Source of the DNA: a virus
Virus record (IMG/VR): IMGVR_UViG_3300031857_012457
Location: 124,001 to 188,000 of that record
DNA: 64,000 bases
Strand: one strand, 5' to 3'
Below, piece by piece: positions 1-64,000 of the stretch (position 1 is the stretch's first letter; each line of letters begins with the position of its first letter). A program made the position numbers and the translations under genes. The notes beneath the pieces were generated by a model that was not told the origin of the DNA, made no database searches, and was given only the letters and a program-made list of their open reading frames with translations.

Positions 1-4
1 TAAT

Positions 5-673
5 TTAGTTTTTTATTAATTCTGAATGATTCAACTCTCGTAACTTATTTTCTAATGCCAATTTACGTTCTAACAATGCTTCAATTGCATCGTAAGCACC
101 TTCAATATCAGTTTTTAAATCAGATTTTACTTTTTCAATGTCAATATCCCATTGCCATTTACTAAATGTACCATCTTCATTAACCATTTCAATTTGTTGC
201 GTTACACTATCCAACGCTTCTTCTAATTGTGATTTAGTATCTCTAACAAAATCCAATTTATTTAATGTTATTCTATAATCTTCATAAAAAGGCCAACTAC
301 CATCTTCTCGTAATGATTGTTCTATTTTCCTCATACAAGTTACACAATACCCAGTTCTAACAATTAATTTTTTATCTGCACTACTGTATTGTATTGTTCC
401 ACAATTTTCAGAAGAACAAGTTGTTATTTTTTTCAAATACTCTCTGGCATCATCTAATTTAGTGGCATTGATTTTGAAACCTTCTTTTTGTTCCCATTCG
501 ATACCATTTTCATCTACCCAAATTTCGCCAACTTCTCGTTTTGTTTCATCTGCCTTTTCATAACCAAACACATTTTGATTATCATCAGTTCTACCAAAAA
601 CCGTATCAATAATTAATTGACGGGATTTGTGTATGTGTTTATTTTTTTCGTCAAAACTTTTTCTTTTTGCCAT
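5..673 (-). CDS. Hypothetical protein with a CX4C/CX2C zinc-ribbon-like pattern
   Basis: A 222-residue protein of unknown function. The visible feature is a four-cysteine arrangement, C86/C91 and C110/C113 (CX4C, 18 residues, CX2C), of the type that often binds zinc. A charged, helix-rich C-terminal half (about residues 135-220) looks able to form a coiled coil. The N-terminus is very basic and lysine-rich, consistent with nucleic-acid contact but not proof of it. The start is the first ATG after a short AT-rich gap that follows the giant upstream gene. No Shine-Dalgarno sequence is present. Zinc binding is an inference from cysteine spacing only. Confidence 0.7.
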   Translation of the reverse strand: MAKRKSFDEKNKHIHKSRQLIIDTVFGRTDDNQNVFGYEKADETKREVGEIWVDENGIEWEQKEGFKINATKLDDAREYLKKITTCSSENCGTIQYSSADKKLIVRTGYCVTCMRKIEQSLREDGSWPFYEDYRITLNKLDFVRDTKSQLEEALDSVTQQIEMVNEDGTFSKWQWDIDIEKVKSDLKTDIEGAYDAIEALLERKLALENKLRELNHSELIKN

Positions 674-718
674 TTTTCTATATTGTTATAACCTATTTAT
701 TAATTATATATATTAAAA

Positions 719-3700
719 TTATTCGTAAAATATACCTAATATCTGATTTAGTGGTGCAAATGTGCCTGTAAGTTTGTATGTATTACCCTTATACACAAAC
801 ACTATACCTTCATTAGGAACTATCTTACCCTTACCACCAATACTAGCTAATCTACTTAATTCCATTTTTAATTTAGCTATTTTAGATACATCACCACTAC
901 CTCTTACTTTTTCCGCAGTAGATTCCAATCTGTTTTTCATATCGGCAACTGCTGCATTTGGATTTGCAGTTAAAACTGAACTCATAAACGAAAGAACATC
1001 GGCACCAACTCCCAAAAATATCTCTTCAAATTGTCTAACATTTTCTTTTTGTTGCTTTACTACATTTACTTTATCATTATCCATTGCCCACTTTTGAGCT
1101 TCCTTATCTACAATTGCATTTAAACGGAATGATTTATCACCAAACGCCCATCTCTTTATTAATGCATCTCTTTCAAATTTCTCTAATTTAACTTTTGATT
1201 TATCTATAAAATTAGACCACCATGCTTGATGATATTCGGAAACACCATCGTTGTTAGATAATTGAAATTCAGATTGTAATTTTTGTAATTTACTTAAATA
1301 CTTACCTTGCTTTGAACTCAAATTTTCATTTTTAGGAAGTTGTGTAACAGGAGGTCCTTGTATAGTATATTTAGATTGAACATCCGCATTCACTTGCTTA
1401 ATCATCCCTGCCAATTTAGTTGCTGCAGATTGGTCAGCAGAAACTGCTTTACCACTTTCATCATAACAAGTTGTGTTATGAAATACCAATAAAGCCTGTC
1501 CGTAAGGAATAACATTTACAGAAGTTGGCCATATTACTTCCAAATTCATAAAACAATGTCCTTCATTAAATATTTTCTTTCGTTGTGGTTCCGAAAGAGA
1601 TTGGATTGCCGCTGATAAATCTTTCATTGCAAAATTATATGCATCGGTTAATCCACCTCTACCACTAAATTTAGATGCAACATCTTCAATTCCCATTGCG
1701 TTTGCTCCACCATTTGCCAAATGTCCTTTGTTTCTTGCTGCAATCAATCTACCATTCTTCCAGCTAATTGCTAATGCCTGTCCATCGGTTTTTTCTCTTG
1801 TCAATTCTAACTCACCAGTCAATGCTCCTGTGATTATATTTTTTAAATCACCAAAAGTTAAATCCATATCATCAAATGGGTGAGACATGTGACCGTATGC
1901 ACCACCTTCAGTTAAAATCGTTTCATTTGTCTTTTTTTTTAAGTTTCTTTTTTGAAGAACTAATTTATTTAATTCTGAAAATAAATCAGCAATATCTTTA
2001 TCCAATTTTTTTTCATCAGCTGACATTGGGGATTCAATATCTACATTGGAATAAAGTTTTTTCTTTTTAGCAATTAAAGCATCTACTTTTTTAAGTAAAT
2101 CATTCTTTGCCGTATCTAAATCTTTTATTATATCTTCCGTTGATGATTCGTTTAGCTTAACCCCCGCATAATCTAATCTATATTCATAATACGCCTTTTT
2201 AATATCAGCAGGAATCTTTGAATTTTTAGTGAATATTTGGTCTACCATCTTACGAGTATCATTTGATGATAGATTCCATTTTAACTTATTTTTATCTAAT
2301 GTAAAGAAAGTATTTAAAGTAAAATCTATCTTACTCAACATTGGTTTCAAAATTTCATTTTCAAAAAATGAATCGTATTCCTTTCGCTGCTCTCTCTCTA
2401 AATAATTAAGAGCGAAGTTCCCATCATACAAATACGCTTTTAATGCTTTTCCAACCATCACCAACACATACTTTTTATCGTTAGGACCTAAATACTTTTC
2501 ATCGGAATTACCAATCACATATGTGTACTGATTACCTACCAAGTCCTTTAATTTTACTTCGTTTAATTTACCGGTATCCGTTTTAAAGAATGGACCTCTT
2601 CTTACACTTCTAAAATCTAAACTCATTTCGTTTCCAAAAATCTCTTTCGGTGCAAGTACTTTTACTCTAATAGTTCCATTTTTGTTATCTACACCTATTG
2701 TTTCAAAATCAATTTCGGAGTATTTTTTACCTTTAAATCCTAAATTTTTACCAGTAATAAACTTATGAACTTTACCACTACTAACTGCCTGTGCTTCACT
2801 TACAGGTTCATATCCATTATCTTCGGTATCTTTTATATTGGGTTGATGTCCTGGCTGTCTTTTTCTATTATCATCAAAATCTACAGTATCTAATTCAGCT
2901 GATTGCCCAATATCGTTCTTGTGATTGTTTGTAAAATCTTTTACGGCTTGAGATATAGATTCACCACGTGGTATTCTAAATGTTGTTGCCTTCTTACCAT
3001 TGATTGTAGGCATTCCGTGGTCATCTTTACCAATATCTTTAACGGTAACTCTTTTATTTTTAAACTTACCCATTAAAACCTCATCACCCTTATCAACATC
3101 TACATTAATATCTTCTTTGACAAAATCAGTTTCAACATATTCTACACTTGGTAAGTTTTTTATAGTATATTTTATAGTTCTTTCTTCCGCATCATCATCA
3201 CCAAATATAGCATCTGCTTTTGGAAAATCGGTTTGAGTGTATCCACCATTCGCATACCAGGATTCAGGTCTATCGGAATCTAATTTTCTTTTTTTACCTT
3301 TTTTAATAAATGAACCATCTGGAACATCTGCGGTATTTGCAGTTCCAACATTACTAACCTCTGTGTAAATTTGTTTGTTGATTCTACCATATTCTCTCAT
3401 AAGAATACCTGCTACGGCATGTGCTTGGTTTTCAACTGGCGAACCATCTGCCCCATCTTTAACTTCGTTTCGTATAAACCCCAACTCATCTTGTTTTCTA
3501 TGAACCATTTCATGTGCAAGTGTTCTCAATATATCCGCAGTTAATCTACCTTCAGTTGCAACATATATTGATTTACTAATCGGGTCATATCCACCCAACG
3601 ATGTTTTGGCTTCTGCAAATTTTCTACCACCAACTAAAGTTATTTTTGGAGTTTCTTTTAATTTTAATCGTTTAGTTGCAAACTCTACAAAATTTTGAAT

Positions 3701-5914
3701 AGATTGTTGTTTTGTTTCTGAAAGATTTTCTTTCATCAAATCCGAAGCATTAGCCATAGATTGATTTTTAGTTCCTTCTTTTTTATATCTAGCAATCGTT
3801 TGTATTAATTGTTCATCGGATAGTTTATAGTTTTGCATTATTTCTAATGTTTTTTCTATAAAGTTTGGTACAAATTTTTTCGTATCAAATCCTTCTTCTC
3901 CCTTTTTATTTTCAAATATACCAGCTACTCCCAATGCAATACCACCTGCAGAAGCTTGTGCCGCATTAGCACCTAAAGCTTCAAACGCAGAGTGTTTTAT
4001 TATGTCTTTAACTATGTAAGACCCCAAATGACCTCCACCAAATTTAGCTGCTATTTTTGCTCCGGCTGCTTGTGCAATACCACTAGCACTAGCACCTTTT
4101 GATGCTGCAGATATGCCACCCATTAAACCACCTGTCGTTGCAATTGAACCCATTATTATTGCGGAAGTTTTTACAAAATTTCCAAGACCCTTTTTTTGTT
4201 TTTGACTTTCATTCCAAGACTTTTCTGCTAATTCCCGTTGTTCTGGAGTTAAATCTTTTCTATATACAGGTTCTTTTTTTGTTTTTGGTTTTCCTAATAT
4301 AGTTTTAGCCTGTATAGGATTACCATTTTCATCTTTAATCGGATGTCCATGCTTATCTTCTTTGTAAACAGGAACATCTTTCATTTTAGGTTTTACTTTT
4401 CCTTGAAAATCTAGTTTACGAGTTGTTGAATCTGGTTCTGTAAAATCATCCCAATGTTTAGTTTTACCTTCTGAATCTTTAACAGCCCCAAATCTTCCAG
4501 TAGTTGCCAATGATTTTATAGCACTAGCAGTTCCCACCAGCATTTCTTTGTTATGCTTGAATGTATGCATAATACCATGCCCTACATACGATGCTGCTTT
4601 TTTTAGTATATTCATAGCCCCTTTTCTTTCTTCAGATTGTGGGTTATTTGCTTTATCAATTGATTCGTTATCTCCTTTTGATAAACCTTTTCTGGCATCA
4701 GTTACTTGTTGACTTGTTTCCGCATCTTTCTTTTCTTTATCAGATTTTTCAGCAGACGCTTTTAATTCAGAACCACTTAATTTTTGAGGTGATGTAGGCG
4801 GTGGCGGAGGTGGTGGTGGTGGCGGTTTTGGGACACCTTGTTTTTGTTTCGTTGCATCCACCTTACCTTGTGCAGTAGCTCCCTTATTTACAGGTTGTCC
4901 AGGTTGTGATGGTTTTGGTTGATTTGCAGGTGCATCCGATGGTCCCTGTGCCATTCCTTTTTTCTTAACTGCATCAGCTTCAGCAGGAGTTAGGGTTCTG
5001 ATTTTACCATCTTCAGATTTATGACTCGCAGGTTGTCCTTCTTTACCATAGTATCCACCACCCAAATGTTTCAATCCCATTTTTTCGGCTTCGGATTCTT
5101 CTTTGAAATATGTTCTGGTAAATTCTTCGAACATTTCTTCCATTGCAACTCTACCAATTATTTCTGCAATTGGATTATATAATTCGTCCGTTGGATGTTC
5201 AATTTGATGTCGAGTAGGATGTGGTTCGGGTCTCATTTCATACGATGGCTTCGTATTATTAGTCTCATCTACTGAACCCGTTGGTGCTCCATTAATATAT
5301 CCTCCTGGAAGATTTAATCCAGTTCCTATACCGCCTGGAAACCCATTTTCATTTAATTTACCTGTTATCATACCGAATACCTCTTTATCAAATTTTGGAT
5401 ATGCTTTTAAAAATCCCTTTTTCTTTTCATCATCACTTCCCTTACCTAACCAATTACGAACATCTGTTCCACTAATTGGGTTTGGTTCGGCGGGAACGGC
5501 ATATACATATCCAATTTCATCGTATCCGTATCCAGCTTTTTCGTTATATGGTTTAAAGTATTTACCCGCTAATCTATCTGCATCCTTTTCTCCAACTGCT
5601 GCTACATACGCAGTAGTTTTACCATCAAATTGAGATAATATTTCTTTTGGAGCATACGGATTACGAACTTGAACTATCTTATCTTCCGGTATTCCAAACA
5701 TTGTAGTAATTATTTTCACCTTCTCATTAAAATTAAAAGGAGATTTAGGACCTGATGTATCATTGGATGTTCCAATATATACATTTGATTTTCCAAATTT
5801 TTGAGCAAGCTTTAAATAAGAAACATAATGTCCCTTATGGAATGGTTGAAAACGACCTGAATATACTACTATGGTCCTTTTTACTATCGGTTTATCTTTT
5901 TCGTTCAAATTCAT
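719..5914 (-). CDS. Giant multidomain protein: NMNAT-like nucleotidyltransferase, HExxH peptidase-like segment, KxDG ligase-like domain
   Basis: A 1731-residue protein. The N-terminus is a nicotinamide-nucleotide-adenylyltransferase-type domain, with GRFQPFHKGH at about residues 20-29 and ISGTDVR near 147-153. These match the HxGH and SxTxxR nucleotide-binding motifs of the cytidylyltransferase superfamily. A low-complexity linker with a ten-proline run lies near 361-375. Ala/Gly-rich hydrophobic stretches at about 585-670 could contact membrane. A zinc-metallopeptidase signature HEMVH sits at H801-H805. The C-terminus has the covalent nucleotidyltransferase (ligase) signature KTDG with K1375, then a FMNLEVI motif-III-like segment, NEGIVF (motif IV) and YKLTG (motif V) close to the end. 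NAD synthesis, self-processing and RNA or DNA end joining are possible roles, but none is proven. The domain combination is not one I recognise. The start is the only ATG before the nucleotide-binding motif. Confidence 0.85.
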   Translation of the reverse strand: MNLNEKDKPIVKRTIVVYSGRFQPFHKGHYVSYLKLAQKFGKSNVYIGTSNDTSGPKSPFNFNEKVKIITTMFGIPEDKIVQVRNPYAPKEILSQFDGKTTAYVAAVGEKDADRLAGKYFKPYNEKAGYGYDEIGYVYAVPAEPNPISGTDVRNWLGKGSDDEKKKGFLKAYPKFDKEVFGMITGKLNENGFPGGIGTGLNLPGGYINGAPTGSVDETNNTKPSYEMRPEPHPTRHQIEHPTDELYNPIAEIIGRVAMEEMFEEFTRTYFKEESEAEKMGLKHLGGGYYGKEGQPASHKSEDGKIRTLTPAEADAVKKKGMAQGPSDAPANQPKPSQPGQPVNKGATAQGKVDATKQKQGVPKPPPPPPPPPPTSPQKLSGSELKASAEKSDKEKKDAETSQQVTDARKGLSKGDNESIDKANNPQSEERKGAMNILKKAASYVGHGIMHTFKHNKEMLVGTASAIKSLATTGRFGAVKDSEGKTKHWDDFTEPDSTTRKLDFQGKVKPKMKDVPVYKEDKHGHPIKDENGNPIQAKTILGKPKTKKEPVYRKDLTPEQRELAEKSWNESQKQKKGLGNFVKTSAIIMGSIATTGGLMGGISAASKGASASGIAQAAGAKIAAKFGGGHLGSYIVKDIIKHSAFEALGANAAQASAGGIALGVAGIFENKKGEEGFDTKKFVPNFIEKTLEIMQNYKLSDEQLIQTIARYKKEGTKNQSMANASDLMKENLSETKQQSIQNFVEFATKRLKLKETPKITLVGGRKFAEAKTSLGGYDPISKSIYVATEGRLTADILRTLAHEMVHRKQDELGFIRNEVKDGADGSPVENQAHAVAGILMREYGRINKQIYTEVSNVGTANTADVPDGSFIKKGKKRKLDSDRPESWYANGGYTQTDFPKADAIFGDDDAEERTIKYTIKNLPSVEYVETDFVKEDINVDVDKGDEVLMGKFKNKRVTVKDIGKDDHGMPTINGKKATTFRIPRGESISQAVKDFTNNHKNDIGQSAELDTVDFDDNRKRQPGHQPNIKDTEDNGYEPVSEAQAVSSGKVHKFITGKNLGFKGKKYSEIDFETIGVDNKNGTIRVKVLAPKEIFGNEMSLDFRSVRRGPFFKTDTGKLNEVKLKDLVGNQYTYVIGNSDEKYLGPNDKKYVLVMVGKALKAYLYDGNFALNYLEREQRKEYDSFFENEILKPMLSKIDFTLNTFFTLDKNKLKWNLSSNDTRKMVDQIFTKNSKIPADIKKAYYEYRLDYAGVKLNESSTEDIIKDLDTAKNDLLKKVDALIAKKKKLYSNVDIESPMSADEKKLDKDIADLFSELNKLVLQKRNLKKKTNETILTEGGAYGHMSHPFDDMDLTFGDLKNIITGALTGELELTREKTDGQALAISWKNGRLIAARNKGHLANGGANAMGIEDVASKFSGRGGLTDAYNFAMKDLSAAIQSLSEPQRKKIFNEGHCFMNLEVIWPTSVNVIPYGQALLVFHNTTCYDESGKAVSADQSAATKLAGMIKQVNADVQSKYTIQGPPVTQLPKNENLSSKQGKYLSKLQKLQSEFQLSNNDGVSEYHQAWWSNFIDKSKVKLEKFERDALIKRWAFGDKSFRLNAIVDKEAQKWAMDNDKVNVVKQQKENVRQFEEIFLGVGADVLSFMSSVLTANPNAAVADMKNRLESTAEKVRGSGDVSKIAKLKMELSRLASIGGKGKIVPNEGIVFVYKGNTYKLTGTFAPLNQILGIFYE

Positions 5915-5917
5915 ACA

Positions 5918-5927
5918 TATAAATATA
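5918..5927 (-). promoter_or_regulatory. Candidate late-promoter motif TATATTTATA before the giant gene
   Basis: Read on the minus strand this is TATATTTATA, identical to motifs before four other blocks in the window. It lies in the 14-base gap between two genes and only 3 bases before the ATG. Any transcript initiated from it would be nearly leaderless, which weakens the promoter reading at this site. Confidence 0.3.
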
Positions 5928-5928
5928 A

Positions 5929-7371
5929 TTAAATGAGAGTCTTATTAAAAGATAGTAAAAATTTTAATACTAATTGCATTTCGGCATTGTTTTTTATATC
6001 TCCAAATGAAGCTTTACCATATTTTAAAAACAAACTTTGATTATAAATACATATTTCTTTTACATTGTTTAAAAACTCATCTTTTTCTTCTTTTGTTTTA
6101 TTTGAAAATTTAGTAATTTCTTGCTGAATCAATCGTAGTCTAGAAAAATCATCACACTCCATATCATAACTCTCATCAATATAAGGATGAAATGTTTTAA
6201 ATCCAAATCTATTTTGTAAGTATTCTAATGATTTTGCAGGTCCTGCTAATATAAATGGTTGACAATGCCCAATTGGTTTCCATATTTTTTCTGAAAGATA
6301 TCCTGTTGGGAAATTTACAAATATATCATCAACTCCTTTTGATTGGAAAAATACCGATTCGGTTACAATGCTTACATACGAGTTTAGATAGATATTTTTA
6401 TCTTCAAACCCAAACCCCGCTATTTTAGTTAAATCATTTATATCCAATACAGAAGATGTTTCTTCGATTAATTTACCAAATTCTTCATTTCTGTCATGCA
6501 CATACATTTCTTCCACTGCATTTTTTGAATAAAATCTTTTATCCCAAGATACTAAACTTTTATCCAATCCTAATTTATGCAAATGACTCAATAATAATAA
6601 TCTATGTAATTTCCAATGTCTCGACAACAATAAAAAATCTTTTTTATCTTTTCCAATACTTTCTTCAAATTCTTCACAAGTTGCAACGGTAGATATGCCA
6701 GATTTAATAGCTCCTACCTGTGGTTCGTTTGAGTTCTCACCCCAATAACGAAAATCTGGATTATTTATTATATTATTAAATTCTTGAGATTTGGCAACCA
6801 TATTTAATGCATAATCGGCTACATTGTATTTCAATCCTAGCTTTTTAAGATTATTTTTTAATTTAAAATCTGCAAATAAAAAATAAACTTTTTCTTCAGG
6901 TATTTCTTTATCACGAATATTTTTAATTAATCTTTCAAAGTTTTCTATTGTAACACCTTCACCACCATCTATTGTATAATGAAAAAATAATTTACCATTA
7001 CCATTTTTTATTTCATCAATTGCTACTTTTGACATGAAATTTAGGGCAAATTCATGTATTGGGTGATTTCCAAAAAATTGATTTAAATTGCCAAATGGCT
7101 CTACAATGTAAAACCAATCATAATTAATACCGTTTCTTCTATCTTCTTTTATTTGATAAATTGATTTTTTTTCAACACATCTTTCAAAATAATTACTATT
7201 GTATACTGCCCAATCACAATTCCATCTTTTAGAAAAAAAGGCACCTGAATTTGAAAAGTCAAAATCAGATGCGTTATGTATTGTATTTATATATTTTGGA
7301 TTCATACAATTAGGCAATTCACCATTGTATGTTATTATATCATACCCAAATATTAATTTTTTATCGCTCAT
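5929..7371 (-). CDS. Putative glycosyltransferase of the SEKIxKP family, copy 1
   Basis: A 480-residue protein. Its C-terminal third carries LSEKIWKPIGHCQPFILAG (about residues 355-375), followed by GFKTFHPYIDESYD. The same pattern recurs in three other proteins of this window. Its layout, E-K plus a hydrophobic P-I/F-L-x-G strand and a later acidic motif, resembles the donor-binding C-terminal part of GT-B enzymes such as GT10 fucosyltransferases. That link is by pattern only. It is the last gene of the glycan island in transcription order, just after a small ORF. The upstream region holds a near-match to the TATATTTATA motif. Substrate unknown. Confidence 0.55.
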   Translation of the reverse strand: MSDKKLIFGYDIITYNGELPNCMNPKYINTIHNASDFDFSNSGAFFSKRWNCDWAVYNSNYFERCVEKKSIYQIKEDRRNGINYDWFYIVEPFGNLNQFFGNHPIHEFALNFMSKVAIDEIKNGNGKLFFHYTIDGGEGVTIENFERLIKNIRDKEIPEEKVYFLFADFKLKNNLKKLGLKYNVADYALNMVAKSQEFNNIINNPDFRYWGENSNEPQVGAIKSGISTVATCEEFEESIGKDKKDFLLLSRHWKLHRLLLLSHLHKLGLDKSLVSWDKRFYSKNAVEEMYVHDRNEEFGKLIEETSSVLDINDLTKIAGFGFEDKNIYLNSYVSIVTESVFFQSKGVDDIFVNFPTGYLSEKIWKPIGHCQPFILAGPAKSLEYLQNRFGFKTFHPYIDESYDMECDDFSRLRLIQQEITKFSNKTKEEKDEFLNNVKEICIYNQSLFLKYGKASFGDIKNNAEMQLVLKFLLSFNKTLI

Positions 7372-7447
7372 TGATTTACATATAAATTATAACTATATTA
7401 TGATTTTATATCACTTTTCTAAATATGGTGCATATAATTCCCATATC

Positions 7448-7573
7448 TTAAAATGATTTGTAAACAAATGGGTCTCTTTTTTTAAGTTCTTCTAATTTTT
7501 TCTTAATTTTTTTCTTTGTTTGGTATGCCTGATACCATTTTACAAAGAATGAAATGATAGGTAAATTTTTCAT
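7448..7573 (-). CDS. Small basic protein, 41 residues
   Basis: An ATG-initiated 41-residue ORF filling most of the gap between the thiamine-enzyme half gene and the glycosyltransferase-like gene downstream. It has a hydrophobic start (NLPIISFFVKWY) followed by a strongly basic helix (KKKIKKKLEELKKRDP), so it could be a peripheral membrane or nucleic-acid-binding peptide. It lies on the coding strand, in line with its neighbours, and its composition is protein-like. Translation is unproven. Confidence 0.5.
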   Translation of the reverse strand: MKNLPIISFFVKWYQAYQTKKKIKKKLEELKKRDPFVYKSF

Positions 7574-7578
7574 ATTAG

Positions 7579-8121
7579 TTAGTTTTCGTAGTATAATGCA
7601 GGCCATTCAACAATAATATGAACCCCTCCTTCATTATACGCATTTGTGTATATCTTATAAATATCGTTTGGATTTTTTAATTCCCAAATTTTTGTAAATT
7701 GTAATATAGATTTGAATTCTTGTGTATAATCGTTTCTATGTTGAATGCCTGGGTCTAATGGATTGGTGCTTCCTACACCTACTCTAATTATAATATTTGC
7801 ATTTTTACCAGTCATGTTTTCAAACTTATCAGCATGATTTATTAACTGATTTGCCGCAGATACTAAAAAATCCCATCGTGGATAGAATGATATAACGGTT
7901 TTTCCTGTAATTGCCAATCCTAAACTGATTCCCATTTGAGTTTCTTCCATAACAGGTAGCTCAATCATTTTTTCTTTTGGTACTTCCGTTAAGGTTGTAC
8001 TCATTGGATTTCCAGCATAAACTATTTGTTGTCCAATGAAGATTGTATCTTCTTTTTGGGCAAGAAATGTCATTGCTTTGGATAATTCATCTTTATACGG
8101 AGATGTTTGTGGAGTACTCAT
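7579..8121 (-). CDS. Pyrimidine-binding half of a split thiamine-diphosphate enzyme (E1 beta / transketolase central domain-like)
   Basis: A 180-residue protein with the fold pattern of the Pyr domain of transketolase and 2-oxoacid dehydrogenase E1 beta. E59, in the context PVMEETQMGISLGLAITG, sits where these enzymes place the glutamate that activates the thiamine aminopyrimidine ring (glutamate plus five residues to glycine). SFYPRWDFL and the following helix also fit. It lacks the C-terminal transketolase domain of full E1 beta (normally about 325 residues). The matching ThDP/phosphate-binding half is encoded about 9 kb upstream in the same transcription direction. Such minimal two-chain enzymes occur among sulfopyruvate decarboxylases and transketolase-like proteins. 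Likely role: two-carbon transfer or decarboxylation in making an unusual sugar. Confidence 0.75.
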   Translation of the reverse strand: MSTPQTSPYKDELSKAMTFLAQKEDTIFIGQQIVYAGNPMSTTLTEVPKEKMIELPVMEETQMGISLGLAITGKTVISFYPRWDFLVSAANQLINHADKFENMTGKNANIIIRVGVGSTNPLDPGIQHRNDYTQEFKSILQFTKIWELKNPNDIYKIYTNAYNEGGVHIIVEWPALYYEN

Positions 8122-8122
8122 A

Positions 8123-9250
8123 TTATTTGTTTAAATGATTAAAATTATGACCTATGCAAATCTTATCGTTTACAAGGGTATGATTATTTATTTTATTTAG
8201 TTCTTCTAAAAATTCAGGAAACAATTCATGCTCTTCATTAAATACCTGTAATTCTTTTAATGTATCCGAATCATAGGTTCCCCAATCTACTAATTGTCTA
8301 TAATTTATGTCCAAATGAAATGTTGAATCTTTAAATATATTGGTTACTAATTCATAAAACGCAAACATTTCTTTGTAATTGTGTTTACTCACAACCATAG
8401 AAACAATAAACCATCCTATTGTATCAACAGTTGATAAAAACTTTAGATTTTTAATTAACCTATCCCAATTACCATTTAATCTCGTTTTATTTTCATAGGT
8501 ATCTTTTGTAGCAGCATCTATACTAACTTCAATTGTTTTGATGTAAGGACTTGCTTTCATTTGATTCCACAATTTTTCATCTAATAAATTACCATTTGTA
8601 ATTATTTGCAATTGTTCTAAATTAGGATATTTAGATATGTCAAAATTTATTAAATAATCTCTATAAATTTTTGAATAAAATGGGTCTCCACTACCTGTTA
8701 TCATAATTCTTTTTAGATTACTCGCAAAGTTATCTTCTATAGATTTTAGTAAATGTAGTTTTGCGTTATGTTGTGGTGATTCTAAATTATCATTTGGAAT
8801 TAGAGATATTCTACAAGATGGGCATTTTAAATTGCAACTTCTATCAAACCCAAATAAAATTTCTTCTGGTGAAGTTTTAAAATTTACAATATCTTCTTCT
8901 GTGTGGATATTGTATACTTCTCTAAATTCTTCAATTTTCCTAAAAAAATATGGGGTTCTATCAGTATTTATTAGTTCATTTAATCTTGGACATATCGTAT
9001 GGTCGCAATATTTATAGCTACCGTCTAAAACGGATTTACGAATATTTTGTGCCCGTACTGATGTCCAATTTCTCATTACATCATCGGTTTCATCTACTGG
9101 AAACCAATTTTCATTTCCATTAGAATCTACTCTGATATTGTGTGGTGCCCAAGATGGGCAACACACAAATTGAGATACAGTTTGTACATCGGAATACATA
9201 AATGGCATTTCACAAACGTATTTTTTAAGTATCTCTTTTTTATCATTCAT
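8123..9250 (-). CDS. Radical SAM protein with an N-terminal cysteine-rich segment
   Basis: A 375-residue protein. CNLKCPSC at C139/C143/C146 is the CxxxCxxC 4Fe-4S motif of radical SAM enzymes, followed by a GSGDPF segment in the SAM-binding GGE position and a (beta/alpha) barrel-like tail. Before the barrel, C30, C31, C82 and C87 (CCPSWAP and KYCDHTICP) look like a relocated auxiliary cluster region of the SPASM/twitch type. It overlaps the next upstream SDR gene by one base (TAATG), implying translational coupling. Placement among sugar genes suggests a radical modification of a sugar, a lipid-linked glycan or a peptide side chain. The substrate cannot be told from sequence. Confidence 0.8.
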   Translation of the reverse strand: MNDKKEILKKYVCEMPFMYSDVQTVSQFVCCPSWAPHNIRVDSNGNENWFPVDETDDVMRNWTSVRAQNIRKSVLDGSYKYCDHTICPRLNELINTDRTPYFFRKIEEFREVYNIHTEEDIVNFKTSPEEILFGFDRSCNLKCPSCRISLIPNDNLESPQHNAKLHLLKSIEDNFASNLKRIMITGSGDPFYSKIYRDYLINFDISKYPNLEQLQIITNGNLLDEKLWNQMKASPYIKTIEVSIDAATKDTYENKTRLNGNWDRLIKNLKFLSTVDTIGWFIVSMVVSKHNYKEMFAFYELVTNIFKDSTFHLDINYRQLVDWGTYDSDTLKELQVFNEEHELFPEFLEELNKINNHTLVNDKICIGHNFNHLNK

Positions 9251-10242
9251 TATGGTTTCGAATTTGGATTGTATTGATGTTTGTTTGTTTTATACCACTC
9301 AATGGTTTCTTTTAGAGCTTGTTTTAAATCTCTTTTTGGTTTCCAACCCAAATCATTAATCTTTTTAGAAGATAATAATCGAATCGGAATCATTGGTGCT
9401 TTATTATTTACATACTCAATAGGATTAGTGTTTCCATCTAATTCTTTAATTGTGGCAAGTGTTTCGTTTACTGTAAATCCTTCACCATAACATACATTGA
9501 AAATATCATATGTATCATTGTTCTCTGCAACAAAGATAAAACCATCTGCCATATCTTCAACGTGCAACAAATCTCTCACTTCTGTTCCATCCCCCCAAAC
9601 AGGAATAGGATTCAATCCATCTGCTACTTTACGGATGTTAGCAGGAGTAACGTGACACTTTTCGTAATCAAATTTATCATTTGGTCCGAATGCATTAGAT
9701 GGTCTAACAATCAAACATTGCATTGGTTCGTGAATCTGATTAGAAAAGAAATCACATAACATCTCACCATACCGTTTCATACCACCAACTGCTTTGTAAA
9801 CTGGTAACATTGGAGTTGCGTGTACATTTATATCTTCAGTACAAAATTCAGTACCCATATCTGGATATGTTGTATTTGATGAAATAAATAAGAATTTACG
9901 AACTTTATTTTTCCAACTTTGTTCCATTAAATTCGTATTCATCTCCACATTTGGAGTGACGTGAAGTAATGGATTGAATTTGGTATCCAACGCGTTTGAT
10001 GTATTTGCTGCACAATGGAATACTACATCTACATCTTTACTAACCAACTCACAAAACTCTGCAGTTTGTAAATCTCCTTTAATGTGTTCTACATTTTCAG
10101 TACCTTCGAAATCGTTTCTTAAATCTCTACTAAATGAGGTTGAGCGTAGGTTTTTGTACCCCTTTTCCCAAAGTAATCTTAATAAATGTGAACCAATAAA
10201 TCCACTTGCACCTGTAACTAAAATCTTGTCTGTTTTTTTCAT
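9250..10242 (-). CDS. Extended SDR nucleotide-sugar epimerase/dehydratase, atypical active site (SDR 1)
   Basis: A 330-residue NAD(P)-dependent extended short-chain dehydrogenase. The dinucleotide motif GASGFIG is at residues 11-17, with FHCAAN near 75-80 and SSNTTYP near 121-127. The active-site lysine K156 is followed by the usual GE two residues on (KRYGE). The tyrosine of YxxxK is absent: position 152 is valine (AVGGMK), and the nearest tyrosine, Y149, is three residues too early. It may use Y149, be a non-catalytic partner, or act by another mechanism. Likely substrates are nucleotide-activated sugars. It is coupled to the downstream radical SAM gene by a one-base overlap. Confidence 0.85.
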   Translation of the reverse strand: MKKTDKILVTGASGFIGSHLLRLLWEKGYKNLRSTSFSRDLRNDFEGTENVEHIKGDLQTAEFCELVSKDVDVVFHCAANTSNALDTKFNPLLHVTPNVEMNTNLMEQSWKNKVRKFLFISSNTTYPDMGTEFCTEDINVHATPMLPVYKAVGGMKRYGEMLCDFFSNQIHEPMQCLIVRPSNAFGPNDKFDYEKCHVTPANIRKVADGLNPIPVWGDGTEVRDLLHVEDMADGFIFVAENNDTYDIFNVCYGEGFTVNETLATIKELDGNTNPIEYVNNKAPMIPIRLLSSKKINDLGWKPKRDLKQALKETIEWYKTNKHQYNPNSKP

Positions 10243-10250
10243 AACTTTTT

Positions 10251-11294
10251 TTATTTAAATATATCCCATTTTAAAACTACATCATTTACAAATTTATGAG
10301 TTAATATGGATGATGTGTGTCCATACCAACTTCTTTCTAAATACTTTTTTTGTTCCTCAATACTCATACCGTTCATCTCTCTCCATAAAACTTTTGGCAG
10401 ATTATCTTTCTCCAATTCGAAATTAAAATTTCTTATACTCCATTCTATTATTCCTCCGTATAAAGATACTAAATTTTCTTCAAAAAACCAAAAATATCTA
10501 CTAAAATCTATCTTATCTGCATAAGTTTTTACATACGCATTATCAAATTCTAATTGTTTTTGTTCCCAAGTATTACAAATATCTTTATTTTCAATTATAC
10601 ACTCATAAACTGATTTATTGGTTGGTGTATGATAATATGGTGGGGTTCTACCTTCTCTTAAATAATTTTTAGAAAAGTTATTACTCATATTAAAAAACTT
10701 TATTTTTGTAATTCCATTTATTTCTAAAAAGTTGAGCAATAATAAAATATATTCGAACCATTCAAAATATCTTTCATTATAAGTCATAACTTTATCCAAC
10801 CATTCAAATGTAACTGGGTCTATATTAATAGGATTTTTGGTTGGATTGAAACCACCAGTTAAATGAAAATAACCATGTTCGTATTCTGTTGTTTTATCTT
10901 TACCACCTATTAAGTAATCACTGGTATGTACCCAGCTATCATTTTGTTTAATATAACTGATTGCAGGGTTTTTGTTAGATTCATATTTTTCAGGTGAAAT
11001 AAAAAATGAATTTCGTGTCAGAGTTGTCCATTGAGCAACTACCGATATATCATTTGGGTTTACACCTTGCTTTAATAAATCAGAAACTTTGTAAATAATA
11101 GAACGAGCAATTGTTTTATTATCATGTGTAATAGTTCCATAATTATGTAATGTGTGTGTATCTTTTAATTTTTCTTGCAACCAATTGGCCCAAGTCCAAT
11201 TTTCTATCGGGTCTCGTTCCCATCTTCTTTCATCACCAATATTAATTCTAAAATTGTTAGTAAATGAACAACCTGATACTACTATATGTTTCAT
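10251..11294 (-). CDS. SGNH-hydrolase-like protein (GCSFT type), copy 1
   Basis: A 347-residue protein beginning with a hydrophobic strand and SGCSFT (S10), the nucleophile block of the SGNH/GDSL esterase and acyltransferase superfamily. A likely oxyanion segment follows (VAQWTTLTRN). The C-terminal WYGHTSSILTHKF could supply the histidine. Its 3' neighbour in the operon is an SDR gene, and its start overlaps the end of the second SGNH gene by 4 bases. In glycan loci such proteins add or remove acetyl groups from sugars. That role is inferred from context. No signal peptide or membrane segment is visible. Confidence 0.6.
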   Translation of the reverse strand: MKHIVVSGCSFTNNFRINIGDERRWERDPIENWTWANWLQEKLKDTHTLHNYGTITHDNKTIARSIIYKVSDLLKQGVNPNDISVVAQWTTLTRNSFFISPEKYESNKNPAISYIKQNDSWVHTSDYLIGGKDKTTEYEHGYFHLTGGFNPTKNPINIDPVTFEWLDKVMTYNERYFEWFEYILLLLNFLEINGITKIKFFNMSNNFSKNYLREGRTPPYYHTPTNKSVYECIIENKDICNTWEQKQLEFDNAYVKTYADKIDFSRYFWFFEENLVSLYGGIIEWSIRNFNFELEKDNLPKVLWREMNGMSIEEQKKYLERSWYGHTSSILTHKFVNDVVLKWDIFK

Positions 11295-12007
11295 ATATAA
11301 TTTAATGTTTGTAATTTATTTGATAGAAAATTTGCCCACATTTCATGTCCTTCTTTATTAGGATGTTCATTTTCAGTTGTTTTAGTGTATCCACCAAATG
11401 TTTCTTTTAAAAAATTTGGATAATTTGATATTTCATTATCTGAAATCATGCAGTTATCCCATCCAAAAAAGTGCAAATGTTTATAACCATTTAATTCCAA
11501 ATATGCATATAGTGATTTTATATAATTTTTTGTTTTATTTATTTGATATTCTGTATCTAAAAAATATCTTATAAATCTTTGAAAATCATTATCATATAAT
11601 TCTATTAATTTTTTTCTGTCTTCATCCGTTCTATTATAATCTATATTTTCATTCATTACAAATTTAGTAAAATTCCCATAAAAATTTACATCTTTTAGTA
11701 TTTTATCTGCCGATGCGTGTAATGCGTTTGGTATTGTAAAATACCAGTTCTTATTATTGTGTGTTGTAATAAGTTCTGTACGAATATAATTCGTCCATTG
11801 AATTATTAATACATCTTCTTTTTTAAATTCTTCATTTAAAATATAAAATACTTTTCTAAAAACATAATCGTTGGATGCTCCACAATTTCCAAAGTTATAA
11901 CAATCTACTTTATGTTTTTCAGAAAGTAATTTTGTATAATTTTCTATTTCACAATTTTCTAACCCCTGACCTTCTGTAAACGAGCATCCAACGGAATATA
12001 ATTTCAT
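11291..12007 (-). CDS. SGNH-hydrolase-like protein (GCSFT type), copy 2
   Basis: A 238-residue protein with GCSFTEGQG at residues 7-15 (S9 as predicted nucleophile), NFGNCGASND as the glycine/asparagine block, and HPNKEGHEMW near the C-terminus in the position of the catalytic Asp-x-x-His block. This is the most complete SGNH motif set of the three paralogs in the window. It overlaps its upstream SDR neighbour by one base and its downstream SGNH paralog by four, so the three are co-translated. Probable sugar O-acetyl esterase or acyltransferase, acting in the cytoplasm as judged by the lack of a signal peptide. Confidence 0.7.
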   Translation of the reverse strand: MKLYSVGCSFTEGQGLENCEIENYTKLLSEKHKVDCYNFGNCGASNDYVFRKVFYILNEEFKKEDVLIIQWTNYIRTELITTHNNKNWYFTIPNALHASADKILKDVNFYGNFTKFVMNENIDYNRTDEDRKKLIELYDNDFQRFIRYFLDTEYQINKTKNYIKSLYAYLELNGYKHLHFFGWDNCMISDNEISNYPNFLKETFGGYTKTTENEHPNKEGHEMWANFLSNKLQTLNYI

Positions 12008-13005
12008 TACAATCTACTTTTGTATTCTAAAATTGATTTTGTTAAACCTTCTTTCAAAGATGTTTGTGGTAAAATTCCATATTTTTTTTGCTTATCAGCT
12101 CCTAAACATCTAATTGGGTCACCATTTGTTTTGGTTTCATCCCATACTATGTTTTTAGTTTTGCCTGTAATTTCGGTATAACACTCGACAATGGTTTCAA
12201 TTGTATCTTTGATACTTACTGCTTCTGCACATCCAAAGTTGATAATATCCCTAACTTCTTTTTTAACAACATCAATCGATGCCTGTGCAACATCATCTCC
12301 AAATACAAAATCCCTTTTAGATGAACCATTACCCCAACAAACCATATCATCACCTTCTACATTGAATAGTTTCCAAATGTTAGATGATATTACAGTTGCA
12401 TCTTGTGCAAAGTTATCGTTTGTTCCGTAGATATTTGAAGGTCTGATTACAGTCCAATTATCCCAACCATACTGAACTCTCAATGAATCCAAAGTAAGTT
12501 CTCCCATTCTTTTTGTCCAACCTGGATGCCAATCTAAACGAGATGGAGTTGATGCCCAAGTTTCTTCCTGATTCCATGTATCTTCTTCGTTCATTATATC
12601 TGCTGGTCTATAAACCCCAACCGATGAAAGATACACAAACCAATCAACTTTGGCATCAAACGATGCTTTAATCATATTGGTGTTAAACATCAACATTGGG
12701 AATAGATAATCAGCAGGACAAGTTGATGACCTTGCTGGTGAACCTTTTACTCCTGCGATATGTAATACAATATTAATATCATCTAACTTAAATAAATTCT
12801 CACAATGTGAAAGATATGTTAAATCGGTTTTAACCAATTCCAATCTATCTGTGTATTGTGCTTTTAAGAAGTTTAAATTTTCACTAAATTTAAGGTCTAC
12901 TGCATATACTTTATCAGCTCCTTCTTCTAAACATTTTCTAACGGTTGGTAATCCTACCAACCCATTTGCTCCTGTAACCAGAACGGTTTTTCCTTTTAAT
13001 TCCAT
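12007..13005 (-). CDS. Extended SDR nucleotide-sugar epimerase/dehydratase, atypical active site (SDR 2)
   Basis: A 332-residue extended SDR with GANGLVG at residues 12-18 and LHIAGVKG near 81-88. In the active-site helix K165 is conserved and followed by RMGE, the common signature of sugar epimerases (usually YGWAKRMGE). Here that segment reads HPGWTKRMGE, so position 161, where the catalytic tyrosine belongs, is proline. The same residue is also lost in SDR 1, while SDR 3 keeps it. NAD binding looks intact, so the enzyme is probably folded. Whether it is catalytically active by another route is open. Confidence 0.85.
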   Translation of the reverse strand: MELKGKTVLVTGANGLVGLPTVRKCLEEGADKVYAVDLKFSENLNFLKAQYTDRLELVKTDLTYLSHCENLFKLDDINIVLHIAGVKGSPARSSTCPADYLFPMLMFNTNMIKASFDAKVDWFVYLSSVGVYRPADIMNEEDTWNQEETWASTPSRLDWHPGWTKRMGELTLDSLRVQYGWDNWTVIRPSNIYGTNDNFAQDATVISSNIWKLFNVEGDDMVCWGNGSSKRDFVFGDDVAQASIDVVKKEVRDIINFGCAEAVSIKDTIETIVECYTEITGKTKNIVWDETKTNGDPIRCLGADKQKKYGILPQTSLKEGLTKSILEYKSRL

Positions 13006-13012
13006 TTTATTT

Positions 13013-14443
13013 TTATTTTGTTGTGTAATCTATTTTTATTTTTTCAAATATTTCATCAAAACACTCATAGTTTTCAAATGAGTATATATGCTTTTGGTTA
13101 TATAATAATATATCAATTATTGAATAATACCAATTATGTAATTCCTCAATTGGCATGTTTTTTAGTTTAATTAATTCTTTTTCTAAAAGTAACATTCGCT
13201 TTTTAGGGTCTTTTTCTAAATCATAACTTTCATCTATAAATGGTTCAAAGGTTTTAAACCCTAATCTCCGTAATTCTGCTAATGTTAAATAATCCCCAAA
13301 TACTAAAAATGGTTGTAAATTTGATATTGGTTTAAATATTTTTTCTGAAAGGAATACGTTTGGTCCAAAGAATGTTTCGGTTACTAAATGAAAATATGAA
13401 TTTGCGTACCATTCTTTTTTATTATTTCTAACTCCAAATGCTCTTTTTTTATCAGATGGCAATTCCTTTGTATCATCTTCATAAGGTAATAATTTCTCTA
13501 ATTCAGATGTATATTTTTCAACATTTTCCTCCGTATCCTCATATACTTTATTTACAATATTTTTTAATATATTTTTTTCTAATTTTTCAATAAATGTAAA
13601 TAATCCATCTTTTAATAAATCGTATTTTAGTGCAAAATATCCCAACATAGTTCTTTGTGGTTTATTCATTGTTCTATTTGGGGATAAAAATTTATGTTTT
13701 CTAATTTTAGTGGAATCTAAATCTTTTTCTTCAAGTAACTCACACAAATATCCCAAATTACCAATCATTGGAAATGAATTTATTTCATCGGCATATCCTC
13801 TTATAAATAAATGCCCATTATATATTTTTATTTTACTATCAGGATATATTTCATAGTATTCCGAAAATTTACTTCCTCCTAAAATTATGATATTAGAAGC
13901 ATCTACTCCTAATTCATTTAATTGGATTTCAAATTGTTGTATATTGTGTGAATCATATAAAGGGTCATGTATCATATTTACTAATATTTTTACTTTGCCC
14001 GATTTAATTAAATCAAATAATTCAGGTTCTATAATGTCTTTTAAAAACCAAGTATATTCTGTATCATTTAACAAAAAACTGTTTTTATTATGTAGTGCAG
14101 AAAGTGTATCTTTTATTTCTAATGGATATACATAAATGAAATCATCATCTTTAATTTGATTAAATGATATTATATTTTTAGGAAAATTTCTAGAAAAATA
14201 ATTAAACAATTCCGAATGGTCGAATTTTATACCCTTTTGTTCTGATTTATATTGTAGTATTTCATACCAATCTATTTTTAAATTGTTTTTTAAAACATAT
14301 TGAATAAATTTAGTAATAACAGGATGCATTCCATTACCAAATGGCTTGAGTTGACCGTGGTCAATATACCAATCGGTATATATCATTTTAAAATTTGAAC
14401 CATGTATTGCATTCATATTAATATCTGTATATTTTTTTAACAT
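13013..14443 (-). CDS. Putative glycosyltransferase of the SEKIxKP family, copy 2
   Basis: A 476-residue protein. About residues 355-400 show FLSEKIFKPISNLQPFLVFG, then LRRLGFKTFEPFIDESYD, closely matching copy 1. It is followed by a similar helical tail ending in a YNQKH segment. The N-terminal half is diverged from copy 1. It overlaps the upstream HAD-like gene by 26 bases. Predicted to be a cytoplasmic glycosyltransferase of GT-B type acting in the island's glycan assembly. The family assignment rests on shared motifs alone, and donor and acceptor are unknown. Confidence 0.55.
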   Translation of the reverse strand: MLKKYTDINMNAIHGSNFKMIYTDWYIDHGQLKPFGNGMHPVITKFIQYVLKNNLKIDWYEILQYKSEQKGIKFDHSELFNYFSRNFPKNIISFNQIKDDDFIYVYPLEIKDTLSALHNKNSFLLNDTEYTWFLKDIIEPELFDLIKSGKVKILVNMIHDPLYDSHNIQQFEIQLNELGVDASNIIILGGSKFSEYYEIYPDSKIKIYNGHLFIRGYADEINSFPMIGNLGYLCELLEEKDLDSTKIRKHKFLSPNRTMNKPQRTMLGYFALKYDLLKDGLFTFIEKLEKNILKNIVNKVYEDTEENVEKYTSELEKLLPYEDDTKELPSDKKRAFGVRNNKKEWYANSYFHLVTETFFGPNVFLSEKIFKPISNLQPFLVFGDYLTLAELRRLGFKTFEPFIDESYDLEKDPKKRMLLLEKELIKLKNMPIEELHNWYYSIIDILLYNQKHIYSFENYECFDEIFEKIKIDYTTK

Positions 14444-15377
14444 TATTTCCTACATAATTGTTATCGTGAAAGAAACTTTCAAATAACAATTCATTTTTTA
14501 TATAATCTTTAGTACACATTAAATTAAAAATATTATCTGAAATTTCTGGTGATAGATTATAATTTATATTAGCATTCAGCATATCATTTACGAAATTTTT
14601 AATTCCATCTACTATTTTTATTTTATCACTAAAGTATTTTTGATTTTCTGTATCGTTTTCGTTTATAAACTCACCATTAACAATATCGATATATGTTCCA
14701 ACTTTATCGGTAAATACTGATTCAAAGAATATGATATTGTTTTTAAAATTACATTTTTCAAAATCATAAAAACCTTTTGTATTTTTCAAATCTATATTTC
14801 CTTTATAGGTCATATACCTGCCTTTCAAATCCAAATCAAATGTTTTTTGTAAATAATATTGAGTAGTACCTTGATAACCACTATCTACCATATATACATT
14901 TTTACATTCTCCAATCGTATTATTAATATATTTTCTATACGAATCTCTTAATACCTTTGATTTACCCAATATATCTGGAGCACATAAATTTAAATTTGGT
15001 AATCTATTTGAAGTATCAATTTGAATATCATTTTCAATAATGTAATTTATTTGAAATCTATCTTTAAGTAATTCGGATAAATTACCTTGGTATCTATGTA
15101 AATTAAATGATTCATAAACATCATATTCAGATACAAACGAAGATAGTGATGCCAATTTTCTTGATGTTTTAAAATAAACTGAATTTGGTAAATTATATTT
15201 TATTTTAAAATCTTGATATAATTGATTAAGAAAATATCCTTCTCGTGAGTTAAATAAAATCAAATCACCGTCTTTTACTTCATCTTTTAACCAATTAAAA
15301 TAATTAAATACTAATGGTCCAAAAAAGATATAACCAAGTTCTTCCAATGATTCTGGATTTTTAACAATGTGGTCCAT
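14418..15377 (-). CDS. HAD-like protein of the type found with polysaccharide glycosyltransferases
   Basis: A 319-residue protein. LGYIFFGPLVFNYFNWL (about residues 14-30) and LFNSREGYFLNQLY (41-54) resemble predicted HAD-superfamily proteins (COG5610 type) encoded beside capsule glycosyltransferases, whose usual motif is SRDGYxL. Here the aspartate is glutamate (E46), so hydrolase activity is uncertain. A VDSGYQGTTQYYL segment follows in the middle of the protein. The reading frame runs 26 bases into the downstream glycosyltransferase-like gene and overlaps the upstream phosphatase gene by one base. Confidence 0.45.
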   Translation of the reverse strand: MDHIVKNPESLEELGYIFFGPLVFNYFNWLKDEVKDGDLILFNSREGYFLNQLYQDFKIKYNLPNSVYFKTSRKLASLSSFVSEYDVYESFNLHRYQGNLSELLKDRFQINYIIENDIQIDTSNRLPNLNLCAPDILGKSKVLRDSYRKYINNTIGECKNVYMVDSGYQGTTQYYLQKTFDLDLKGRYMTYKGNIDLKNTKGFYDFEKCNFKNNIIFFESVFTDKVGTYIDIVNGEFINENDTENQKYFSDKIKIVDGIKNFVNDMLNANINYNLSPEISDNIFNLMCTKDYIKNELLFESFFHDNNYVGNNVKKIYRY

Positions 15378-15808
15378 TATAAATAAACTTTAAATGAAGG
15401 TATACCAAGTGAATTCCACAAATCAATTATTTCTTGTTTATCATCAAATGCACAAAACACATCATCTTTGATAAAATCATTGTACATTTTTCGTTTTAAT
15501 TCTACATCTTTAATATAATGATTTTCTTCACCTCTCATAAACAATCCATCATATTTAATCCCATATATTTCTAACCAATCCTGTGTAGAATTAAGTATCA
15601 TTCGTGGTCTACTAGTTAGTATATAAATCCCATAATCATTATATAGGTGATTTATAATATCAATCATAGGTGCGTTTGGTTTATCTGATATTACATTTTT
15701 ATAATCATATAAAACATCCCAATCGATACTACCATCAGATTTAGTTGCAAGTGCATACCTCTTTTTATTTATTGAAAGAGTATTATCTATATCTACTATA
15801 ACAATCAT
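15377..15808 (-). CDS. HAD phosphatase resembling the polynucleotide-kinase 3'-phosphatase domain
   Basis: A 143-residue compact HAD phosphatase with all four motifs: DIDNT (D6, D8), TSR at 65-67, K105, and FDDKQEIIDLW with D122/D123. The order and the GLFMRG spacing resemble the phosphatase domain of T4-type Pnkp, but there is no kinase domain. It may remove 3' phosphates from RNA or DNA, or act on a phosphorylated sugar intermediate, since its neighbours are all sugar-related. It is coupled on both sides by 1-base and 4-base overlaps. The HAD call is firm and the substrate is not. Confidence 0.8.
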   Translation of the reverse strand: MIVIVDIDNTLSINKKRYALATKSDGSIDWDVLYDYKNVISDKPNAPMIDIINHLYNDYGIYILTSRPRMILNSTQDWLEIYGIKYDGLFMRGEENHYIKDVELKRKMYNDFIKDDVFCAFDDKQEIIDLWNSLGIPSFKVYL

Positions 15809-17004
15809 TTTCGTAAACCTTGTTCTTTATAAGTTACTGGTATTTTAATACCAGTATTACACCCATTACAATTATCACAAAATGTGATGTATCCAAGTTC
15901 GGTAAATCCCAAATCAAACTTAATTAAATCTTTGGGGTATACTTCTGATAAATTTACATAATCATTTTCGTTTGGTGAAAACAATTTAGTTAGAACTGCG
16001 CTTGTATTAAGGTGACAATAATAAAACTTGCCATCATTCAATCCTCTAAATGGAGCAGTGCAACTATCAAAGTGATTTATGAGTTCTTCTTCACTCATAT
16101 TATTTTTAATTCTCAAATCACCAAAATCATACCACTCGATATTATTCCTTACATAGTGATTGATATTTTTCTCTTGGTAAGTTCCTAAAACTCTATCAAC
16201 TTTACTTTTTAATTTTTCTAATTTATTAGAGTAATTACTTACACTTAAAATAACATTATTATTTTTTAACACTTCTAGTATTTCTTCTTTTGGGAGGACT
16301 GTACCATTAGTGGTTATTATAAACTTATCAATCTTATCTGAATACTTTTCTAAAATGTATTCGATTACATCTTTGATATTTGGGTGTAAAAACGGCTCTC
16401 CACCAACTAAATGGAAAATACTTACATAATCAACAAGATTAAAATATAAGTCAATATCATTTAAGATAGTTTGAGTATCTCTGTGTTTTGGTAGTTCGTA
16501 ATGTGGTATAAACATATTACAAAACGAACACGCCAAATTACATTTTTCAGTCACCAATACATCTGTTTGAAATATGTGAACCTTTTGTTTGTGTATAAAT
16601 GGCCAAATAGATGCAATGTTTTTATACCAAGTATATTTTACATTTAGTTTATCTAAATATTCTTTATAGTATTGTCTATACTCATCTGATGTGATAATTA
16701 CATTTTCACCAGTTGGTTCAAAGTTATCTATATGAACTAATTTTAAATTCTCACGAGTGTTGACGAGGTTTTTTGATTGATGATAAAATGAACTAATTTC
16801 GTTTACATTCAATATAGTTGATTCATCTTTAACATCGTGGTCAACTATGTATTTTATTTTTAAAACATTATTACCCAACAAATAATCTACACTTCTAATA
16901 AATTGGACACACTCTTTACTTGCACCGAATAGAACATATTCGGTTTCAGTATCCCATTCTTGGATAAATTTCTCAAAATTATGTAGATTAGGATTATATT
17001 TCAT
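15805..17004 (-). CDS. Radical SAM protein with N-terminal Rossmann-like segment and C-terminal SPASM-like cysteines
   Basis: A 399-residue protein in three parts. Residues 20-130 contain VLFGASKECVQFI, a Rossmann-like nucleotide-binding start. Residues 145-330 form a radical SAM domain with CNLACSFC (C155, C159, C162) and HLVGGEPFLHP as the SAM-binding GGEP motif. The end carries CHLNT and CDNCNGCN, consistent with a SPASM-type auxiliary cluster. Such architecture is seen in radical SAM enzymes linked to surface-sugar or peptide modification. It lies just downstream of the ThDP-binding half of the thiamine enzyme and overlaps the HAD phosphatase by 4 bases. Radical SAM membership is secure, the reaction unknown. 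Confidence 0.85.
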   Translation of the reverse strand: MKYNPNLHNFEKFIQEWDTETEYVLFGASKECVQFIRSVDYLLGNNVLKIKYIVDHDVKDESTILNVNEISSFYHQSKNLVNTRENLKLVHIDNFEPTGENVIITSDEYRQYYKEYLDKLNVKYTWYKNIASIWPFIHKQKVHIFQTDVLVTEKCNLACSFCNMFIPHYELPKHRDTQTILNDIDLYFNLVDYVSIFHLVGGEPFLHPNIKDVIEYILEKYSDKIDKFIITTNGTVLPKEEILEVLKNNNVILSVSNYSNKLEKLKSKVDRVLGTYQEKNINHYVRNNIEWYDFGDLRIKNNMSEEELINHFDSCTAPFRGLNDGKFYYCHLNTSAVLTKLFSPNENDYVNLSEVYPKDLIKFDLGFTELGYITFCDNCNGCNTGIKIPVTYKEQGLRK

Positions 17005-17007
17005 ATA

Positions 17008-17637
17008 TTAAAATACTACCCATTTACCACTTCCGTAGTGCGGATACTTTGATTTATATTTGTAGTGAATTACATCGGATGGAATATCTTTCTTTTTATT
17101 CCAAGTTGCTTCCGTTGGTGTGTAAGTTGAAACATCATTATCTTCAACTATAAAATGTAAAGGTAAATCAAAATTTCTAGCGTATTTATGAACTTCATAG
17201 AATATACCACTCTCAAAACTCATATCTCCTATAAATACCCAAACCTTTTCATCACTACCTTTGGCCTTAATTCCCATTGCTACACCCAATGCAATAGAAA
17301 GAGTTCCACCTACAATTGCGGATGAATAAAACTTCTCATCTATCTTACAAAGAGTTATAGATTTACCATCAAGTATTTCATCGGTAATCCATTGTGGAGA
17401 TATTCCTTTTAATAAAGCATGGTAGTGAGACCTCCAAGTTGAAAACACCCAATCGTTTTTAGATATTCTTTTGAATACCTCTATTAGTTGTTCTTCATTT
17501 CCGTTTGATAAGTGAATTGGTCCTCTGATTTTACCATCTTCCCAGTTTTGAACTATATCATTCTCAAACTGAATGAGTTCTTCTGCATTCCAATTATGTT
17601 CTCTAACTATTGGATATTGTTCTAAATTTTGTATCAT
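17008..17637 (-). CDS. ThDP/phosphate-binding half of a split thiamine-diphosphate enzyme (E1 alpha / transketolase N-terminal-like)
   Basis: A 209-residue protein holding the ThDP-binding domain. G137-D138 followed 29 residues later by N167 (GDMSFESG...EDND) reproduces the GDX(about 27)N cofactor motif that binds Mg-diphosphate. STWRSHYHALLKG (66-78) matches the conserved active-site loop of E1 alpha, and SIALGVAMGIK (114-124) the preceding helix. The chain is far shorter than a full E1 alpha (about 330-400) and contains only the core domain. Its Pyr-domain partner is the 180-residue protein at 7.6-8.1 kb. It overlaps the RmlC-like gene by 4 bases. Likely acts in carbon-carbon bond chemistry for a modified sugar. 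Confidence 0.8.
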   Translation of the reverse strand: MIQNLEQYPIVREHNWNAEELIQFENDIVQNWEDGKIRGPIHLSNGNEEQLIEVFKRISKNDWVFSTWRSHYHALLKGISPQWITDEILDGKSITLCKIDEKFYSSAIVGGTLSIALGVAMGIKAKGSDEKVWVFIGDMSFESGIFYEVHKYARNFDLPLHFIVEDNDVSTYTPTEATWNKKKDIPSDVIHYKYKSKYPHYGSGKWVVF

Positions 17638-18170
17638 CTATCTCTTTTTTGTAGTATTGGATTGTTTGTTGGCCATTCCATTTGATATTCAGGGTCATTC
17701 CACTTTACCACACCTTGTTCATTTGCATCCACATAACCGTCTTTGTAAAATAAGTTATAGTGAAACATACAATCAGTTAATGCATAGTGTCCGTTTGCAA
17801 ATCCTGGTGGAACTAATACCTGATTTCTTAATCTTTCCGTTATAATAAAACTTTCCCACTCCCCAAAGGTAGGACTATTTTCTCTCATATCCAAAACAAC
17901 TAAATAGATATCACCTACTGCTGCTTGTACCAATTTCCAAGTCTTTTTATCCCAGTGTAATCCTCTCAATACACCTTTATAAGAACGAGAGAATCTACCA
18001 TGTACTTCACATTTGCCATCGATATAATCAACTATTGGGTGCTCAATTGAATGAAATGTTGTCCATATTTCACCTCTGTATTCTCTAAATACGGATGGTT
18101 GAAATACTGGAACCTCATGTCCAAATTTTTTTGATGGAGTAATTTGAAACTCATCCCATTTACTACTCAT
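17634..18170 (-). CDS. dTDP-4-dehydrorhamnose 3,5-epimerase-like cupin (RmlC family)
   Basis: A 178-residue RmlC-like protein, the normal family length. It shows GVLRGLHWD with the catalytic histidine H72, VVLDMRENSPTFGEWESF, LVPPGFANGHYAL and a later WNDPEYQMEWP, the ordered landmarks of the family. It would epimerise a 4-keto-6-deoxy nucleotide sugar. No RmlA, RmlB or RmlD with clear identity lies in the window, so the substrate may come from the host or from one of the three SDRs. It is followed directly by the ThDP-binding subunit gene and preceded by SDR 3, so this trio looks like a biosynthetic unit. Confidence 0.88.
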   Translation of the reverse strand: MSSKWDEFQITPSKKFGHEVPVFQPSVFREYRGEIWTTFHSIEHPIVDYIDGKCEVHGRFSRSYKGVLRGLHWDKKTWKLVQAAVGDIYLVVLDMRENSPTFGEWESFIITERLRNQVLVPPGFANGHYALTDCMFHYNLFYKDGYVDANEQGVVKWNDPEYQMEWPTNNPILQKRDR

Positions 18171-18171
18171 A

Positions 18172-19137
18172 TTATGTATTATTTGCGTATCCTAAAGGAA
18201 ATCCATTTCTAAATTCTGCTCCCATTTTTGGAACAATCATTTGGTATGCGTGAATTAATTCTTCGATACCTCTATCTAACCCCCACTCTGGTACCCATCC
18301 AGTTTCCTCTAGCTTTGCGTTAGAAACTATGTAATCCCTCTTATCGGGGTCTTCGTAATAATCGTTGTATGATACGGCAAAATCCTTTACCTGGGATTGA
18401 ATCTTTTCTAATAATTCTTGCTTTGAAAGATTGGCATTACTCAACCCTACATTAAATACTTGTCCTTTATATTTTTCGTAATTTATAATCATAAATAAAA
18501 ATGTAAATGCTACATCTTGAATATGAATAAAATTTCTCTTAAAGTTTTTCTCAAATACTACAATGTATTTATCAGTAATTGCTTTATAAACAAAATCGTT
18601 TACCAATAAATCGGTTCTCATACGAGGTGATACACCAAATACAGTTGCCAATCTAAATGTAATTGCCGATGTGGTTGCTCTTAAAAAAGTTTCAGCATCA
18701 CACTTTGTTTGTCCATACACTGATATAGGTGTTAAAGGTGAATCTTCGGTGCATTCAGTTTGTCCAACTCCAATACCATAACCACTATTTGTATTTGGAT
18801 ATAAAATTTTTTTATCCTTTGCAAATTTTACTATGTTACATATTTGGTCAAAATTGATTTCCCTTGCCAGCTTTGGGTCTGCTGCGCAAGCTGGGAACCC
18901 AACAATTGCAGCTAATGGAATTATTACATCAGCTTCATTACACAACTTTTCTAAAAGAGATTCATTACGAACATCTCCATATATGAATTTGAATTTAGGA
19001 TTTGAAGTATATTGTAATAATGAGGTTTGATTAAATAATAGTTTATCCAATACTACTACCTTATAGTTTTGTTCCAATAACATACCAACTAATACAGAAC
19101 CCAAATAACCTGCACCACCTGTAATTAATACTTTCAT
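18172..19137 (-). CDS. Extended SDR nucleotide-sugar epimerase/dehydratase (SDR 3)
   Basis: A 321-residue extended SDR with GGAGYLG at residues 7-13, IIPLAAIVG near 72-80, and an intact active-site pair Y141/K145 in VYGQTK. It is the only one of the island's three SDRs that keeps the canonical tyrosine. NVGLSNANLSKQEL in the C-terminal substrate domain is typical of sugar epimerase/dehydratases. It sits one base upstream of the RmlC-like gene and probably acts before it in the same pathway. Exact substrate not determinable. Confidence 0.9.
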   Translation of the reverse strand: MKVLITGGAGYLGSVLVGMLLEQNYKVVVLDKLLFNQTSLLQYTSNPKFKFIYGDVRNESLLEKLCNEADVIIPLAAIVGFPACAADPKLAREINFDQICNIVKFAKDKKILYPNTNSGYGIGVGQTECTEDSPLTPISVYGQTKCDAETFLRATTSAITFRLATVFGVSPRMRTDLLVNDFVYKAITDKYIVVFEKNFKRNFIHIQDVAFTFLFMIINYEKYKGQVFNVGLSNANLSKQELLEKIQSQVKDFAVSYNDYYEDPDKRDYIVSNAKLEETGWVPEWGLDRGIEELIHAYQMIVPKMGAEFRNGFPLGYANNT

Positions 19138-19141
19138 AATT

Positions 19142-19921
19142 TTAAAAATAAATGTTCTTTTCTATGTAAAATTGTGGATAGTTTCCACTAAAACTAACAT
19201 CCCATACTTTATATCTATTGTAATGGTTAAAATCACATAAAAATGCAAAATTATTTCTATATGGATAATCGTAATTTAATTTTCGTAAATCATTAAAAAC
19301 TATATGTGAATACTGTTTTTCATAATTATCAATAAAATCTTGAATTTCTTCAATTTTTAATTTTTTGTTTAATACAAACGCCATTTCAAATTCAAAATCT
19401 CCAATATGTTGATGTTCCTCTGGTCCAATCATACTACCACATCCGAACCAATAGAAAGAATTTTCGTATTTCACTTTTTCACCATCTTCAAATTCAATAA
19501 TTCCTACCAACTTTCCATTTTTATAGCATTTAATATTTCTTTCCAAAAAATGGTCACAAATCATAGCGTACTCATTGAATTCATTAGTTTCTTCTGGTAA
19601 TAATCCGGTAAAAATTTGTTTTGAATACATTTCTGTTTTACCATCTATTTCTTTTGAAAACCAATATGTAAATGCAATTGAAACAATTCCCAAATTATCT
19701 TTATAAGCAGAAATACCAGAATGCATTCCATTTCTGGCAATAGCAAATGATTCTTTATTTTGAGCTACAGTATCAGGAAATATTTTAAACTTTAAGAATA
19801 AAGAAAAATCTTCATCCATATGTTTATCAATTCTAGATGATACGGAGTATCTACTTTCCGGCAAAACGAAAAATATATTATCTTTGTTTACTCTTAAACT
19901 CATATTTTTATTGTTGAACAA
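19142..19921 (-). CDS. Stand-alone LamG / concanavalin-A-like lectin domain protein
   Basis: A 259-residue beta-rich protein with the pattern of LamG/ConA-like jelly rolls: FSLFLKFKIFPD, then SGISAYKDNLG, NIKCYKNGKLVGI and FYWFGCGSM strands. The same layout is embedded in the three GT7 proteins upstream and in the large structural protein at 47-52 kb. No signal peptide or anchor is seen. Its start lies inside the upstream radical SAM gene's 3' end (22-base overlap), which couples the two. It may bind the glycan made by the island, as a carrier, chaperone or virion lectin. The fold is inferred from pattern and the ligand is unknown. Confidence 0.6.
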   Translation of the reverse strand: MFNNKNMSLRVNKDNIFFVLPESRYSVSSRIDKHMDEDFSLFLKFKIFPDTVAQNKESFAIARNGMHSGISAYKDNLGIVSIAFTYWFSKEIDGKTEMYSKQIFTGLLPEETNEFNEYAMICDHFLERNIKCYKNGKLVGIIEFEDGEKVKYENSFYWFGCGSMIGPEEHQHIGDFEFEMAFVLNKKLKIEEIQDFIDNYEKQYSHIVFNDLRKLNYDYPYRNNFAFLCDFNHYNRYKVWDVSFSGNYPQFYIEKNIYF

Positions 19922-21315
19922 AAGTTATAAAATTCTTCTAATTCAGGAAATGTTTTACAAAAATCAGTTCCTCTACGTTTATCGTGGTTTGAAAAATATT
20001 GATAAAAACTATATCTATTTTTCATTTGTTGAGTCGCATCCTGTGGAGAAATCATCCAATCATAAATTCTTTTTACTTTTTGAACCTCAACATCGGAGTA
20101 ACCAATGTGTTTTGGGTCAAATGATGGAGCTGCGTAGTAAGTGATTAATTTAGCCTGGTCAGTTATATATTTAGCATAATCAAATGGAAGTACTTGGACA
20201 GTTTGATGTAAAGGGTATCGTAGATATGATGAATCTAAAAACACTGCAGAATTCCAATATCTATCAGTGGATGCGTATACATCTTTTAATGTGTAAATAT
20301 TATGAATTAATTGTTCATAATTAAAAACACTTAACGCATTATATGTCGACATGAATGTTATAATAGTTCTTGGGCATTTTGTAAGAATTTTATTTACATT
20401 ATCCCAAAATTTATTAAATTCTAATCCAGTACGAATGTATTCTGCTTGCTCTCCCCATGTATCAACCGATGTAAATATGACAATTTCTTTTGCTCTACCT
20501 TCATCTTCTATTTTTTGTATCTTTTCGATTAATTTATCTATCAACTTATCTGGAACTCCCAAATTAGAATTAATAGCCAGTTTCAATTCAGTATTTGGAT
20601 TTGGATGTTCTATGATATAATCAAGTACTCCCCAAGTATCTTTACTCATAAGAGGTTCTCCGCCTGTGATTCTAAATGTATGAAGGTCTCTATACAAATC
20701 AGGCCACCATTTCCAAAATGCTTCTACATATGGATTATGTTCTTTATTTGGAATTGGTAATTTATCTTCGTTTTTCATCCAATCAACGGAATTAAAATTA
20801 TCCAAAGTTGGGTATGCACCATGCTTTTCAATTTCTTCCATCCACGCCGAACTATACGCAGGACCACAATATGAACATTTGAAATTACACGCATTACTAA
20901 ATGCAACTTCTACATATTTTGGATTAAAATCATCTCTCCAATCAGATTGAATAATGTCATTGATAAATGGATAAGACCAACTTTCACCAGATTTAAATAT
21001 TCTATCCGAAAATCTATCCGAATTATCTTCTACATTCCAACAATAATCACATTCAGAAGGTCTTGCTCCCTGTAACATTTCCTTTCTACGAAGTTTCTTA
21101 TATCTCGTATTATGAAGTGCTGATGGGTTTCTAGCAATTTCAGTTTCTGAAATTTTATGTGTTTTGGGGTGGTGACATGAATGATTATGTCCACTTTGTA
21201 ATTGTAGTGTAACTTGCGTCCATTTGGCAGCACACATACCAGGACCAACCACATTTAACTCGTCTTTAACGCGTAAATAAATTGGATTTTCACTATAAGT
21301 TTTATCTTCTGCCAT
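19900..21315 (-). CDS. Radical SAM protein (twitch/SPASM-type) with N-terminal cysteines
   Basis: A 471-residue protein. CNFKCSYC at C143/C147/C150 is the radical SAM cluster, and RITGGEPLMSKDTWG supplies the SAM-binding GGEP motif. The N-terminal region carries C28, C47, C89 and C92 (ECDYCW), similar in placement to the cysteine-rich N-terminus of the 8.1-9.2 kb paralog. Both therefore probably bind an auxiliary cluster before the barrel. Its 3' end overlaps the LamG gene by 22 bases. Peptide, protein or glycan modification are all possible. Confidence 0.85.
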   Translation of the reverse strand: MAEDKTYSENPIYLRVKDELNVVGPGMCAAKWTQVTLQLQSGHNHSCHHPKTHKISETEIARNPSALHNTRYKKLRRKEMLQGARPSECDYCWNVEDNSDRFSDRIFKSGESWSYPFINDIIQSDWRDDFNPKYVEVAFSNACNFKCSYCGPAYSSAWMEEIEKHGAYPTLDNFNSVDWMKNEDKLPIPNKEHNPYVEAFWKWWPDLYRDLHTFRITGGEPLMSKDTWGVLDYIIEHPNPNTELKLAINSNLGVPDKLIDKLIEKIQKIEDEGRAKEIVIFTSVDTWGEQAEYIRTGLEFNKFWDNVNKILTKCPRTIITFMSTYNALSVFNYEQLIHNIYTLKDVYASTDRYWNSAVFLDSSYLRYPLHQTVQVLPFDYAKYITDQAKLITYYAAPSFDPKHIGYSDVEVQKVKRIYDWMISPQDATQQMKNRYSFYQYFSNHDKRRGTDFCKTFPELEEFYNFCSTIKI

Positions 21316-21319
21316 ATTT

Positions 21320-22786
21320 TTATTTTAAACAATGAACATTTATTAATTTGTGTTTATCAAAAATGATTTTAGTACTGATATGTTTATACTTCATATTATT
21401 TATACCATCTTTTTTATAATCAATTTTACCTTGCTGCATTTCTAATACATATCTTCTTTCGTTTCTTGCAGTGGTTTCACCTTTAGCCCATTTTTCAATA
21501 CCACCTTCTTTAATTAAACCTTCAGTTTCATGTGGTAAACAGAAAAATTTACCATCTCTTCTATGTGGTAGTATTACATGGGGTATTTGTATTTCTCTTT
21601 CTTCAATACCAACATTATACAATACACCATCGTTTAATTCGGCCTGGTCTATTACAAATTTATCATCAACTATTTCATCAAAGTTATAGTGTAATACCAA
21701 ACTATCGGTTGAATACTGCTTATGTAATAAATTAACTTCTTCACCAGTTAACGCTCTATCCCACATTTTAATATCAGCTATTTCACCTTTAAAAAATGCG
21801 TTTGGTTCAAATGGTTCAACCGTTGTCGTATGCCCTACATAAAATGGTTCATTTCCATATCGTTTTAAGTTATACTGATATTCAAACGGTGATTGCGTAC
21901 CCGTTCCATTTCTAGCATCACTTTCATTTCCATTTAGATAAAAATGCATTTTCTTTTCCAAATCATCAATTACCATCGTAACCCACGTCCATTCTCCCTC
22001 ATACCTTTTAAACCATTGGTAGATATGTTCTCTATGAGCATTCCATAACATACCAGTATATGCCCTACTATTGTTAAATGATAATCCCCAATCATAACCT
22101 GGTTTTCTGAATATAGGATATTCTACGAATTTTCTGTTTGAATCACCAATTAACCAAATAGGGACTTTTTCTATTTGTTGGTCTGCCTTTACTAATACAG
22201 AAATTGTATGTGAATTGGATATTGCTATTCTATTTTTTTCAGAAGATGGTATTTTGATGTATGAACTTTTACCATCAAATACTGCTACATTTTTTACTTT
22301 AGCGAAATCAATAGTTTGTTTATTAACATATCCTTCCATCACACATCTCCAAAACAAATCATCATCTTCCATGCCCCAATCCCAATAATCATTTGAATAA
22401 CCATTGGTTGCTAAAACTTGCTCTTTTGTAAAAACAACCGCACCACCAAAGTATTCCTGATATTTTAATTGGTAATCCGATTGTGAGATACGAACTGCAA
22501 TGTGTTGTGGATTTTCCATAGGATATGAATAATCACAACTATCATCTTCGGGTACCATATCAATATCATGCCAAACTATGTAATCACATCCATCATCAAT
22601 TGCATGTTTTGCAGCAATGTTTTTCATCAATCCTCTATTGAATAGATATTCATCACACTGATGTGCAATATAAATGGTGTGGTCAATTCCTTTCTTTGTT
22701 AAGAAATTAGTAACCCAAGGAACAAATTGATTCATATGTTCCTCTCTGTTTCTATATGGTACGCAGACCCCTAACTTATGCCCCAT
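21320..22786 (-). CDS. GT7-type (beta-1,4-galactosyltransferase-like) enzyme fused to a LamG domain, copy 1
   Basis: A 488-residue two-domain protein. Residues 1-150 contain the complete GT7 signature in order: VPYRNREEH (9-17), FNRG (49-52), the metal-binding HDIDM (73-77), YFGGAV (112-117) and NGYSNDYWDWGMEDDD (128-143). These match animal-type beta-1,4-galactosyltransferases and their bacterial relatives. Residues about 165-395 form a LamG/ConA-like jelly roll (YLNGNESDAR, DIKMWDRALTGEEV). A short tail follows that returns to the GT7 alignment (VILPHRRDG, ARNERRYVLEM). The lectin therefore appears inserted within the transferase. Predicted to add galactose or a related sugar, with the lectin recognising the acceptor. 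Confidence 0.85.
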   Translation of the reverse strand: MGHKLGVCVPYRNREEHMNQFVPWVTNFLTKKGIDHTIYIAHQCDEYLFNRGLMKNIAAKHAIDDGCDYIVWHDIDMVPEDDSCDYSYPMENPQHIAVRISQSDYQLKYQEYFGGAVVFTKEQVLATNGYSNDYWDWGMEDDDLFWRCVMEGYVNKQTIDFAKVKNVAVFDGKSSYIKIPSSEKNRIAISNSHTISVLVKADQQIEKVPIWLIGDSNRKFVEYPIFRKPGYDWGLSFNNSRAYTGMLWNAHREHIYQWFKRYEGEWTWVTMVIDDLEKKMHFYLNGNESDARNGTGTQSPFEYQYNLKRYGNEPFYVGHTTTVEPFEPNAFFKGEIADIKMWDRALTGEEVNLLHKQYSTDSLVLHYNFDEIVDDKFVIDQAELNDGVLYNVGIEEREIQIPHVILPHRRDGKFFCLPHETEGLIKEGGIEKWAKGETTARNERRYVLEMQQGKIDYKKDGINNMKYKHISTKIIFDKHKLINVHCLK

Positions 22787-22787
22787 T

Positions 22788-24218
22788 TTACAATAATACT
22801 GATAGATGATGATAGTTATTCATTGATACATCATTTAATACCTGATATAAACAATTGTTTAAACCATCCTTATCTGTGTTATATAATTTAGTTTTAATTT
22901 GATTTAAAAATCTTAATTGGTTTATACGAGTTTCTCTATGAACCCAGTTTTTCTCATTCCAACTATTTGTTTTATGAGATAATAATTTAAATAAAGATTT
23001 TCTTCTATACGGAACCGTCATTTCTCTACCTAATGATTCATGTGATTTTATGAAATGGCAATTATTAATTTCACCATTATTACCGTTAAAAGATAAATCT
23101 AATAGAGTATTTTCTTTGTAGAATTTAAAATCATAATATAATTTTAAATGTTCCGCCGATTTATACGCTCTAAAATTTTCTAATAAAGAATTTTCCAAAA
23201 CATTATCTGCTAATATAGAAATTTCTTTATCTTTCAATTTACAATCGTATATTGCAAATTCAGAAATCATTCCATAAAAAAAGTTTGGGTTAGAATCCCT
23301 TTCAGGTGAACCAACGCCTAAATAAAAGTATTCTTCATCTGAATAATCCTTTGGAGCATTCTTTAGTTTTTCTGTACCTACTAATTCACCATCTTTATAA
23401 AAAGAAATTTCATTTTTTTTATAATCAAAAGTTAAACAAATTTGAGTAAAATGATTAGTTAGTATTTCTGAATTAATAGAAGTGCAATCATCGGTATCAT
23501 CCCAAAAATCTACTTTATATCTTCTAAAAGAATTATAACTTATATTCGTATCGTATCCAGGTATTGAAAATACAGTATATTCATCATAATCATTATTTGG
23601 ATTTGATATTATTTCATCAGGTTTAAATGTAATTATTATTGATGTATCTTTTTCAAAATCTAATAAGTCTTTCTTTAGTATCCTGATGTAAGAATCATTT
23701 CCACTAAAAGATAACCCATATAATTTTTTGGTTTCATTTTTACCAATAATTTTTGAATCCAATGGAATGCTCTTTTGATTAACCCTAAATAAAAGGTCAT
23801 CATCTTCAAACCCCCATCCCCAATATAAATTAGAATATCCATTTACTCTTTCAAATGTATCAGAACTAAACATAGTTACACCTCCAAAATAATCATCAAA
23901 TGATAAGTTTTTGGATTTATCATATTCTAATTCAAAATTGGTTGCAAGGTGCATGGGTAATTCAGAATAAGAATAATCAACCTCAATTGGTAGCATATCC
24001 ACATCGTGAAATACAATATATCCACATCCTAATTCTTTTGCTTTGATATACCCAATATTTAATAACTTCCCTCTATTAAACGGTTTATCATCGGTCTGTT
24101 CAACTACGATAATCTCGTGTTTAATTTTTTTGGATTTTAAATATGAAGACATAGTTTCACCGAATCGTGCTAAATGCGATTCTCTATCTCTGTATGGTAC
24201 AATTATTCCTAACTTCAT
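22788..24218 (-). CDS. GT7-type enzyme with inserted LamG domain, copy 2
   Basis: A 476-residue paralog of the preceding gene with the same architecture. GT7 motifs: VPYRDRESH (7-15), FNRG (47-50), HDVDM (71-75), YFGGV (110-114) and NGYSNLYWGWGFEDDD (126-141), all canonical. The LamG segment covers roughly residues 165-385 (FYKDGELVGTEKL, YLGVGSPERD, FAIYDCKLKDKEI). It is followed by a GT7-like tail (VPYRRKSLFKLL, NQLRFLNQIK, DGLNNCLYQV). The two active-site sets are both intact while the lectin regions are strongly diverged. One base separates it from copy 1. Confidence 0.85.
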   Translation of the reverse strand: MKLGIIVPYRDRESHLARFGETMSSYLKSKKIKHEIIVVEQTDDKPFNRGKLLNIGYIKAKELGCGYIVFHDVDMLPIEVDYSYSELPMHLATNFELEYDKSKNLSFDDYFGGVTMFSSDTFERVNGYSNLYWGWGFEDDDLLFRVNQKSIPLDSKIIGKNETKKLYGLSFSGNDSYIRILKKDLLDFEKDTSIIITFKPDEIISNPNNDYDEYTVFSIPGYDTNISYNSFRRYKVDFWDDTDDCTSINSEILTNHFTQICLTFDYKKNEISFYKDGELVGTEKLKNAPKDYSDEEYFYLGVGSPERDSNPNFFYGMISEFAIYDCKLKDKEISILADNVLENSLLENFRAYKSAEHLKLYYDFKFYKENTLLDLSFNGNNGEINNCHFIKSHESLGREMTVPYRRKSLFKLLSHKTNSWNEKNWVHRETRINQLRFLNQIKTKLYNTDKDGLNNCLYQVLNDVSMNNYHHLSVLL

Positions 24219-24223
24219 TTAGA

Positions 24224-24565
24224 TTATACTTTTTCTATATCTTTTTTAGGTCTTGCTCTACGAGGTGGCGGTAATTCTGCATCATTTTCAATTTGAGCAG
24301 GTTCGGTGGGAATACTTCCTTTAAAAGATGTTTCTGAACTAGATGATGACCCATTTTCTTTTGCAATGTTGTAGAATTCATAAAGATAATACGCAACTCT
24401 ATCACTCCATTCTGATTTGTTAATTTCTTCAAACCAAATAGTAAGTGCATCTAAAGAATTGGCAATTTTTTCCAATGCTTTAACTTTTCTAGTTTCCAAT
24501 ACTACCGATTCCAAATTTTGTTCAGGTGTAGTTGTTGTGTCAGATTGTAACTTAACTTTCGCCAT
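24224..24565 (-). CDS. Hypothetical 113-residue protein between GT7 paralogs
   Basis: A small acidic-to-basic protein: residues about 20-80 are predicted helical (LEKIANSLDALTIWFEEI), a serine run follows (GSSSSSE), and the end is proline/arginine-rich (LPPPRRARPKKD). No known family is recognisable. It lies in the operon between GT7 copies 2 and 3 with gaps of only a few bases, so it is translated with them. The helical core plus disordered tail suggests a small scaffold or adaptor. A competing frame in the same place has no comparable features. Confidence 0.6.
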   Translation of the reverse strand: MAKVKLQSDTTTTPEQNLESVVLETRKVKALEKIANSLDALTIWFEEINKSEWSDRVAYYLYEFYNIAKENGSSSSSETSFKGSIPTEPAQIENDAELPPPRRARPKKDIEKV

Positions 24566-24571
24566 TTATTT

Positions 24572-26029
24572 TTATATTTTAATTTGATGCTTATAAACTC
24601 CTGTTTTAATTTCTTCTGTTGATACTAAATCATATGATAATGTATTTAATCCAAATTTATCAGTATCTAATATATCAGTTGCAATTTCATAAAAGAAAAT
24701 ACCTTCATTTTCTTCAAAAATATCATCTTTTACTTTCCAACTATAATTTTGTAATTTAGTGAATTTTTTTGAATTTTCCAAGATTTGAAACCGTCCATTT
24801 GATTGTTCTGGCATATCAAATTCATAAGACAGGTTTAATTGTTCAGAATACAATTCCTGATGTAACCCAGTTGATACTATTCTTGGATTTGAAAATGTTT
24901 TAGAATCATCTACATAAAAATCTCCAAACTTTTTATCAAATGGTACATTTATAACTGCTTCAAAATTTGTAGTTATTGTATCATTTATTGTTTTATACCC
25001 ATCGGTGTATAGTTTTAATATTTCGGATTCTGCCAATGGGTAATCGAATAATAATAGGTTAGATATTTTGCCATTAAATGAATTTTTAAATGCCAAACTA
25101 CCAATCCACAAATCTTTTCCTTTAAAGTCCATTAAATAATTTGGTAATCCATCCAGTGCTTGTACAAGTTTGCCATCAATGTATAGACCGGCTTTTTTCT
25201 TATCCATATCAACCTTTAATGACAGGTTTATCCATTGATTGACATGTGCTTTGTGTGAATACCACATTTGATGTAAACTCTTATTATCATCCCACAATTG
25301 AACTACAATTGCATCGTTTTTCATAATAAAAATTCCCATATCATAACCTTGTTTCCCAATAATACACGCATCGTTTGATTGATTATCGTTAATGAAAACA
25401 TTCATTGATATTGTAAATGAATCTTCAAAAATATAATCGGTTGTTTTGCTTGCTCTTATAAACACACAATTATTTTCATTTGAATCAAAAGGATATATTG
25501 TTTTTTTAATATATTTATTTACCTCTTTTACATCTGTTAAAACATGCGGTTTATATATATTTTTAGTAAAAAATCTCTTTGCAGATAATAATTTGTGTTT
25601 TTTTAATCTATATAAGAAATCTATCCAATGAAAAGAACCTCCCCAATAATCGTTACTGAACCCGTTTGCTTCGAAGAAATTTTCTTTTGTAATTTTAAAA
25701 GCTCCGCCTATCCAATGAGGATACGGTTTTAAATTTGCGGCTAAATGTGTTGGGTAGTATTCAAAATCATAATTACACGATTCTTGTCTTGGTAGAATAT
25801 CAATATCGTGGAATATATAATAATCGGAACGATTTTGTGTTATATCCGCACCAATATTACACAGTTTTCCATAATTAAAATAAACATCCGCATCTATTTG
25901 TTCGATGAAATGTATTTCGTAATCTATTTTATCTTTTAAAAAGTATTCCATGTGACCCACAAAGGTATACAGGTCTTGTAAACGATTGGAGTACGGTACT
26001 ATAATTGATAACTTTTTACTATTCGCCAT
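24572..26029 (-). CDS. Divergent GT7-like protein with LamG domain, copy 3 (altered active-site motif)
   Basis: A 485-residue third paralog. It keeps VPYSNR (11-16), HDIDILP (74-80), WIGGAF (106-111) and NGFSNDYWGG (122-131). However, the FNRG motif is FNYG (51-54), and the acidic EDDD motif is replaced by SFHWIDFLYR. In GT7 enzymes the EDDD region contributes the catalytic acidic residue. This copy may therefore have a changed specificity, depend on D137, or be non-catalytic. The LamG region spans about 165-355 (LYIDGKLVQALDG, LWIGSLAFKNSF, LLLFDYPLAESEI). Its C-terminal tail matches the other copies (GLNTLSYDLV). Confidence 0.75.
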   Translation of the reverse strand: MANSKKLSIIVPYSNRLQDLYTFVGHMEYFLKDKIDYEIHFIEQIDADVYFNYGKLCNIGADITQNRSDYYIFHDIDILPRQESCNYDFEYYPTHLAANLKPYPHWIGGAFKITKENFFEANGFSNDYWGGSFHWIDFLYRLKKHKLLSAKRFFTKNIYKPHVLTDVKEVNKYIKKTIYPFDSNENNCVFIRASKTTDYIFEDSFTISMNVFINDNQSNDACIIGKQGYDMGIFIMKNDAIVVQLWDDNKSLHQMWYSHKAHVNQWINLSLKVDMDKKKAGLYIDGKLVQALDGLPNYLMDFKGKDLWIGSLAFKNSFNGKISNLLLFDYPLAESEILKLYTDGYKTINDTITTNFEAVINVPFDKKFGDFYVDDSKTFSNPRIVSTGLHQELYSEQLNLSYEFDMPEQSNGRFQILENSKKFTKLQNYSWKVKDDIFEENEGIFFYEIATDILDTDKFGLNTLSYDLVSTEEIKTGVYKHQIKI

Positions 26030-26043
26030 CTTAATAACCTATT

Positions 26044-26892
26044 TTATATAGATATAATTTTTTTAAATAATTGTTTCCATTTTGAGTATCCTGAATAATG
26101 ATAAGTTGGTGATAATTCGAATCCAAATCTCACATCATCCAATGGTAATTTAAATCTAAATTTTGCCAATTCTCTATACATTTTTCGATATTCTTCTGAA
26201 TATGAGTAATCTTTATTTATGTTTGCAACTGCTCTAATTCTTTCTCCACAAGTACTATCCCATTTAAAATGATGTACTTGCACACTGCATTTGTTAATTG
26301 GTGCAATCAGTGGATGATTCCAACCTTGCCATTTCCAAGTAGTATGTCCGTCTATTTTTGCATAATGCTGTCCGTTTGTAATTTCAACATACCCCTTTGC
26401 TATACAAATTTTATTAGGATTAGCACCACTTAACGGAAATCTAAAAAATCCTGCGTATGGAAACTTTTCAAATATGTCATCCGTATCTAATAATTCAACA
26501 AATTCACCATCCTCTCCAATTCTATCTATAAATCCACCTCTTACCATTTCCCATCCATTTACATCACAATTTGATGTGATACTTCGTAATGAATCCGAAT
26601 AGACATGGAACTCATCATCATCGGATATTACCCACCAATCGTTTGGATGAGTTGATTTTACTTCATTGTAAAGTCTTGTTACCTTTTCCCAATTATACTT
26701 CTCTTCAATTACCGTTTTTACAATTTTAGCATTTGGAAATTGAGATACTATGGTTTTAACTTCTGATAAATTAGATTGCTCTTCCCAATCATATACAACA
26801 ATATACATTTCATCCACTTTATCTTTGTAGTGGTTTAACATATGTTTTAATGTTGTTGTTCTAGAACCTGTTACCGTAACTAATCTAATCAT
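26044..26892 (-). CDS. GT-A type glycosyltransferase-like protein
   Basis: A 282-residue protein. The N-terminal strand-loop (MIRLVTVTGSRTTTLKHMLNHY) and the acidic motif WWVISDDDEFHVY (86-98) are the nucleotide-sugar- and metal-binding landmarks of GT-A glycosyltransferases. Later residues (TWKWQGWNHPLI, VQVHHFKWD) resemble acceptor-site segments of GT2-like proteins. No membrane segment is visible, so it would act in the cytoplasm on a soluble or protein-linked acceptor. It overlaps the methyltransferase-like gene upstream by 4 bases. Confidence 0.65.
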   Translation of the reverse strand: MIRLVTVTGSRTTTLKHMLNHYKDKVDEMYIVVYDWEEQSNLSEVKTIVSQFPNAKIVKTVIEEKYNWEKVTRLYNEVKSTHPNDWWVISDDDEFHVYSDSLRSITSNCDVNGWEMVRGGFIDRIGEDGEFVELLDTDDIFEKFPYAGFFRFPLSGANPNKICIAKGYVEITNGQHYAKIDGHTTWKWQGWNHPLIAPINKCSVQVHHFKWDSTCGERIRAVANINKDYSYSEEYRKMYRELAKFRFKLPLDDVRFGFELSPTYHYSGYSKWKQLFKKIISI

Positions 26893-27647
26893 TTTCTTTT
26901 AACTAATGTTAATCCAGTTGATGATGGTTTATTTTTTACTATTCCAAAATTGAATAAATCAAATGTTTCCCACTTTGGATTATCTTTAAGTTCTTTAGCA
27001 AATGTAATTGGTCCATGCCAATCATCAAAATCACCTCTATCTTTTACTTCGTTTGTAACAATGTAACTATCTGCATAATTAGGGTCCGTATCGTGGATAG
27101 AAATGATACCATTTGGAGAAAGTAACTGCGAATATAGTTCAAAATCCTCTTTTACATTCTCATAACTATGACCAGCATCTATATGTAAATAATCTATCTG
27201 AATATCATTAAGAATAAAGTAATTATGAAAAGCGTCTTCTGTTGTTTTATTAATAATTCGTGGATGAAATGTTCTTCTGAAAAATGATTCTTCTCTAAAC
27301 CAATTTACATGTCCACCAATACCGTTCATAGCATCAACAACATAAGTAACACCAATATCTCCCCAATTTAAATCAGAATTTCCTTCAAAAATGCCTTGTT
27401 TATGTAAATCGTAACGAGCCTGTGTCATTAATCTAGGTACAAATCCTCCACCTGAACCTAAACATACACAAGTTTTTGCTCTCATATACTGAATAAGAGA
27501 ATAGATTATTAAACCATCTCCTAAATGATTATCAGTTGCTCCATGTGACCATCTATACGGAACTGGAACTTCTTCTTGCTCCTGATATTCGTTATATTCT
27601 AAATTGTTTGTTAGATAATTCTTTAAGTATTGTAAATCTTGTAGCAT
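26889..27647 (-). CDS. Class I SAM-dependent methyltransferase-like protein
   Basis: A 252-residue protein with CLGSGGGFVPRLM (62-74) as glycine-rich SAM-binding motif I and YLHIDAGHSYENVKED (153-168) as an Asp/His-containing motif. LSPNGIISIHDTDP (176-189) completes the pattern seen in Methyltransf_24-type enzymes that methylate sugars or small molecules. In a glycan island an O-methylated sugar is a reasonable product. The gene starts a new block: the 62 bases upstream carry a weak Bacteroidota-like promoter, and it overlaps the downstream glycosyltransferase by 4 bases. Confidence 0.75.
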   Translation of the reverse strand: MLQDLQYLKNYLTNNLEYNEYQEQEEVPVPYRWSHGATDNHLGDGLIIYSLIQYMRAKTCVCLGSGGGFVPRLMTQARYDLHKQGIFEGNSDLNWGDIGVTYVVDAMNGIGGHVNWFREESFFRRTFHPRIINKTTEDAFHNYFILNDIQIDYLHIDAGHSYENVKEDFELYSQLLSPNGIISIHDTDPNYADSYIVTNEVKDRGDFDDWHGPITFAKELKDNPKWETFDLFNFGIVKNKPSSTGLTLVKRK

Positions 27648-27675
27648 TAGATTAGTTGATAAAGTAAAGTGAATA

Positions 27676-27705
27676 CAATATACTAAAAAAAATCTAAATT
27701 TACAA
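27676..27705 (-). promoter_or_regulatory. Weak Bacteroidota-type promoter before the methyltransferase gene
   Basis: On the minus strand TTG (27703-27705) is followed after 20 bases by TATATTG (27676-27682), which approximates the -33 TTG and -7 TAnnTTTG elements of Bacteroidota sigma factors with an imperfect -7. Both this site and the better one before the primase begin TTGTAAAT. It would give a leader of about 24 bases. Confidence 0.35.
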
Positions 27706-27709
27706 CACT

Positions 27710-28597
27710 TTATTCATTTATTTTAGTATGATATTTTTCTACATCATCTTTAATTTTTGGCCATAGGAAATTTGTAAAGAAATCAATTGATTGTTCTTTT
27801 GATGGATGAAACCAACCACCCAACATTGTTTGATTTTTGTTGGCAAAGTATTCCAATATACCACCTCCAAATCCTTTTATCCTAACATCATCGGTAAATA
27901 TAAATTTATCAAAATCAATTTTTTCTAATAGTTCTGGTATTATATCTGCTTCAAACCAAGAATTTTCAAATGGTTCTAATTTATCAAATAAACTTTCTGT
28001 TTTTAATGTAGCGTAATTTCCTGTATCCACATCAGCTCTTTTTTGAAGATTATATAATTTGTCTACCGCAACATCCATTTGAAACAAATTACCAATTGTA
28101 ATCATTTTATATGGTATATTTTTTTCTTTAAAATACTGTTGAGTGTGATATATACTTTCTAATGTTTGTAATATAGCACCATATATTGAATAATAATTTT
28201 CAAAAAATTCTTTCCCATACCCAAATATATCAGTTCCATTTAACATATAGTTTATTTTACCAATTCTTTCAGGATGCATACTCATTCTTGGAAAATTTTT
28301 TGCTCTATCTTCGTTTACAAATACAGGATAATCCCATCTATCGATTGTAGACCATTGAACTATTGCATAATCTACATTCGAGTGTGGTTTAGTTGGATTT
28401 TTGTAATGTGGTGAATTTAAAAATCTGAATACCTTTCTTCGCATTATATCATTTCCAGAACCACCACATGCTGCATTATACACATCAAACGGGTCTGATG
28501 TTTTTTTTGGATTAAATAAGGAATATCCTTCCATTTCAAACCCAATAGGCCAGTTTTCATCTCCTGCAGTAAAAGAGCATCCGTTTATTAATATCAT
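27710..28597 (-). CDS. SGNH-hydrolase-like protein (GCSFT type), copy 3
   Basis: A 295-residue protein starting MILINGCSFTAGD (S8 as the predicted nucleophile) with CGGSGNDIMRR as the second SGNH block and GGWFHPSKEQSIDFF near the end in the position of the catalytic histidine. It is a diverged third paralog of the SGNH pair at 10.2-12.0 kb, displaced about 16 kb along the same island. It overlaps the upstream glycosyltransferase-like gene by 4 bases. Likely an esterase or acyltransferase acting on sugars; activity untested. Confidence 0.65.
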   Translation of the reverse strand: MILINGCSFTAGDENWPIGFEMEGYSLFNPKKTSDPFDVYNAACGGSGNDIMRRKVFRFLNSPHYKNPTKPHSNVDYAIVQWSTIDRWDYPVFVNEDRAKNFPRMSMHPERIGKINYMLNGTDIFGYGKEFFENYYSIYGAILQTLESIYHTQQYFKEKNIPYKMITIGNLFQMDVAVDKLYNLQKRADVDTGNYATLKTESLFDKLEPFENSWFEADIIPELLEKIDFDKFIFTDDVRIKGFGGGILEYFANKNQTMLGGWFHPSKEQSIDFFTNFLWPKIKDDVEKYHTKINE

Positions 28598-29916
28598 AGC
28601 AATTTATTTATATTATTCATTATATTACAATAATGTGTTATTAATTTTTGTTTGTTTTCTCGTAATATTACTGTATTTTTTATAAAAACATTTTTAATGT
28701 TATCTACATTTTTATCTTTTAAAAAATTCACTATCATATCGATTTGTTCTAATTCATTTTTATTTTCAATTCCATTTAATCCAAAATCTTCTAAAAATAA
28801 ATTTATACCTATTCTATTATATTCTTCATATACTTTATTTGAACCAAATATTAATGCAAACTTTTCAGATAATACTGGTTTTATTGATTTTTCTGTAAAG
28901 AATCCATATTTTAAATTAAAAATACAATGAGTTTCTCCAACCACTTCAAAATATGATAAATCGTATTCTTTTTCTCTAAAATAATAAAGTAAATGGTCAA
29001 ATTCAAATGGAGCATTTAATGGTGTAACATTTATTTCATTTCGTAAAGATTTGAGTTTATCAAAATTTTTAGTTGTAAAGTATTTTATATGATTATCGGT
29101 ATGTGTTTTAGTATGGTCTGTGTATATATGCCCTTCACTAACCATTTGTGAGTATTCTAATAAAAATTTTTCATTTATACAATTCAAACCTGTTTTTAAT
29201 ATATCAAATTCTTTTGCTTTTAACAAAAATTGAACTCTGTGAAATCTCGGTTTCAATGCCTGACTAGAATATACATATGGTTTTTCAGCATTATGTGTTA
29301 TATTGAGATTTTTAAACACATCAGAAAAATTGTTATTATACGGTAATTTACCATTAGTATGATGTGGAAATAAAAAATGTGTAAATTGTCCCTCCGCCAT
29401 TAAATGAAACATACAATAGAATGAATCATAGTGAAAGTTTTTACCTTCATTAAATAATTCATAGTCTGTTATTTTAATATAATTAAATTTAAAATCATAT
29501 CTAAAATATTTTTCATCTATTTCATATTCGTTTGCTTCTAAAAATGCAAAATTGAATAAAACTTTTGTGTTTCTTTCAACATATAATTTTTCCAATTTAT
29601 CAAATTCAATTGGATTTTTTTTCATCAATGGTAAATAGAATTCACTCCATATTTTTCTATCAACCACAATTATTAAATTATCAATTGGGTTTGAATACAA
29701 TAAATCAAAAGTAGTTATACCATCAAATGATTTTAAATGATTTAATATATTATATGGGTTTTGTATATAATGATGTATTTCAATTTCTTCACCACCATTA
29801 TTTATAACAATTTTATGATGCTTTTCTATTTCTATTACATTTACAGAAATTAAATTTGCTTCTGGAAACAAATTTTGTAACTCATTATATGTTGCTAATA
29901 TATTTAGTGACCTCAT
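28594..29916 (-). CDS. Putative glycosyltransferase of the SEKIxKP family, divergent copy 3
   Basis: A 440-residue protein with FFTEKSIKPVLSEKFALIFG near residues 336-355, the same block as LSEKIWKPI...FILAG in copies 1 and 2, followed by YNRIGINLF in place of GFKTF. The DESYD acidic motif is degenerate (LEDFGLNG). N-terminal residues 1-300 are unrelated in appearance to the other copies. It overlaps the GT4-like gene upstream by 32 bases and the SGNH gene downstream by 4. Membership in the family is moderate and enzymatic activity uncertain. Confidence 0.45.
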   Translation of the reverse strand: MRSLNILATYNELQNLFPEANLISVNVIEIEKHHKIVINNGGEEIEIHHYIQNPYNILNHLKSFDGITTFDLLYSNPIDNLIIVVDRKIWSEFYLPLMKKNPIEFDKLEKLYVERNTKVLFNFAFLEANEYEIDEKYFRYDFKFNYIKITDYELFNEGKNFHYDSFYCMFHLMAEGQFTHFLFPHHTNGKLPYNNNFSDVFKNLNITHNAEKPYVYSSQALKPRFHRVQFLLKAKEFDILKTGLNCINEKFLLEYSQMVSEGHIYTDHTKTHTDNHIKYFTTKNFDKLKSLRNEINVTPLNAPFEFDHLLYYFREKEYDLSYFEVVGETHCIFNLKYGFFTEKSIKPVLSEKFALIFGSNKVYEEYNRIGINLFLEDFGLNGIENKNELEQIDMIVNFLKDKNVDNIKNVFIKNTVILRENKQKLITHYCNIMNNINKLL

Positions 29917-30868
29917 TTATCCAATTTTGTTTGTTTGTATAAAAATATAATCTTGTTGATAGTTTATGAAATTCAGAACTAACTATATCCATATCATCTT
30001 CTAAAATTTGTAAATACATTTGATGAAATTCTCCTTTACTATTTGCCCTATATTTGTAATCGATGTGTGGCATCCAATCGGTATGTATAATTGGAATTTT
30101 ACCATTATCAACTGCGTCAAAAATTGCATATCCAAATGGTTCTTTTGTATAACATCCGTGAAATATTTGAAAATTACTTTCAAAAAACTTTTGATGGAAT
30201 CGATAATCGAATTCTATAAACCTATGGTAATCTGAATTGATTTTAGAACCTTCTAACATTCGTTTGTAATCATATTTGTTTGAAAATATAATTGATGGAA
30301 TGTAATCTAAATAATGTGCGTTTTTTCTGGTTTCACATCTAGCAGCATATCCAATTTTGTTAGATATAACGCCTGTAAATGGTTTTTTATTTTTCCATTC
30401 GTAATAATTTGTGATTGTAATGGTATTTGGATACATTTTATGCATAGTATCGTTTTCATATCCAATCCAAACTATATTATCGGAATTATCTAGTATTTCT
30501 TTTTGCCATTTCCAATCCACTTTAGTCATTAGATTTTCATACTCATCGTTCAATCCTAACATATCAGGAATAAAAGCATGCACAAAAGTAGTATGAATTT
30601 TGTGTAAATAATCTTTCAGTAAATCGTATGGTTTGTAGGGGTGATGTAAGATTACAATTTTATCACATTGTTGAAAAATTTTACGAACTTCATTATCGTT
30701 TTCGTAAGTATAAACCGCACCTTCTTCTCTAATCAAAGGTCTGCCAACTACAACTATTTTGTAATCTTCTTTTACTAATGGCAATATATTTTCTACAAAG
30801 TTATTGCACCAAATATCTGAACCACCAATAATGTTTTTACCATAACCTGTTGTGATAAATACTATCAT
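29885..30868 (-). CDS. GT4-like glycosyltransferase
   Basis: A 327-residue protein that begins with a Rossmann strand and glycine loop (IVFITTGYGKNIIGGSDIW). In the C-terminal half it has CYTKEPFGYAIFDAVDNGKIPII, the E-x7-E-like donor-sugar motif region of GT-B family 4 enzymes, where the second glutamate is replaced by aspartate. IGYAARCETRKNAHYLD fits the usual R/K-containing phosphate-binding segment. Length is somewhat short for GT4 (usually 350-400). It overlaps the downstream gene by 32 bases, implying tight coupling. Confidence 0.65.
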   Translation of the reverse strand: MIVFITTGYGKNIIGGSDIWCNNFVENILPLVKEDYKIVVVGRPLIREEGAVYTYENDNEVRKIFQQCDKIVILHHPYKPYDLLKDYLHKIHTTFVHAFIPDMLGLNDEYENLMTKVDWKWQKEILDNSDNIVWIGYENDTMHKMYPNTITITNYYEWKNKKPFTGVISNKIGYAARCETRKNAHYLDYIPSIIFSNKYDYKRMLEGSKINSDYHRFIEFDYRFHQKFFESNFQIFHGCYTKEPFGYAIFDAVDNGKIPIIHTDWMPHIDYKYRANSKGEFHQMYLQILEDDMDIVSSEFHKLSTRLYFYTNKQNWINEVTKYISNI

Positions 30869-30903
30869 ATATAACCACTAATCAATAACTTTTTAATTTC
30901 AGA

Positions 30904-31080
30904 TTATTCTGCAGATTCTACGGGAATTAAAATGTATTTGTGAGTATCACCACATTCGTTTGGTTCATCAAAAATTTCTTGATGTTCGGCAATCCATTCC
31001 ATTGCTTGCTCATTAGTTAATGATTCACAACCTTCAATGGGTGTATCTGTTCCTGATAATACTATTTTCCAAAGTTCCAT
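30904..31080 (-). CDS. Small acidic protein, 58 residues
   Basis: An ATG-initiated 58-residue ORF occupying an otherwise empty 265-base interval. The product is acidic (MELWKIVLSGTDTP... ending IPVESAE) with two cysteines. It has an intact strand-helix-strand-like pattern, NEQAMEWIAEHQEIF being the helix. An exact TATATTTATA motif lies 19 bases upstream, and an A-rich leader precedes the ATG, supporting expression. No family is recognised. Confidence 0.6.
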   Translation of the reverse strand: MELWKIVLSGTDTPIEGCESLTNEQAMEWIAEHQEIFDEPNECGDTHKYILIPVESAE

Positions 31081-31099
31081 AATTGTTAGTTTTATTTAG

Positions 31100-31109
31100 T
31101 ATAAATATA
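31100..31109 (-). promoter_or_regulatory. Candidate late-promoter motif TATATTTATA before the 58-residue gene
   Basis: Exact minus-strand TATATTTATA preceded by T and followed by CTAAAT, 19 bases upstream of the small acidic gene. Same decamer as before the structural genes at 45.1 and 47.1 kb. Confidence 0.45.
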
Positions 31110-31132
31110 ATATTTTTTTGATAAAAGTGATA

Positions 31133-32233
31133 TTAGTTCAACAGTTTCTTAAAAGTGGTTTCCATTTCCGAATAATCATTTAGGTATTCTATCAACTTAT
31201 ATCTATTTTCTATAGATTTTTCTAAAGAATGATTATATCTTTCTTCTATTTCATCATCTGATGTATTATATAACCATTCTGAAAACAGATTTATACTTCT
31301 TTCCACATCTTGGGCATTTGTTATATTTTGTACAAAATCAAAATTTAATAAATAAAATCCCATATTTTTAAGTTCATTTAATGTTTCACTACATGCTACT
31401 AAAATTATCGGTTTTCCAAAAAATAAACCCTTATATATTTTTTCTGTAATAAATCTTTCTGGATTATTTCTATAATCCAATGTCTCAAATATTAAATTAT
31501 AATTACAATATACATAATCATTTATTGCTTCGAAATGTTTGTACTTTGGATATAACAAATCATACGCATCGTTTGCAGAATCTTTTGGATTTAACATTTT
31601 TTCAATTAAAGGATTATTATTAAGAATATCCATTCTCCAGCTACCAGTACGATGTGCTCTTATATATGAAAATAACTTTGATTTAGATTTATCATATTTA
31701 GGTAATGATATATTATTTACCAATTCTTCTAAATAATAATATCCAATATAGTATCTGAAATATCTAAATGGAAATAACAAATCAAAATAAAAATTAGATT
31801 CCGTTTCCAGTATTGGTCTTTTTGACCCCGAAAGGATTAAATCATAATTAATTTCCTGTACTCTTTTTACAAATGCAATATCAAATACTTCACCATAATG
31901 CCATATAAATACTTTTTTTATGTTTATATGATTGGTGTTTAACTCAAATAGTTTATCCTCTAATAATTTATTTTCTAATTCTCCTGCAAATACTATACAT
32001 CTATTAAATTTTTTAAAAAATTCAATTGGTTCTTTTATAAAATTACTTAAATTGTTGTAAAAATATATTTTACTGTTTAGTTCTTTATGATAGTATATTT
32101 GCTTTTCAGAATTATCAAATTTTGTTGCATCAAATTCAGATAAATAATCTACATTTTCTTTACCGAACATACCAAGCATTATTGGTAATTGGTTTGAATA
32201 AGTTATAAAAACCATTAGATTTTCCTCTATCAT
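31133..32233 (-). CDS. Putative glycosyltransferase of the SEKIxKP family, divergent copy 4
   Basis: A 366-residue protein with NLIFETLDYR, then RFITEKIYKGLFFGKPIILV (about 255-275) and LKNMGFYLLNFDF, aligning with the conserved C-terminal block of the other copies. It lacks the DESYD acidic motif. The central FSYIRAHRTGSWRMDIL segment resembles an acceptor or donor loop of GT-B enzymes. It is the first gene of the island after the tail-fibre genes and overlaps the tip-protein gene by 4 bases. Activity uncertain; may be a specialised or degenerate member. Confidence 0.5.
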   Translation of the reverse strand: MIEENLMVFITYSNQLPIMLGMFGKENVDYLSEFDATKFDNSEKQIYYHKELNSKIYFYNNLSNFIKEPIEFFKKFNRCIVFAGELENKLLEDKLFELNTNHINIKKVFIWHYGEVFDIAFVKRVQEINYDLILSGSKRPILETESNFYFDLLFPFRYFRYYIGYYYLEELVNNISLPKYDKSKSKLFSYIRAHRTGSWRMDILNNNPLIEKMLNPKDSANDAYDLLYPKYKHFEAINDYVYCNYNLIFETLDYRNNPERFITEKIYKGLFFGKPIILVACSETLNELKNMGFYLLNFDFVQNITNAQDVERSINLFSEWLYNTSDDEIEERYNHSLEKSIENRYKLIEYLNDYSEMETTFKKLLN

Positions 32234-32958
32234 ATTCCTCCTCCTCCTGAATCTGCTTCAATAAAATGGACAAATATTGCTTGTACATTATTAATATCGT
32301 TCCAAGGTATAGTTATTGTCAAATCGGAAACAGTTCCACCATCAGAAAAATAAGTATTAAAACTATTAACTGGAGTCCCATCTGGTCCGTTTCCATTGAT
32401 ACTACAATTTTCTATTGTTGGAGATACACCACATTGGTCGGATATTCCTCTATATCTTCCACTCGATTTACTATTAACTACAATTTCAAAACCACTTGAA
32501 TAATTATTTGAGTAATCCCAATAGATATCAAATCTACCACACCCACCCAAGCTATTATCATTACCAAGAACTCCTGCCAACGAACGAGGATTAAATGAAC
32601 CACAATTGGAAACATAAATTGATGTGTAATTGTTATGAATTTTACTTCTTGGGATTTTTATTTCACCATAAGTATAGGCAAGACTATCTACCATAAAAGC
32701 TTGAATTCCACCTGCTAATCCAATGTTGGTTTCAAAATCAAAAAATAAAGAATTACCAAATCCACTTACATCTTGTGTTTGGTCATTAGCAGAAAATTGT
32801 GTCAAATCAGGAATATATTGATTTTCTGCTATATTAGGCCAACGAATTTCAATTGGAAAAAATGCGTACGGAGTTGATGAGGTAGGTAAAACAGCACCTT
32901 GTCCTGATAAGTGATGTTTTAATTGTATTCTCGATGTTGGTATTGTTATAGCTGACAT
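32230..32958 (-). CDS. Putative tail-fibre tip/adhesin protein
   Basis: A 242-residue protein immediately following the long tail fibre (1-base gap). It is rich in Gly, Ser, Asn and aromatic residues with alternating strand patterns (GFGNSLFFDFETNIGLAGG, GSFNPRSLAG) and ends in a glycine run, features typical of receptor-binding tips rather than enzymes. No catalytic motif is visible. Position after an S74-type fibre fits an adhesin that caps the fibre, like gp38-type tip proteins in function, but no sequence relation to gp38 is claimed. Confidence 0.5.
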   Translation of the reverse strand: MSAITIPTSRIQLKHHLSGQGAVLPTSSTPYAFFPIEIRWPNIAENQYIPDLTQFSANDQTQDVSGFGNSLFFDFETNIGLAGGIQAFMVDSLAYTYGEIKIPRSKIHNNYTSIYVSNCGSFNPRSLAGVLGNDNSLGGCGRFDIYWDYSNNYSSGFEIVVNSKSSGRYRGISDQCGVSPTIENCSINGNGPDGTPVNSFNTYFSDGGTVSDLTITIPWNDINNVQAIFVHFIEADSGGGGI

Positions 32959-32959
32959 A

Positions 32960-35900
32960 TTACCTATTTAATAACTTTTTAATTGATATTATTTCATTTT
33001 TTAATTCAACAATTTCACTATTTTGTTCTTTTATTCCCTCAATCAATAAAGCAATTATCTTTTCATAATCAACTCCTAAATACCCATCTCCTTTTTCTCT
33101 TACAACTTCTGGTAAAACTTCTTGAATTTCTTGTGCTAAAACCCCAACCTCTTGAATATTTTTTGGTTTGTTAGAAATACCGTTCCAATTAAAAGTATAT
33201 CCTCCAATTTTTTTAATCTTATCCATTGGGTTTGAAATGGGAATAATATTTTCTTTTAATCTTTTATCAGAACTAGATAGTGCGTACATATCACCAGTTG
33301 CTCTAATATCACCATTAATAGTTAATACCCCACTTGATATTGAGATTTCACCAACTGATAAATTTGTTATTGCACCATTTGTTGCACTTAATGTTGAGAA
33401 TGTACTCAAACCTGTAAAGTTTGATGACCCTTTTACTGTCAGAAAATTGGTAGAAGATAAACTGGTATCAACTTTGAATTGGTTTGACCCATACAAAGAT
33501 TGTAAACCTGCTTGGCAAATTTCAACACTTCTTGGAGCACTACCTACCACTGCGTTAACACCACTAAAGTTTGGTGTTTTTAATGTTATACTTTCACCAC
33601 TAACTAAATAATTTACACCAATTTGATGTTTTATTCTAACATCATATGTTCCGCCTGAAGGGATTATTATGGATGCTCCACCAGTAGAAGTTATACTTCT
33701 TTCATAATTTGGATTATTATAAAAAACATATCCAGATGCAATTAACGCTTCCCCTACACCTACAACTTCCAAACTTATCCAATGATAGGTCTGAACGTAA
33801 GTAGCAGTAGATATTTGCATTAAGTACGAAGTACCAAGAGAGTTTGAAATCATTGCCGATATTTCCGCATCTGTCATAGAAACCTCTGTTCCAGCTGCAA
33901 CAACACCCGTTGATACGGTATTTGAATTAAAAGTAGTACTCGCTTCAGCTTGTAAGTTTTGTCCAAATACAGGACCGTTTCTTGTTGTTGAACTTGTGCC
34001 ACTAAAATCGGATAAAGCGGATGTAGAACTTGCTATTCTAAATGAAGTATCATCCGTCATAATTACTGCGTTTCTAGACCCATCTTTTATGAAGAATCCT
34101 AAATCGGATGAATTTATTTCAATTGTACCAGTACTAGTTTTACTTATCTTATCATTAGAAATTGACCAACCTCCAATTGTAGCACCTAATGCGGATAATT
34201 CACTTACTGTTATTTTATTAGCGGTTACCGCGCCAGCTGCTATTGTGGTTGCGGTTACTGCGTCAGCTGCAATTTTACCTGCAATAATTGCACCAGCTGC
34301 TATTGTGGTTGCAGTTACTGCGTCAGCTGCAATTTTACCTGCAACTATTGCATTTGCAACTATTTTACCAGAAGTAACTGCATCTGCTGCTATTTTACCT
34401 TCCGTTACTGCATTAGCCGCTAATTCTGCATTTGTTACGGTACTTAAAGTTGCCAATCCACCTAATCCAGTAACTTGTCCAGTTGATACGGTGTTTTGAG
34501 TTGCTAATGTTCCAAGACCAGTAACTTGACCAGTTGTAACACTATTTGCAGTTGCTAATGTTCCCAATCCAGTTACTACAGTATTTGGAACTGTACTACC
34601 AACACTTAAATTACCAACTATGTTTAGATTTGTTCCATCCCAAGTTAAAGAATTTGTTGCAGATTTTAAAGAAAGTTTGGAAACTCCACTATCTTGACCT
34701 AAAAATATACCAGTATTATTAAACCCTTGAGAGGATTGTCCAATCGAAATATAAGGATTTGTAGAACCACCCGCTATAGTTATATTTGCCGAACTTAATG
34801 TGGTTGAAGTCGTACCAATGTTTATTGTATTTTGAACAAATGAATCTTCAAATATACCTATTTTAGCTGCAACAAAGAAATCTTGTGCACCCAATGATAT
34901 CCAACCCGTTTGTGATGATTGATGTGGTGCACCATCCGCGACGTTTCCTGTAGCTGAAAGATGTTGTCTAGTGGTTGCGTAGTAAGTATTATACGGTGGT
35001 GAGCCAGTTGAACTCCATAGAACAGTATCTCTTCTACCTGTCCCAGTTGTTAACCCATCTGAAAATTGGTATGTTCTACCACTTGTCCAAACTCCAGTAT
35101 GAACTACACCAGGTCCAGTTTGGCCATTGGCACCATTTGCACCATTTGCTCCCGTTGCTCCCGTTGCTCCCGTTGCTCCGGTATTACCGATTCCACTTAC
35201 TCCAACTTCAAAATCAATAGTTCTGCCAGTAAATGCAGTACCTTCAGAGTTTCTGTAAGAAATAGTTATTACACCACTTGTACCACTAATACTAGTTGGA
35301 GTGTTTGGGGTGATTGTACCATTGCCATTATTTGTAGCGTTTGTGACACCAGTTATATTAAAAGTATTTGCTCCACTTGTATTGTATGTATAATTTGACC
35401 CACCTTCGTTTACTACAACGGTTACATTACTAGGTGTCCCTATACCAACTAACGAACCACTAACTACGGTTTGTGATTGTGGATTTGCAGAAATGTTTAC
35501 AACGGGTGCAGAACTTCTTACTCTAGAAATCGTAGCAGTTACATTCTTTGTACCTGAAACACCTTCACTATCGGTGAAATTGACAGGAATTGTTACTGTT
35601 CCACTATCGGATGTCATCGAAGATGCATTACTTGAAAACACTATTGTATTAGAAGAAACACTACCCGCTAATCCATTTGTATAAGTAGGTGTTCCTAATG
35701 ATGTAAATCTACTTATACCACCTTCTAATGCAGTTACAGTTAGGGTTTGTGGTGTAGCTGAACCACTACCACGAGAATTTGATTGGATTGATTGTGCAGT
35801 TGGTGAAACTGAAACTTCCACATTTGGTACTCCTCTCTTACTTTTTGAATAGGTTACCACCTTTGTTACATCAGTTGTATCTCCTGCTCCATCTTTATAT

Positions 35901-38200
35901 CTTACTAATAACGTTAAAGAACCACTATCGGCAGTTAAAGTAGTAATACCATAAGTTGCATCATCAGGTGTTGAATCGTTTGCAATACAATTCACAGCAG
36001 TTGCAGAAATTACATCAAATCTATTATTTGTTGATAATCCTTCCTCTCTTGTAATATCTTCTCCACCAACTTTAACACTTACCGAACCACTTGTTGCTGC
36101 AAATGAAGCACTTGCTACAAATCCAGTTGATAATGCTGGTAATGTTGCGTTCTCATTTGTAAGATTTACCGATAATCCATCTAATATTTTTACAGGAGTT
36201 ACTTTTATAGCATCTGAAAATTGATTACCAAATTGGTCTGAACCCGAAATGAAGTATGTAGTTTCGCCTGTTAAAAATGGATAAGATGCACCCGATAATG
36301 TGTAGGTATCTACTCCGTTTGTCGCATTTGTATCTACAAATGTTAACGGTGGTTTACCACTACCCGAATTTACGGTCAATGGAGTTGTTGCCGATGCTAA
36401 ATTCTTACGTTTAGCTTCGATTGTTATTATTTGACCTACTGGGTTTAAAGATAAATCAGTTGCTTTATAAATGAATTGGTTTGTATTAGATGTTACAAAT
36501 AATCCAGGTGCATTTTCACCATCTTCAAATCTGTATACAGTTTCAAATTGTTCCAATCCCTCACAAGATGCAGTATATACAATTGAACCAACTAATACTG
36601 ATGATATACTACCACTAAAATTTGCAATAGTTAGTGTTGCACCCGCATCACTTACATTTGTTAATGTTCCAGGATAAGTTCCTCCGTATGATGATGGGTC
36701 TATGTAATTTCCTAAAGTGTCAAACGCAGACCTACCGTATGTAACAGAACCTGTTAAATTTGATTTTGAAACCTTAAATCCCAATTGTTGAAAAGCAGGA
36801 TTACCAAATGAACCACTAGAAAATCTAAATGCAGTTCTATCCGAATCAAATGTTAATAATTTAGTGGTTATTCCTGCAGTTCCACCTGTAAAATTTGCAC
36901 TTTGTGTTACCGATACTGGAACAAAATTATTGTTCACATCGTAAAATTCAAATTTAAAATTATATGTTTCATTACCAATAACTGTAGGCATTGTTGTAAT
37001 AAACGAAATCTCATCTGGTGAAAATGCGGTATCTTCGGAAAGTCTTAAACTTATATTTCCAACATGCCATTCTCCTTGTGATTGAGAAAAATATAAAGAA
37101 CCACTTTCAAAATCAGAATCTACTTTAAAAGGAACTACTGTATCTAATAAATTTTTTGTAGGAGTTATTCCATTTAATGTAGTAATTAAAACATCACCCC
37201 CATCGGACCCACTTATGTATATTCCTAAATTACTTGCAGTAGATGATGAATAGAACGCATCCAAATTTAACTCGTAAGTATTTGATGCTTTTATATTCAA
37301 TGATTGTGAATAAGTTAATAATCCACTTCCATTCAATTTCAATCCACCCTCAACTCTACTAGATGTTAATTCAGTGGTTAATGAACCAGTGTTCCAAAAT
37401 AAAGGCAATACTTCGGATGTAAATGTACCAGTGTTACCTATAACACTTCCACTTAATTGTGTAGTTGTTAATAATTCTTTTGATTCTACTAATATATCTT
37501 GTATTAAATTAAAATCAGAAATATCTCCTTCAGAAGTTCTAAATACTTTTACTCTTTTTACATCACCCGCGAATGTTTCTAAATTTGAAAGTTTTATATC
37601 AGCAAATGATTGATTTACTCCAGAATCAACTTTTGAACCACTTTCTATTCTGTATATTGGGGATAGTATTTCGTTAATAGTGGCAGTTGGTCTTTTATAA
37701 AAACGAATTTTGGTAGTATTTGCTAATGTAGGATTAACATTAACAGTTCTTTGCCACTTTACATTGTAAGTACCCTGCCAATCAATTGGTATAGGTGTTA
37801 ATAACCCGTTGCCATCATAGTATGAACTTAATTCACCTAGTATTGTAATTGTACATGGACCATACGCGGTTGTATCTGGATAAACATATACTGCTACAAC
37901 TTTTGATACTCCTTCGTAGTATTCTGTAACAAATGTTTCACCATCTATGGAAGAGGATACTATACCTTCTCCAGGTTCGTGATATATAGTATTTCCCGCA
38001 GCATCTTTAATTTCAATTTTAACTAAAGTATCGGCTACCAATTCTTTTGAACCTGCTATTAAAAATGCGTTTTTACCACCAGTAAATGCATCAGGTATTT
38101 CTGTTACATTGAAGTAAGTACTGTTTGGAGCACTATCTACTACGAATGTATTATACTTGTCTAAATTTTCAGCAAAAAGCGTTTTCTTTATTACGGCCAT
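32960..38200 (-). CDS. Long tail fibre with collagen-like repeat and C-terminal peptidase S74 chaperone
   Basis: A 1746-residue fibre. A long N-terminal part (about 1-1000) has repeated Ig-like beta segments (SVSPTAQSIQSNSRGSG, NISANPQSQTVVSGS). Then come a Gly-x-y collagen-like run near 1004-1031 and a shaft of ten-residue repeats of the type AADAVTATTIAAGAVTANKI at about 1254-1332. The end is a peptidase S74 intramolecular chaperone: SSDKRLKENI with S1644, GVLAQEIQEVLPEVV and DYEKIIALLIEGIKE. In this family the chaperone assists trimerisation and cleaves itself at the conserved Ser. A candidate late promoter lies 16 bases upstream, and the tip gene follows. The host receptor is not predictable. 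Confidence 0.9.
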   Translation of the reverse strand: MAVIKKTLFAENLDKYNTFVVDSAPNSTYFNVTEIPDAFTGGKNAFLIAGSKELVADTLVKIEIKDAAGNTIYHEPGEGIVSSSIDGETFVTEYYEGVSKVVAVYVYPDTTAYGPCTITILGELSSYYDGNGLLTPIPIDWQGTYNVKWQRTVNVNPTLANTTKIRFYKRPTATINEILSPIYRIESGSKVDSGVNQSFADIKLSNLETFAGDVKRVKVFRTSEGDISDFNLIQDILVESKELLTTTQLSGSVIGNTGTFTSEVLPLFWNTGSLTTELTSSRVEGGLKLNGSGLLTYSQSLNIKASNTYELNLDAFYSSSTASNLGIYISGSDGGDVLITTLNGITPTKNLLDTVVPFKVDSDFESGSLYFSQSQGEWHVGNISLRLSEDTAFSPDEISFITTMPTVIGNETYNFKFEFYDVNNNFVPVSVTQSANFTGGTAGITTKLLTFDSDRTAFRFSSGSFGNPAFQQLGFKVSKSNLTGSVTYGRSAFDTLGNYIDPSSYGGTYPGTLTNVSDAGATLTIANFSGSISSVLVGSIVYTASCEGLEQFETVYRFEDGENAPGLFVTSNTNQFIYKATDLSLNPVGQIITIEAKRKNLASATTPLTVNSGSGKPPLTFVDTNATNGVDTYTLSGASYPFLTGETTYFISGSDQFGNQFSDAIKVTPVKILDGLSVNLTNENATLPALSTGFVASASFAATSGSVSVKVGGEDITREEGLSTNNRFDVISATAVNCIANDSTPDDATYGITTLTADSGSLTLLVRYKDGAGDTTDVTKVVTYSKSKRGVPNVEVSVSPTAQSIQSNSRGSGSATPQTLTVTALEGGISRFTSLGTPTYTNGLAGSVSSNTIVFSSNASSMTSDSGTVTIPVNFTDSEGVSGTKNVTATISRVRSSAPVVNISANPQSQTVVSGSLVGIGTPSNVTVVVNEGGSNYTYNTSGANTFNITGVTNATNNGNGTITPNTPTSISGTSGVITISYRNSEGTAFTGRTIDFEVGVSGIGNTGATGATGATGANGANGANGQTGPGVVHTGVWTSGRTYQFSDGLTTGTGRRDTVLWSSTGSPPYNTYYATTRQHLSATGNVADGAPHQSSQTGWISLGAQDFFVAAKIGIFEDSFVQNTINIGTTSTTLSSANITIAGGSTNPYISIGQSSQGFNNTGIFLGQDSGVSKLSLKSATNSLTWDGTNLNIVGNLSVGSTVPNTVVTGLGTLATANSVTTGQVTGLGTLATQNTVSTGQVTGLGGLATLSTVTNAELAANAVTEGKIAADAVTSGKIVANAIVAGKIAADAVTATTIAAGAIIAGKIAADAVTATTIAAGAVTANKITVSELSALGATIGGWSISNDKISKTSTGTIEINSSDLGFFIKDGSRNAVIMTDDTSFRIASSTSALSDFSGTSSTTRNGPVFGQNLQAEASTTFNSNTVSTGVVAAGTEVSMTDAEISAMISNSLGTSYLMQISTATYVQTYHWISLEVVGVGEALIASGYVFYNNPNYERSITSTGGASIIIPSGGTYDVRIKHQIGVNYLVSGESITLKTPNFSGVNAVVGSAPRSVEICQAGLQSLYGSNQFKVDTSLSSTNFLTVKGSSNFTGLSTFSTLSATNGAITNLSVGEISISSGVLTINGDIRATGDMYALSSSDKRLKENIIPISNPMDKIKKIGGYTFNWNGISNKPKNIQEVGVLAQEIQEVLPEVVREKGDGYLGVDYEKIIALLIEGIKEQNSEIVELKNEIISIKKLLNR
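34205..34440 (-). repeat. Tandem 30/60-base repeats encoding a fibre shaft
   Basis: Coding repeats with a 30-base (10-residue) unit and a 60-base higher-order unit; the segment ending gctgcaattttacctgcaa recurs near 34270 and 34330. They encode the alanine-rich AADAVTA/AAGAVTA/KI pattern common in phage fibre shafts. Copy number is likely to vary between relatives. Confidence 0.75.
35110..35190 (-). repeat. 9-base repeats encoding a collagen-like Gly-x-y segment
   Basis: Short tandem units (ccgttgctc, caccatttg) encode alternating GAT and GAN triplets within the tail fibre. Collagen-like runs of this size are typical trimerising elements of phage fibres. Confidence 0.8.
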
Positions 38201-38216
38201 TATATAATATCTTTAC

Positions 38217-38225
38217 TATAAATAT
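38217..38225 (-). promoter_or_regulatory. Candidate late-promoter motif before the tail fibre gene
   Basis: Minus-strand ATATTTATA, nine of ten bases of the recurring motif, 16 bases before the fibre ATG. Its complement is a TATAAATA box facing the plus-strand gene. A second TATAAATA, on the minus strand, occurs at 38247-38254. The 103-base divergent spacer therefore contains T4-late-like boxes in both directions. Confidence 0.4.
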
Positions 38226-38303
38226 CCTTAAAAAATAAATCTAACATATTTATATAAAGAAAACTAATAAATACTTTAATAAACTAAAGATAACTAAAGA
38301 GTT

Positions 38304-38477
38304 ATGAAATACGCAATGTTACAAATCAAAAAAGAAACCCACGAACTTCTCAAAAATTATTGTGAAGAACATGGATTTAAAATGGGAAGTTTAGTTGAAA
38401 ACTTAATTAAGAAACATGTTGGTGTTCCTAAAATTCAAAACGGTGTGTTAAAAGCAGATAAAATTAAATCTTTTTAA
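38304..38477 (+). CDS. Ribbon-helix-helix-like small protein, the only plus-strand gene
   Basis: A 57-residue protein with an N-terminal strand (AMLQIKKETHELL) then two helices (LKNYCEEHGF, MGSLVENLIKKHV), the typical pattern of Arc/MetJ-type ribbon-helix-helix DNA-binding proteins. It is divergent from the tail fibre and convergent with the 2OG oxygenase, overlapping its 3' end by 4 bases. That placement between two transcription blocks suits a regulator of the shared spacer, where it could bind as a dimer. The basic C-terminal tail (KADKIKSF) is unassigned. Family membership is by pattern only. Confidence 0.7.
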   Translation: MKYAMLQIKKETHELLKNYCEEHGFKMGSLVENLIKKHVGVPKIQNGVLKADKIKSF

Positions 38478-39187
38478 TCCTCGTGTGAGTAGAATGATAC
38501 TATATTATATTTAATATCATTCTTTACTTTTTCAACTTCATGGAATAAATTTTTATCAGAATCTAATACTACAAAATTAGGAAAAATTGGATTTACTTTA
38601 ATATCATTTCCATTTAAATCATGTAATATCAAATGCCCACCGTTTGATTCACCCCATTCATTATTTAAAAAATACAAAAATACACATATTCTGTTGTTAG
38701 GTTGTCCATCATCGTGTAATTTTATTTCGCAACCTTCATTGTAAAATTGCAGTTTTGTATTTTCAGTAAATCTACCAAACGATTTTTCAGGATAGTATTT
38801 TTTTACAAAGTTTTTTTGAAAATTTCTTAATACTTCATTGTTTATTTTTCCATTTATTTCTGAATTCATAGAGGTACCAAATACCCAAGTTGGATAAAAT
38901 CCACATTCTTCAATTTTTTTCAATTGATATTGATGTGCTTTATTATAAACATAATCGGCAGTATTTAAATCTTTATCATTTTTTAAATACCCATCATACA
39001 CCAATTCTTCCATATATGATTGGTCGTTGTATTTAAACCAATAATCATATCTAGAATGTCTTACAAAATTTGTATTATCTATATAATCTTTTATTTGTTT
39101 AAACCCATCTAAATCGATTAGTTCGGAATAATCTTCCAACTTACCGTAAATGTATCCACTATTTCTGTAATTTTCTATACTTTCCAT
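38474..39187 (-). CDS. 2-oxoglutarate/Fe(II)-dependent oxygenase (prolyl-4-hydroxylase-like)
   Basis: A 237-residue protein with the HxD...H facial triad: H158-D-D160 in KLHDDG and H216 in FHEVEKV. ICVFLYFLN and GGHLILHD are the expected double-stranded beta-helix strands. The 2OG-binding arginine usually ten residues after the distal histidine is lysine (K226). Phage members of this family are common, and substrates can be proteins, nucleobases or small molecules. It is encoded immediately downstream of the recombination nuclease (1-base overlap). Its tail end overlaps the plus-strand gene. Confidence 0.8.
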   Translation of the reverse strand: MESIENYRNSGYIYGKLEDYSELIDLDGFKQIKDYIDNTNFVRHSRYDYWFKYNDQSYMEELVYDGYLKNDKDLNTADYVYNKAHQYQLKKIEECGFYPTWVFGTSMNSEINGKINNEVLRNFQKNFVKKYYPEKSFGRFTENTKLQFYNEGCEIKLHDDGQPNNRICVFLYFLNNEWGESNGGHLILHDLNGNDIKVNPIFPNFVVLDSDKNLFHEVEKVKNDIKYNIVSFYSHED

Positions 39188-42100
39188 TAGAAATTAATTT
39201 TACTATATCCATTTTCTTTTTTAATTTCAATCAATCCATCTACTATATCTCTCATTTGTTCTAAATGGGAAATTATCCATATAAAATCAAATTGAGTTTT
39301 AAGATATTGCATCATCATAAATAGTGATGATAAATTATCTGAATCCAATGTGCCAAATCCTTCATCGATTACCAAAAAATTTGGACGAGGTAAGTTACAC
39401 ACATTGATAAGAGCAACTCTAATTGCCAATCCACTAACAAATTTTTCCATACCACTACACATCTCCAATGGCCATTCTTGGTCATCATAAACAATTTTGG
39501 CATTGATTGATTTTCCATCCATCTCCATCGTAACTCCAAAATCAACTACTTGTGCCAAAATATTATTTACCTCATTCTCAATTACAGGTAATGCTTTTGA
39601 AATTAACTCATATGGGATTCCATCTCTCTTTACTGAATCCAAATAATAGGTATACAGGCGGTTCTTTTCTTCCAATGCCTTAACATCATTCATCTTCTGT
39701 TTTATGTCCTCTATAAACGAAGATATGGATGTAATAGAACCATTTAAATTTGTTATATCTTTATTTAATTTACTAATATCATTTGCAATAGTATTTTTTG
39801 CTTTATTTAATTCAGAAATTTCACTTTCTATTTCTTTATTTCTAGAAATAGTATCTTCATTTTCATAATACTTATCTATATTTTCATCAATTGTATCTAA
39901 TTGATTTTGTAATAATTGTTCTTTAGTTTTTAAAGCACTTAATTCTATTTGTGTTTTTTCTAAAATAATTTTACTTCTAGAGTATTTGTTTTTTAGTTCA
40001 TTCCACTCATTATATTGCTCTTCAACTCCATTTAAGGAATCTAAAACACAATTGATTGCAGCAACTTCATTAAAAGTATGCTCTACTGATATTTGCAATC
40101 CTTCTAAATCTGATTTTGCTTTTACTGCATCTTTCACAAATTCATTATCACAACAGAATTTACAATTAGGGTCATATTGGTGATTATTTAAATGTCCAAT
40201 CTTTTCTTCAGCTACTTCTAATTGTTGTTTTGCTTTTTGGTATACTTTTTCTGCTTCAACTAAATCTTTGGATTGTTTTACAAAATCGTTATGAGCAATT
40301 TCTATATCAACTTCATTGTCATCTATTGTGAATTTACATTTTTCAAATAGGGATTGTGAAACTTCGGTAAGTAAAATTTTATGTTGTTCAATTTTACTTT
40401 CTTTTAATTCATAATCAGTTTCTGCATCTTCAATCTGTTTCGATATAGAGTTTCTTTTTGATTCTAATAAAGATAAATCAAGATTAGAATCAATTGGAGT
40501 TAATTCTCTACTTAAATTTACAATTTTATCATTTAATTCACTTACTTCCGTATTTTTATCACTTAATAATACTTCTAATCCCTTTAATTGTGATTTTTTT
40601 TCCAATAATTCCTTACCCTTTTCGGCAAGTTCTGTTGTAAAATCTGTTTTCTTAAAGTTTTTAATCAATACGGAAACTTCTCTAATATCTTCAGTTGCAG
40701 TATCATATAGTTTATCAAAAATAGTTAAACCCATAAATTGTGCAAGAAGGTCTTTCCTTTCTGATTGTGATTTATCAATAAAAAGGGCATTATTACCTTG
40801 CAGTGATAGTGCAGTTAGTACAAAATCTTCATATTTTCCAACATATTGTTCAATAATTTGGTTTGTATCTCTTCTTTCGGTTCCATTTAGTGATGTTTTA
40901 GTATCACCATCTTGTCTCCAAAATTGAACATCTACTTTTACATTTTTTCCTTTGTTAATCGTTTTAGCAGTTCTCTGAATACCATATTCTACCCCATCTA
41001 TTTGAAAATATAGTGTACAATCAAAATCCGTTTTACGATTATTTAAGATATTAGATGCTTTATATGCTCTACTACTCTTATCATATAAACAAAACGATAC
41101 TGCATCAAATAAAGAAGATTTGCCCGCTGCATTTGGGGCAAATAATCCAACTAATCCGTTTAATTTTGTAAAATCAATTTTGTTACTTTCTCCATAACTA
41201 AACATATTTGAAAACTCAAAACGAATTGGTTTCCATTGAATGTTGCGTTGGATGTCATCTTGAACGATTCTACTATTTATATCTCTGTTAATCAATTCTA
41301 GCCCTTTTAAATCTTCAGGAACTACAAAAGGCATCATTCTCTCAATATACTCATTTATAAGTGAGTTTTGATAATTGATGTCTGAAATATCTTCAAAGTC
41401 TAATTTGTTTAATCTATCACCTGTTTTAGATTTAGAAAGGGAATCGGTTCTAATAATTGTAAAATCCTCAACACCATATCTCATTTTAATTTCAGCCATT
41501 ACTCTTTTAGTATCAGCGGAATCGGTATTAGATAAACGAACTCTCAAACGAGGTTTCTTTGGCATATCGGATACGATAGGAACTTTCCCATTATCAATAT
41601 CCATAGTATAATACCCATAATCGTTTTGGATATCAACTGCTTCGTAAGTAAAAGTATCCAAATCCCAAACGAGGAACCCATGTTTATCTAGGGTTTCACC
41701 AAAGTTTTGTTGAATAAGAGAACCAGCATAGACAACCTTACAACCTTTTGGAGAAATCATCTCTTGTCGTTTGTGAATATCACCTAATAAGGCTAAATCG
41801 TATCCATCAAACATATCAGTTGTAAAATGACGAGATGAAACGGTGTATCCAATATCTGTTTGAGAATTATCAACTGGCCCGTGAAATAAAGCAATCTTTT
41901 TGTTTCCAAATATAGTATTTGCTTTTGGCCAATTTGCTTTATTATCAAAGATACTGAATACCGCAAAATCTATTCCACCAATACCATACACTTGAGTATC
42001 TTTGAGATATGTAAAGTTTGGTAAGTTTAAAGCATCTACAATTGGAGTAAGAACATCCAATCTATCAGAGTTATTCATATTACAATCGTGATTACCTGTA

Positions 42101-42345
42101 ATAAGGATTGTTTCACAATGTTTAGAACACTCCGTAAATAACCAACTAATCTCCCTAACTAATTCAGGAGATAATTCTAATTTAGCATGAGCAATATCAC
42201 CTGCTAAATAAATGATTGAATCATCCGTACCTCTTTTACGAATCTCCTCAAACATCTTTTCAAAAACCTGTCTGTACTCATTGTGTCTTTTCACATTACG
42301 GATGTGTATATCTGCAATATGATAAATCTTTTTCAATCTACTCAT
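39187..42345 (-). CDS. Single-chain Mre11-Rad50-like recombination nuclease (gp47-gp46 fusion)
   Basis: A 1052-residue protein joining two proteins that are separate in T4 (gp47 and gp46) and in bacteria (SbcD and SbcC). The N-terminus is a calcineurin-like phosphoesterase: DIH (D12, H14), GD (49-50), GNHD (84-87), FHG and GDIHK. The C-terminal part is an SMC-type ATPase: Walker A PNAAGKSS with K409, a zinc hook CKFC at C728/C731 in the middle of two long coiled coils, and Walker B FLVIDEGFGTLD with D994/E995. It should process DNA ends for recombination-dependent replication. There is no internal stop or start near the junction (about residues 340-370). The reading frame is continuous, so the fusion is real at sequence level. 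Confidence 0.92.
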   Translation of the reverse strand: MSRLKKIYHIADIHIRNVKRHNEYRQVFEKMFEEIRKRGTDDSIIYLAGDIAHAKLELSPELVREISWLFTECSKHCETILITGNHDCNMNNSDRLDVLTPIVDALNLPNFTYLKDTQVYGIGGIDFAVFSIFDNKANWPKANTIFGNKKIALFHGPVDNSQTDIGYTVSSRHFTTDMFDGYDLALLGDIHKRQEMISPKGCKVVYAGSLIQQNFGETLDKHGFLVWDLDTFTYEAVDIQNDYGYYTMDIDNGKVPIVSDMPKKPRLRVRLSNTDSADTKRVMAEIKMRYGVEDFTIIRTDSLSKSKTGDRLNKLDFEDISDINYQNSLINEYIERMMPFVVPEDLKGLELINRDINSRIVQDDIQRNIQWKPIRFEFSNMFSYGESNKIDFTKLNGLVGLFAPNAAGKSSLFDAVSFCLYDKSSRAYKASNILNNRKTDFDCTLYFQIDGVEYGIQRTAKTINKGKNVKVDVQFWRQDGDTKTSLNGTERRDTNQIIEQYVGKYEDFVLTALSLQGNNALFIDKSQSERKDLLAQFMGLTIFDKLYDTATEDIREVSVLIKNFKKTDFTTELAEKGKELLEKKSQLKGLEVLLSDKNTEVSELNDKIVNLSRELTPIDSNLDLSLLESKRNSISKQIEDAETDYELKESKIEQHKILLTEVSQSLFEKCKFTIDDNEVDIEIAHNDFVKQSKDLVEAEKVYQKAKQQLEVAEEKIGHLNNHQYDPNCKFCCDNEFVKDAVKAKSDLEGLQISVEHTFNEVAAINCVLDSLNGVEEQYNEWNELKNKYSRSKIILEKTQIELSALKTKEQLLQNQLDTIDENIDKYYENEDTISRNKEIESEISELNKAKNTIANDISKLNKDITNLNGSITSISSFIEDIKQKMNDVKALEEKNRLYTYYLDSVKRDGIPYELISKALPVIENEVNNILAQVVDFGVTMEMDGKSINAKIVYDDQEWPLEMCSGMEKFVSGLAIRVALINVCNLPRPNFLVIDEGFGTLDSDNLSSLFMMMQYLKTQFDFIWIISHLEQMRDIVDGLIEIKKENGYSKINF

Positions 42346-43283
42346 AAACTATTTATTTTATTTAATAGTAATTCTTCCGAAGTAAACTCTTTAGTTTTAT
42401 TTAGTTCTTCGTAGAATTTTTCATACCCCATATCAGCGGCATCTTTATCTTTCAAATACATCATCTTAACTTGAATTCCATTCTTTCTAAAGTATTCCGC
42501 AGCTTTTAATGCTTCATTCATCGCATCGTTATCTAATGAAATTACAATATCACTAACTCCACTCATAAAGATTTTCTCAACCAATTGTTTGGATGGAAAC
42601 TTACCTAAAAGTGGAATTGCATTTCTTTTGATTGTGATTGCATCAAATACACCCTCACATAGTATAATTGGTTCATTCCAATTAACCTGTGATTCTAAAC
42701 AAATTATATTTTTACTGATTGGAGGGTTTTTGTATTTCATCTTCTCATCTGGATAATAAGAACGAGAAACAAAATAGTTTAGTAAACCATCCGAACTGTA
42801 CGATGGTATAATTATTCTCCTACTATACAACCCATCTTTGCAATAACCAATGTTATATTTAACAATTTCCTTTATACCAATTCCTCTTTGAGAAAGATAG
42901 AACATAGCATGTTTATATTCTGGATTGAATCCAGTTGGTTCATCTGCTAATGAAATAAATTCCTTTGGGAGTTGTATAAATACTCTAGTTTCAGCATCTT
43001 CTTGTTGAGGTGTCCAATTACTATCTCCGTAGATTTGTCTAATTATGGATATAGTTTGTCTATCCACATCCAACTTACGAAGTAGAGATGTAAGTTTTTT
43101 ACCACCACTATTACAATTCCAACAATGCCATTTCTGACTTTCTGTATTTACTTGCAATTTAGGTTTGTGGTGGTTACAGAAAGGGCAATAAAAGGCCAAT
43201 TCATTACCTTTTAAATAATTGTATGTACCCAACACATTTGATAGTGTGGATGTAACGAGATTTTTATCAGTTTGATTCAACAC
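42342..43283 (-). CDS. DNA primase (gp61/DnaG-like) with zinc ribbon and Toprim domain
   Basis: A 313-residue primase. The N-terminal zinc ribbon has CPFC (C33, C36) and CWNC (C54, C57). The Toprim domain follows with ILCEGVFDAITI (metal-binding glutamate) and SLDNDAM (acidic pair). It has no helicase domain, so it should work with a separate helicase as T4 gp61 does with gp41. The start used here is GTG: a TGA lies two codons upstream and no ATG is near. A good Bacteroidota-type promoter ends just before this GTG, so the transcript may be almost leaderless. It overlaps the nuclease gene by 4 bases. Confidence 0.88.
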   Translation of the reverse strand: MLNQTDKNLVTSTLSNVLGTYNYLKGNELAFYCPFCNHHKPKLQVNTESQKWHCWNCNSGGKKLTSLLRKLDVDRQTISIIRQIYGDSNWTPQQEDAETRVFIQLPKEFISLADEPTGFNPEYKHAMFYLSQRGIGIKEIVKYNIGYCKDGLYSRRIIIPSYSSDGLLNYFVSRSYYPDEKMKYKNPPISKNIICLESQVNWNEPIILCEGVFDAITIKRNAIPLLGKFPSKQLVEKIFMSGVSDIVISLDNDAMNEALKAAEYFRKNGIQVKMMYLKDKDAADMGYEKFYEELNKTKEFTSEELLLNKINSL

Positions 43284-43287
43284 AAAT

Positions 43288-43318
43288 CAAAGATAGTATA
43301 AATATTTTAGATTTACAA
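43288..43318 (-). promoter_or_regulatory. Bacteroidota-type promoter before the primase gene
   Basis: On the minus strand TTG (43316-43318) and TATCTTTG (43288-43295), separated by 20 bases, match the -33 TTG / -7 TAnnTTTG promoter of Bacteroidota. A start of transcription 4-6 bases downstream would coincide with the GTG start codon. The spacer also holds ATATTTATA (43297-43305), a near copy of the recurring late-type motif. Confidence 0.55.
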
Positions 43319-43323
43319 GTCTT

Positions 43324-43728
43324 TTAAAACCAATCCTCTGGAATAATCTTATCAGAGTATTTGAATCCGTTTTTATCACACCAATCTCCATACGAAGTTT
43401 TAGAGCTTTTTGTGATTTTGTTTTTTGAATTAGAAAATACGAATCTTATATCCAGTTCTGGATTTTGAGATTTAACTAACAGATGCTTTTTCCTATCAGC
43501 TGCAACAAATCTACCTTTAGTTTCTACAAAAATACCATTAGGTAATTTGAAATCAGGATTATAAGTGTGGTTCGAAGCGGGTATGATGTAAGGAATCTTT
43601 TCAGATTCATATTTAACATCAATACCCCTCTCTTTGATTTGGCTTGAAATAGTTTCTTCAAGACCAGATTTGAATCCGTGTTTTCTAGCAACCCAACTTT
43701 TAGACTTCTTTGTAACTTTTTTAGCCAT
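43324..43728 (-). CDS. T7-endonuclease-I-like Holliday-junction resolvase
   Basis: A 134-residue protein, close to the T7 gp3 length. It carries FKSGLEE with E24, HTYNPDF with D59 and FVETKGR with E69 and K71, the four catalytic residues of endonuclease I in correct order. ADRKKHLLVKSQNP, RFVFSN and KTSYGDWC are also typical of the family. It should cleave four-way and branched DNA before packaging. T4 itself uses the unrelated endonuclease VII (gp49), so this is a T7-type enzyme in a T4-type backbone. The neighbouring primase and nuclease genes agree with this DNA-processing role. Confidence 0.92.
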   Translation of the reverse strand: MAKKVTKKSKSWVARKHGFKSGLEETISSQIKERGIDVKYESEKIPYIIPASNHTYNPDFKLPNGIFVETKGRFVAADRKKHLLVKSQNPELDIRFVFSNSKNKITKSSKTSYGDWCDKNGFKYSDKIIPEDWF

Positions 43729-43734
43729 TAAAAA

Positions 43735-43944
43735 TTATCGTTTTACTGATTCCGAATACTTTGCAAAGTTCTTTTCACCACCTCTACCTGTTTTGAATTT
43801 TGTAGCAGTTAAAACTTGCTCATCTGCTTTTTTCAAATCATTTGTAGAATATGGAGTGTTTGCAGCTTTTCCAGCTTCGAATGAAATCTTATCAACACCT
43901 AGTGATGTTTGTTGTGCTTTGTATAATTCTTCTAATGTTGCCAT
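43735..43944 (-). CDS. Small basic protein, 69 residues
   Basis: A hypothetical 69-residue protein lying just after the paired structural genes and 6 bases before the resolvase gene. It is lysine-rich with repeated small polar segments and no recognisable motif (KFKTGRGGEKNFAKY). An exact TATATTTATA motif 17 bases upstream suggests it starts a transcription block containing the resolvase. May be a minor virion or DNA-binding protein; function unknown. Confidence 0.55.
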   Translation of the reverse strand: MATLEELYKAQQTSLGVDKISFEAGKAANTPYSTNDLKKADEQVLTATKFKTGRGGEKNFAKYSESVKR

Positions 43945-43961
43945 TTGTTTTGTAGTTTAAG

Positions 43962-43971
43962 TATAAATATA
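43962..43971 (-). promoter_or_regulatory. Candidate late-promoter motif TATATTTATA before the 69-residue gene
   Basis: Exact minus-strand decamer, preceded by T and followed by CTTAAAC, 17 bases before the ATG. Extended identity with the copy at 31.1 kb (TTATATTTATACT). Confidence 0.45.
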
Positions 43972-43974
43972 AGA

Positions 43975-45147
43975 TTATGTGTCAAATCGTATAATAAAGT
44001 TAACCGGAATATCTCTTTCTGATTTAATTGGTTGAGGAAGTTTAGCTACTGCAACTAAATCACAATTATCATCATATAAACCAATTGTTGTAATGAATGG
44101 TGTTAAGAAAGAACCAGTTGAATCAATAGAACTACTTAAATCGTAATGTTCAAATCCTGCAAAGTGAGTTGAAGAACTTACGGATGATGTATAACGATAA
44201 TCCAAAGTATTTCCATTTTCTAATACAGATTTTTTACGAATATATTTAACAGGTTGTTTAGAGTATACTCTATGTGTGTTTCCAGAAGAGTCAACAAATG
44301 ATTCGTATTCACCACCTTCCGTTACAACTGCGGATGGGTTTTGTGAAACATTGAATTCATCTTCATTAACAATTAGCAGATATTCATGCTCATAAATTGT
44401 TTTTGTAGATTTGAATGATACCTCCCAATTAGATATTAATACATCATTAAGTGCACGAGTGATTACAATCAAACCTTGAGTATAAAATATATTACCAATT
44501 GAATTTGTTCCTGCTGCGCCTGATAAGAATGGTATATTATCTACTACCATTACACCACTTTCAATGTTAAAACTAACAATGTTCATATCATAATTCACAC
44601 CATTATAAACTAAATTGAATGTTTCTGATTGAATATCAAAATCACCAACTGCAGTTTGGAAAGAAGCAGTATATGGAGAAGAAGCCAAGTCTGTAAATAT
44701 GATTTCATTATCTTGAATATCTACAGATACTATAGTAATAGTATCACCTGCCGAATCTATTAAATTTCCAAAGGTATCATCTATATATGTTTTACCATTA
44801 TCCAATAAACTGATTGAACCTTTTTTGATTCCCTCACCAACATATATCTGTGGAATAGAAATTACTTTTGCAGACCCACTTAAAAATCTATCTCTACCTG
44901 AATCAGAGGTTTCGTATGTATTATTTTTGGAACCAAATCTCAAAAATGGATTATCTTCTAAACCATTATAAAATTGCGCTCTTAATTGTCCGTATATAGA
45001 GTTTTTAGGATACCCGTTTGATAATTCAGATGATGATATATTGGCTTCTAAAAAAGTAATTTGATTGGAACCACTGGAAAAGTTCCATTCTTTGTAGGCT
45101 TTGAAAGGCCTAATACTAATATCCGATTTTGGTATTCGTTTTAACAT
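43975..45147 (-). CDS. Virion structural protein, paralog A
   Basis: A 390-residue beta-rich protein. The C-terminal block FITTIGLYDDNCDLVAVAKLPQPI matches YITTVGLYNDANELLAVAKTSKPI of the next upstream gene. An NEDEFNVSQNP segment matches NREFNFSNNP there. No enzymatic motif. It is the first gene after the terminator, with a TATATTTATA motif 6 bases before its ATG, so it is probably expressed from its own late promoter. A head-neck or tail component is the likely role given its position between baseplate genes and the DNA module. Confidence 0.7.
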   Translation of the reverse strand: MLKRIPKSDISIRPFKAYKEWNFSSGSNQITFLEANISSSELSNGYPKNSIYGQLRAQFYNGLEDNPFLRFGSKNNTYETSDSGRDRFLSGSAKVISIPQIYVGEGIKKGSISLLDNGKTYIDDTFGNLIDSAGDTITIVSVDIQDNEIIFTDLASSPYTASFQTAVGDFDIQSETFNLVYNGVNYDMNIVSFNIESGVMVVDNIPFLSGAAGTNSIGNIFYTQGLIVITRALNDVLISNWEVSFKSTKTIYEHEYLLIVNEDEFNVSQNPSAVVTEGGEYESFVDSSGNTHRVYSKQPVKYIRKKSVLENGNTLDYRYTSSVSSSTHFAGFEHYDLSSSIDSTGSFLTPFITTIGLYDDNCDLVAVAKLPQPIKSERDIPVNFIIRFDT

Positions 45148-45153
45148 ATCACA

Positions 45154-45163
45154 TATAAATATA
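45154..45163 (-). promoter_or_regulatory. Candidate late-promoter motif TATATTTATA after the terminator
   Basis: Exact minus-strand decamer lying between the intrinsic terminator and the ATG of structural paralog A, where a new promoter is needed. The 6-base distance to the ATG would give a very short leader. Confidence 0.45.
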
Positions 45164-45170
45164 AAGAAAT

Positions 45171-45194
45171 AAAAAACCCCATATTACTATGGGG
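45171..45194 (-). terminator. Intrinsic terminator after structural paralog B
   Basis: On the minus strand CCCCATA-GTAA-TATGGGG forms a perfect 7-bp stem with a 4-base loop (45177-45194), followed by six thymines (45171-45176). It lies about 50 bases past the end of paralog B. Confidence 0.9.
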
Positions 45195-45199
45195 TTGAA

Positions 45200-45237
45200 A
45201 CTCCAACGAGTCGGTCCTACGAGTCTATCATAGGAGT
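45200..45237 (-). repeat. Structured spacer with direct repeats before the terminator
   Basis: CCAACGAGTC (45203-45212) and CCTACGAGTC (45216-45225) are imperfect direct repeats. ACTCC (45200-45204) can pair with GGAGT (45233-45237), and CCTA (45216-45219) with TAGG (45231-45234), so alternative hairpins are possible in the transcript. This sequence is far more GC-rich than its surroundings. Confidence 0.45.
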
Positions 45238-45246
45238 GGTAATTTA

Positions 45247-46482
45247 TTAGAAATCTAATTTTACTTTTATAGCTACCTCTTTATCAAATGATTTAGCAAT
45301 TGGTTTAGAAGTTTTTGCTACTGCTAATAATTCGTTTGCGTCATTATACAAACCAACGGTTGTAATATATACATGCGGGTCTCTCTCAAACAAAGGTTGT
45401 ACAAATGCACCTACTGAACCAGTTACGAATGTAGGATTGTTAGAGAAGTTAAATTCTCTATTGTTTGCTCTTACAAAGTAATGAGATGTAGAAACATTTT
45501 CAGTTCTACGAGCTTGGAAATCAGCTCCTTTCTTCAATGCATCATATAATTTCAATGAACCAGATACTGAACCTGATTGATGATATAATGCGGTTGTTGA
45601 ACCCGCTGCTGCTGATAATTCACCACCAACCGATGCAGAAAGTGCAGTTGGGTTTAATAAGATGATACCCATATCAGGATAGAATAAACCGTATCCTTGT
45701 TGTGTATATGTATCGGAATACTGTGCAATTGAAGCAGTTAAAGATGTTCCAATGTTTAATGCACCACTAACCATATTATAAACTCTACCCGCAGTTGTTA
45801 CATTTTCACCAGTTCCACCTGAATCATCAATTAAGGTGATATATCCAGCTGAACCTGATAGTGCAATTTGTATATTTCCTGGGTCTAATTTTTCTTTATA
45901 TCTAGCTCTATTAATGTTAAGTACATAGAATGATGATAAATCATGTCCTCCTGCAGTTGAACCAGTATAAACACTAAAATATGCATCAGCTGCATCTAAC
46001 AATACATTCTTAAATTGGTTATAAACCGCAGTTGTTTGTAAATTTGAATCATCATTTTGAGATAATGTAGGTGTTCCTTTTCCATCTACATCACCATACG
46101 CAATTGAGAATTGAACCTCTGCGGAAGTGGATGATGTTGCAAGATTGTATACATCCAAATAGTATTTACCACTTACAGAGTTCAACTGTGTCGATGATGT
46201 GAAAAAATTAGTTAATGAACCCTCATCACCACTCCATATTCCAGAAGTTACAATTTCTGTTCTGTTGGTTACCTTATCAATTGCTCCAAATTTCTTATAT
46301 ATACCATTTGTAATGGTGGTTATATCCGAACTAATCTGTTCACCCTGACCTAAAAATTGGTTTACAATGCTAACTAATTCATTTGTATCGATAGGAGTAC
46401 CTGCTACATTTGACTGTCCTGCCAAGTATTGAGCTATATTACTTGCTAAAAGGGCTCCTCTATTGTCTCTAATTAATGCCAT
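45247..46482 (-). CDS. Virion structural protein, paralog B (sheath/tube-region type)
   Basis: A 411-residue protein with alternating strands and a C-terminal segment homologous to paralog A. The N-terminus contains a helical start (ALLASNIAQYLAGQSN). It ends with an Asp-Phe. It is the last gene before a strong terminator, and therefore likely the end of a large late transcript. Its high Ser/Gly/Thr content and lack of motifs fit an abundant structural subunit. I cannot assign a T4 gene number. Confidence 0.65.
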   Translation of the reverse strand: MALIRDNRGALLASNIAQYLAGQSNVAGTPIDTNELVSIVNQFLGQGEQISSDITTITNGIYKKFGAIDKVTNRTEIVTSGIWSGDEGSLTNFFTSSTQLNSVSGKYYLDVYNLATSSTSAEVQFSIAYGDVDGKGTPTLSQNDDSNLQTTAVYNQFKNVLLDAADAYFSVYTGSTAGGHDLSSFYVLNINRARYKEKLDPGNIQIALSGSAGYITLIDDSGGTGENVTTAGRVYNMVSGALNIGTSLTASIAQYSDTYTQQGYGLFYPDMGIILLNPTALSASVGGELSAAAGSTTALYHQSGSVSGSLKLYDALKKGADFQARRTENVSTSHYFVRANNREFNFSNNPTFVTGSVGAFVQPLFERDPHVYITTVGLYNDANELLAVAKTSKPIAKSFDKEVAIKVKLDF

Positions 46483-46490
46483 AGTTTATT

Positions 46491-47114
46491 TTATTGAACG
46501 TAAGTTATCGTTACTGGTATTGTTTGTGAACCACCAGTTTCGTTACCATAAACTGTAATTGTAGTTTTGATAGTCGAAGTTAATGATGGGTTTGGAATAA
46601 ATTTAAATGTCAATCCTTTTGCAATTGCCGCAGTTGCAGATACATCATCACCAATAAATACTGGTACTGAACCTACATCGGAAGTCACACCTTCACCTAC
46701 AATATCACCTGCGTTTTTGTTAGAAAGAACAATAGTATATCCTAAACTTCTATTTCCAGCTGGGGATGTAGTTGGAGATAATGATACCTCACCACTTCTT
46801 TGATTAACCGAAATAGTTGGTATACCGAACTCTACAACAGGAATACGAGTTGTGTTTTTAGGTAATGTTACTAATTTGTATTTCATTACTTGAGTTTCAT
46901 CAGGATTAGCTTCCAATACTGGCATACCCTTAATAGCTGCATCATAATATGCAGAACCAAGTGGGTGTGCTGGTTCGTATAAAGTGTAATCAATCTCATC
47001 ATCTGCTAACGCAAATTGAGTGATGTTTAATCCTTGACCTGATGCTAATTTTTCTCTACCCTTTTTAGTAAGAATTGCATCGACAGTTAATTCGCTATTA
47101 CTTAAATATCCCAT
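46491..47114 (-). CDS. Virion structural protein with Ig-like end
   Basis: A 207-residue protein starting GYLSNSELTVDAILTKKGREKLA, a common start in structural proteins of marine T4-like phages. Residues 95-207 look like one Ig-like beta sandwich (VNQRSGEVSLSPTTSPAG, ITVYGNETGGSQTIPVTITY). It precedes paralog B by 8 bases and is transcribed with it. An exact late-type motif lies 22 bases upstream. Probably a neck or tail-completion component. Confidence 0.6.
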   Translation of the reverse strand: MGYLSNSELTVDAILTKKGREKLASGQGLNITQFALADDEIDYTLYEPAHPLGSAYYDAAIKGMPVLEANPDETQVMKYKLVTLPKNTTRIPVVEFGIPTISVNQRSGEVSLSPTTSPAGNRSLGYTIVLSNKNAGDIVGEGVTSDVGSVPVFIGDDVSATAAIAKGLTFKFIPNPSLTSTIKTTITVYGNETGGSQTIPVTITYVQ

Positions 47115-47136
47115 AATATTTTATTATTCTTTTGTT

Positions 47137-47146
47137 TATAAATATA
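47137..47146 (-). promoter_or_regulatory. Candidate late-promoter motif TATATTTATA before the Ig-like structural gene
   Basis: Exact minus-strand decamer followed by AACAAAAG, 22 bases before the ATG, in the 49-base gap after the 1658-residue gene. Confidence 0.5.
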
Positions 47147-47163
47147 ATAATTTTTAAATTTCG

Positions 47164-50100
47164 TTATTCTACTTCCAAAATAGGTTCGGAAGAATCTCTA
47201 CCAGTCTTATTTACTCTTAATGTATTTGGATTAGATGTAAATGTTTCAATAGGTGAACTTCCATCCAATGTAGTTGCCGAAGTATTTTTAGAACCTCTAA
47301 AGAAACTATTTTGCAATCCTCTTGTTAAATCGGATGTAAATTTATTATGTGTTGGTAAATAACCATCTACATTTTTTACTTCTATTATATTACCTTTAAC
47401 AGTGGGTACGGTAGAACCACTAAATGGTTGTATATTTAATTTTGTTTCAGTATATGTTTCAATATCCGAAACATAACCACCACGAGGGTCACCCAATCCG
47501 TTAGCCGAAGCAGTTATTGCAAATTTCTGTATAATTCTTTCTTTTTCTTCCGTAACCAATTGTACTCTAACTCTTTCTTTTACTACTCTGTTATCCTTAT
47601 TAAAATATGTTCTAATTGCGGAGCCACTCTGTGCATAAATACCAAACCCAATTGTTTCAAATTCAGTTTGTCCTATAATTTGATTTGAATTTGAACTAAC
47701 AATTTCACTTACAATTGTAGGGTCTCCCAATTCTGCATCTATAGTAATTTCTTTTTGGTAATAATCCGAATTAAAAACAAAATTAGAATTCATATCAATA
47801 GTAGAATCCTGTTGATAGTTTTCGGCCAATAAATTATTTACCGATGCAGTTGAAATTAATGCTTCATACTGATTATTTTCTGCCGTTAAATTTTGTGATA
47901 TATTGGCATCTATTAATGTTTCTTTTTGAATATCTTCAAATGAAATAACACTAGTATCAGATAATTTTATTTCAGTTTCTTTCTGATAATCATCTGCAGT
48001 AGGTTTTTTGTGAACAACTTTACTTCTTTCTAAAAAGTGTGGTTCTATTAATAGACCAGTGGTTGCTTTAACCCTTGCAGGTAACATTTTCTTTAAATCT
48101 TCAAACATAGATTTCTCATATAGTTTGATTAGATTTATATAAGAATAAATATCTCTATTATCAAATCTTTGGAAATAATAATTTCTTAAATTATCCAATG
48201 ATTTGTAATTTGGTTTATAATCATCTGATGGGTCCCCAATATAATTATCGATATTCAATCCACCAAAAGTTTTGGCAATATCCATATTCAACTCTTTTGT
48301 AGGAGAAAAGAATAAACCAACCCTGTTAGAATCGGTTGGAGATTGGTCAAATGCCTTTTTAGTTGCTCTACTTTTTATTGATAAATCTACACCGACACTT
48401 CCGGATATTTTTTGATTAGTTAGAGTATATTGGTCTTCAAATCTAATCTTATTAGTTGAGAACCTACTCGCTCCACCATCTGGATATTCCATCACAATCG
48501 TTCTATCAATTACTTCAAATTGGAATGGGTATTCACTTACAGATGGAAAACCAATTGCTGATGCGGATAATAATGGTGTAAGGTTTACTGAATATAATGA
48601 AGCGGTAGTTCCGTTTTCATAATGATTTCTAGTCAAACCATTTTCAAAATAAATGTTAGTATCAACATTTATTAACGAAGATGTTTCTGCTAAATTTTTA
48701 GGATATTCAAAATCTAAACGGAAATATAAATCATCGGTTGAAGATGAAACACTATTTCCATTAATCATTTCAGGGAATGAAACGTGTTCGTAGAATTTTT
48801 CAGTATCCAATACTTCAGACCATAAACGAAATTCATCCACACTACCAATATAGTTTCCACCCAATTTAATCGTAGAACCATTATTCCAATTTGTATAATT
48901 AGAAGATGATATTGATTCTTGGAATATAGTTCTTTCTTTATCGGCTTGTCTTACATCTAATTTTAATCCAGCGGAACCACTACTTACGGATATACCAAAA
49001 AACTTACCATTAAATATTGGTAATGTTGAAGTTTCTATTGATAGTGAACCACTATAATTAAATTTAACTTTACCATAATCACTATTTGTAGAACCACTTA
49101 AATTTACATTCCAACCACTACCACTTATTAAAGTATATTGGGATGATTCTAATGGTTTTACAAATAACTCAATCGTATTTGGTTTAAGACTAGAAGTATT
49201 ATTTGTTTGTTTCCACTCCATCTCTATTGATGAAGTTAATGTCATATTAAGACCTGTAGTGATATTATCTAATACCAACTTACTTTTGGATGTATCACCT
49301 ACTTCAGGACCTCCAAATTCTAAAATTGAAAGATTAGATGATGGAATTCCATAACATGCCATTAAAGCATGTATACCTCTTCTAGTACCTTTATGTTTAA
49401 GTAAATATGGTAAGTTGTTTACAATTCTTCTCCAAACTTCGTTAGTTCTTTGTTTTGCTGGGTTTGATTCCCTATCATTACCTTCTTTATCTTTACCAAA
49501 CACATAACTCCACAAATCAGCATCTGCTGCTAAATTTTTAGCGTCCCAACTAAATGATTTTAATGTATCAAAAAGTAATTTGTCAGAAATACCATCTTTC
49601 GATTTATATCCTAATCCCCTACTTTTTTCAATTGATTTGGTATGGAAATAGATATTATCAAAATGATGTCCAATCATTGAAAAGAATAATAATAAACTTT
49701 CATTTTCATTATTATTAACAATGTATTGAGGTATATTGTTTAATACATAATTTGAATTATTGGCATCATATATATTTGCAAGTTCTTCTATATTACTGTA
49801 CCAATTAGAAACTTCATTAGATGTACTCAATCTTCGAGTCGCTCCGTTATAAGGCCAACTTAAAGAAGATGATGTGTATAAGAATTTTTCAAATCCATCA
49901 AATCCGTTTACTAATTGATTTTTCTTTAATTGTTGTCTTTCTGCTTCCTGTATAGATGGTAACGAACCACTATGTGCCTGTGATGCGTTAGCTGCTGCTA
50001 AAGCAGTTTCATACACTTCAATGAGTTGAACTTTATAAACAAAATTAGCAATACGTTCATTTGCAGAACTAAAATGAACAAAATTTTCCCATAAATAAGT

Positions 50101-52140
50101 AGAACCAGATGAGTATTCGATATTTAATTCATCCGTAGTTATTAACGATGAACTTAAATATAGTGATATTAACTCATTAGAAGATGTAGAACTATCTAGT
50201 ATTATATTATCTAATGATTCATAATTAGTAGATTGTCCTTTTACAAAATCTACATCAATTGTAAAATTAGGTCCTTTTATTGGTGGACAACTTACATCAT
50301 TATTTTCCGTTAATACAACCGTTTCAATTAAAGGATTACTCATTAATTTTGTAATCCAGAATGTTGAATTATTCTGTATATTAGCAGGTAATGGTGAATA
50401 TAATTTTAATATAATTGAATTAACAACATCATTTGGAGCAACAAACGTATTACCTAAATTATCCGTAGATTTTTTAGATAATGTAAAATCATCGGTTTCC
50501 CATGATGAAATTATAATTTGTTCATCGTTTCCAAAATTAGCAAGGTGAGTTAAATACTTACTTTCTTTTGAAGGTTCATCAATTTTTAATTTTTCAGAAA
50601 AAGCATTAAATAAAGCGTTAGTAATTATATCTTCATTTAATGAAAGTGTTGGAAGTGTTAATTTTGTCAACACTTCGTATTCATTACCAATTAACTCCTC
50701 TGCTCCACTTCGATTATATGGTTTTAGTATTAATGTTATATTGTCACTACCAACCCAATTTGGATAATTTTCTCTTAATTTTTTAAGATTAATTTTTATA
50801 GAACCGTTTGGTGGTTGATTACTTAATAATCCAATTTTACTGCCATCTTTTTGTTTTAACCAAACATCAACCGATGAAACTGCAAAAGAGGAATATGAAA
50901 CTTCATAATCAATGTTAAAATCAGAAAATGATGGTACATCAATTGATTCTGCATATATAACCTCCGTAATAGCAGGGAAATCATTTATTGCAGTAAATGT
51001 TACAATTGCTTCTACTCTAGTGCCTGTTCCGAATTTATTACTGGTTGGAACAAAAAATATCTTTTTAGAACCGTAAACCTCATTGAAATCTTTTTGAAAG
51101 AATAAGGTTACTTCTTTATCTGAAGCTGGAATTTCTAAAACTTTATCAGCTGAAAGATATACTAAAACAGAATCTGCAAATTCAGTATTAAATGGAATTG
51201 CTATACTTTTTTCTGTATCAGAATCTTTTACGTTAACATTATATTGTATTTGATTTAATACTACTACAGGTGCTTCTGATTTAACTTCTTTTTCCGCTTC
51301 GATTACAACTCCTAATCCAGAATTTAGTAATGATGCTGGTAATTGGAATGCATAATTTTGTTTTGTTAATCTATCGTAATTAACTGAATCTGAACCAAAT
51401 TGTTGAGTAGTTCCTGAATATATGTTTTTAATAAAAATGCCATCGGGTACATTACCTTTAATTTCAAAATTAACAACAGCACTATCTAAAACATTTTTAG
51501 GTATACTTCCAATCTGATTATTAGATAATTGCAATTCTCCATCTACACCTATGTTACCTTCAAATACAATTTGATATTTTAAACTTAAAGTAGTTAATTC
51601 TTTTATATTTGAATCAAACAAAATTTCATATCCAACCATCGGATTATCAACGGTTACCACATCTGCAGGAGGTGGAGGTGGAGTTTGTGTTCGTCTTGCT
51701 ACTTCTGTTTTAAATCTTAAACTTATAGTTCCAAAATTGAAATTTTGAGTTTGTTGTTCTTCCCATACATCATCTATTAATGAGTATTCAGTTACACCAA
51801 TTCCTTCAACTATTTCATTTGCATATTGTAGTTGTTTGGTATTAATTATAAATTTAGATAATACTTTACCATTATCTAAATTTGCAGTATAAGTTTTGGG
51901 ACCATTAAATTGTAAAGATGAATTATATACAATATCAACAGATTTACCATATCCAGTAGATACACCTTCTTCAAAAAACTCTAAATCATTAGTTTCACTT
52001 ACTAAATAAATTTTTAAACTAGAGGGAGGACTACTTGGTCTATATGTGGGGGCATTAAAAGGAGCCTCTCCATTGCTAGATGGGATTCCTGCGTTATTAG
52101 TAAAATCAGGATAGGAGTATAGACCGTTTTGTTCTGCCAT
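47164..52140 (-). CDS. Large virion protein with LamG domain and 19-residue C-terminal repeats
   Basis: A 1658-residue protein, the largest structural gene here. Residues about 300-500 have Ig/cadherin-like strands. LamG-like strands occur near 990-1110 (ELFVKPLESSQY, VDEFRLWSEVLD). DNRDIYSYINLIKLYEKSMFEDLKKMLPARVKATTG and a basic segment follow. Five degenerate 19-20-residue repeats (DYQKETEIKLSD, IQKETLIDANISQ, YQKEITIDAELGD) lie near 1381-1472. Size and place in the tail module fit a baseplate or tail-tip scaffold comparable to T4 gp7 or gp10, but this is inference. No enzyme motif was found. Confidence 0.7.
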   Translation of the reverse strand: MAEQNGLYSYPDFTNNAGIPSSNGEAPFNAPTYRPSSPPSSLKIYLVSETNDLEFFEEGVSTGYGKSVDIVYNSSLQFNGPKTYTANLDNGKVLSKFIINTKQLQYANEIVEGIGVTEYSLIDDVWEEQQTQNFNFGTISLRFKTEVARRTQTPPPPPADVVTVDNPMVGYEILFDSNIKELTTLSLKYQIVFEGNIGVDGELQLSNNQIGSIPKNVLDSAVVNFEIKGNVPDGIFIKNIYSGTTQQFGSDSVNYDRLTKQNYAFQLPASLLNSGLGVVIEAEKEVKSEAPVVVLNQIQYNVNVKDSDTEKSIAIPFNTEFADSVLVYLSADKVLEIPASDKEVTLFFQKDFNEVYGSKKIFFVPTSNKFGTGTRVEAIVTFTAINDFPAITEVIYAESIDVPSFSDFNIDYEVSYSSFAVSSVDVWLKQKDGSKIGLLSNQPPNGSIKINLKKLRENYPNWVGSDNITLILKPYNRSGAEELIGNEYEVLTKLTLPTLSLNEDIITNALFNAFSEKLKIDEPSKESKYLTHLANFGNDEQIIISSWETDDFTLSKKSTDNLGNTFVAPNDVVNSIILKLYSPLPANIQNNSTFWITKLMSNPLIETVVLTENNDVSCPPIKGPNFTIDVDFVKGQSTNYESLDNIILDSSTSSNELISLYLSSSLITTDELNIEYSSGSTYLWENFVHFSSANERIANFVYKVQLIEVYETALAAANASQAHSGSLPSIQEAERQQLKKNQLVNGFDGFEKFLYTSSSLSWPYNGATRRLSTSNEVSNWYSNIEELANIYDANNSNYVLNNIPQYIVNNNENESLLLFFSMIGHHFDNIYFHTKSIEKSRGLGYKSKDGISDKLLFDTLKSFSWDAKNLAADADLWSYVFGKDKEGNDRESNPAKQRTNEVWRRIVNNLPYLLKHKGTRRGIHALMACYGIPSSNLSILEFGGPEVGDTSKSKLVLDNITTGLNMTLTSSIEMEWKQTNNTSSLKPNTIELFVKPLESSQYTLISGSGWNVNLSGSTNSDYGKVKFNYSGSLSIETSTLPIFNGKFFGISVSSGSAGLKLDVRQADKERTIFQESISSSNYTNWNNGSTIKLGGNYIGSVDEFRLWSEVLDTEKFYEHVSFPEMINGNSVSSSTDDLYFRLDFEYPKNLAETSSLINVDTNIYFENGLTRNHYENGTTASLYSVNLTPLLSASAIGFPSVSEYPFQFEVIDRTIVMEYPDGGASRFSTNKIRFEDQYTLTNQKISGSVGVDLSIKSRATKKAFDQSPTDSNRVGLFFSPTKELNMDIAKTFGGLNIDNYIGDPSDDYKPNYKSLDNLRNYYFQRFDNRDIYSYINLIKLYEKSMFEDLKKMLPARVKATTGLLIEPHFLERSKVVHKKPTADDYQKETEIKLSDTSVISFEDIQKETLIDANISQNLTAENNQYEALISTASVNNLLAENYQQDSTIDMNSNFVFNSDYYQKEITIDAELGDPTIVSEIVSSNSNQIIGQTEFETIGFGIYAQSGSAIRTYFNKDNRVVKERVRVQLVTEEKERIIQKFAITASANGLGDPRGGYVSDIETYTETKLNIQPFSGSTVPTVKGNIIEVKNVDGYLPTHNKFTSDLTRGLQNSFFRGSKNTSATTLDGSSPIETFTSNPNTLRVNKTGRDSSEPILEVE
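47727..48000 (-). repeat. Five degenerate 57-60-base coding repeats
   Basis: Encodes the repeats of 19-20 residues with the pattern (Y/I)Q-K/Y-E-x2-I-(D/S) and a trailing L/N/E segment. They lie within the C-terminal part of the large virion protein. DNA identity is low, so they are old protein repeats. Confidence 0.65.
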
Positions 52141-52173
52141 CGATTACTTTTGTTTTATATAAGTATTTTAATA

Positions 52174-53478
52174 TTATTTTATTGCCCCACGAGGTCTTTT
52201 AGTTGTTACCAATCCAGCTGCTTCATCTCTAAACGAAATTTCACCAGGTGTGAACACATCAACAGTTCCTTCACCCATTGTTACAGTTTGTTCACCAGTT
52301 CCTCCGCCTGTTGTTACAACTGGTGGTTCAAAAACAGGCTCTGGCATTGTTACAGGAGCCTTCTCTTCTACTACAGGTATTTTCGGAGGAGGTTGTAATG
52401 CAGGTGGTTGTGGTGGTATAACTTCAACTGGTGTGGGTGGAGTTACATTTGAGATACCTTCAAATGATACTGCTACCAATTCTGGGGAATACACATTTCT
52501 TACAATTTCTACTTTAGTATCATAAGCTTCCACTAAATTTTGAATTTCTTTTTTAACTTCTTCTACTCCAAATTCAATAGGTAACTTTTCATATTTTACA
52601 ACCCTTCTACTTAATGTTTTTATATTAAATGTTATAGAATTATTTAAAATATTTTTTATTTCATTTAATAAATAATTGAAATCATATTGTTCACAATCAT
52701 CAAATCGTTTCTCCGATGGAGAACCAAATGTAGATTGAGCAATATCATAATTTTTATTGTTTAACCAATAATTAACACTATCTCTGAAATCTGTAAATAT
52801 TTTAGTTTTAAATGCATTAAAGTTACTTAATCCAAAATCTTTTTTAAGAACTGATTGAAAATCATTTCCAAATTTTGCTGTCAATGCATCATCTATAGAT
52901 TGTAAAGATGTTCTTTCAAACGAATCCAATCCATCTAATATATTTTTTTTATAGTATTTAAAATCTCTATTTAGATTGTTTAAGTTTAAAAATTGTTTAG
53001 TATTAGTTGCGTTTATTTCAGGACTGTTAGTTTTTAATGGTATAATACGAAGTTCTGCTCTTGATGGGGATATTTCATGTATCCAAACTCTTTCTAGTTC
53101 GTTTTCACTACCAATTCTACTACGAACAAAGTTTATATTAACTTTAAGGATTCCGTTTGTAAATCCTAAATCATTCAATAATTTTTCAATATTAATAGCA
53201 AGTTCTTTTTTACCTAATGTATTAGTAAGTGAATACATATATGAACCTATATTATTTTTTTTTATATATGCTACATTTTTTCCTGATTTTTGGGGTAAGA
53301 GTATATTGTTAATATCATATACAGATACTTCCATTACATCATATTTACATTCACCAAATTCGGCTTCCTCTGTTTGATTTTTAGTAACAATAAATAAATC
53401 TTCAGCAACGAGAAATTGTCCTTCATTGGTTGAATTTGAATTTATGCTATCAAAATTTGTATATTTTCTAATACTCAT
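52174..53478 (-). CDS. Virion structural protein with proline-rich C-terminal region
   Basis: A 434-residue protein with mixed N-terminal strands, a helical middle (ERTSLQSIDDALTAKFGNDFQ, DCEQYDFNYLLNEIKNIL) and a low-complexity Pro/Val/Glu tail of about 75 residues (PPTPVEVIPPQPPALQPPP) ending in a short basic end. Such disordered tails are common in tail or baseplate linkers. It lies between the coiled-coil protein and the 1658-residue protein, both structural. No T4 equivalent assigned. Confidence 0.6.
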   Translation of the reverse strand: MSIRKYTNFDSINSNSTNEGQFLVAEDLFIVTKNQTEEAEFGECKYDVMEVSVYDINNILLPQKSGKNVAYIKKNNIGSYMYSLTNTLGKKELAINIEKLLNDLGFTNGILKVNINFVRSRIGSENELERVWIHEISPSRAELRIIPLKTNSPEINATNTKQFLNLNNLNRDFKYYKKNILDGLDSFERTSLQSIDDALTAKFGNDFQSVLKKDFGLSNFNAFKTKIFTDFRDSVNYWLNNKNYDIAQSTFGSPSEKRFDDCEQYDFNYLLNEIKNILNNSITFNIKTLSRRVVKYEKLPIEFGVEEVKKEIQNLVEAYDTKVEIVRNVYSPELVAVSFEGISNVTPPTPVEVIPPQPPALQPPPKIPVVEEKAPVTMPEPVFEPPVVTTGGGTGEQTVTMGEGTVDVFTPGEISFRDEAAGLVTTKRPRGAIK

Positions 53479-53488
53479 AATTTATATA

Positions 53489-54637
53489 TTAATACGAACC
53501 CGGATTTGCTTTTACAATATTACATGGGTATTCTTTAAATTCAGTTGTACCATCTTTTTTAGTTGCAATAACTTTTATAGTTCCTTTATATTCGGTAGTA
53601 GACCCCCAACCAATAAATTTGGATTCGGATTCAGCACTTTTTGGTACTGCGTTAGCTTTTATTTTAAATTCTATAGTTTCATTTCCACCACCAGCTAAAT
53701 CAAAATTATTCTTTGGTATAATTAACCAATTCCAATTGTTTGCCAATTTAACTTGAAATGTTATGTTTACAGGTTGAGTATCGTTGTTTGTTATAGCCAA
53801 TTGACCACCTGCTTCCCATTTAGTTGCATTGTAATCTTTTGCATTAATTTTACCAGCTAATCCCTTTGTTATATCAGTTCTAGTTGTTGCGCCTGACCAC
53901 TTAATGATTGTGGTTTTAACTAAAATATCACCACCACTTGCTAATGCGGTATTGGATGCAGATTGTTGTATGGCCTGTTGTTGTTGAACTGCTCCTAATT
54001 GAGATTGTAATCCTTCAATTATGGAATTCAACGAATCAATTTGTTTAATTAGGGCTTCAATTTGTGCTTTAAATCCTGCATTTTGAGATTGTAATGATGC
54101 TCTTAAAATGGATTCATCTACTGATTTTTGTACTGCAGATTGTATCTGTGTTGCAAATTGTTCAATCACTTTTGATAACGCATCCAACTGATTAGCCAAT
54201 ATATCATTGGTTTGCTCTATTGCTAATCTTTTATTAGTTTCAGATAACACTTGTGATGTTAAAGTGTTGATTTCAGCATTTAAAACTTCAATATCCGTTG
54301 TTAATTTTTGAACCTGTTTTCTTAAATCCGCATTAGTAAGAACTTCAGCGTCGTATAATGGTTTAGGTACTAAATCAAGATTTACTGTAGGGATATTTGG
54401 TTTTAATTCCTTAACTTCAGTATCAATTGCTTTTAAAAGTTCAACATCATCTAATTTAGATTTAACCAATGGTTTGAATATCAAAGATGATGCGATATTA
54501 TCTTCACTAACTACGGTTACACCATATTCATTTTTAGAAACAGCAGCAGACCCTGATACTTTTAGAATGTTTTCTAAATCAGTGTTTCTTTTTTCTTCTA
54601 ATTTTAATGCAATTGCTTCTAATGATGTTAATGCCAT
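53489..54637 (-). CDS. Coiled-coil structural protein with C-terminal beta domain
   Basis: A 382-residue protein. Residues about 100-230 form a long coiled coil (LRKQVQKLTTDIEVLNAEI, IEALIKQIDSLNSIIEGL) ending in a glutamine run. The last 130 residues make an Ig-like beta domain (ITNNDTQPVNITFQVKL, GGGNETIEFKIKA). This fibritin- or whisker-like layout suggests a rod-shaped accessory structure or a tail connector. The call is architectural only. Confidence 0.65.
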   Translation of the reverse strand: MALTSLEAIALKLEEKRNTDLENILKVSGSAAVSKNEYGVTVVSEDNIASSLIFKPLVKSKLDDVELLKAIDTEVKELKPNIPTVNLDLVPKPLYDAEVLTNADLRKQVQKLTTDIEVLNAEINTLTSQVLSETNKRLAIEQTNDILANQLDALSKVIEQFATQIQSAVQKSVDESILRASLQSQNAGFKAQIEALIKQIDSLNSIIEGLQSQLGAVQQQQAIQQSASNTALASGGDILVKTTIIKWSGATTRTDITKGLAGKINAKDYNATKWEAGGQLAITNNDTQPVNITFQVKLANNWNWLIIPKNNFDLAGGGNETIEFKIKANAVPKSAESESKFIGWGSTTEYKGTIKVIATKKDGTTEFKEYPCNIVKANPGSY

Positions 54638-54639
54638 TG

Positions 54640-55701
54640 TTATACTATTTGAAATGTTAATTTATCATCAATTATAGTAGATATTTCACCATCAATTATT
54701 TTTAATTTTAATCGGTATGTTCTATACAATGGTAATGTATTTAAATCTAAAATAAAATAATTAGATGTGTTATCACATGAAATTTTAGTGTATTCTCCAA
54801 ATGGAAATATAACATCGTTTGTGATATAATCTTCTAATTGATAATATGATGTTGTAGGTAAATACTTTGATTGGTCGTATTCAAATGTTGTTGAAAATGA
54901 CTTTAAAGGAAACATATCTCTACCTTTAATTCTAATTTTTATTCTACTATCTTTAGTATATTCCGTTTTTAAATTGGTAATAACTACCTTATAATCATCT
55001 TCAGCATAGCCAGTTACTGGTAATAAACTTCCAGTTGCAAAGGATGTGTCATTCCAAACTACCTCTAATTTTGGTTCATATATCGTATTGGTTTCTTTAG
55101 AAAAGAATTTTAATACACCATAATCTAATGTATTTTCTTCGTTTTCTAATCCATGATGTACGATAAACCCATTATTTGGTATAGAACCACTTAACCATCC
55201 ATTAACTATACCTGTCACATTGATTCTAATATCTGCATCTTCGTAGTTGTAAGATTGAGATGCCTGTGATGCCGTATACCATGTACCACCTTCCGCATTT
55301 GCAGAACCAGTTGTACCCGGTGTAAACACTGCGGTTCCTGCCGTAACATTATCTTGCCAAGTATTAACACCATTTCTGTATTTCCAACTTACACCATCTG
55401 ATGTAATGTTATCGAATTTAGTACCAGTACCCATTGACCAACTCTGTGATATTGCGTTAGCGTGTATCGTATATTCTAAAGGAATTTCTTCCGCTTGGGA
55501 GGATTTTAGATTTAAATATACAATAGAACCACTTGGGATTCCCATATTAGCTACATCAAATTTTATTAAAGTTCTAGCTATATCTTTACTAGAACCATAA
55601 TACAATTTACCAACCTCTAATATCTCATCTCTACCTGCATTTTGGTCTGGTTGTTGTAAGTAAATACTGGCATCGAACGATGATGTGAATAATTTATGCA
55701 T
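54640..55701 (-). CDS. DNRLRE-like structural protein
   Basis: A 353-residue beta-rich protein. Residues 1-215 resemble the DNRLRE fold: DASIYLQQPDQNAGRDEILEVG, RTLIKFDVANMGIPSG, WSMGTGTKF and WLSGSIPNNGFIVHHG, which in other proteins sits on extracellular or viral surfaces. The rest is a two-sheet extension. Placed directly after the gp6-like wedge gene (1-base gap), so it probably belongs to the baseplate periphery. Confidence in the exact family is moderate. Confidence 0.6.
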   Translation of the reverse strand: MHKLFTSSFDASIYLQQPDQNAGRDEILEVGKLYYGSSKDIARTLIKFDVANMGIPSGSIVYLNLKSSQAEEIPLEYTIHANAISQSWSMGTGTKFDNITSDGVSWKYRNGVNTWQDNVTAGTAVFTPGTTGSANAEGGTWYTASQASQSYNYEDADIRINVTGIVNGWLSGSIPNNGFIVHHGLENEENTLDYGVLKFFSKETNTIYEPKLEVVWNDTSFATGSLLPVTGYAEDDYKVVITNLKTEYTKDSRIKIRIKGRDMFPLKSFSTTFEYDQSKYLPTTSYYQLEDYITNDVIFPFGEYTKISCDNTSNYFILDLNTLPLYRTYRLKLKIIDGEISTIIDDKLTFQIV

Positions 55702-55702
55702 A

Positions 55703-57730
55703 TTATAAAGCTCTTCCTTTTATATCTTTGTTAGGGTATCTTACTTCGAAAACACAAGGGTCTAATGATGGGTATACCACTTTACCTCTAGTTGCTTCAT
55801 CGATATTGTATTTATTTGGTGAATAATTTCCATCTCCACCACATAAGTTTGAAATCTTAACAGATGGAACACTCATGACTCCTTCTACATTTGCAAGTAT
55901 TAATTCTAATTCAGAAATGTTTATTGGTTTATTGAATGTCCAATTATCTATATTAAAATAATCTTGTATTTTAACTAAACAATTAGCAACCACTTCTCTT
56001 TTATTGTAATTTGAATAACATATTACATCAAAGTCAACACCTATGTTTACAATGAATCCATCAATCATATTTACCGCATCGGTAATCAATCGATATTCAC
56101 CTAAATAAGTTTTAAGATTTTGTTTAACTGCTTGATTTAAATTTACCAAATGTTTGTTAGAATCATACCCCAAAACATACATATTGATAGCAAATGGATT
56201 ATTTACTTCATTTAATGATGATTTTTTAGTTGAAAGGTATTTAATTAATTGTCCTTGAATATCCGATTTACTCATACCCTTAAATCCATCTACTAAATTA
56301 GTAAATTCTGCAATAGATGCTGGGCTAGATAAAATAGATGCAGGTGAATTGTTGTCTATCTCTCCATCTTGAGATACATACACCTTCGCAACTGAACCAT
56401 ATCTTTCTGGCAATGATAATGCTCTTACTATATAATCCTGTTTAGTTACTGCTCTGTTTTGTGAACCAAATGTTGCTAAAGCGTTTTGTCTGATTTCTTC
56501 AATAGATTCTGCCCCTCTACCACCTATTGCAGGTTCTAAATTTTCTACTGCAATTGATGATTTGAATGAGTTATACATACCAACAATGTCCGTTGGGATA
56601 GCCAGTAAATCATCATCGAATTCAATTTTTTGAATTTTTGTTAAATCACCAACATTAACATTTGATGCAATTCCTCCACCTGTTAAGTATTTTATACTCA
56701 ACACTTGCCCAGCAGGTGCTATGCCAAATGTGTTTGTTTTTAAAAAGTTAGATGGGTCAATTCCTTGATTCAATCTATTAATAGAATTTGCCAAACCTAA
56801 TCCTATATTTTTTGTATTAGGTAGTATTTGCTCATCTCTTAAATTAACATCACCACTACCAAATTGTATTTCAGTTGTATTATCCGAATTAATTTTTACA
56901 GAAAATCTACGAGGTACTTTTTGTACTTCTAAAATATATGGTACTGAACCAGAATACTGTGATAAATCATTCACATTGGGTTGTTCTACAAATATACTTT
57001 CTTGAGCCAAATATGGAACTTCATAATATCTGTTGTTATTGGAATCAGTTATTGATACTATTTGTATGATATTAGTTTCGGATAATTGAATAGATGGGTA
57101 ATCAGTATCACTACCCAATGTAATAGCAGTAGTATTTTCTTTAGCTGAAATGGCTTTAATTTTTTTGGATACTAAATATTGAGTAGGGGTACCAGTTGTA
57201 GCATCCCTTTCGTATACTTCAATTGTTCTATCCGTTGGATTTTCAAAATCGATTGCATCGGTAGTTATAAAAGATACATTACTATTTGTGGAGGATTGTA
57301 CCTCAAATCCAGCTTTTATTTTAAAATAAAATCTACTATCTGCGGAATAATTAACACCACCATTTTCAACTTCAAAAACCGATGGTATTAATTGATAAAC
57401 AGTCAGTGTGGTTATAGCGGGTGAAGTTACTTTAGGTTTATATCCCATAGATTGAGCCAATGAAACCACATTTTTACGTTCCGTAGCATGGGATAACATT
57501 GATTCTTTTAATTGAGTATCTTGGTAAAATGAAAGAACATCTCCAATTGCAGCAGCCTGTTCAATAAACACCATACCAGGTGATGCTTCATTAAAATCTG
57601 AATATGTATTTGGGAAATAGGTTTTAGTAAAATCTATTAAATTTTGCTTAAACGTGGCAAAATCTTTACCAATGTAATTGATGTTTTTAGTATCACTACC
57701 CCAACTTTTGTTTGATGGATTAATTGCCAT
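55703..57730 (-). CDS. Baseplate wedge protein, gp6-like (baseplate J family)
   Basis: A 675-residue protein with an N-terminal segment common in gp6/baseplate-J proteins: YIGKDFATFKQNLIDFTKTYFPNTY..., then EASPGMVFIEQAAAIGDVLSFYQD and NVVSLAQSMGYKPK. The middle has FGSGDVNLRDEQILPNTKNIGL and the typical AVTKQDYIVRALSLPERYGSVAKVYV segment. It is close to the length of T4 gp6 (660). It follows the gp25-like gene directly, as in T4-type and contractile tail clusters. Role: forms the wedge ring that triggers sheath contraction. Confidence 0.9.
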   Translation of the reverse strand: MAINPSNKSWGSDTKNINYIGKDFATFKQNLIDFTKTYFPNTYSDFNEASPGMVFIEQAAAIGDVLSFYQDTQLKESMLSHATERKNVVSLAQSMGYKPKVTSPAITTLTVYQLIPSVFEVENGGVNYSADSRFYFKIKAGFEVQSSTNSNVSFITTDAIDFENPTDRTIEVYERDATTGTPTQYLVSKKIKAISAKENTTAITLGSDTDYPSIQLSETNIIQIVSITDSNNNRYYEVPYLAQESIFVEQPNVNDLSQYSGSVPYILEVQKVPRRFSVKINSDNTTEIQFGSGDVNLRDEQILPNTKNIGLGLANSINRLNQGIDPSNFLKTNTFGIAPAGQVLSIKYLTGGGIASNVNVGDLTKIQKIEFDDDLLAIPTDIVGMYNSFKSSIAVENLEPAIGGRGAESIEEIRQNALATFGSQNRAVTKQDYIVRALSLPERYGSVAKVYVSQDGEIDNNSPASILSSPASIAEFTNLVDGFKGMSKSDIQGQLIKYLSTKKSSLNEVNNPFAINMYVLGYDSNKHLVNLNQAVKQNLKTYLGEYRLITDAVNMIDGFIVNIGVDFDVICYSNYNKREVVANCLVKIQDYFNIDNWTFNKPINISELELILANVEGVMSVPSVKISNLCGGDGNYSPNKYNIDEATRGKVVYPSLDPCVFEVRYPNKDIKGRAL

Positions 57731-57732
57731 TA

Positions 57733-58170
57733 CTAATTATTTATGTTTATTTGTACTGATTCTGTTAAATTTGGATTTGATGCTAAAGAAAATTGAATGT
57801 CCAATGATATTCTGTTTGTATCAATATCATTATCATCGTAATCAAATACTATTGAAGTTAAACTTAAATATGGTAACCAAGTATCAACTGCATCTACAAT
57901 AGATGTTTCAATTCTTGACTCAATAGTAGCACCGTCCATCTGTTCAAATAACACCAACCAAACATCACACCCAAATTCAGGATTCATTAATCTTTCTCCT
58001 TTTTTTGTTAGGATTAGGTTTTTTAAATTATCTTTTGCTTGAGTTAGAGTAGTATAATTTGTAGAAAATACACCATTAGAATTTGAAGATTTGTTTATCC
58101 CAATTCCTAATACTTTATAATCATTTTCAGCTAAATCCGCTACTTTTACATTACCTAACTCTATTGCCAT
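57733..58170 (-). CDS. Baseplate wedge protein, gp25-like
   Basis: A 145-residue protein with KKGERLMNPEFGCDVWLVLFE (56-76), the GPW/gp25 family signature around the conserved ExR-type salt bridge. It should nucleate sheath assembly at the baseplate. Length fits the family (130-150). Adjacent to the gp6-like gene (2-base gap) and one base from the upstream 174-residue gene, the expected neighbourhood. Confidence 0.92.
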   Translation of the reverse strand: MAIELGNVKVADLAENDYKVLGIGINKSSNSNGVFSTNYTTLTQAKDNLKNLILTKKGERLMNPEFGCDVWLVLFEQMDGATIESRIETSIVDAVDTWLPYLSLTSIVFDYDDNDIDTNRISLDIQFSLASNPNLTESVQININN

Positions 58171-58694
58171 TATTTAAATCTTTTTACTAATTCTGAATAA
58201 TCTCTTGATAATGCCTTTATTGTAGCATCTTGTAATCCATCACCCGTAGATTCAAAGTTTGGAACATTAGATGGTACATTTACCTCTCTAAAATCCATAG
58301 TTTCCCATTCACTCTCATCAACTCTTAATTCAGGTTTAATCATATCTAATACACTCCCAACTGCTTGAGCACCTTCCTTACGTTGTTCTGATGAAAATGG
58401 TTGGGTCATATTTAGAATCTCATTTATCATCGGGTCTTTTGAAAATTCCTTTTTGATTTGAGGTTTTTGTTGAGGTTGTACCACCTTTCTACTTTGTTGT
58501 AAAGCATTATTCGCAGCTGCAAATGGGTCTACTGATTTAATAGCCTCCTTTAAAGTAGGTGCGGTTGATGCTTTAGGTAAATTTGGAGTAACTGCACCAG
58601 ATTTGATAAGTTTAGCAACTTCCTCTTTTACTTGTGCTTTTACTTCATTCTTAACCACTTCTTTAATTAGTGATACTAAAATGTCTGATTTCAT
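58170..58694 (-). CDS. Hypothetical tail-module protein, 174 residues
   Basis: A mostly disordered protein: helical ends (residues 1-35 with LIKEVVKNEVKAQVKEEV, and 155-174) flank a Gln/Lys/Pro-rich middle. No domain recognised. It overlaps the gp25-like gene start by one base, so it is co-expressed with the baseplate. A motif similar to TATATTTATA (one mismatch) lies 22 bases upstream. Possible tail assembly chaperone or linker, unproven. Confidence 0.55.
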   Translation of the reverse strand: MKSDILVSLIKEVVKNEVKAQVKEEVAKLIKSGAVTPNLPKASTAPTLKEAIKSVDPFAAANNALQQSRKVVQPQQKPQIKKEFSKDPMINEILNMTQPFSSEQRKEGAQAVGSVLDMIKPELRVDESEWETMDFREVNVPSNVPNFESTGDGLQDATIKALSRDYSELVKRFK

Positions 58695-58716
58695 AAAAAT
58701 TATTGTTCTGTTTGTT

Positions 58717-58726
58717 AATAAATATA
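58717..58726 (-). promoter_or_regulatory. Candidate late-promoter motif (TATATTTATT) before the baseplate genes
   Basis: Minus-strand TATATTTATT, one mismatch to the recurring decamer, followed by AACAAACAG, 22 bases upstream of the 174-residue gene. Same spacing and same following AACAAA as the site at 47.1 kb. Confidence 0.4.
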
Positions 58727-58748
58727 ATAAGTTAAAATTTACACCGAT

Positions 58749-59735
58749 TTATCTTGAGGCAAGTAGTGTAGATGATTCTATTAGTTCTGCTTCATCTCCA
58801 TATATTATAGATTTTATAGCTGCTGCGATTTCTGGTTCTTGAGTTTGCTCACCTTCTATAAATCCTTTAGCGATAGCAGTTCCAATTGCAGAAAGTGTAT
58901 CAGTTTGATTTTCCGTTTGAGTTATAGCACTCGTTGCATCTAATGCAGTATCTACACCAACTATTGCTATACCACCCGCGAGTGATACCATATCTTTAAA
59001 ATCTAAAGAAGATAATGGACTACCACTAAATGGTTTAACAAAATAACCAGCCCATGGTAAAACTCCAGGAGCAGGTGGGGCAGGTGGAGGGTATGTACAA
59101 TTACAAGTAAATAATCCACCTACCGTTAGTAAATGTACTGATGCGGATATTATAAAATTTAATAAAAATGGTGAAATACTAGCCATTGGTGGTACAACAA
59201 TTGGTGTCCATATTCCAGGAGATAAATTCAAACCAGTATTTGTTGTTAAATTTGCAACTGCACCAATACATGGTATATTTGGAACAGGTATTTTAGCAGA
59301 AGTTGCACCTAACCAATATGCCTGAATCGCAGGTCCAATATCTCTTAACAAATCTCCAGTTTTACTTAATGTAGTTGTATTCAAAATTAAAAGTAAAGTT
59401 GACTCCATTAAAGCAACATTGCCTCCTGTGAATGGAACACCTCCTATCAAAGTTTTACCACCTCGTATAGCTTTATCATATTCTTCGGTTAAAGATTGAG
59501 CGAATGAGTAGTTGTTTGCTATATTATTTAAATCTGTTTCAGGGAAAAAATCACCAATAACACCAGTATCACCCAATACAGAAGTACCTCCCACAACCGA
59601 AGAAGCTACCGCTGCTATTTTAGATTTAGCAACATTTTCTGCCATTTCTAATGACATATTTAAATAAAAGTCCGACCAACTATTAGAAATTCCTCCTTTA
59701 AAAAGTTGTTTTGCCGCATTTAAATTTATAGCCAT
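58749..59735 (-). CDS. Hypothetical structural protein with hydrophobic and proline-rich segments
   Basis: A 328-residue, Ala/Gly/Ile-rich protein. Hydrophobic stretches (SPFLLNFIISASVHLLTVGGLF, VSLAGGIAIVGVDTAL) surround a proline-rich CNCTYPPPAPPAPG segment, so it may contact membrane or a hydrophobic virion interior. It lies between the spike-like gene and the 174-residue protein in the baseplate cluster. No family recognised. The one-base overlap with the upstream gene supports co-translation. Confidence 0.6.
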   Translation of the reverse strand: MAINLNAAKQLFKGGISNSWSDFYLNMSLEMAENVAKSKIAAVASSVVGGTSVLGDTGVIGDFFPETDLNNIANNYSFAQSLTEEYDKAIRGGKTLIGGVPFTGGNVALMESTLLLILNTTTLSKTGDLLRDIGPAIQAYWLGATSAKIPVPNIPCIGAVANLTTNTGLNLSPGIWTPIVVPPMASISPFLLNFIISASVHLLTVGGLFTCNCTYPPPAPPAPGVLPWAGYFVKPFSGSPLSSLDFKDMVSLAGGIAIVGVDTALDATSAITQTENQTDTLSAIGTAIAKGFIEGEQTQEPEIAAAIKSIIYGDEAELIESSTLLASR

Positions 59736-60979
59736 TAGGTTTTACTTAAATAATTATTAGCAGATAATATGGTTTTTAATTGTGAGTTTATTGATTGAAA
59801 TGCTGCAGCGTTTTCTGGACCAACTTTCGATGGACCAGATGGTGTTAAGTAATTTTGTTGTAAAATCGCACTTATTAAATCTTTTAATATCTTAACAAGT
59901 TCCCCACCCAATACCATTTGTTGTACAGCCGCTCCTTCTTGTCCTACTCCACTATTCTTTCCTATAAATACTTTACCACTATCGGAATTAAGAAATATCT
60001 GATTAGAACCTTTTGAGTGTAATGTTATATTTTTATTATTGTGAATATAAACTTCTTGCTCTGCATCAACTGTAAAATTACCATCAGTTAGTATTCCAGT
60101 ATTTCCTTTTCCAAATATAATAAATTCACTTGCTTTTGATGAAAGGATTATTCTATCTGAATTTATAAATAATTGGTCACCTTTTAACGAATCGGATGAT
60201 GGATATCCTTTGAATGCAGTTTTAGTTTTAGCTACGGTTTCTTTAAAAGGTACTTTAACTTTATTAGAAGTTATATAAATTGATGTACCATCTTTGTTAA
60301 TATCTTCATCTACTAATTCACCTATTTTTTTTGAATCTAATTCTGGATTCTGTTTATTACGAATGAATATAGATGGGGATGATGTTTTACTATCTTCAGT
60401 TAAAAAAAACTCACTAAAACGAATTGTGTTGCCAACTCTACCACTTATAATAGTATCACCGTTTGATGGTTTTAAAAATTTAATTTTTTCATTTACCGAA
60501 TACTCGTTTTTATCTTTAGTTTTAGTTTTTGCATTTGTCTTACCACCAGTAGCAGCAGTATTAGCCATAGAACCACCACCTTGTTTTCCAGCAGGCACTT
60601 CTACATCTTCCTCTAACGTAGCGTAATAGGTTGTGTAATCTCTTCTATAATTTGAATAAGGAGTATTGGTATATGGTAGATAAAATGATTGATTGTGTAA
60701 TTTTACTATCACTACCGTTTCTCCTTTGATTGGAAATGTAAAATTATTTTTATCAAATGGAAATGCGTAATCATCTACTTTGATATTACTTTCTCTTCGA
60801 TAAGTAATGGCACCGTACATTCTAGCATCTTTGTCAGAAAATGCTTTATTATCGTTGTATACCGAAATAGCATCAAGTCCAGCTTCACCTGCTTCTTTAG
60901 TTAATAATTCGGTTGTTGTACCATATACATTATCTACTGTTGCTAAAAATCCAAATATGTTACTTTGGGTATCTGCCAT
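59735..60979 (-). CDS. Putative baseplate hub/spike protein with OB-like N-terminus and beta-helix-like end
   Basis: A 414-residue protein. Residues about 55-105 (ITYRRESNIKVDDYAFPFD, FPIKGETVVIVKLHNQSFYLPYT) look like the OB-fold of gp5/gpV-type hub proteins. Residues about 285-345 contain short repeating strands (ITLHSKGSNQIFLNSDSGKV) like a triple-stranded beta-helix spike. A Lys/Gly/Thr linker occurs near 135-155. No lysozyme domain (found in T4 gp5) is present. Position in the baseplate cluster agrees. The assignment is by architecture. Confidence 0.55.
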   Translation of the reverse strand: MADTQSNIFGFLATVDNVYGTTTELLTKEAGEAGLDAISVYNDNKAFSDKDARMYGAITYRRESNIKVDDYAFPFDKNNFTFPIKGETVVIVKLHNQSFYLPYTNTPYSNYRRDYTTYYATLEEDVEVPAGKQGGGSMANTAATGGKTNAKTKTKDKNEYSVNEKIKFLKPSNGDTIISGRVGNTIRFSEFFLTEDSKTSSPSIFIRNKQNPELDSKKIGELVDEDINKDGTSIYITSNKVKVPFKETVAKTKTAFKGYPSSDSLKGDQLFINSDRIILSSKASEFIIFGKGNTGILTDGNFTVDAEQEVYIHNNKNITLHSKGSNQIFLNSDSGKVFIGKNSGVGQEGAAVQQMVLGGELVKILKDLISAILQQNYLTPSGPSKVGPENAAAFQSINSQLKTILSANNYLSKT

Positions 60980-61383
60980 TATAATTTAGTTTTTATCTCT
61001 TCAATTTCGACCTGAATATCTAATAACTTTTCATCGTTCTTCTTGTCCAATTCATTTACCGTATCTTCTAATTCGGTAAGCAATTGAGCCTTTTCATGTT
61101 CACTCAACCAACCATCTTCACCTATACCTTTAGCTTCAGCCTGTGCCAATCTCTGTGCAATTGTAGCCAACTTAATTAAATGGTCATCATTCTTAATGGA
61201 TGAATCGATTAGGTCTCTAATAATGGGAGCTATTACAGTTGCTTCACCTACACTTTTAATTAACTTACGAAGTGATTCAATCATTTCTGAAATGTTCTTC
61301 TTCTTTACTTGTTGATTATCGTAAATATCTTTGAATAGTGATGATAAGTTTTTACCATCAAATAATTGAAATTCTGCGCTCAT
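60979..61383 (-). CDS. Hypothetical helical protein, 134 residues
   Basis: A highly charged helical protein (FKDIYDNQQVKKKNISEMIESLRKLI; ELEDTVNELDKKNDEKLLDIQVEIEEI) likely forming a coiled coil over its C-terminal half. It overlaps the spike-like gene by one base and is preceded by a 59-base gap, so it may start the baseplate transcript. Often such proteins act as tail assembly factors, but none can be named here. Confidence 0.6.
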   Translation of the reverse strand: MSAEFQLFDGKNLSSLFKDIYDNQQVKKKNISEMIESLRKLIKSVGEATVIAPIIRDLIDSSIKNDDHLIKLATIAQRLAQAEAKGIGEDGWLSEHEKAQLLTELEDTVNELDKKNDEKLLDIQVEIEEIKTKL

Positions 61384-61442
61384 ATTATGTTGTTCTTTAC
61401 TATATAATTATAAAGTTATTCACTTATTAGATTGTATTCGTA

Positions 61443-63140
61443 TTATATCTTACTTATTATGTAATTACCAATAACTAAATAATCCATATCACAATTTTTA
61501 AATGTGTTAACCGCAGTGTACGGGTCATTAACCATTGTTTGTCCTCTTAAATTAAAAGATGTATTCAATAGTATAGGTGTTCCACTTACTTTTTCAAATG
61601 CTTTTAACAATTCATAATACAGAGGATTTTGTTGACTTTTTACCGTTTGAATTCGTGCACTATTATCTACATGAGTTACGGATGGGATTGGTATTTCGGA
61701 AATTACTTGTACAACCTGATTCATGTATGGAACATCTTCTTCTGATTTAAAGTATTGTTGATAATCTTCGTGAGTTACGGATGGAGCAAATGGTCTAAAC
61801 ATTTCCCTCTTTTTGACAACCTTATTTATCCTATCTCTAACATCTGGTAAATGTGGATTGGCTAAAATAGAACGATTACCTAATGCTCTTGCACCGAATT
61901 CAGTTCTACCTTGAAACCATCCTATGATATTACCTTCATTGATTAACTCTGCGGTTTTATTTAATAACTCATCTGAATTTTTATAGTATTTAAACGATAT
62001 ATCTCCGATTCTATCTATAATGTTTAATACATATTCTTTACTAAATTCGGGTCCTAAATATGGGGATTGGTTATCACCACCTTTTACTTTAGGATTTCCA
62101 ATTACATCATGCCACACATATAAACATGCTCCAATTGCAGAACCCGCATCAGATGGTGCGTATGGAATCCAAACATTTTTTATTGCACAATGTTTTTTTA
62201 TTTTACCATTAGCAGTTCCATTATATGCACATCCTCCACCTAATACTAAATTTGAATTATCGGAATGACTGCATGAGTTATTGATAATATAATACAAACA
62301 TCTCTCATACCATCGTTGTAAAGCAGCAGCTAAATCCATATGATGTTGTTCTAATTTAGATTCAGGTTCACGTGGTTCAAATCCTATCAATTTAACCAAA
62401 TCCAATGTAAACATATCCGTATTAGAATACTCCCATGTAAAATACTTCTGATTTATATCAACCAAATTAACAGTATCCAATGATGCGAATGTATCAAATA
62501 ATTCGTTATATTTTGAAGAATCTCCGTATGGAGCCAATCCCATTACTTTGTACTCACCACTATTTGGTTTAAATCCCAAATATGAAGTTATAGTTGAATA
62601 TATTAATCCCAATGAATTTGGGAATTTGACTGTTTTAATTTCAATAATACCATTTGAATTACATTCTGCAATGGATATGGTATCCCATTCACCAACCCCA
62701 TCAATTGAAATTCCAATAGCTTTATCAAAAGGTGAGGTATAAAAAGATAAAGCCAAATGAGATAAGTGATGTTTTGTAAATGTAATTACTCCATCGTATC
62801 CAATAGCATCTTTTATATATTTTTTTAAATTACCTTGAGTTGCTTTAAATTCTTTTTTAAATTTATTCCAAGTTTTGAAATACTTAATCCATCTCTTTCC
62901 TAATGTCTTACTAACTCTATCATATTTGATATTTGGTACTTCATACCAACACACCATATCAACTTCATCTATTGTAATTTGTGCATGAGATAGACATGCT
63001 TCTATGGCCTTAAACGGAAAAGAGTTGTCGTGCTTTATACCCGACAACTTCTCTTCTTCTATTGCAAATACTACCTTACCATCTATAACTAATGCCGCAG
63101 CTGAATCGTGGTAAAATGCTGATAATCCTAATTGAATCAT
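61443..63140 (-). CDS. NodU-type carbamoyltransferase
   Basis: A 565-residue protein of the NodU/TobZ family, usual length. N-terminal FYHDSAAALVIDGKVVFAIEEEK, then KHHLSHLALSFYTS (metal-binding histidines), ISIDGVGEWDT, NLVLGGGCAYNGTANGKI, and the C-terminal YrdC-like part WFQGRTEFGARALGNRSIL. The last segment is part of the carbamoyl-transfer site. It would move a carbamoyl group from carbamoyl phosphate (via carbamoyl-AMP) to a hydroxyl, often on a sugar. Lying apart from the sugar island, between the late sigma factor and baseplate genes, it may serve glycan or nucleobase decoration of the phage. Confidence 0.9.
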   Translation of the reverse strand: MIQLGLSAFYHDSAAALVIDGKVVFAIEEEKLSGIKHDNSFPFKAIEACLSHAQITIDEVDMVCWYEVPNIKYDRVSKTLGKRWIKYFKTWNKFKKEFKATQGNLKKYIKDAIGYDGVITFTKHHLSHLALSFYTSPFDKAIGISIDGVGEWDTISIAECNSNGIIEIKTVKFPNSLGLIYSTITSYLGFKPNSGEYKVMGLAPYGDSSKYNELFDTFASLDTVNLVDINQKYFTWEYSNTDMFTLDLVKLIGFEPREPESKLEQHHMDLAAALQRWYERCLYYIINNSCSHSDNSNLVLGGGCAYNGTANGKIKKHCAIKNVWIPYAPSDAGSAIGACLYVWHDVIGNPKVKGGDNQSPYLGPEFSKEYVLNIIDRIGDISFKYYKNSDELLNKTAELINEGNIIGWFQGRTEFGARALGNRSILANPHLPDVRDRINKVVKKREMFRPFAPSVTHEDYQQYFKSEEDVPYMNQVVQVISEIPIPSVTHVDNSARIQTVKSQQNPLYYELLKAFEKVSGTPILLNTSFNLRGQTMVNDPYTAVNTFKNCDMDYLVIGNYIISKI

Positions 63141-63144
63141 AATC

Positions 63145-63834
63145 TTAAATTTTTATGTCACCATCTCTTTCGAACTCATTATATAGTTCCATTTGTCTTT
63201 CTCTCATCTTATTAACAACTTTAGTAATATAATGAGTTGGGTGTCCTGTCATTTCTCTAATAAGTAGATATAATGATTTTTTATTAAAATTTTCTATGTA
63301 TTCTGCTCTTCTAAATAATTCCAATACGGAATCTGCTATTTGTAAATCTCTTTTTTTAGGAAAGAAGTTTTCCAAATGTTTATCCCAATAGTTCAACATT
63401 ACTACATTAAAAGTTCTATGGTCATCATTACGAACTTCTTCTGTAAAATTGTTTTCAGTATCCCAATGGTCTGGCATTGCAGACATTATATCGGTATCTT
63501 TGTATCTTTTGTAATTTGCGTTGTTATTTAAAATTAAATAATTCCTAGCAACAATTGTAAAATACGAAAAGGCTTTACCCTTTCCATTTTTATACATATG
63601 AATCTTCTCAATCATAAACGCAACTACTTCACACATCACATCCTGTGGGTCATCATCGAAATATGAAAACTTCCATTTGTTATAAACTATTTCTGCTAGT
63701 TTATCAAATGCAGGTTTAATTCTATCTCTATATAATAAATCTTTAACACGCTGATTATCCGATAGATTATATTCGATAATAGCTTGTTCCGTATCTGATG
63801 TAAAGTATTGTTTATTTTTGGCTTTTCTAGGCAT
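63145..63834 (-). CDS. gp55-like late sigma factor
   Basis: A 229-residue protein with region-2-like GKGKAFSYFTIVARNYLILNNN (about 84-105), the core-RNA-polymerase and -10 binding helix of phage late sigma factors. A preceding SYFDDDPQDVMCEVVAFMIEK segment and a C-terminal helix pair also fit. In T4 gp55 directs host RNA polymerase to TATAAATA promoters. Here a related but different motif (TATATTTATA) recurs before late genes. It is followed 4 bases later by the carbamoyltransferase gene. Confidence 0.8.
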   Translation of the reverse strand: MPRKAKNKQYFTSDTEQAIIEYNLSDNQRVKDLLYRDRIKPAFDKLAEIVYNKWKFSYFDDDPQDVMCEVVAFMIEKIHMYKNGKGKAFSYFTIVARNYLILNNNANYKRYKDTDIMSAMPDHWDTENNFTEEVRNDDHRTFNVVMLNYWDKHLENFFPKKRDLQIADSVLELFRRAEYIENFNKKSLYLLIREMTGHPTHYITKVVNKMRERQMELYNEFERDGDIKI

Positions 63835-63835
63835 T

Positions 63836-64000
63836 TTAATTAAATTGTTTGAATCTTTCGATAGTTTCTTTTATTTGATAAAATATAGAACCTACTTCAT
63901 CATCCTTCTCAAACATTTCACGACTATCAATTTGTCGTAATGCCTCCAGTAATGCTTCGTTTCTTTGAGTTTCTATTTCTACAAACTCTTCGTATTTTTC
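63836..64000 (-). CDS. C-terminal end of a helical protein, running off the window
   Basis: Partial: 54 residues and the stop codon are visible, the start lies beyond the right edge. The segment is charged and helical (EALLEALRQIDSREMFEKDDE, YQIKETIERFKQFN). It ends one base before the ATG of the late sigma gene, so the two are co-transcribed. Too little is present to assign a family. Confidence 0.65.
   Translation of the reverse strand, partial: EKYEEFVEIETQRNEALLEALRQIDSREMFEKDDEVGSIFYQIKETIERFKQFN

Follow-up and report, generated by a model that had tools for sequence, protein, structure and literature searches.

A candidate capsid-targeted polyprotein of T4-superfamily phages combining NadM-like, zincin-like and RNA-ligase-like domains

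Background

How should a single phage protein of 1731 residues that carries a nucleotidylyltransferase of NMN adenylyltransferase (NMNAT) type at one end, a metallopeptidase-like centre and a KxDG ligase-like domain at the other end be understood? A preliminary description of a 64,000-nucleotide stretch of viral DNA (hereafter the window; positions 124,001 to 188,000 of IMG/VR record IMGVR_UViG_3300031857_012457) offered three readings, i.e., a self-processing polyprotein, a protein injected with the DNA, or an NAD-linked nucleic-acid repair machine. Enzymes that are packaged in the head and ejected are already known, namely T4 Alt and the polyvalent proteins; Alt and the T4 internal proteins IPI-III are targeted to the capsid, processed by gp21 and ejected. 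The T4 protease gp21 cleaves after L/I-x-E, and Alt is trimmed at ITE-6, with loss of its six N-terminal residues, and at LTE-619 (PMC9026906, PMC5694885).

Results and Discussion

Architecture and relatives

The open reading frame (positions 719 to 5914, minus strand, ATG start) encodes a NadM-like nucleotidylyltransferase domain, an HExxH+E metallopeptidase domain and a C-terminal KTDG domain in one chain, as first described, and this layout is common to 36 distinct full-length proteins of 1294-1933 aa, including that of the window. These proteins derive from 80 retained IMG/VR loci, which yielded 42 complete reading frames of >1200 aa that passed a motif filter (NMNAT, HPFDD); the window protein was added to these. 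The motifs HExxHRKQ, EN[QKN]A[HN] and EKTDG, which lay outside the filter criteria, are present in all 36 sequences. One complete-looking reading frame of 936 aa (L037) lacks the NMNAT motif. PADLOC gave no match.

Between the domains lie a polyproline linker (residues 364-370 plus a few more; positions 4805 to 4825, minus strand) and a Gly/Ala-rich hydrophobic, probably helical stretch (approx. residues 580-670; 3905 to 4177, minus strand), which was recognized in the alignment and is modeled at low to middling confidence. A small module (GDEVLMGKFKNKR...TINGKKATTFR; approx. residues 940-985; 2960 to 3097, minus strand) also occurs in marine relatives, with HMM matches in L155 (8e-25), L111 (5e-21), L142 (6e-13) and L097 (4e-9). 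A further module in region 270-330, seemingly common with cyanophage S-SCSM1 in one BLASTP comparison (E 4e-4), was not found by HMM and is not claimed here.

Polyvalent proteins combine a number of effector-type domains in a single phage polypeptide, often including a metallopeptidase (MPTase), and the window protein has this make-up with its NMNAT, zincin and KTDG domains. Polyvalent proteins are likewise large multidomain phage proteins with a zincin-like MPTase domain (PMC5512222). The main text of that paper uses "NMNAT" or "adenylyltransferase" 0 times and "ligase" 3 times, and thus seemingly does not describe this combination of domains; the window protein also differs from polyvalent proteins in the gp21-type processing route proposed for it below.

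The KTDG domain

The C-terminal domain (residues 1337-1731; 722 to 1906, minus strand) is predicted to have an RNA-ligase-like covalent nucleotidyltransferase fold. Motif I, EKTDG, lies at residues 1374-1378 (1781 to 1795, minus strand), so the original numbering of the putative nucleophile as K1375 is right; EKxDG occurs in 161 of 161 sequences and is invariant in 19 diverse members. Segments resembling motifs IV and V had been proposed C-terminal of KTDG and correspond to EGIVF (1702-1706) and YKLTG (1713-1717; together 764 to 811, minus strand), whose E, G, K and T residues are invariant in alignments of 42 and of 19 diverse sequences. As KxDG, the motif III Glu and the motif IV EGxV are also invariant in both sets, the domain carries these motifs of the superfamily. 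Conservation of motifs III to V was read from the alignments, as regular expressions missed 19 to 24 of the 161 sequences.

An AlphaFold model of the domain (pLDDT 85.5, pTM 0.82) was most similar, in a VIA fold search, to 6vt3 (Z 8.6, rmsd 4.2, 188 residues). RNA or DNA ligases filled rows 1-37 of the best 50, with Z from 8.6 to 5.9, where values below 8 can reflect merely a common arrangement; a Foldseek search of the PDB with the same model returned nothing at E 0.001 or better. No Pfam, NCBIfam or PHROG family exceeded its cut-off for the domain, the RNA ligase families PF09511 and PF09414 had no match at E 1 anywhere in the record, and no Rnl1, Rnl2 or AAA_33 profile was detected in its 201,940 bp, which are perhaps not complete. 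By hhalign, the KTDG alignment matched an Rnl2 alignment weakly (9.2%, E 0.0036), compared to 12.1% and E 0.0024 for Rnl1 against Rnl2 as a yardstick; values were 0.6% and E 0.1 for an Rnl1 alignment (controls 1.3%, E 0.042), and 0.2% and 1.1% for the single T4 Rnl1 and Rnl2 sequences, respectively. Ribosomal eS6 (E 0.0015) and other unrelated chains retrieved from the PDB with the KTDG profile were taken as compositional chance.

Compared to the RNA ligases Rnl1, Rnl2, Rnl5 and tRNA ligase, the KTDG domain has the same KxDG, motif Ia Arg, motif III Glu, EGxV and motif V Lys, but differs in having Thr for the second motif V Lys and a large helical insertion, and in lacking a PF09511 or PF09414 match. 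We thus considered whether the domain might be a covalent nucleotidyltransferase that is not a ligase, i.e., one that caps, or that adenylylates a protein or another acceptor. The motif V sequence K1714-L-T1716 departs from K-x-K, and K-x-T is invariant in the diverse alignment (n = 19); the helical insertion of approx. 170 residues precedes motif IV; and capping enzymes appear further down the fold list, at Z of approx. 5. The unbroken run of ligases at the head of that list argues against this alternative, which we regard as a minority possibility to be taken seriously.

The domain was detected in at least 580 stretches of environmental T4-like viruses in an IMG/VR scan and in just 3 of 50,697 phage records; a search for literature on Microcystis phage Mel-JY01, the single named isolate in which NMNAT and KTDG are fused, found no paper. 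A possible counterpart is DUF6267 (PF19782), which occurs in T4-like cyanophages (relatives in 471 of the 50,697 records), has KWDG, EGxV and an H-x-x-H start, and adjoins or is fused to a cytidyltransferase. In S-PM2, P-HM1 and S-RIM2 its gene lies directly before the cytidyltransferase gene, which is nearly the same pairing as in the window protein. The 591-aa DUF6267 protein of S-PM2 matched the KTDG model in Foldseek (E 1e-3, TM 0.35), and the best E value of the KTDG HMM among S-PM2 proteins was 0.03. Since hhalign gave no profile match between KTDG and DUF6267 (0.3%, E 0.22), this kinship is suggestive only. A literature search on DUF6267 found no mention of it.

Gene position, leaders and candidate cleavage sites

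The gene lies beside the terminase gene of a T4-superfamily phage. Of 80 near loci, 79 yielded a terL gene (56 of 56 of those with at least 4 kb downstream), as did 78 of 80 loci of the marine set (46 of 46 with at least 4 kb downstream). The neighboring gene, encoding 222 aa with a CxxC pattern (5 to 673, minus strand), served as a synteny marker and accompanies the KTDG gene in 80/80 near and 60/80 marine loci. The record also encodes Peptidase_S77 (103.2 bits; cut-off 27), Gp23 (258.1 bits) and a T4-type terminase (33.6 bits; cut-off 22); a T4-type prohead protease gene is hence present in the same genome.

Three positions at the N-terminus or at domain boundaries resemble gp21 sites. The first is MNLNE (residues 1-5; 5900 to 5914, minus strand), a possible leader that would be 5 residues long only; among the 36 full-length relatives, 34 have [LIV]xE and all have Glu at this position, and most start with MN[LI]xE. 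The second is a KLNE-type site after the NMNAT domain (residues 186-189), found in 26 of 26 aligned sequences, and the third is the ILTE/GG boundary ahead of the KTDG domain (residues 1333-1338; 1901 to 1918, minus strand; slash, possible cut). Among 161 relatives, this boundary reads [LI]xE/GG in 132, LLLM/GG, with Met and without Glu, in 28, and LMLE/GG in 1. Over the whole protein, [LI]xE occurs 12 times against 14.4 expected, so the total number provides no evidence. When 720 patterns were compared for conservation in 26 non-redundant sequences, [LI]xE tied for the commonest in the linkers (4 sites), level with one other pattern; overall, two other patterns were ahead of it (8 conserved sites vs. 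7).

Longer leaders of T4 type occur among the relatives. A stand-alone KTDG gene on a 410-kb contig (L184) begins with MKSLIQYISE, compared to MKTYQEFIAE in T4 ipII and ipIII, and is located approx. 1.2 kb ahead of the prohead protease gene, with S77 (44.5 bits) and Gp23 (102.9 bits) genes following. It is one of 14 reading frames among 25 in L184 with a T4-like capsid-targeting leader pattern; the numbers elsewhere were 7/205 in the record of the window, 4/15 in L185, and 1/18, 0/17 and 1/23 in L003-L005. L185 encodes NMNAT fused to KTDG with a leader-like MSLRDYVFE in between, and 19 of 26 complete marine relatives have a leader by pattern. In S-SCSM1, a loose leader pattern was not discriminating (2/8 virion-annotated genes vs. 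9/57 others).

NMNATs of cyanophages provide a link to virions. Those of S-SCSM1 (ORF91; PMC9602691) and S-CREM2 (ORF154, "cytidyltransferase") were detected in virions by mass spectrometry, which according to the authors may represent carry-over. Both belong to PHROG 395, like the N-terminal domain studied here, but are encoded by separate genes of approx. 400 aa that are not fused to KTDG or a zincin. The S-SCSM1 protein starts with the T4-like leader MKSFLQFLKE, and genes 89-93 around it carry virion-protein annotation. Literature searches on virions in combination with these enzymes brought up nothing beyond these detections.

The domains could alternatively serve NAD supply and RNA repair during infection as a late, unpackaged enzyme, with the location among head genes incidental; the evidence from virions concerns NMNAT relatives, whose detection may be carry-over. 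The leaders, the synteny with terminase and prohead genes and the annotation of S-SCSM1 genes 89-93 speak against this explanation, which appears rather unlikely. Injection with the DNA is the best supported of the three initial readings, through the late head-gene neighborhood, the T4-like leaders, the [LI]xE boundaries and the virion-detected NMNATs of the same PHROG, and would be the likeliest of them. Like Alt and IPI-III, the protein has a head-gene position, a brief N-terminal segment that ends in [LI]xE and an S77 protease in the genome; unlike them, it presumably would bring other enzymes into the head, and it unites several domains, separated by candidate sites, in a single chain.

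The zincin domain

The central domain (approx. residues 731-850; 3365 to 3724, minus strand) contains HEMVH (801-805; 3500 to 3514, minus strand); H801, E802, H805 and E828 are invariant in 26 of 26 aligned sequences. The top fold rows for its model were SprT, M1, minigluzincin, PprI, ArdC and IrrE (Z 7.5 to 4.7), while Foldseek with a model of residues 420-860 gave no useful match (E values >4). HExxH, the downstream Glu and the modeled fold together indicate a gluzincin-type metallopeptidase.

Such an intact-looking site would allow the chain to cut itself, and autoproteolysis by MPTase domains has been proposed for P1 DdrB and other polyvalent proteins (PMC5512222). HExxH was not found, however, in 80 scanned marine relatives that retain NMNAT, KTDG and the same boundary, and the [LI]xE boundaries match the gp21 motif. 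Moreover, zincin genes stand alone in S-SRM01 and B23, and the zincin therefore need not act in cis. Self-processing by the internal zincin is thus unlikely; a polyprotein remains the favored reading, with the phage S77 prohead protease as the more likely cutter, so that only half of the initial self-processing proposal holds.

The N-terminal domain

The N-terminal domain (approx. residues 12-189; 5348 to 5914, minus strand, with KLNE at 186-189) contains GRFQPFHKGH (HxGH motif; residues 20-29; 5828 to 5857, minus strand) and ISGTDVR (ISxTxxR motif; residues 147-153; 5456 to 5476, minus strand), both noted initially and each present in 36/36 proteins. These motifs and a Pfam match above the cut-off (PF01467, CTP_transf_like; 24.3 bits vs. 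21) place it, as judged from sequence, in the HIGH superfamily of nucleotidylyltransferases. It also matches PHROG 395 cytidyltransferase (E 2e-12), and its top PDB sequence match is the NMN adenylyltransferase 2qjt (7.7e-5). HxGH and ISxTxxR are shared with NadM-type NMN adenylyltransferases of phage NAD salvage (NadV/NadM). The nearest named phage proteins are NadM/Nudix proteins, but the window protein has no Nudix match, and NadV (PF04095) was not found in the perhaps incomplete 201,940-bp record. The NCBIfam NadM equivalog cut-off was missed (TIGR01527, 27.7 bits vs. 181.2), every listed equivalog being far below its cut-off.

As the gene directly adjoins approx. 25 kb of genes that resemble those of epimerases, glycosyltransferases and radical-SAM enzymes (functions judged by eye), the domain might instead be a cytidylyltransferase or sugar-nucleotide enzyme, in which case the fusion would concern surface glycans. 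NMN adenylyltransferases nevertheless head its PDB and NCBIfam match lists, even if far below the equivalog cut-off, and the terminase side of the gene is the one conserved among relatives; we regard this explanation as very unlikely. The possibility that separate genes were joined artificially during sequencing or assembly is refuted by the 36 distinct full-length sequences, which come from other contigs and samples. The expectation of nucleotidyltransferase folds at both ends was not refuted by fold search at the C-terminus and, at the N-terminus, was examined by sequence.

A proposed route into the head

From the observed architecture, predicted folds, invariant catalytic residues, gene position, protease gene and motif pattern, we infer that a T4-superfamily phage probably makes the protein late, as a capsid-targeted polyprotein which its prohead protease cuts and which leaves the head together with the DNA. 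The polyprotein would be made along with terminase and head genes and would enter the prohead core, where the phage S77 (gp21-type) protease would cut after [LI]xE at least at residue 5, at E189 after NMNAT and at E1336 before KTDG, and perhaps also near E733. The freed NMNAT-like, zincin and RNA-ligase-like KTDG enzymes would then enter the host with the DNA. There, the KTDG enzyme may self-adenylylate at K1375 and seal breaks in RNA (or in some other nucleic acid); the NMNAT-like enzyme may rebuild NAD-type dinucleotides, and the zincin may cleave a host or defence protein. The two predicted nucleotidyltransferase-type domains, and the polynucleotide-kinase-like domain that marine relatives carry, agree with the initial idea of an NAD-linked nucleic-acid repair machine as a possible function.

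Conclusions

More speculatively, and with a likelihood well short of even, the T4-type phage superfamily may carry in its heads, loaded in advance, a cleavable first-aid kit for NAD and RNA, consisting of an NMNAT-like enzyme and a new virion-borne family of RNA-ligase fold, with DUF6267 as the cyanophage counterpart and with a polynucleotide-kinase-like domain attached in the marine forms. The parts would once have been separate, leader-bearing head proteins; their fusion would have left prohead-protease sites as joints, so that the capsid protease would free the enzymes inside the head. The enzymes would act at time zero, before phage gene expression, undoing NAD depletion and RNA/tRNA cleavage by host defences. 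What these proteins add is a ligase-like domain without a name that occurs frequently among environmental T4-like viruses and that may be linked, together with NMNAT, to DUF6267. How NMNATs reach the cyanophage virions in which they were detected has so far not been explained; the KTDG-NMNAT proteins suggest a route into the head, via targeting leaders and prohead-protease joints. If this is true, these phages would begin NAD and RNA repair before making any protein, with finished enzymes on hand from the outset of infection.

A predicted multi-enzyme protein in a phage of the T4 superfamily

The single 1731-residue open reading frame proposed in the preliminary description does exist, on the minus strand at positions 719-5914 of the window; no prior description of this protein was found in the open-access papers searched. 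Because a T4-type prohead protease (peptidase family S77), a Gp23 capsid protein and a terminase passed the Pfam cut-offs in the full record (201,940 bases), the phage is assigned, on sequence, to the T4 superfamily. The small gene that comes next stands beside the gene carrying the C-terminal KTDG domain in 80/80 near loci, and terL was found in 79 of these 80 loci, including all 56 that extend 4 kb or more downstream. For marine loci the corresponding terL counts were 78/80 and 46/46.

By eye, genes resembling those for epimerases, glycosyltransferases, SGNH and radical-SAM proteins fill approx. 25 kb (window positions 5929-30868), with tail genes on one side and head genes on the other; two reading frames here (7579-8121 and 17008-17637) resemble separate parts of one thiamine-diphosphate enzyme. 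GroEL- and GroES-like reading frames were likewise seen at record positions 26494-28113 and 65409-65714, and a search of the whole record for tRNA genes found none.

Relatives of the KTDG domain are numerous among environmental T4-like viruses. The first IMG/VR scan yielded 276 relatives among 280 stretches (80 kept), and the second, with a wider query, at least 580 confirmed relatives of 600 stretches listed (80 kept). Only 3 of 50,697 phage records carry the domain: two are from uncultured phages and one is that of Microcystis phage Mel-JY01. Of 80 stretches picked out in bacterial and archaeal genomes, 9 proved to be relatives, each on a metagenome-assembled contig; at least those near S77, Gp23, portal or terminase genes are phage, as judged from their gene content.

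Domains of the protein

The N-terminal domain passed the cut-off for CTP_transf_like in Pfam (24.3 vs 21 bits) and matched PHROG 395 "cytidyltransferase" (2e-12). NMN adenylyltransferases were its best PDB sequence matches and also its best NCBIfam matches, but the latter reached 27.7 bits where the cut-off is 181.2; its named phage relatives, fusions aside, are NadM/Nudix proteins. As the HxGH and ISxTxxR motifs are also both present in 36/36 distinct full-length relatives, these matches together place the domain, by predicted family, with the NadM-type nucleotidylyltransferases. Two other small reading frames of the record have HxGH-type starts, one at 24426-24905 (PF01467 passed with 48.3 bits) and one at 188914-189279 (no Pfam match).

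The HEMVH segment reported for residues 801-805 is present and, together with E828, unchanged in 26/26 non-redundant relatives. A model of residues 420-860 had a mean pLDDT of 73.2 and a pTM of 0.52. In a fold comparison its zincin part matched 6mdx with Z 7.5 over 102 residues; 6mdx, titled a DPC repair protease in the PDB, is presumably SprT. Further fold matches were M1 aminopeptidase, minigluzincins, PprI, ArdC and IrrE, and all Foldseek E-values for this model exceeded 4. The zincin-like part is preceded by a Gly/Ala-rich hydrophobic stretch, modeled with high confidence in part only, and followed by a small module (residues 940-985) also found in marine relatives. No HExxH motif was present in any of the 80 marine relatives scanned, some of which are fragments.

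For the KTDG domain (residues 1337-1731), no family in Pfam, NCBIfam or PHROG gave a match over cut-off. Its AlphaFold model, built from 42 sequences, had a pLDDT of 85.5 and a pTM of 0.82. RNA ligases took ranks 1-20 of a Foldseek search against the PDB, yet with E-values of only 0.009 to 0.4, and nucleic-acid ligases filled the first 37 rows of the best 50 VIA-align matches. At the head of these stood the RNA ligase of Naegleria (Z 8.6, 188 residues, rmsd 4.2) and T4 Rnl1 (Z 8.1); Z values below 8 may reflect a common arrangement. Across 19 diverse members, the unchanged residues include E38, K39, D41, G42, R58, E123, E366, G367, V369, K378, T380 and N387 (domain numbering), which fall on what we take to be nucleotidyltransferase motifs I, Ia, III, IV and V; in motif V, Thr replaces the second lysine. 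Profile comparison with Rnl2 gave 9.2% (E 0.0036); as a yardstick, the established relatives Rnl1 and Rnl2 scored 12.1% (E 0.0024) against each other. Comparison with Rnl1 gave 0.6%, and unrelated controls 1.3% (E 0.042). Profile-level kinship with RNA ligases is thus suggestive, not proof.

Leaders and candidate prohead-protease sites

In T4, the prohead protease gp21 cleaves after L/I-x-E, short leaders direct internal proteins to the head, and Alt is cleaved at ITE-6 and LTE-619 (PMC9026906, PMC5694885). The window protein begins MNLNE; [LIV]xE occurs at this position in 34/36 relatives and the Glu in 36/36, despite varying length and letters. A KLNE-type site follows the nucleotidylyltransferase domain in 26/26 aligned relatives, and [LI]xE precedes GGAYGH at the start of the KTDG domain in 132/161 (LLLM in 28, LMLE in 1). 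Among 720 patterns, [LI]xE was joint first for conserved sites in variable linkers (4) and had 7 conserved sites overall vs a maximum of 8; its total over the whole protein was not above expectation. By eye, and outside the leader-pattern counts given below, a stand-alone KTDG protein (L005) begins MKFLKSYEEFLNENLILE, the boundary being followed by GG. A start resembling M[DN]KLTxFLxKPFLxE was found by pattern in 19/26 complete marine reading frames, a number that could reach 24/26 with L107 (by eye) and four at candidate Val-codon starts; L130 and L134 are ambiguous.

Separate, paired and fused relatives

On the 410-kb contig L184, which was assigned to a Firmicutes bin, a stand-alone KTDG gene begins MKSLIQYISE, with LQPILE before GG further on; an S77 protease lies approx. 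1.2 kb after it, Gp23 is also downstream, and the contig carries a GRFQPFTQGH gene as well. The leader pattern occurs in 14/25 non-overlapping L184 reading frames, the KTDG gene included (strict [LI]xE not in all 14), and in 7/205 of the window's record, 4/15 of L185, 1/18 of L003, 0/17 of L004 and 1/23 of L005. Upstream of the L184 protease and Gp23, positions 1438-9565 hold a series of small genes whose leaders are almost the same (MKSI..YI.E and similar), a candidate battery of head-packaged proteins.

L185 encodes a 649-residue fusion of nucleotidylyltransferase (slightly below the Pfam cut-off, 19.3 vs 21) and KTDG domains with MSLRDYVFE between the two. In the three marine fusions scanned (L142, L155, L111), a Zeta_toxin/AAA_33 P-loop domain stands ahead of both, and L142 matches polynucleotide kinase PHROG 505 (8e-5). 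LR756508 bears an extra ParB-like N-terminus (ParB_N below its cut-off, PHROG matches stronger).

Comparison with cyanophages

The NMN adenylyltransferase of cyanophage S-SCSM1 (ORF91) was detected in virions by mass spectrometry, and virion counterparts are cited for S-CBWM1 and S-CREM2, both papers deeming carry-over possible (PMC9602691, PMC10665884). The S-SCSM1 gene falls in PHROG 395, has a product beginning MKSFLQFLKE and sits among genes 89, 90, 92 and 93, annotated as virion proteins. Separately, the DUF3008-type start MPAVSKAQQ[KR]FMGMVHA is common to a head-cluster gene of our record (116571-118244) and an S-SCSM1 gene with a virion-protein annotation (L250:31627-31836).

In a BFVD fold search with the KTDG model, 14 viral proteins matched at E ≤0.001 (fusions, phage proteins without characterisation and a 591-residue cytidyltransferase-like protein of S-PM2; E 1e-3, TM 0.35 for the last), RNA ligases coming next. 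In the S-PM2 record (L251:2255-5791), the first part of this protein is DUF6267 (217.7 bits) with KWDG, immediately ahead of the cytidyltransferase gene, an order also found in P-HM1 and S-RIM2; an IMG/VR copy (L254, 591 residues) joins both in a single reading frame. The S-PM2 RefSeq record has two genes where the 590-591-residue copies have one. DUF6267 relatives occur in 471/50,697 phage records. As profile comparison of DUF6267 with KTDG gave no match, their common descent is a lead only.

Implications

Overall, KxDG ligase-like and nucleotidylyltransferase-like enzymes recur as neighbors or fusions, in several orders, beside or among head genes and often after leaders. The simplest account is that enzymes targeted to the head fused with one another, prohead-protease sites marking where they join; on this view the window protein would be an unusual variant of multi-enzyme proteins packaged in phage heads, one of its domain families (KTDG) having no name so far. 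The prohead protease would release the fused enzymes at [LI]xE-type joints, and the delivered enzymes would, we infer, rebuild NAD and seal nucleic acid at time zero in the host. Published views on polyvalent proteins (PMC5512222) and on NAD and RNA repair in phages (PMC9503650, PMC7824862) bear on the use of a multi-enzyme protein of this kind and make counter-defence its likely use.
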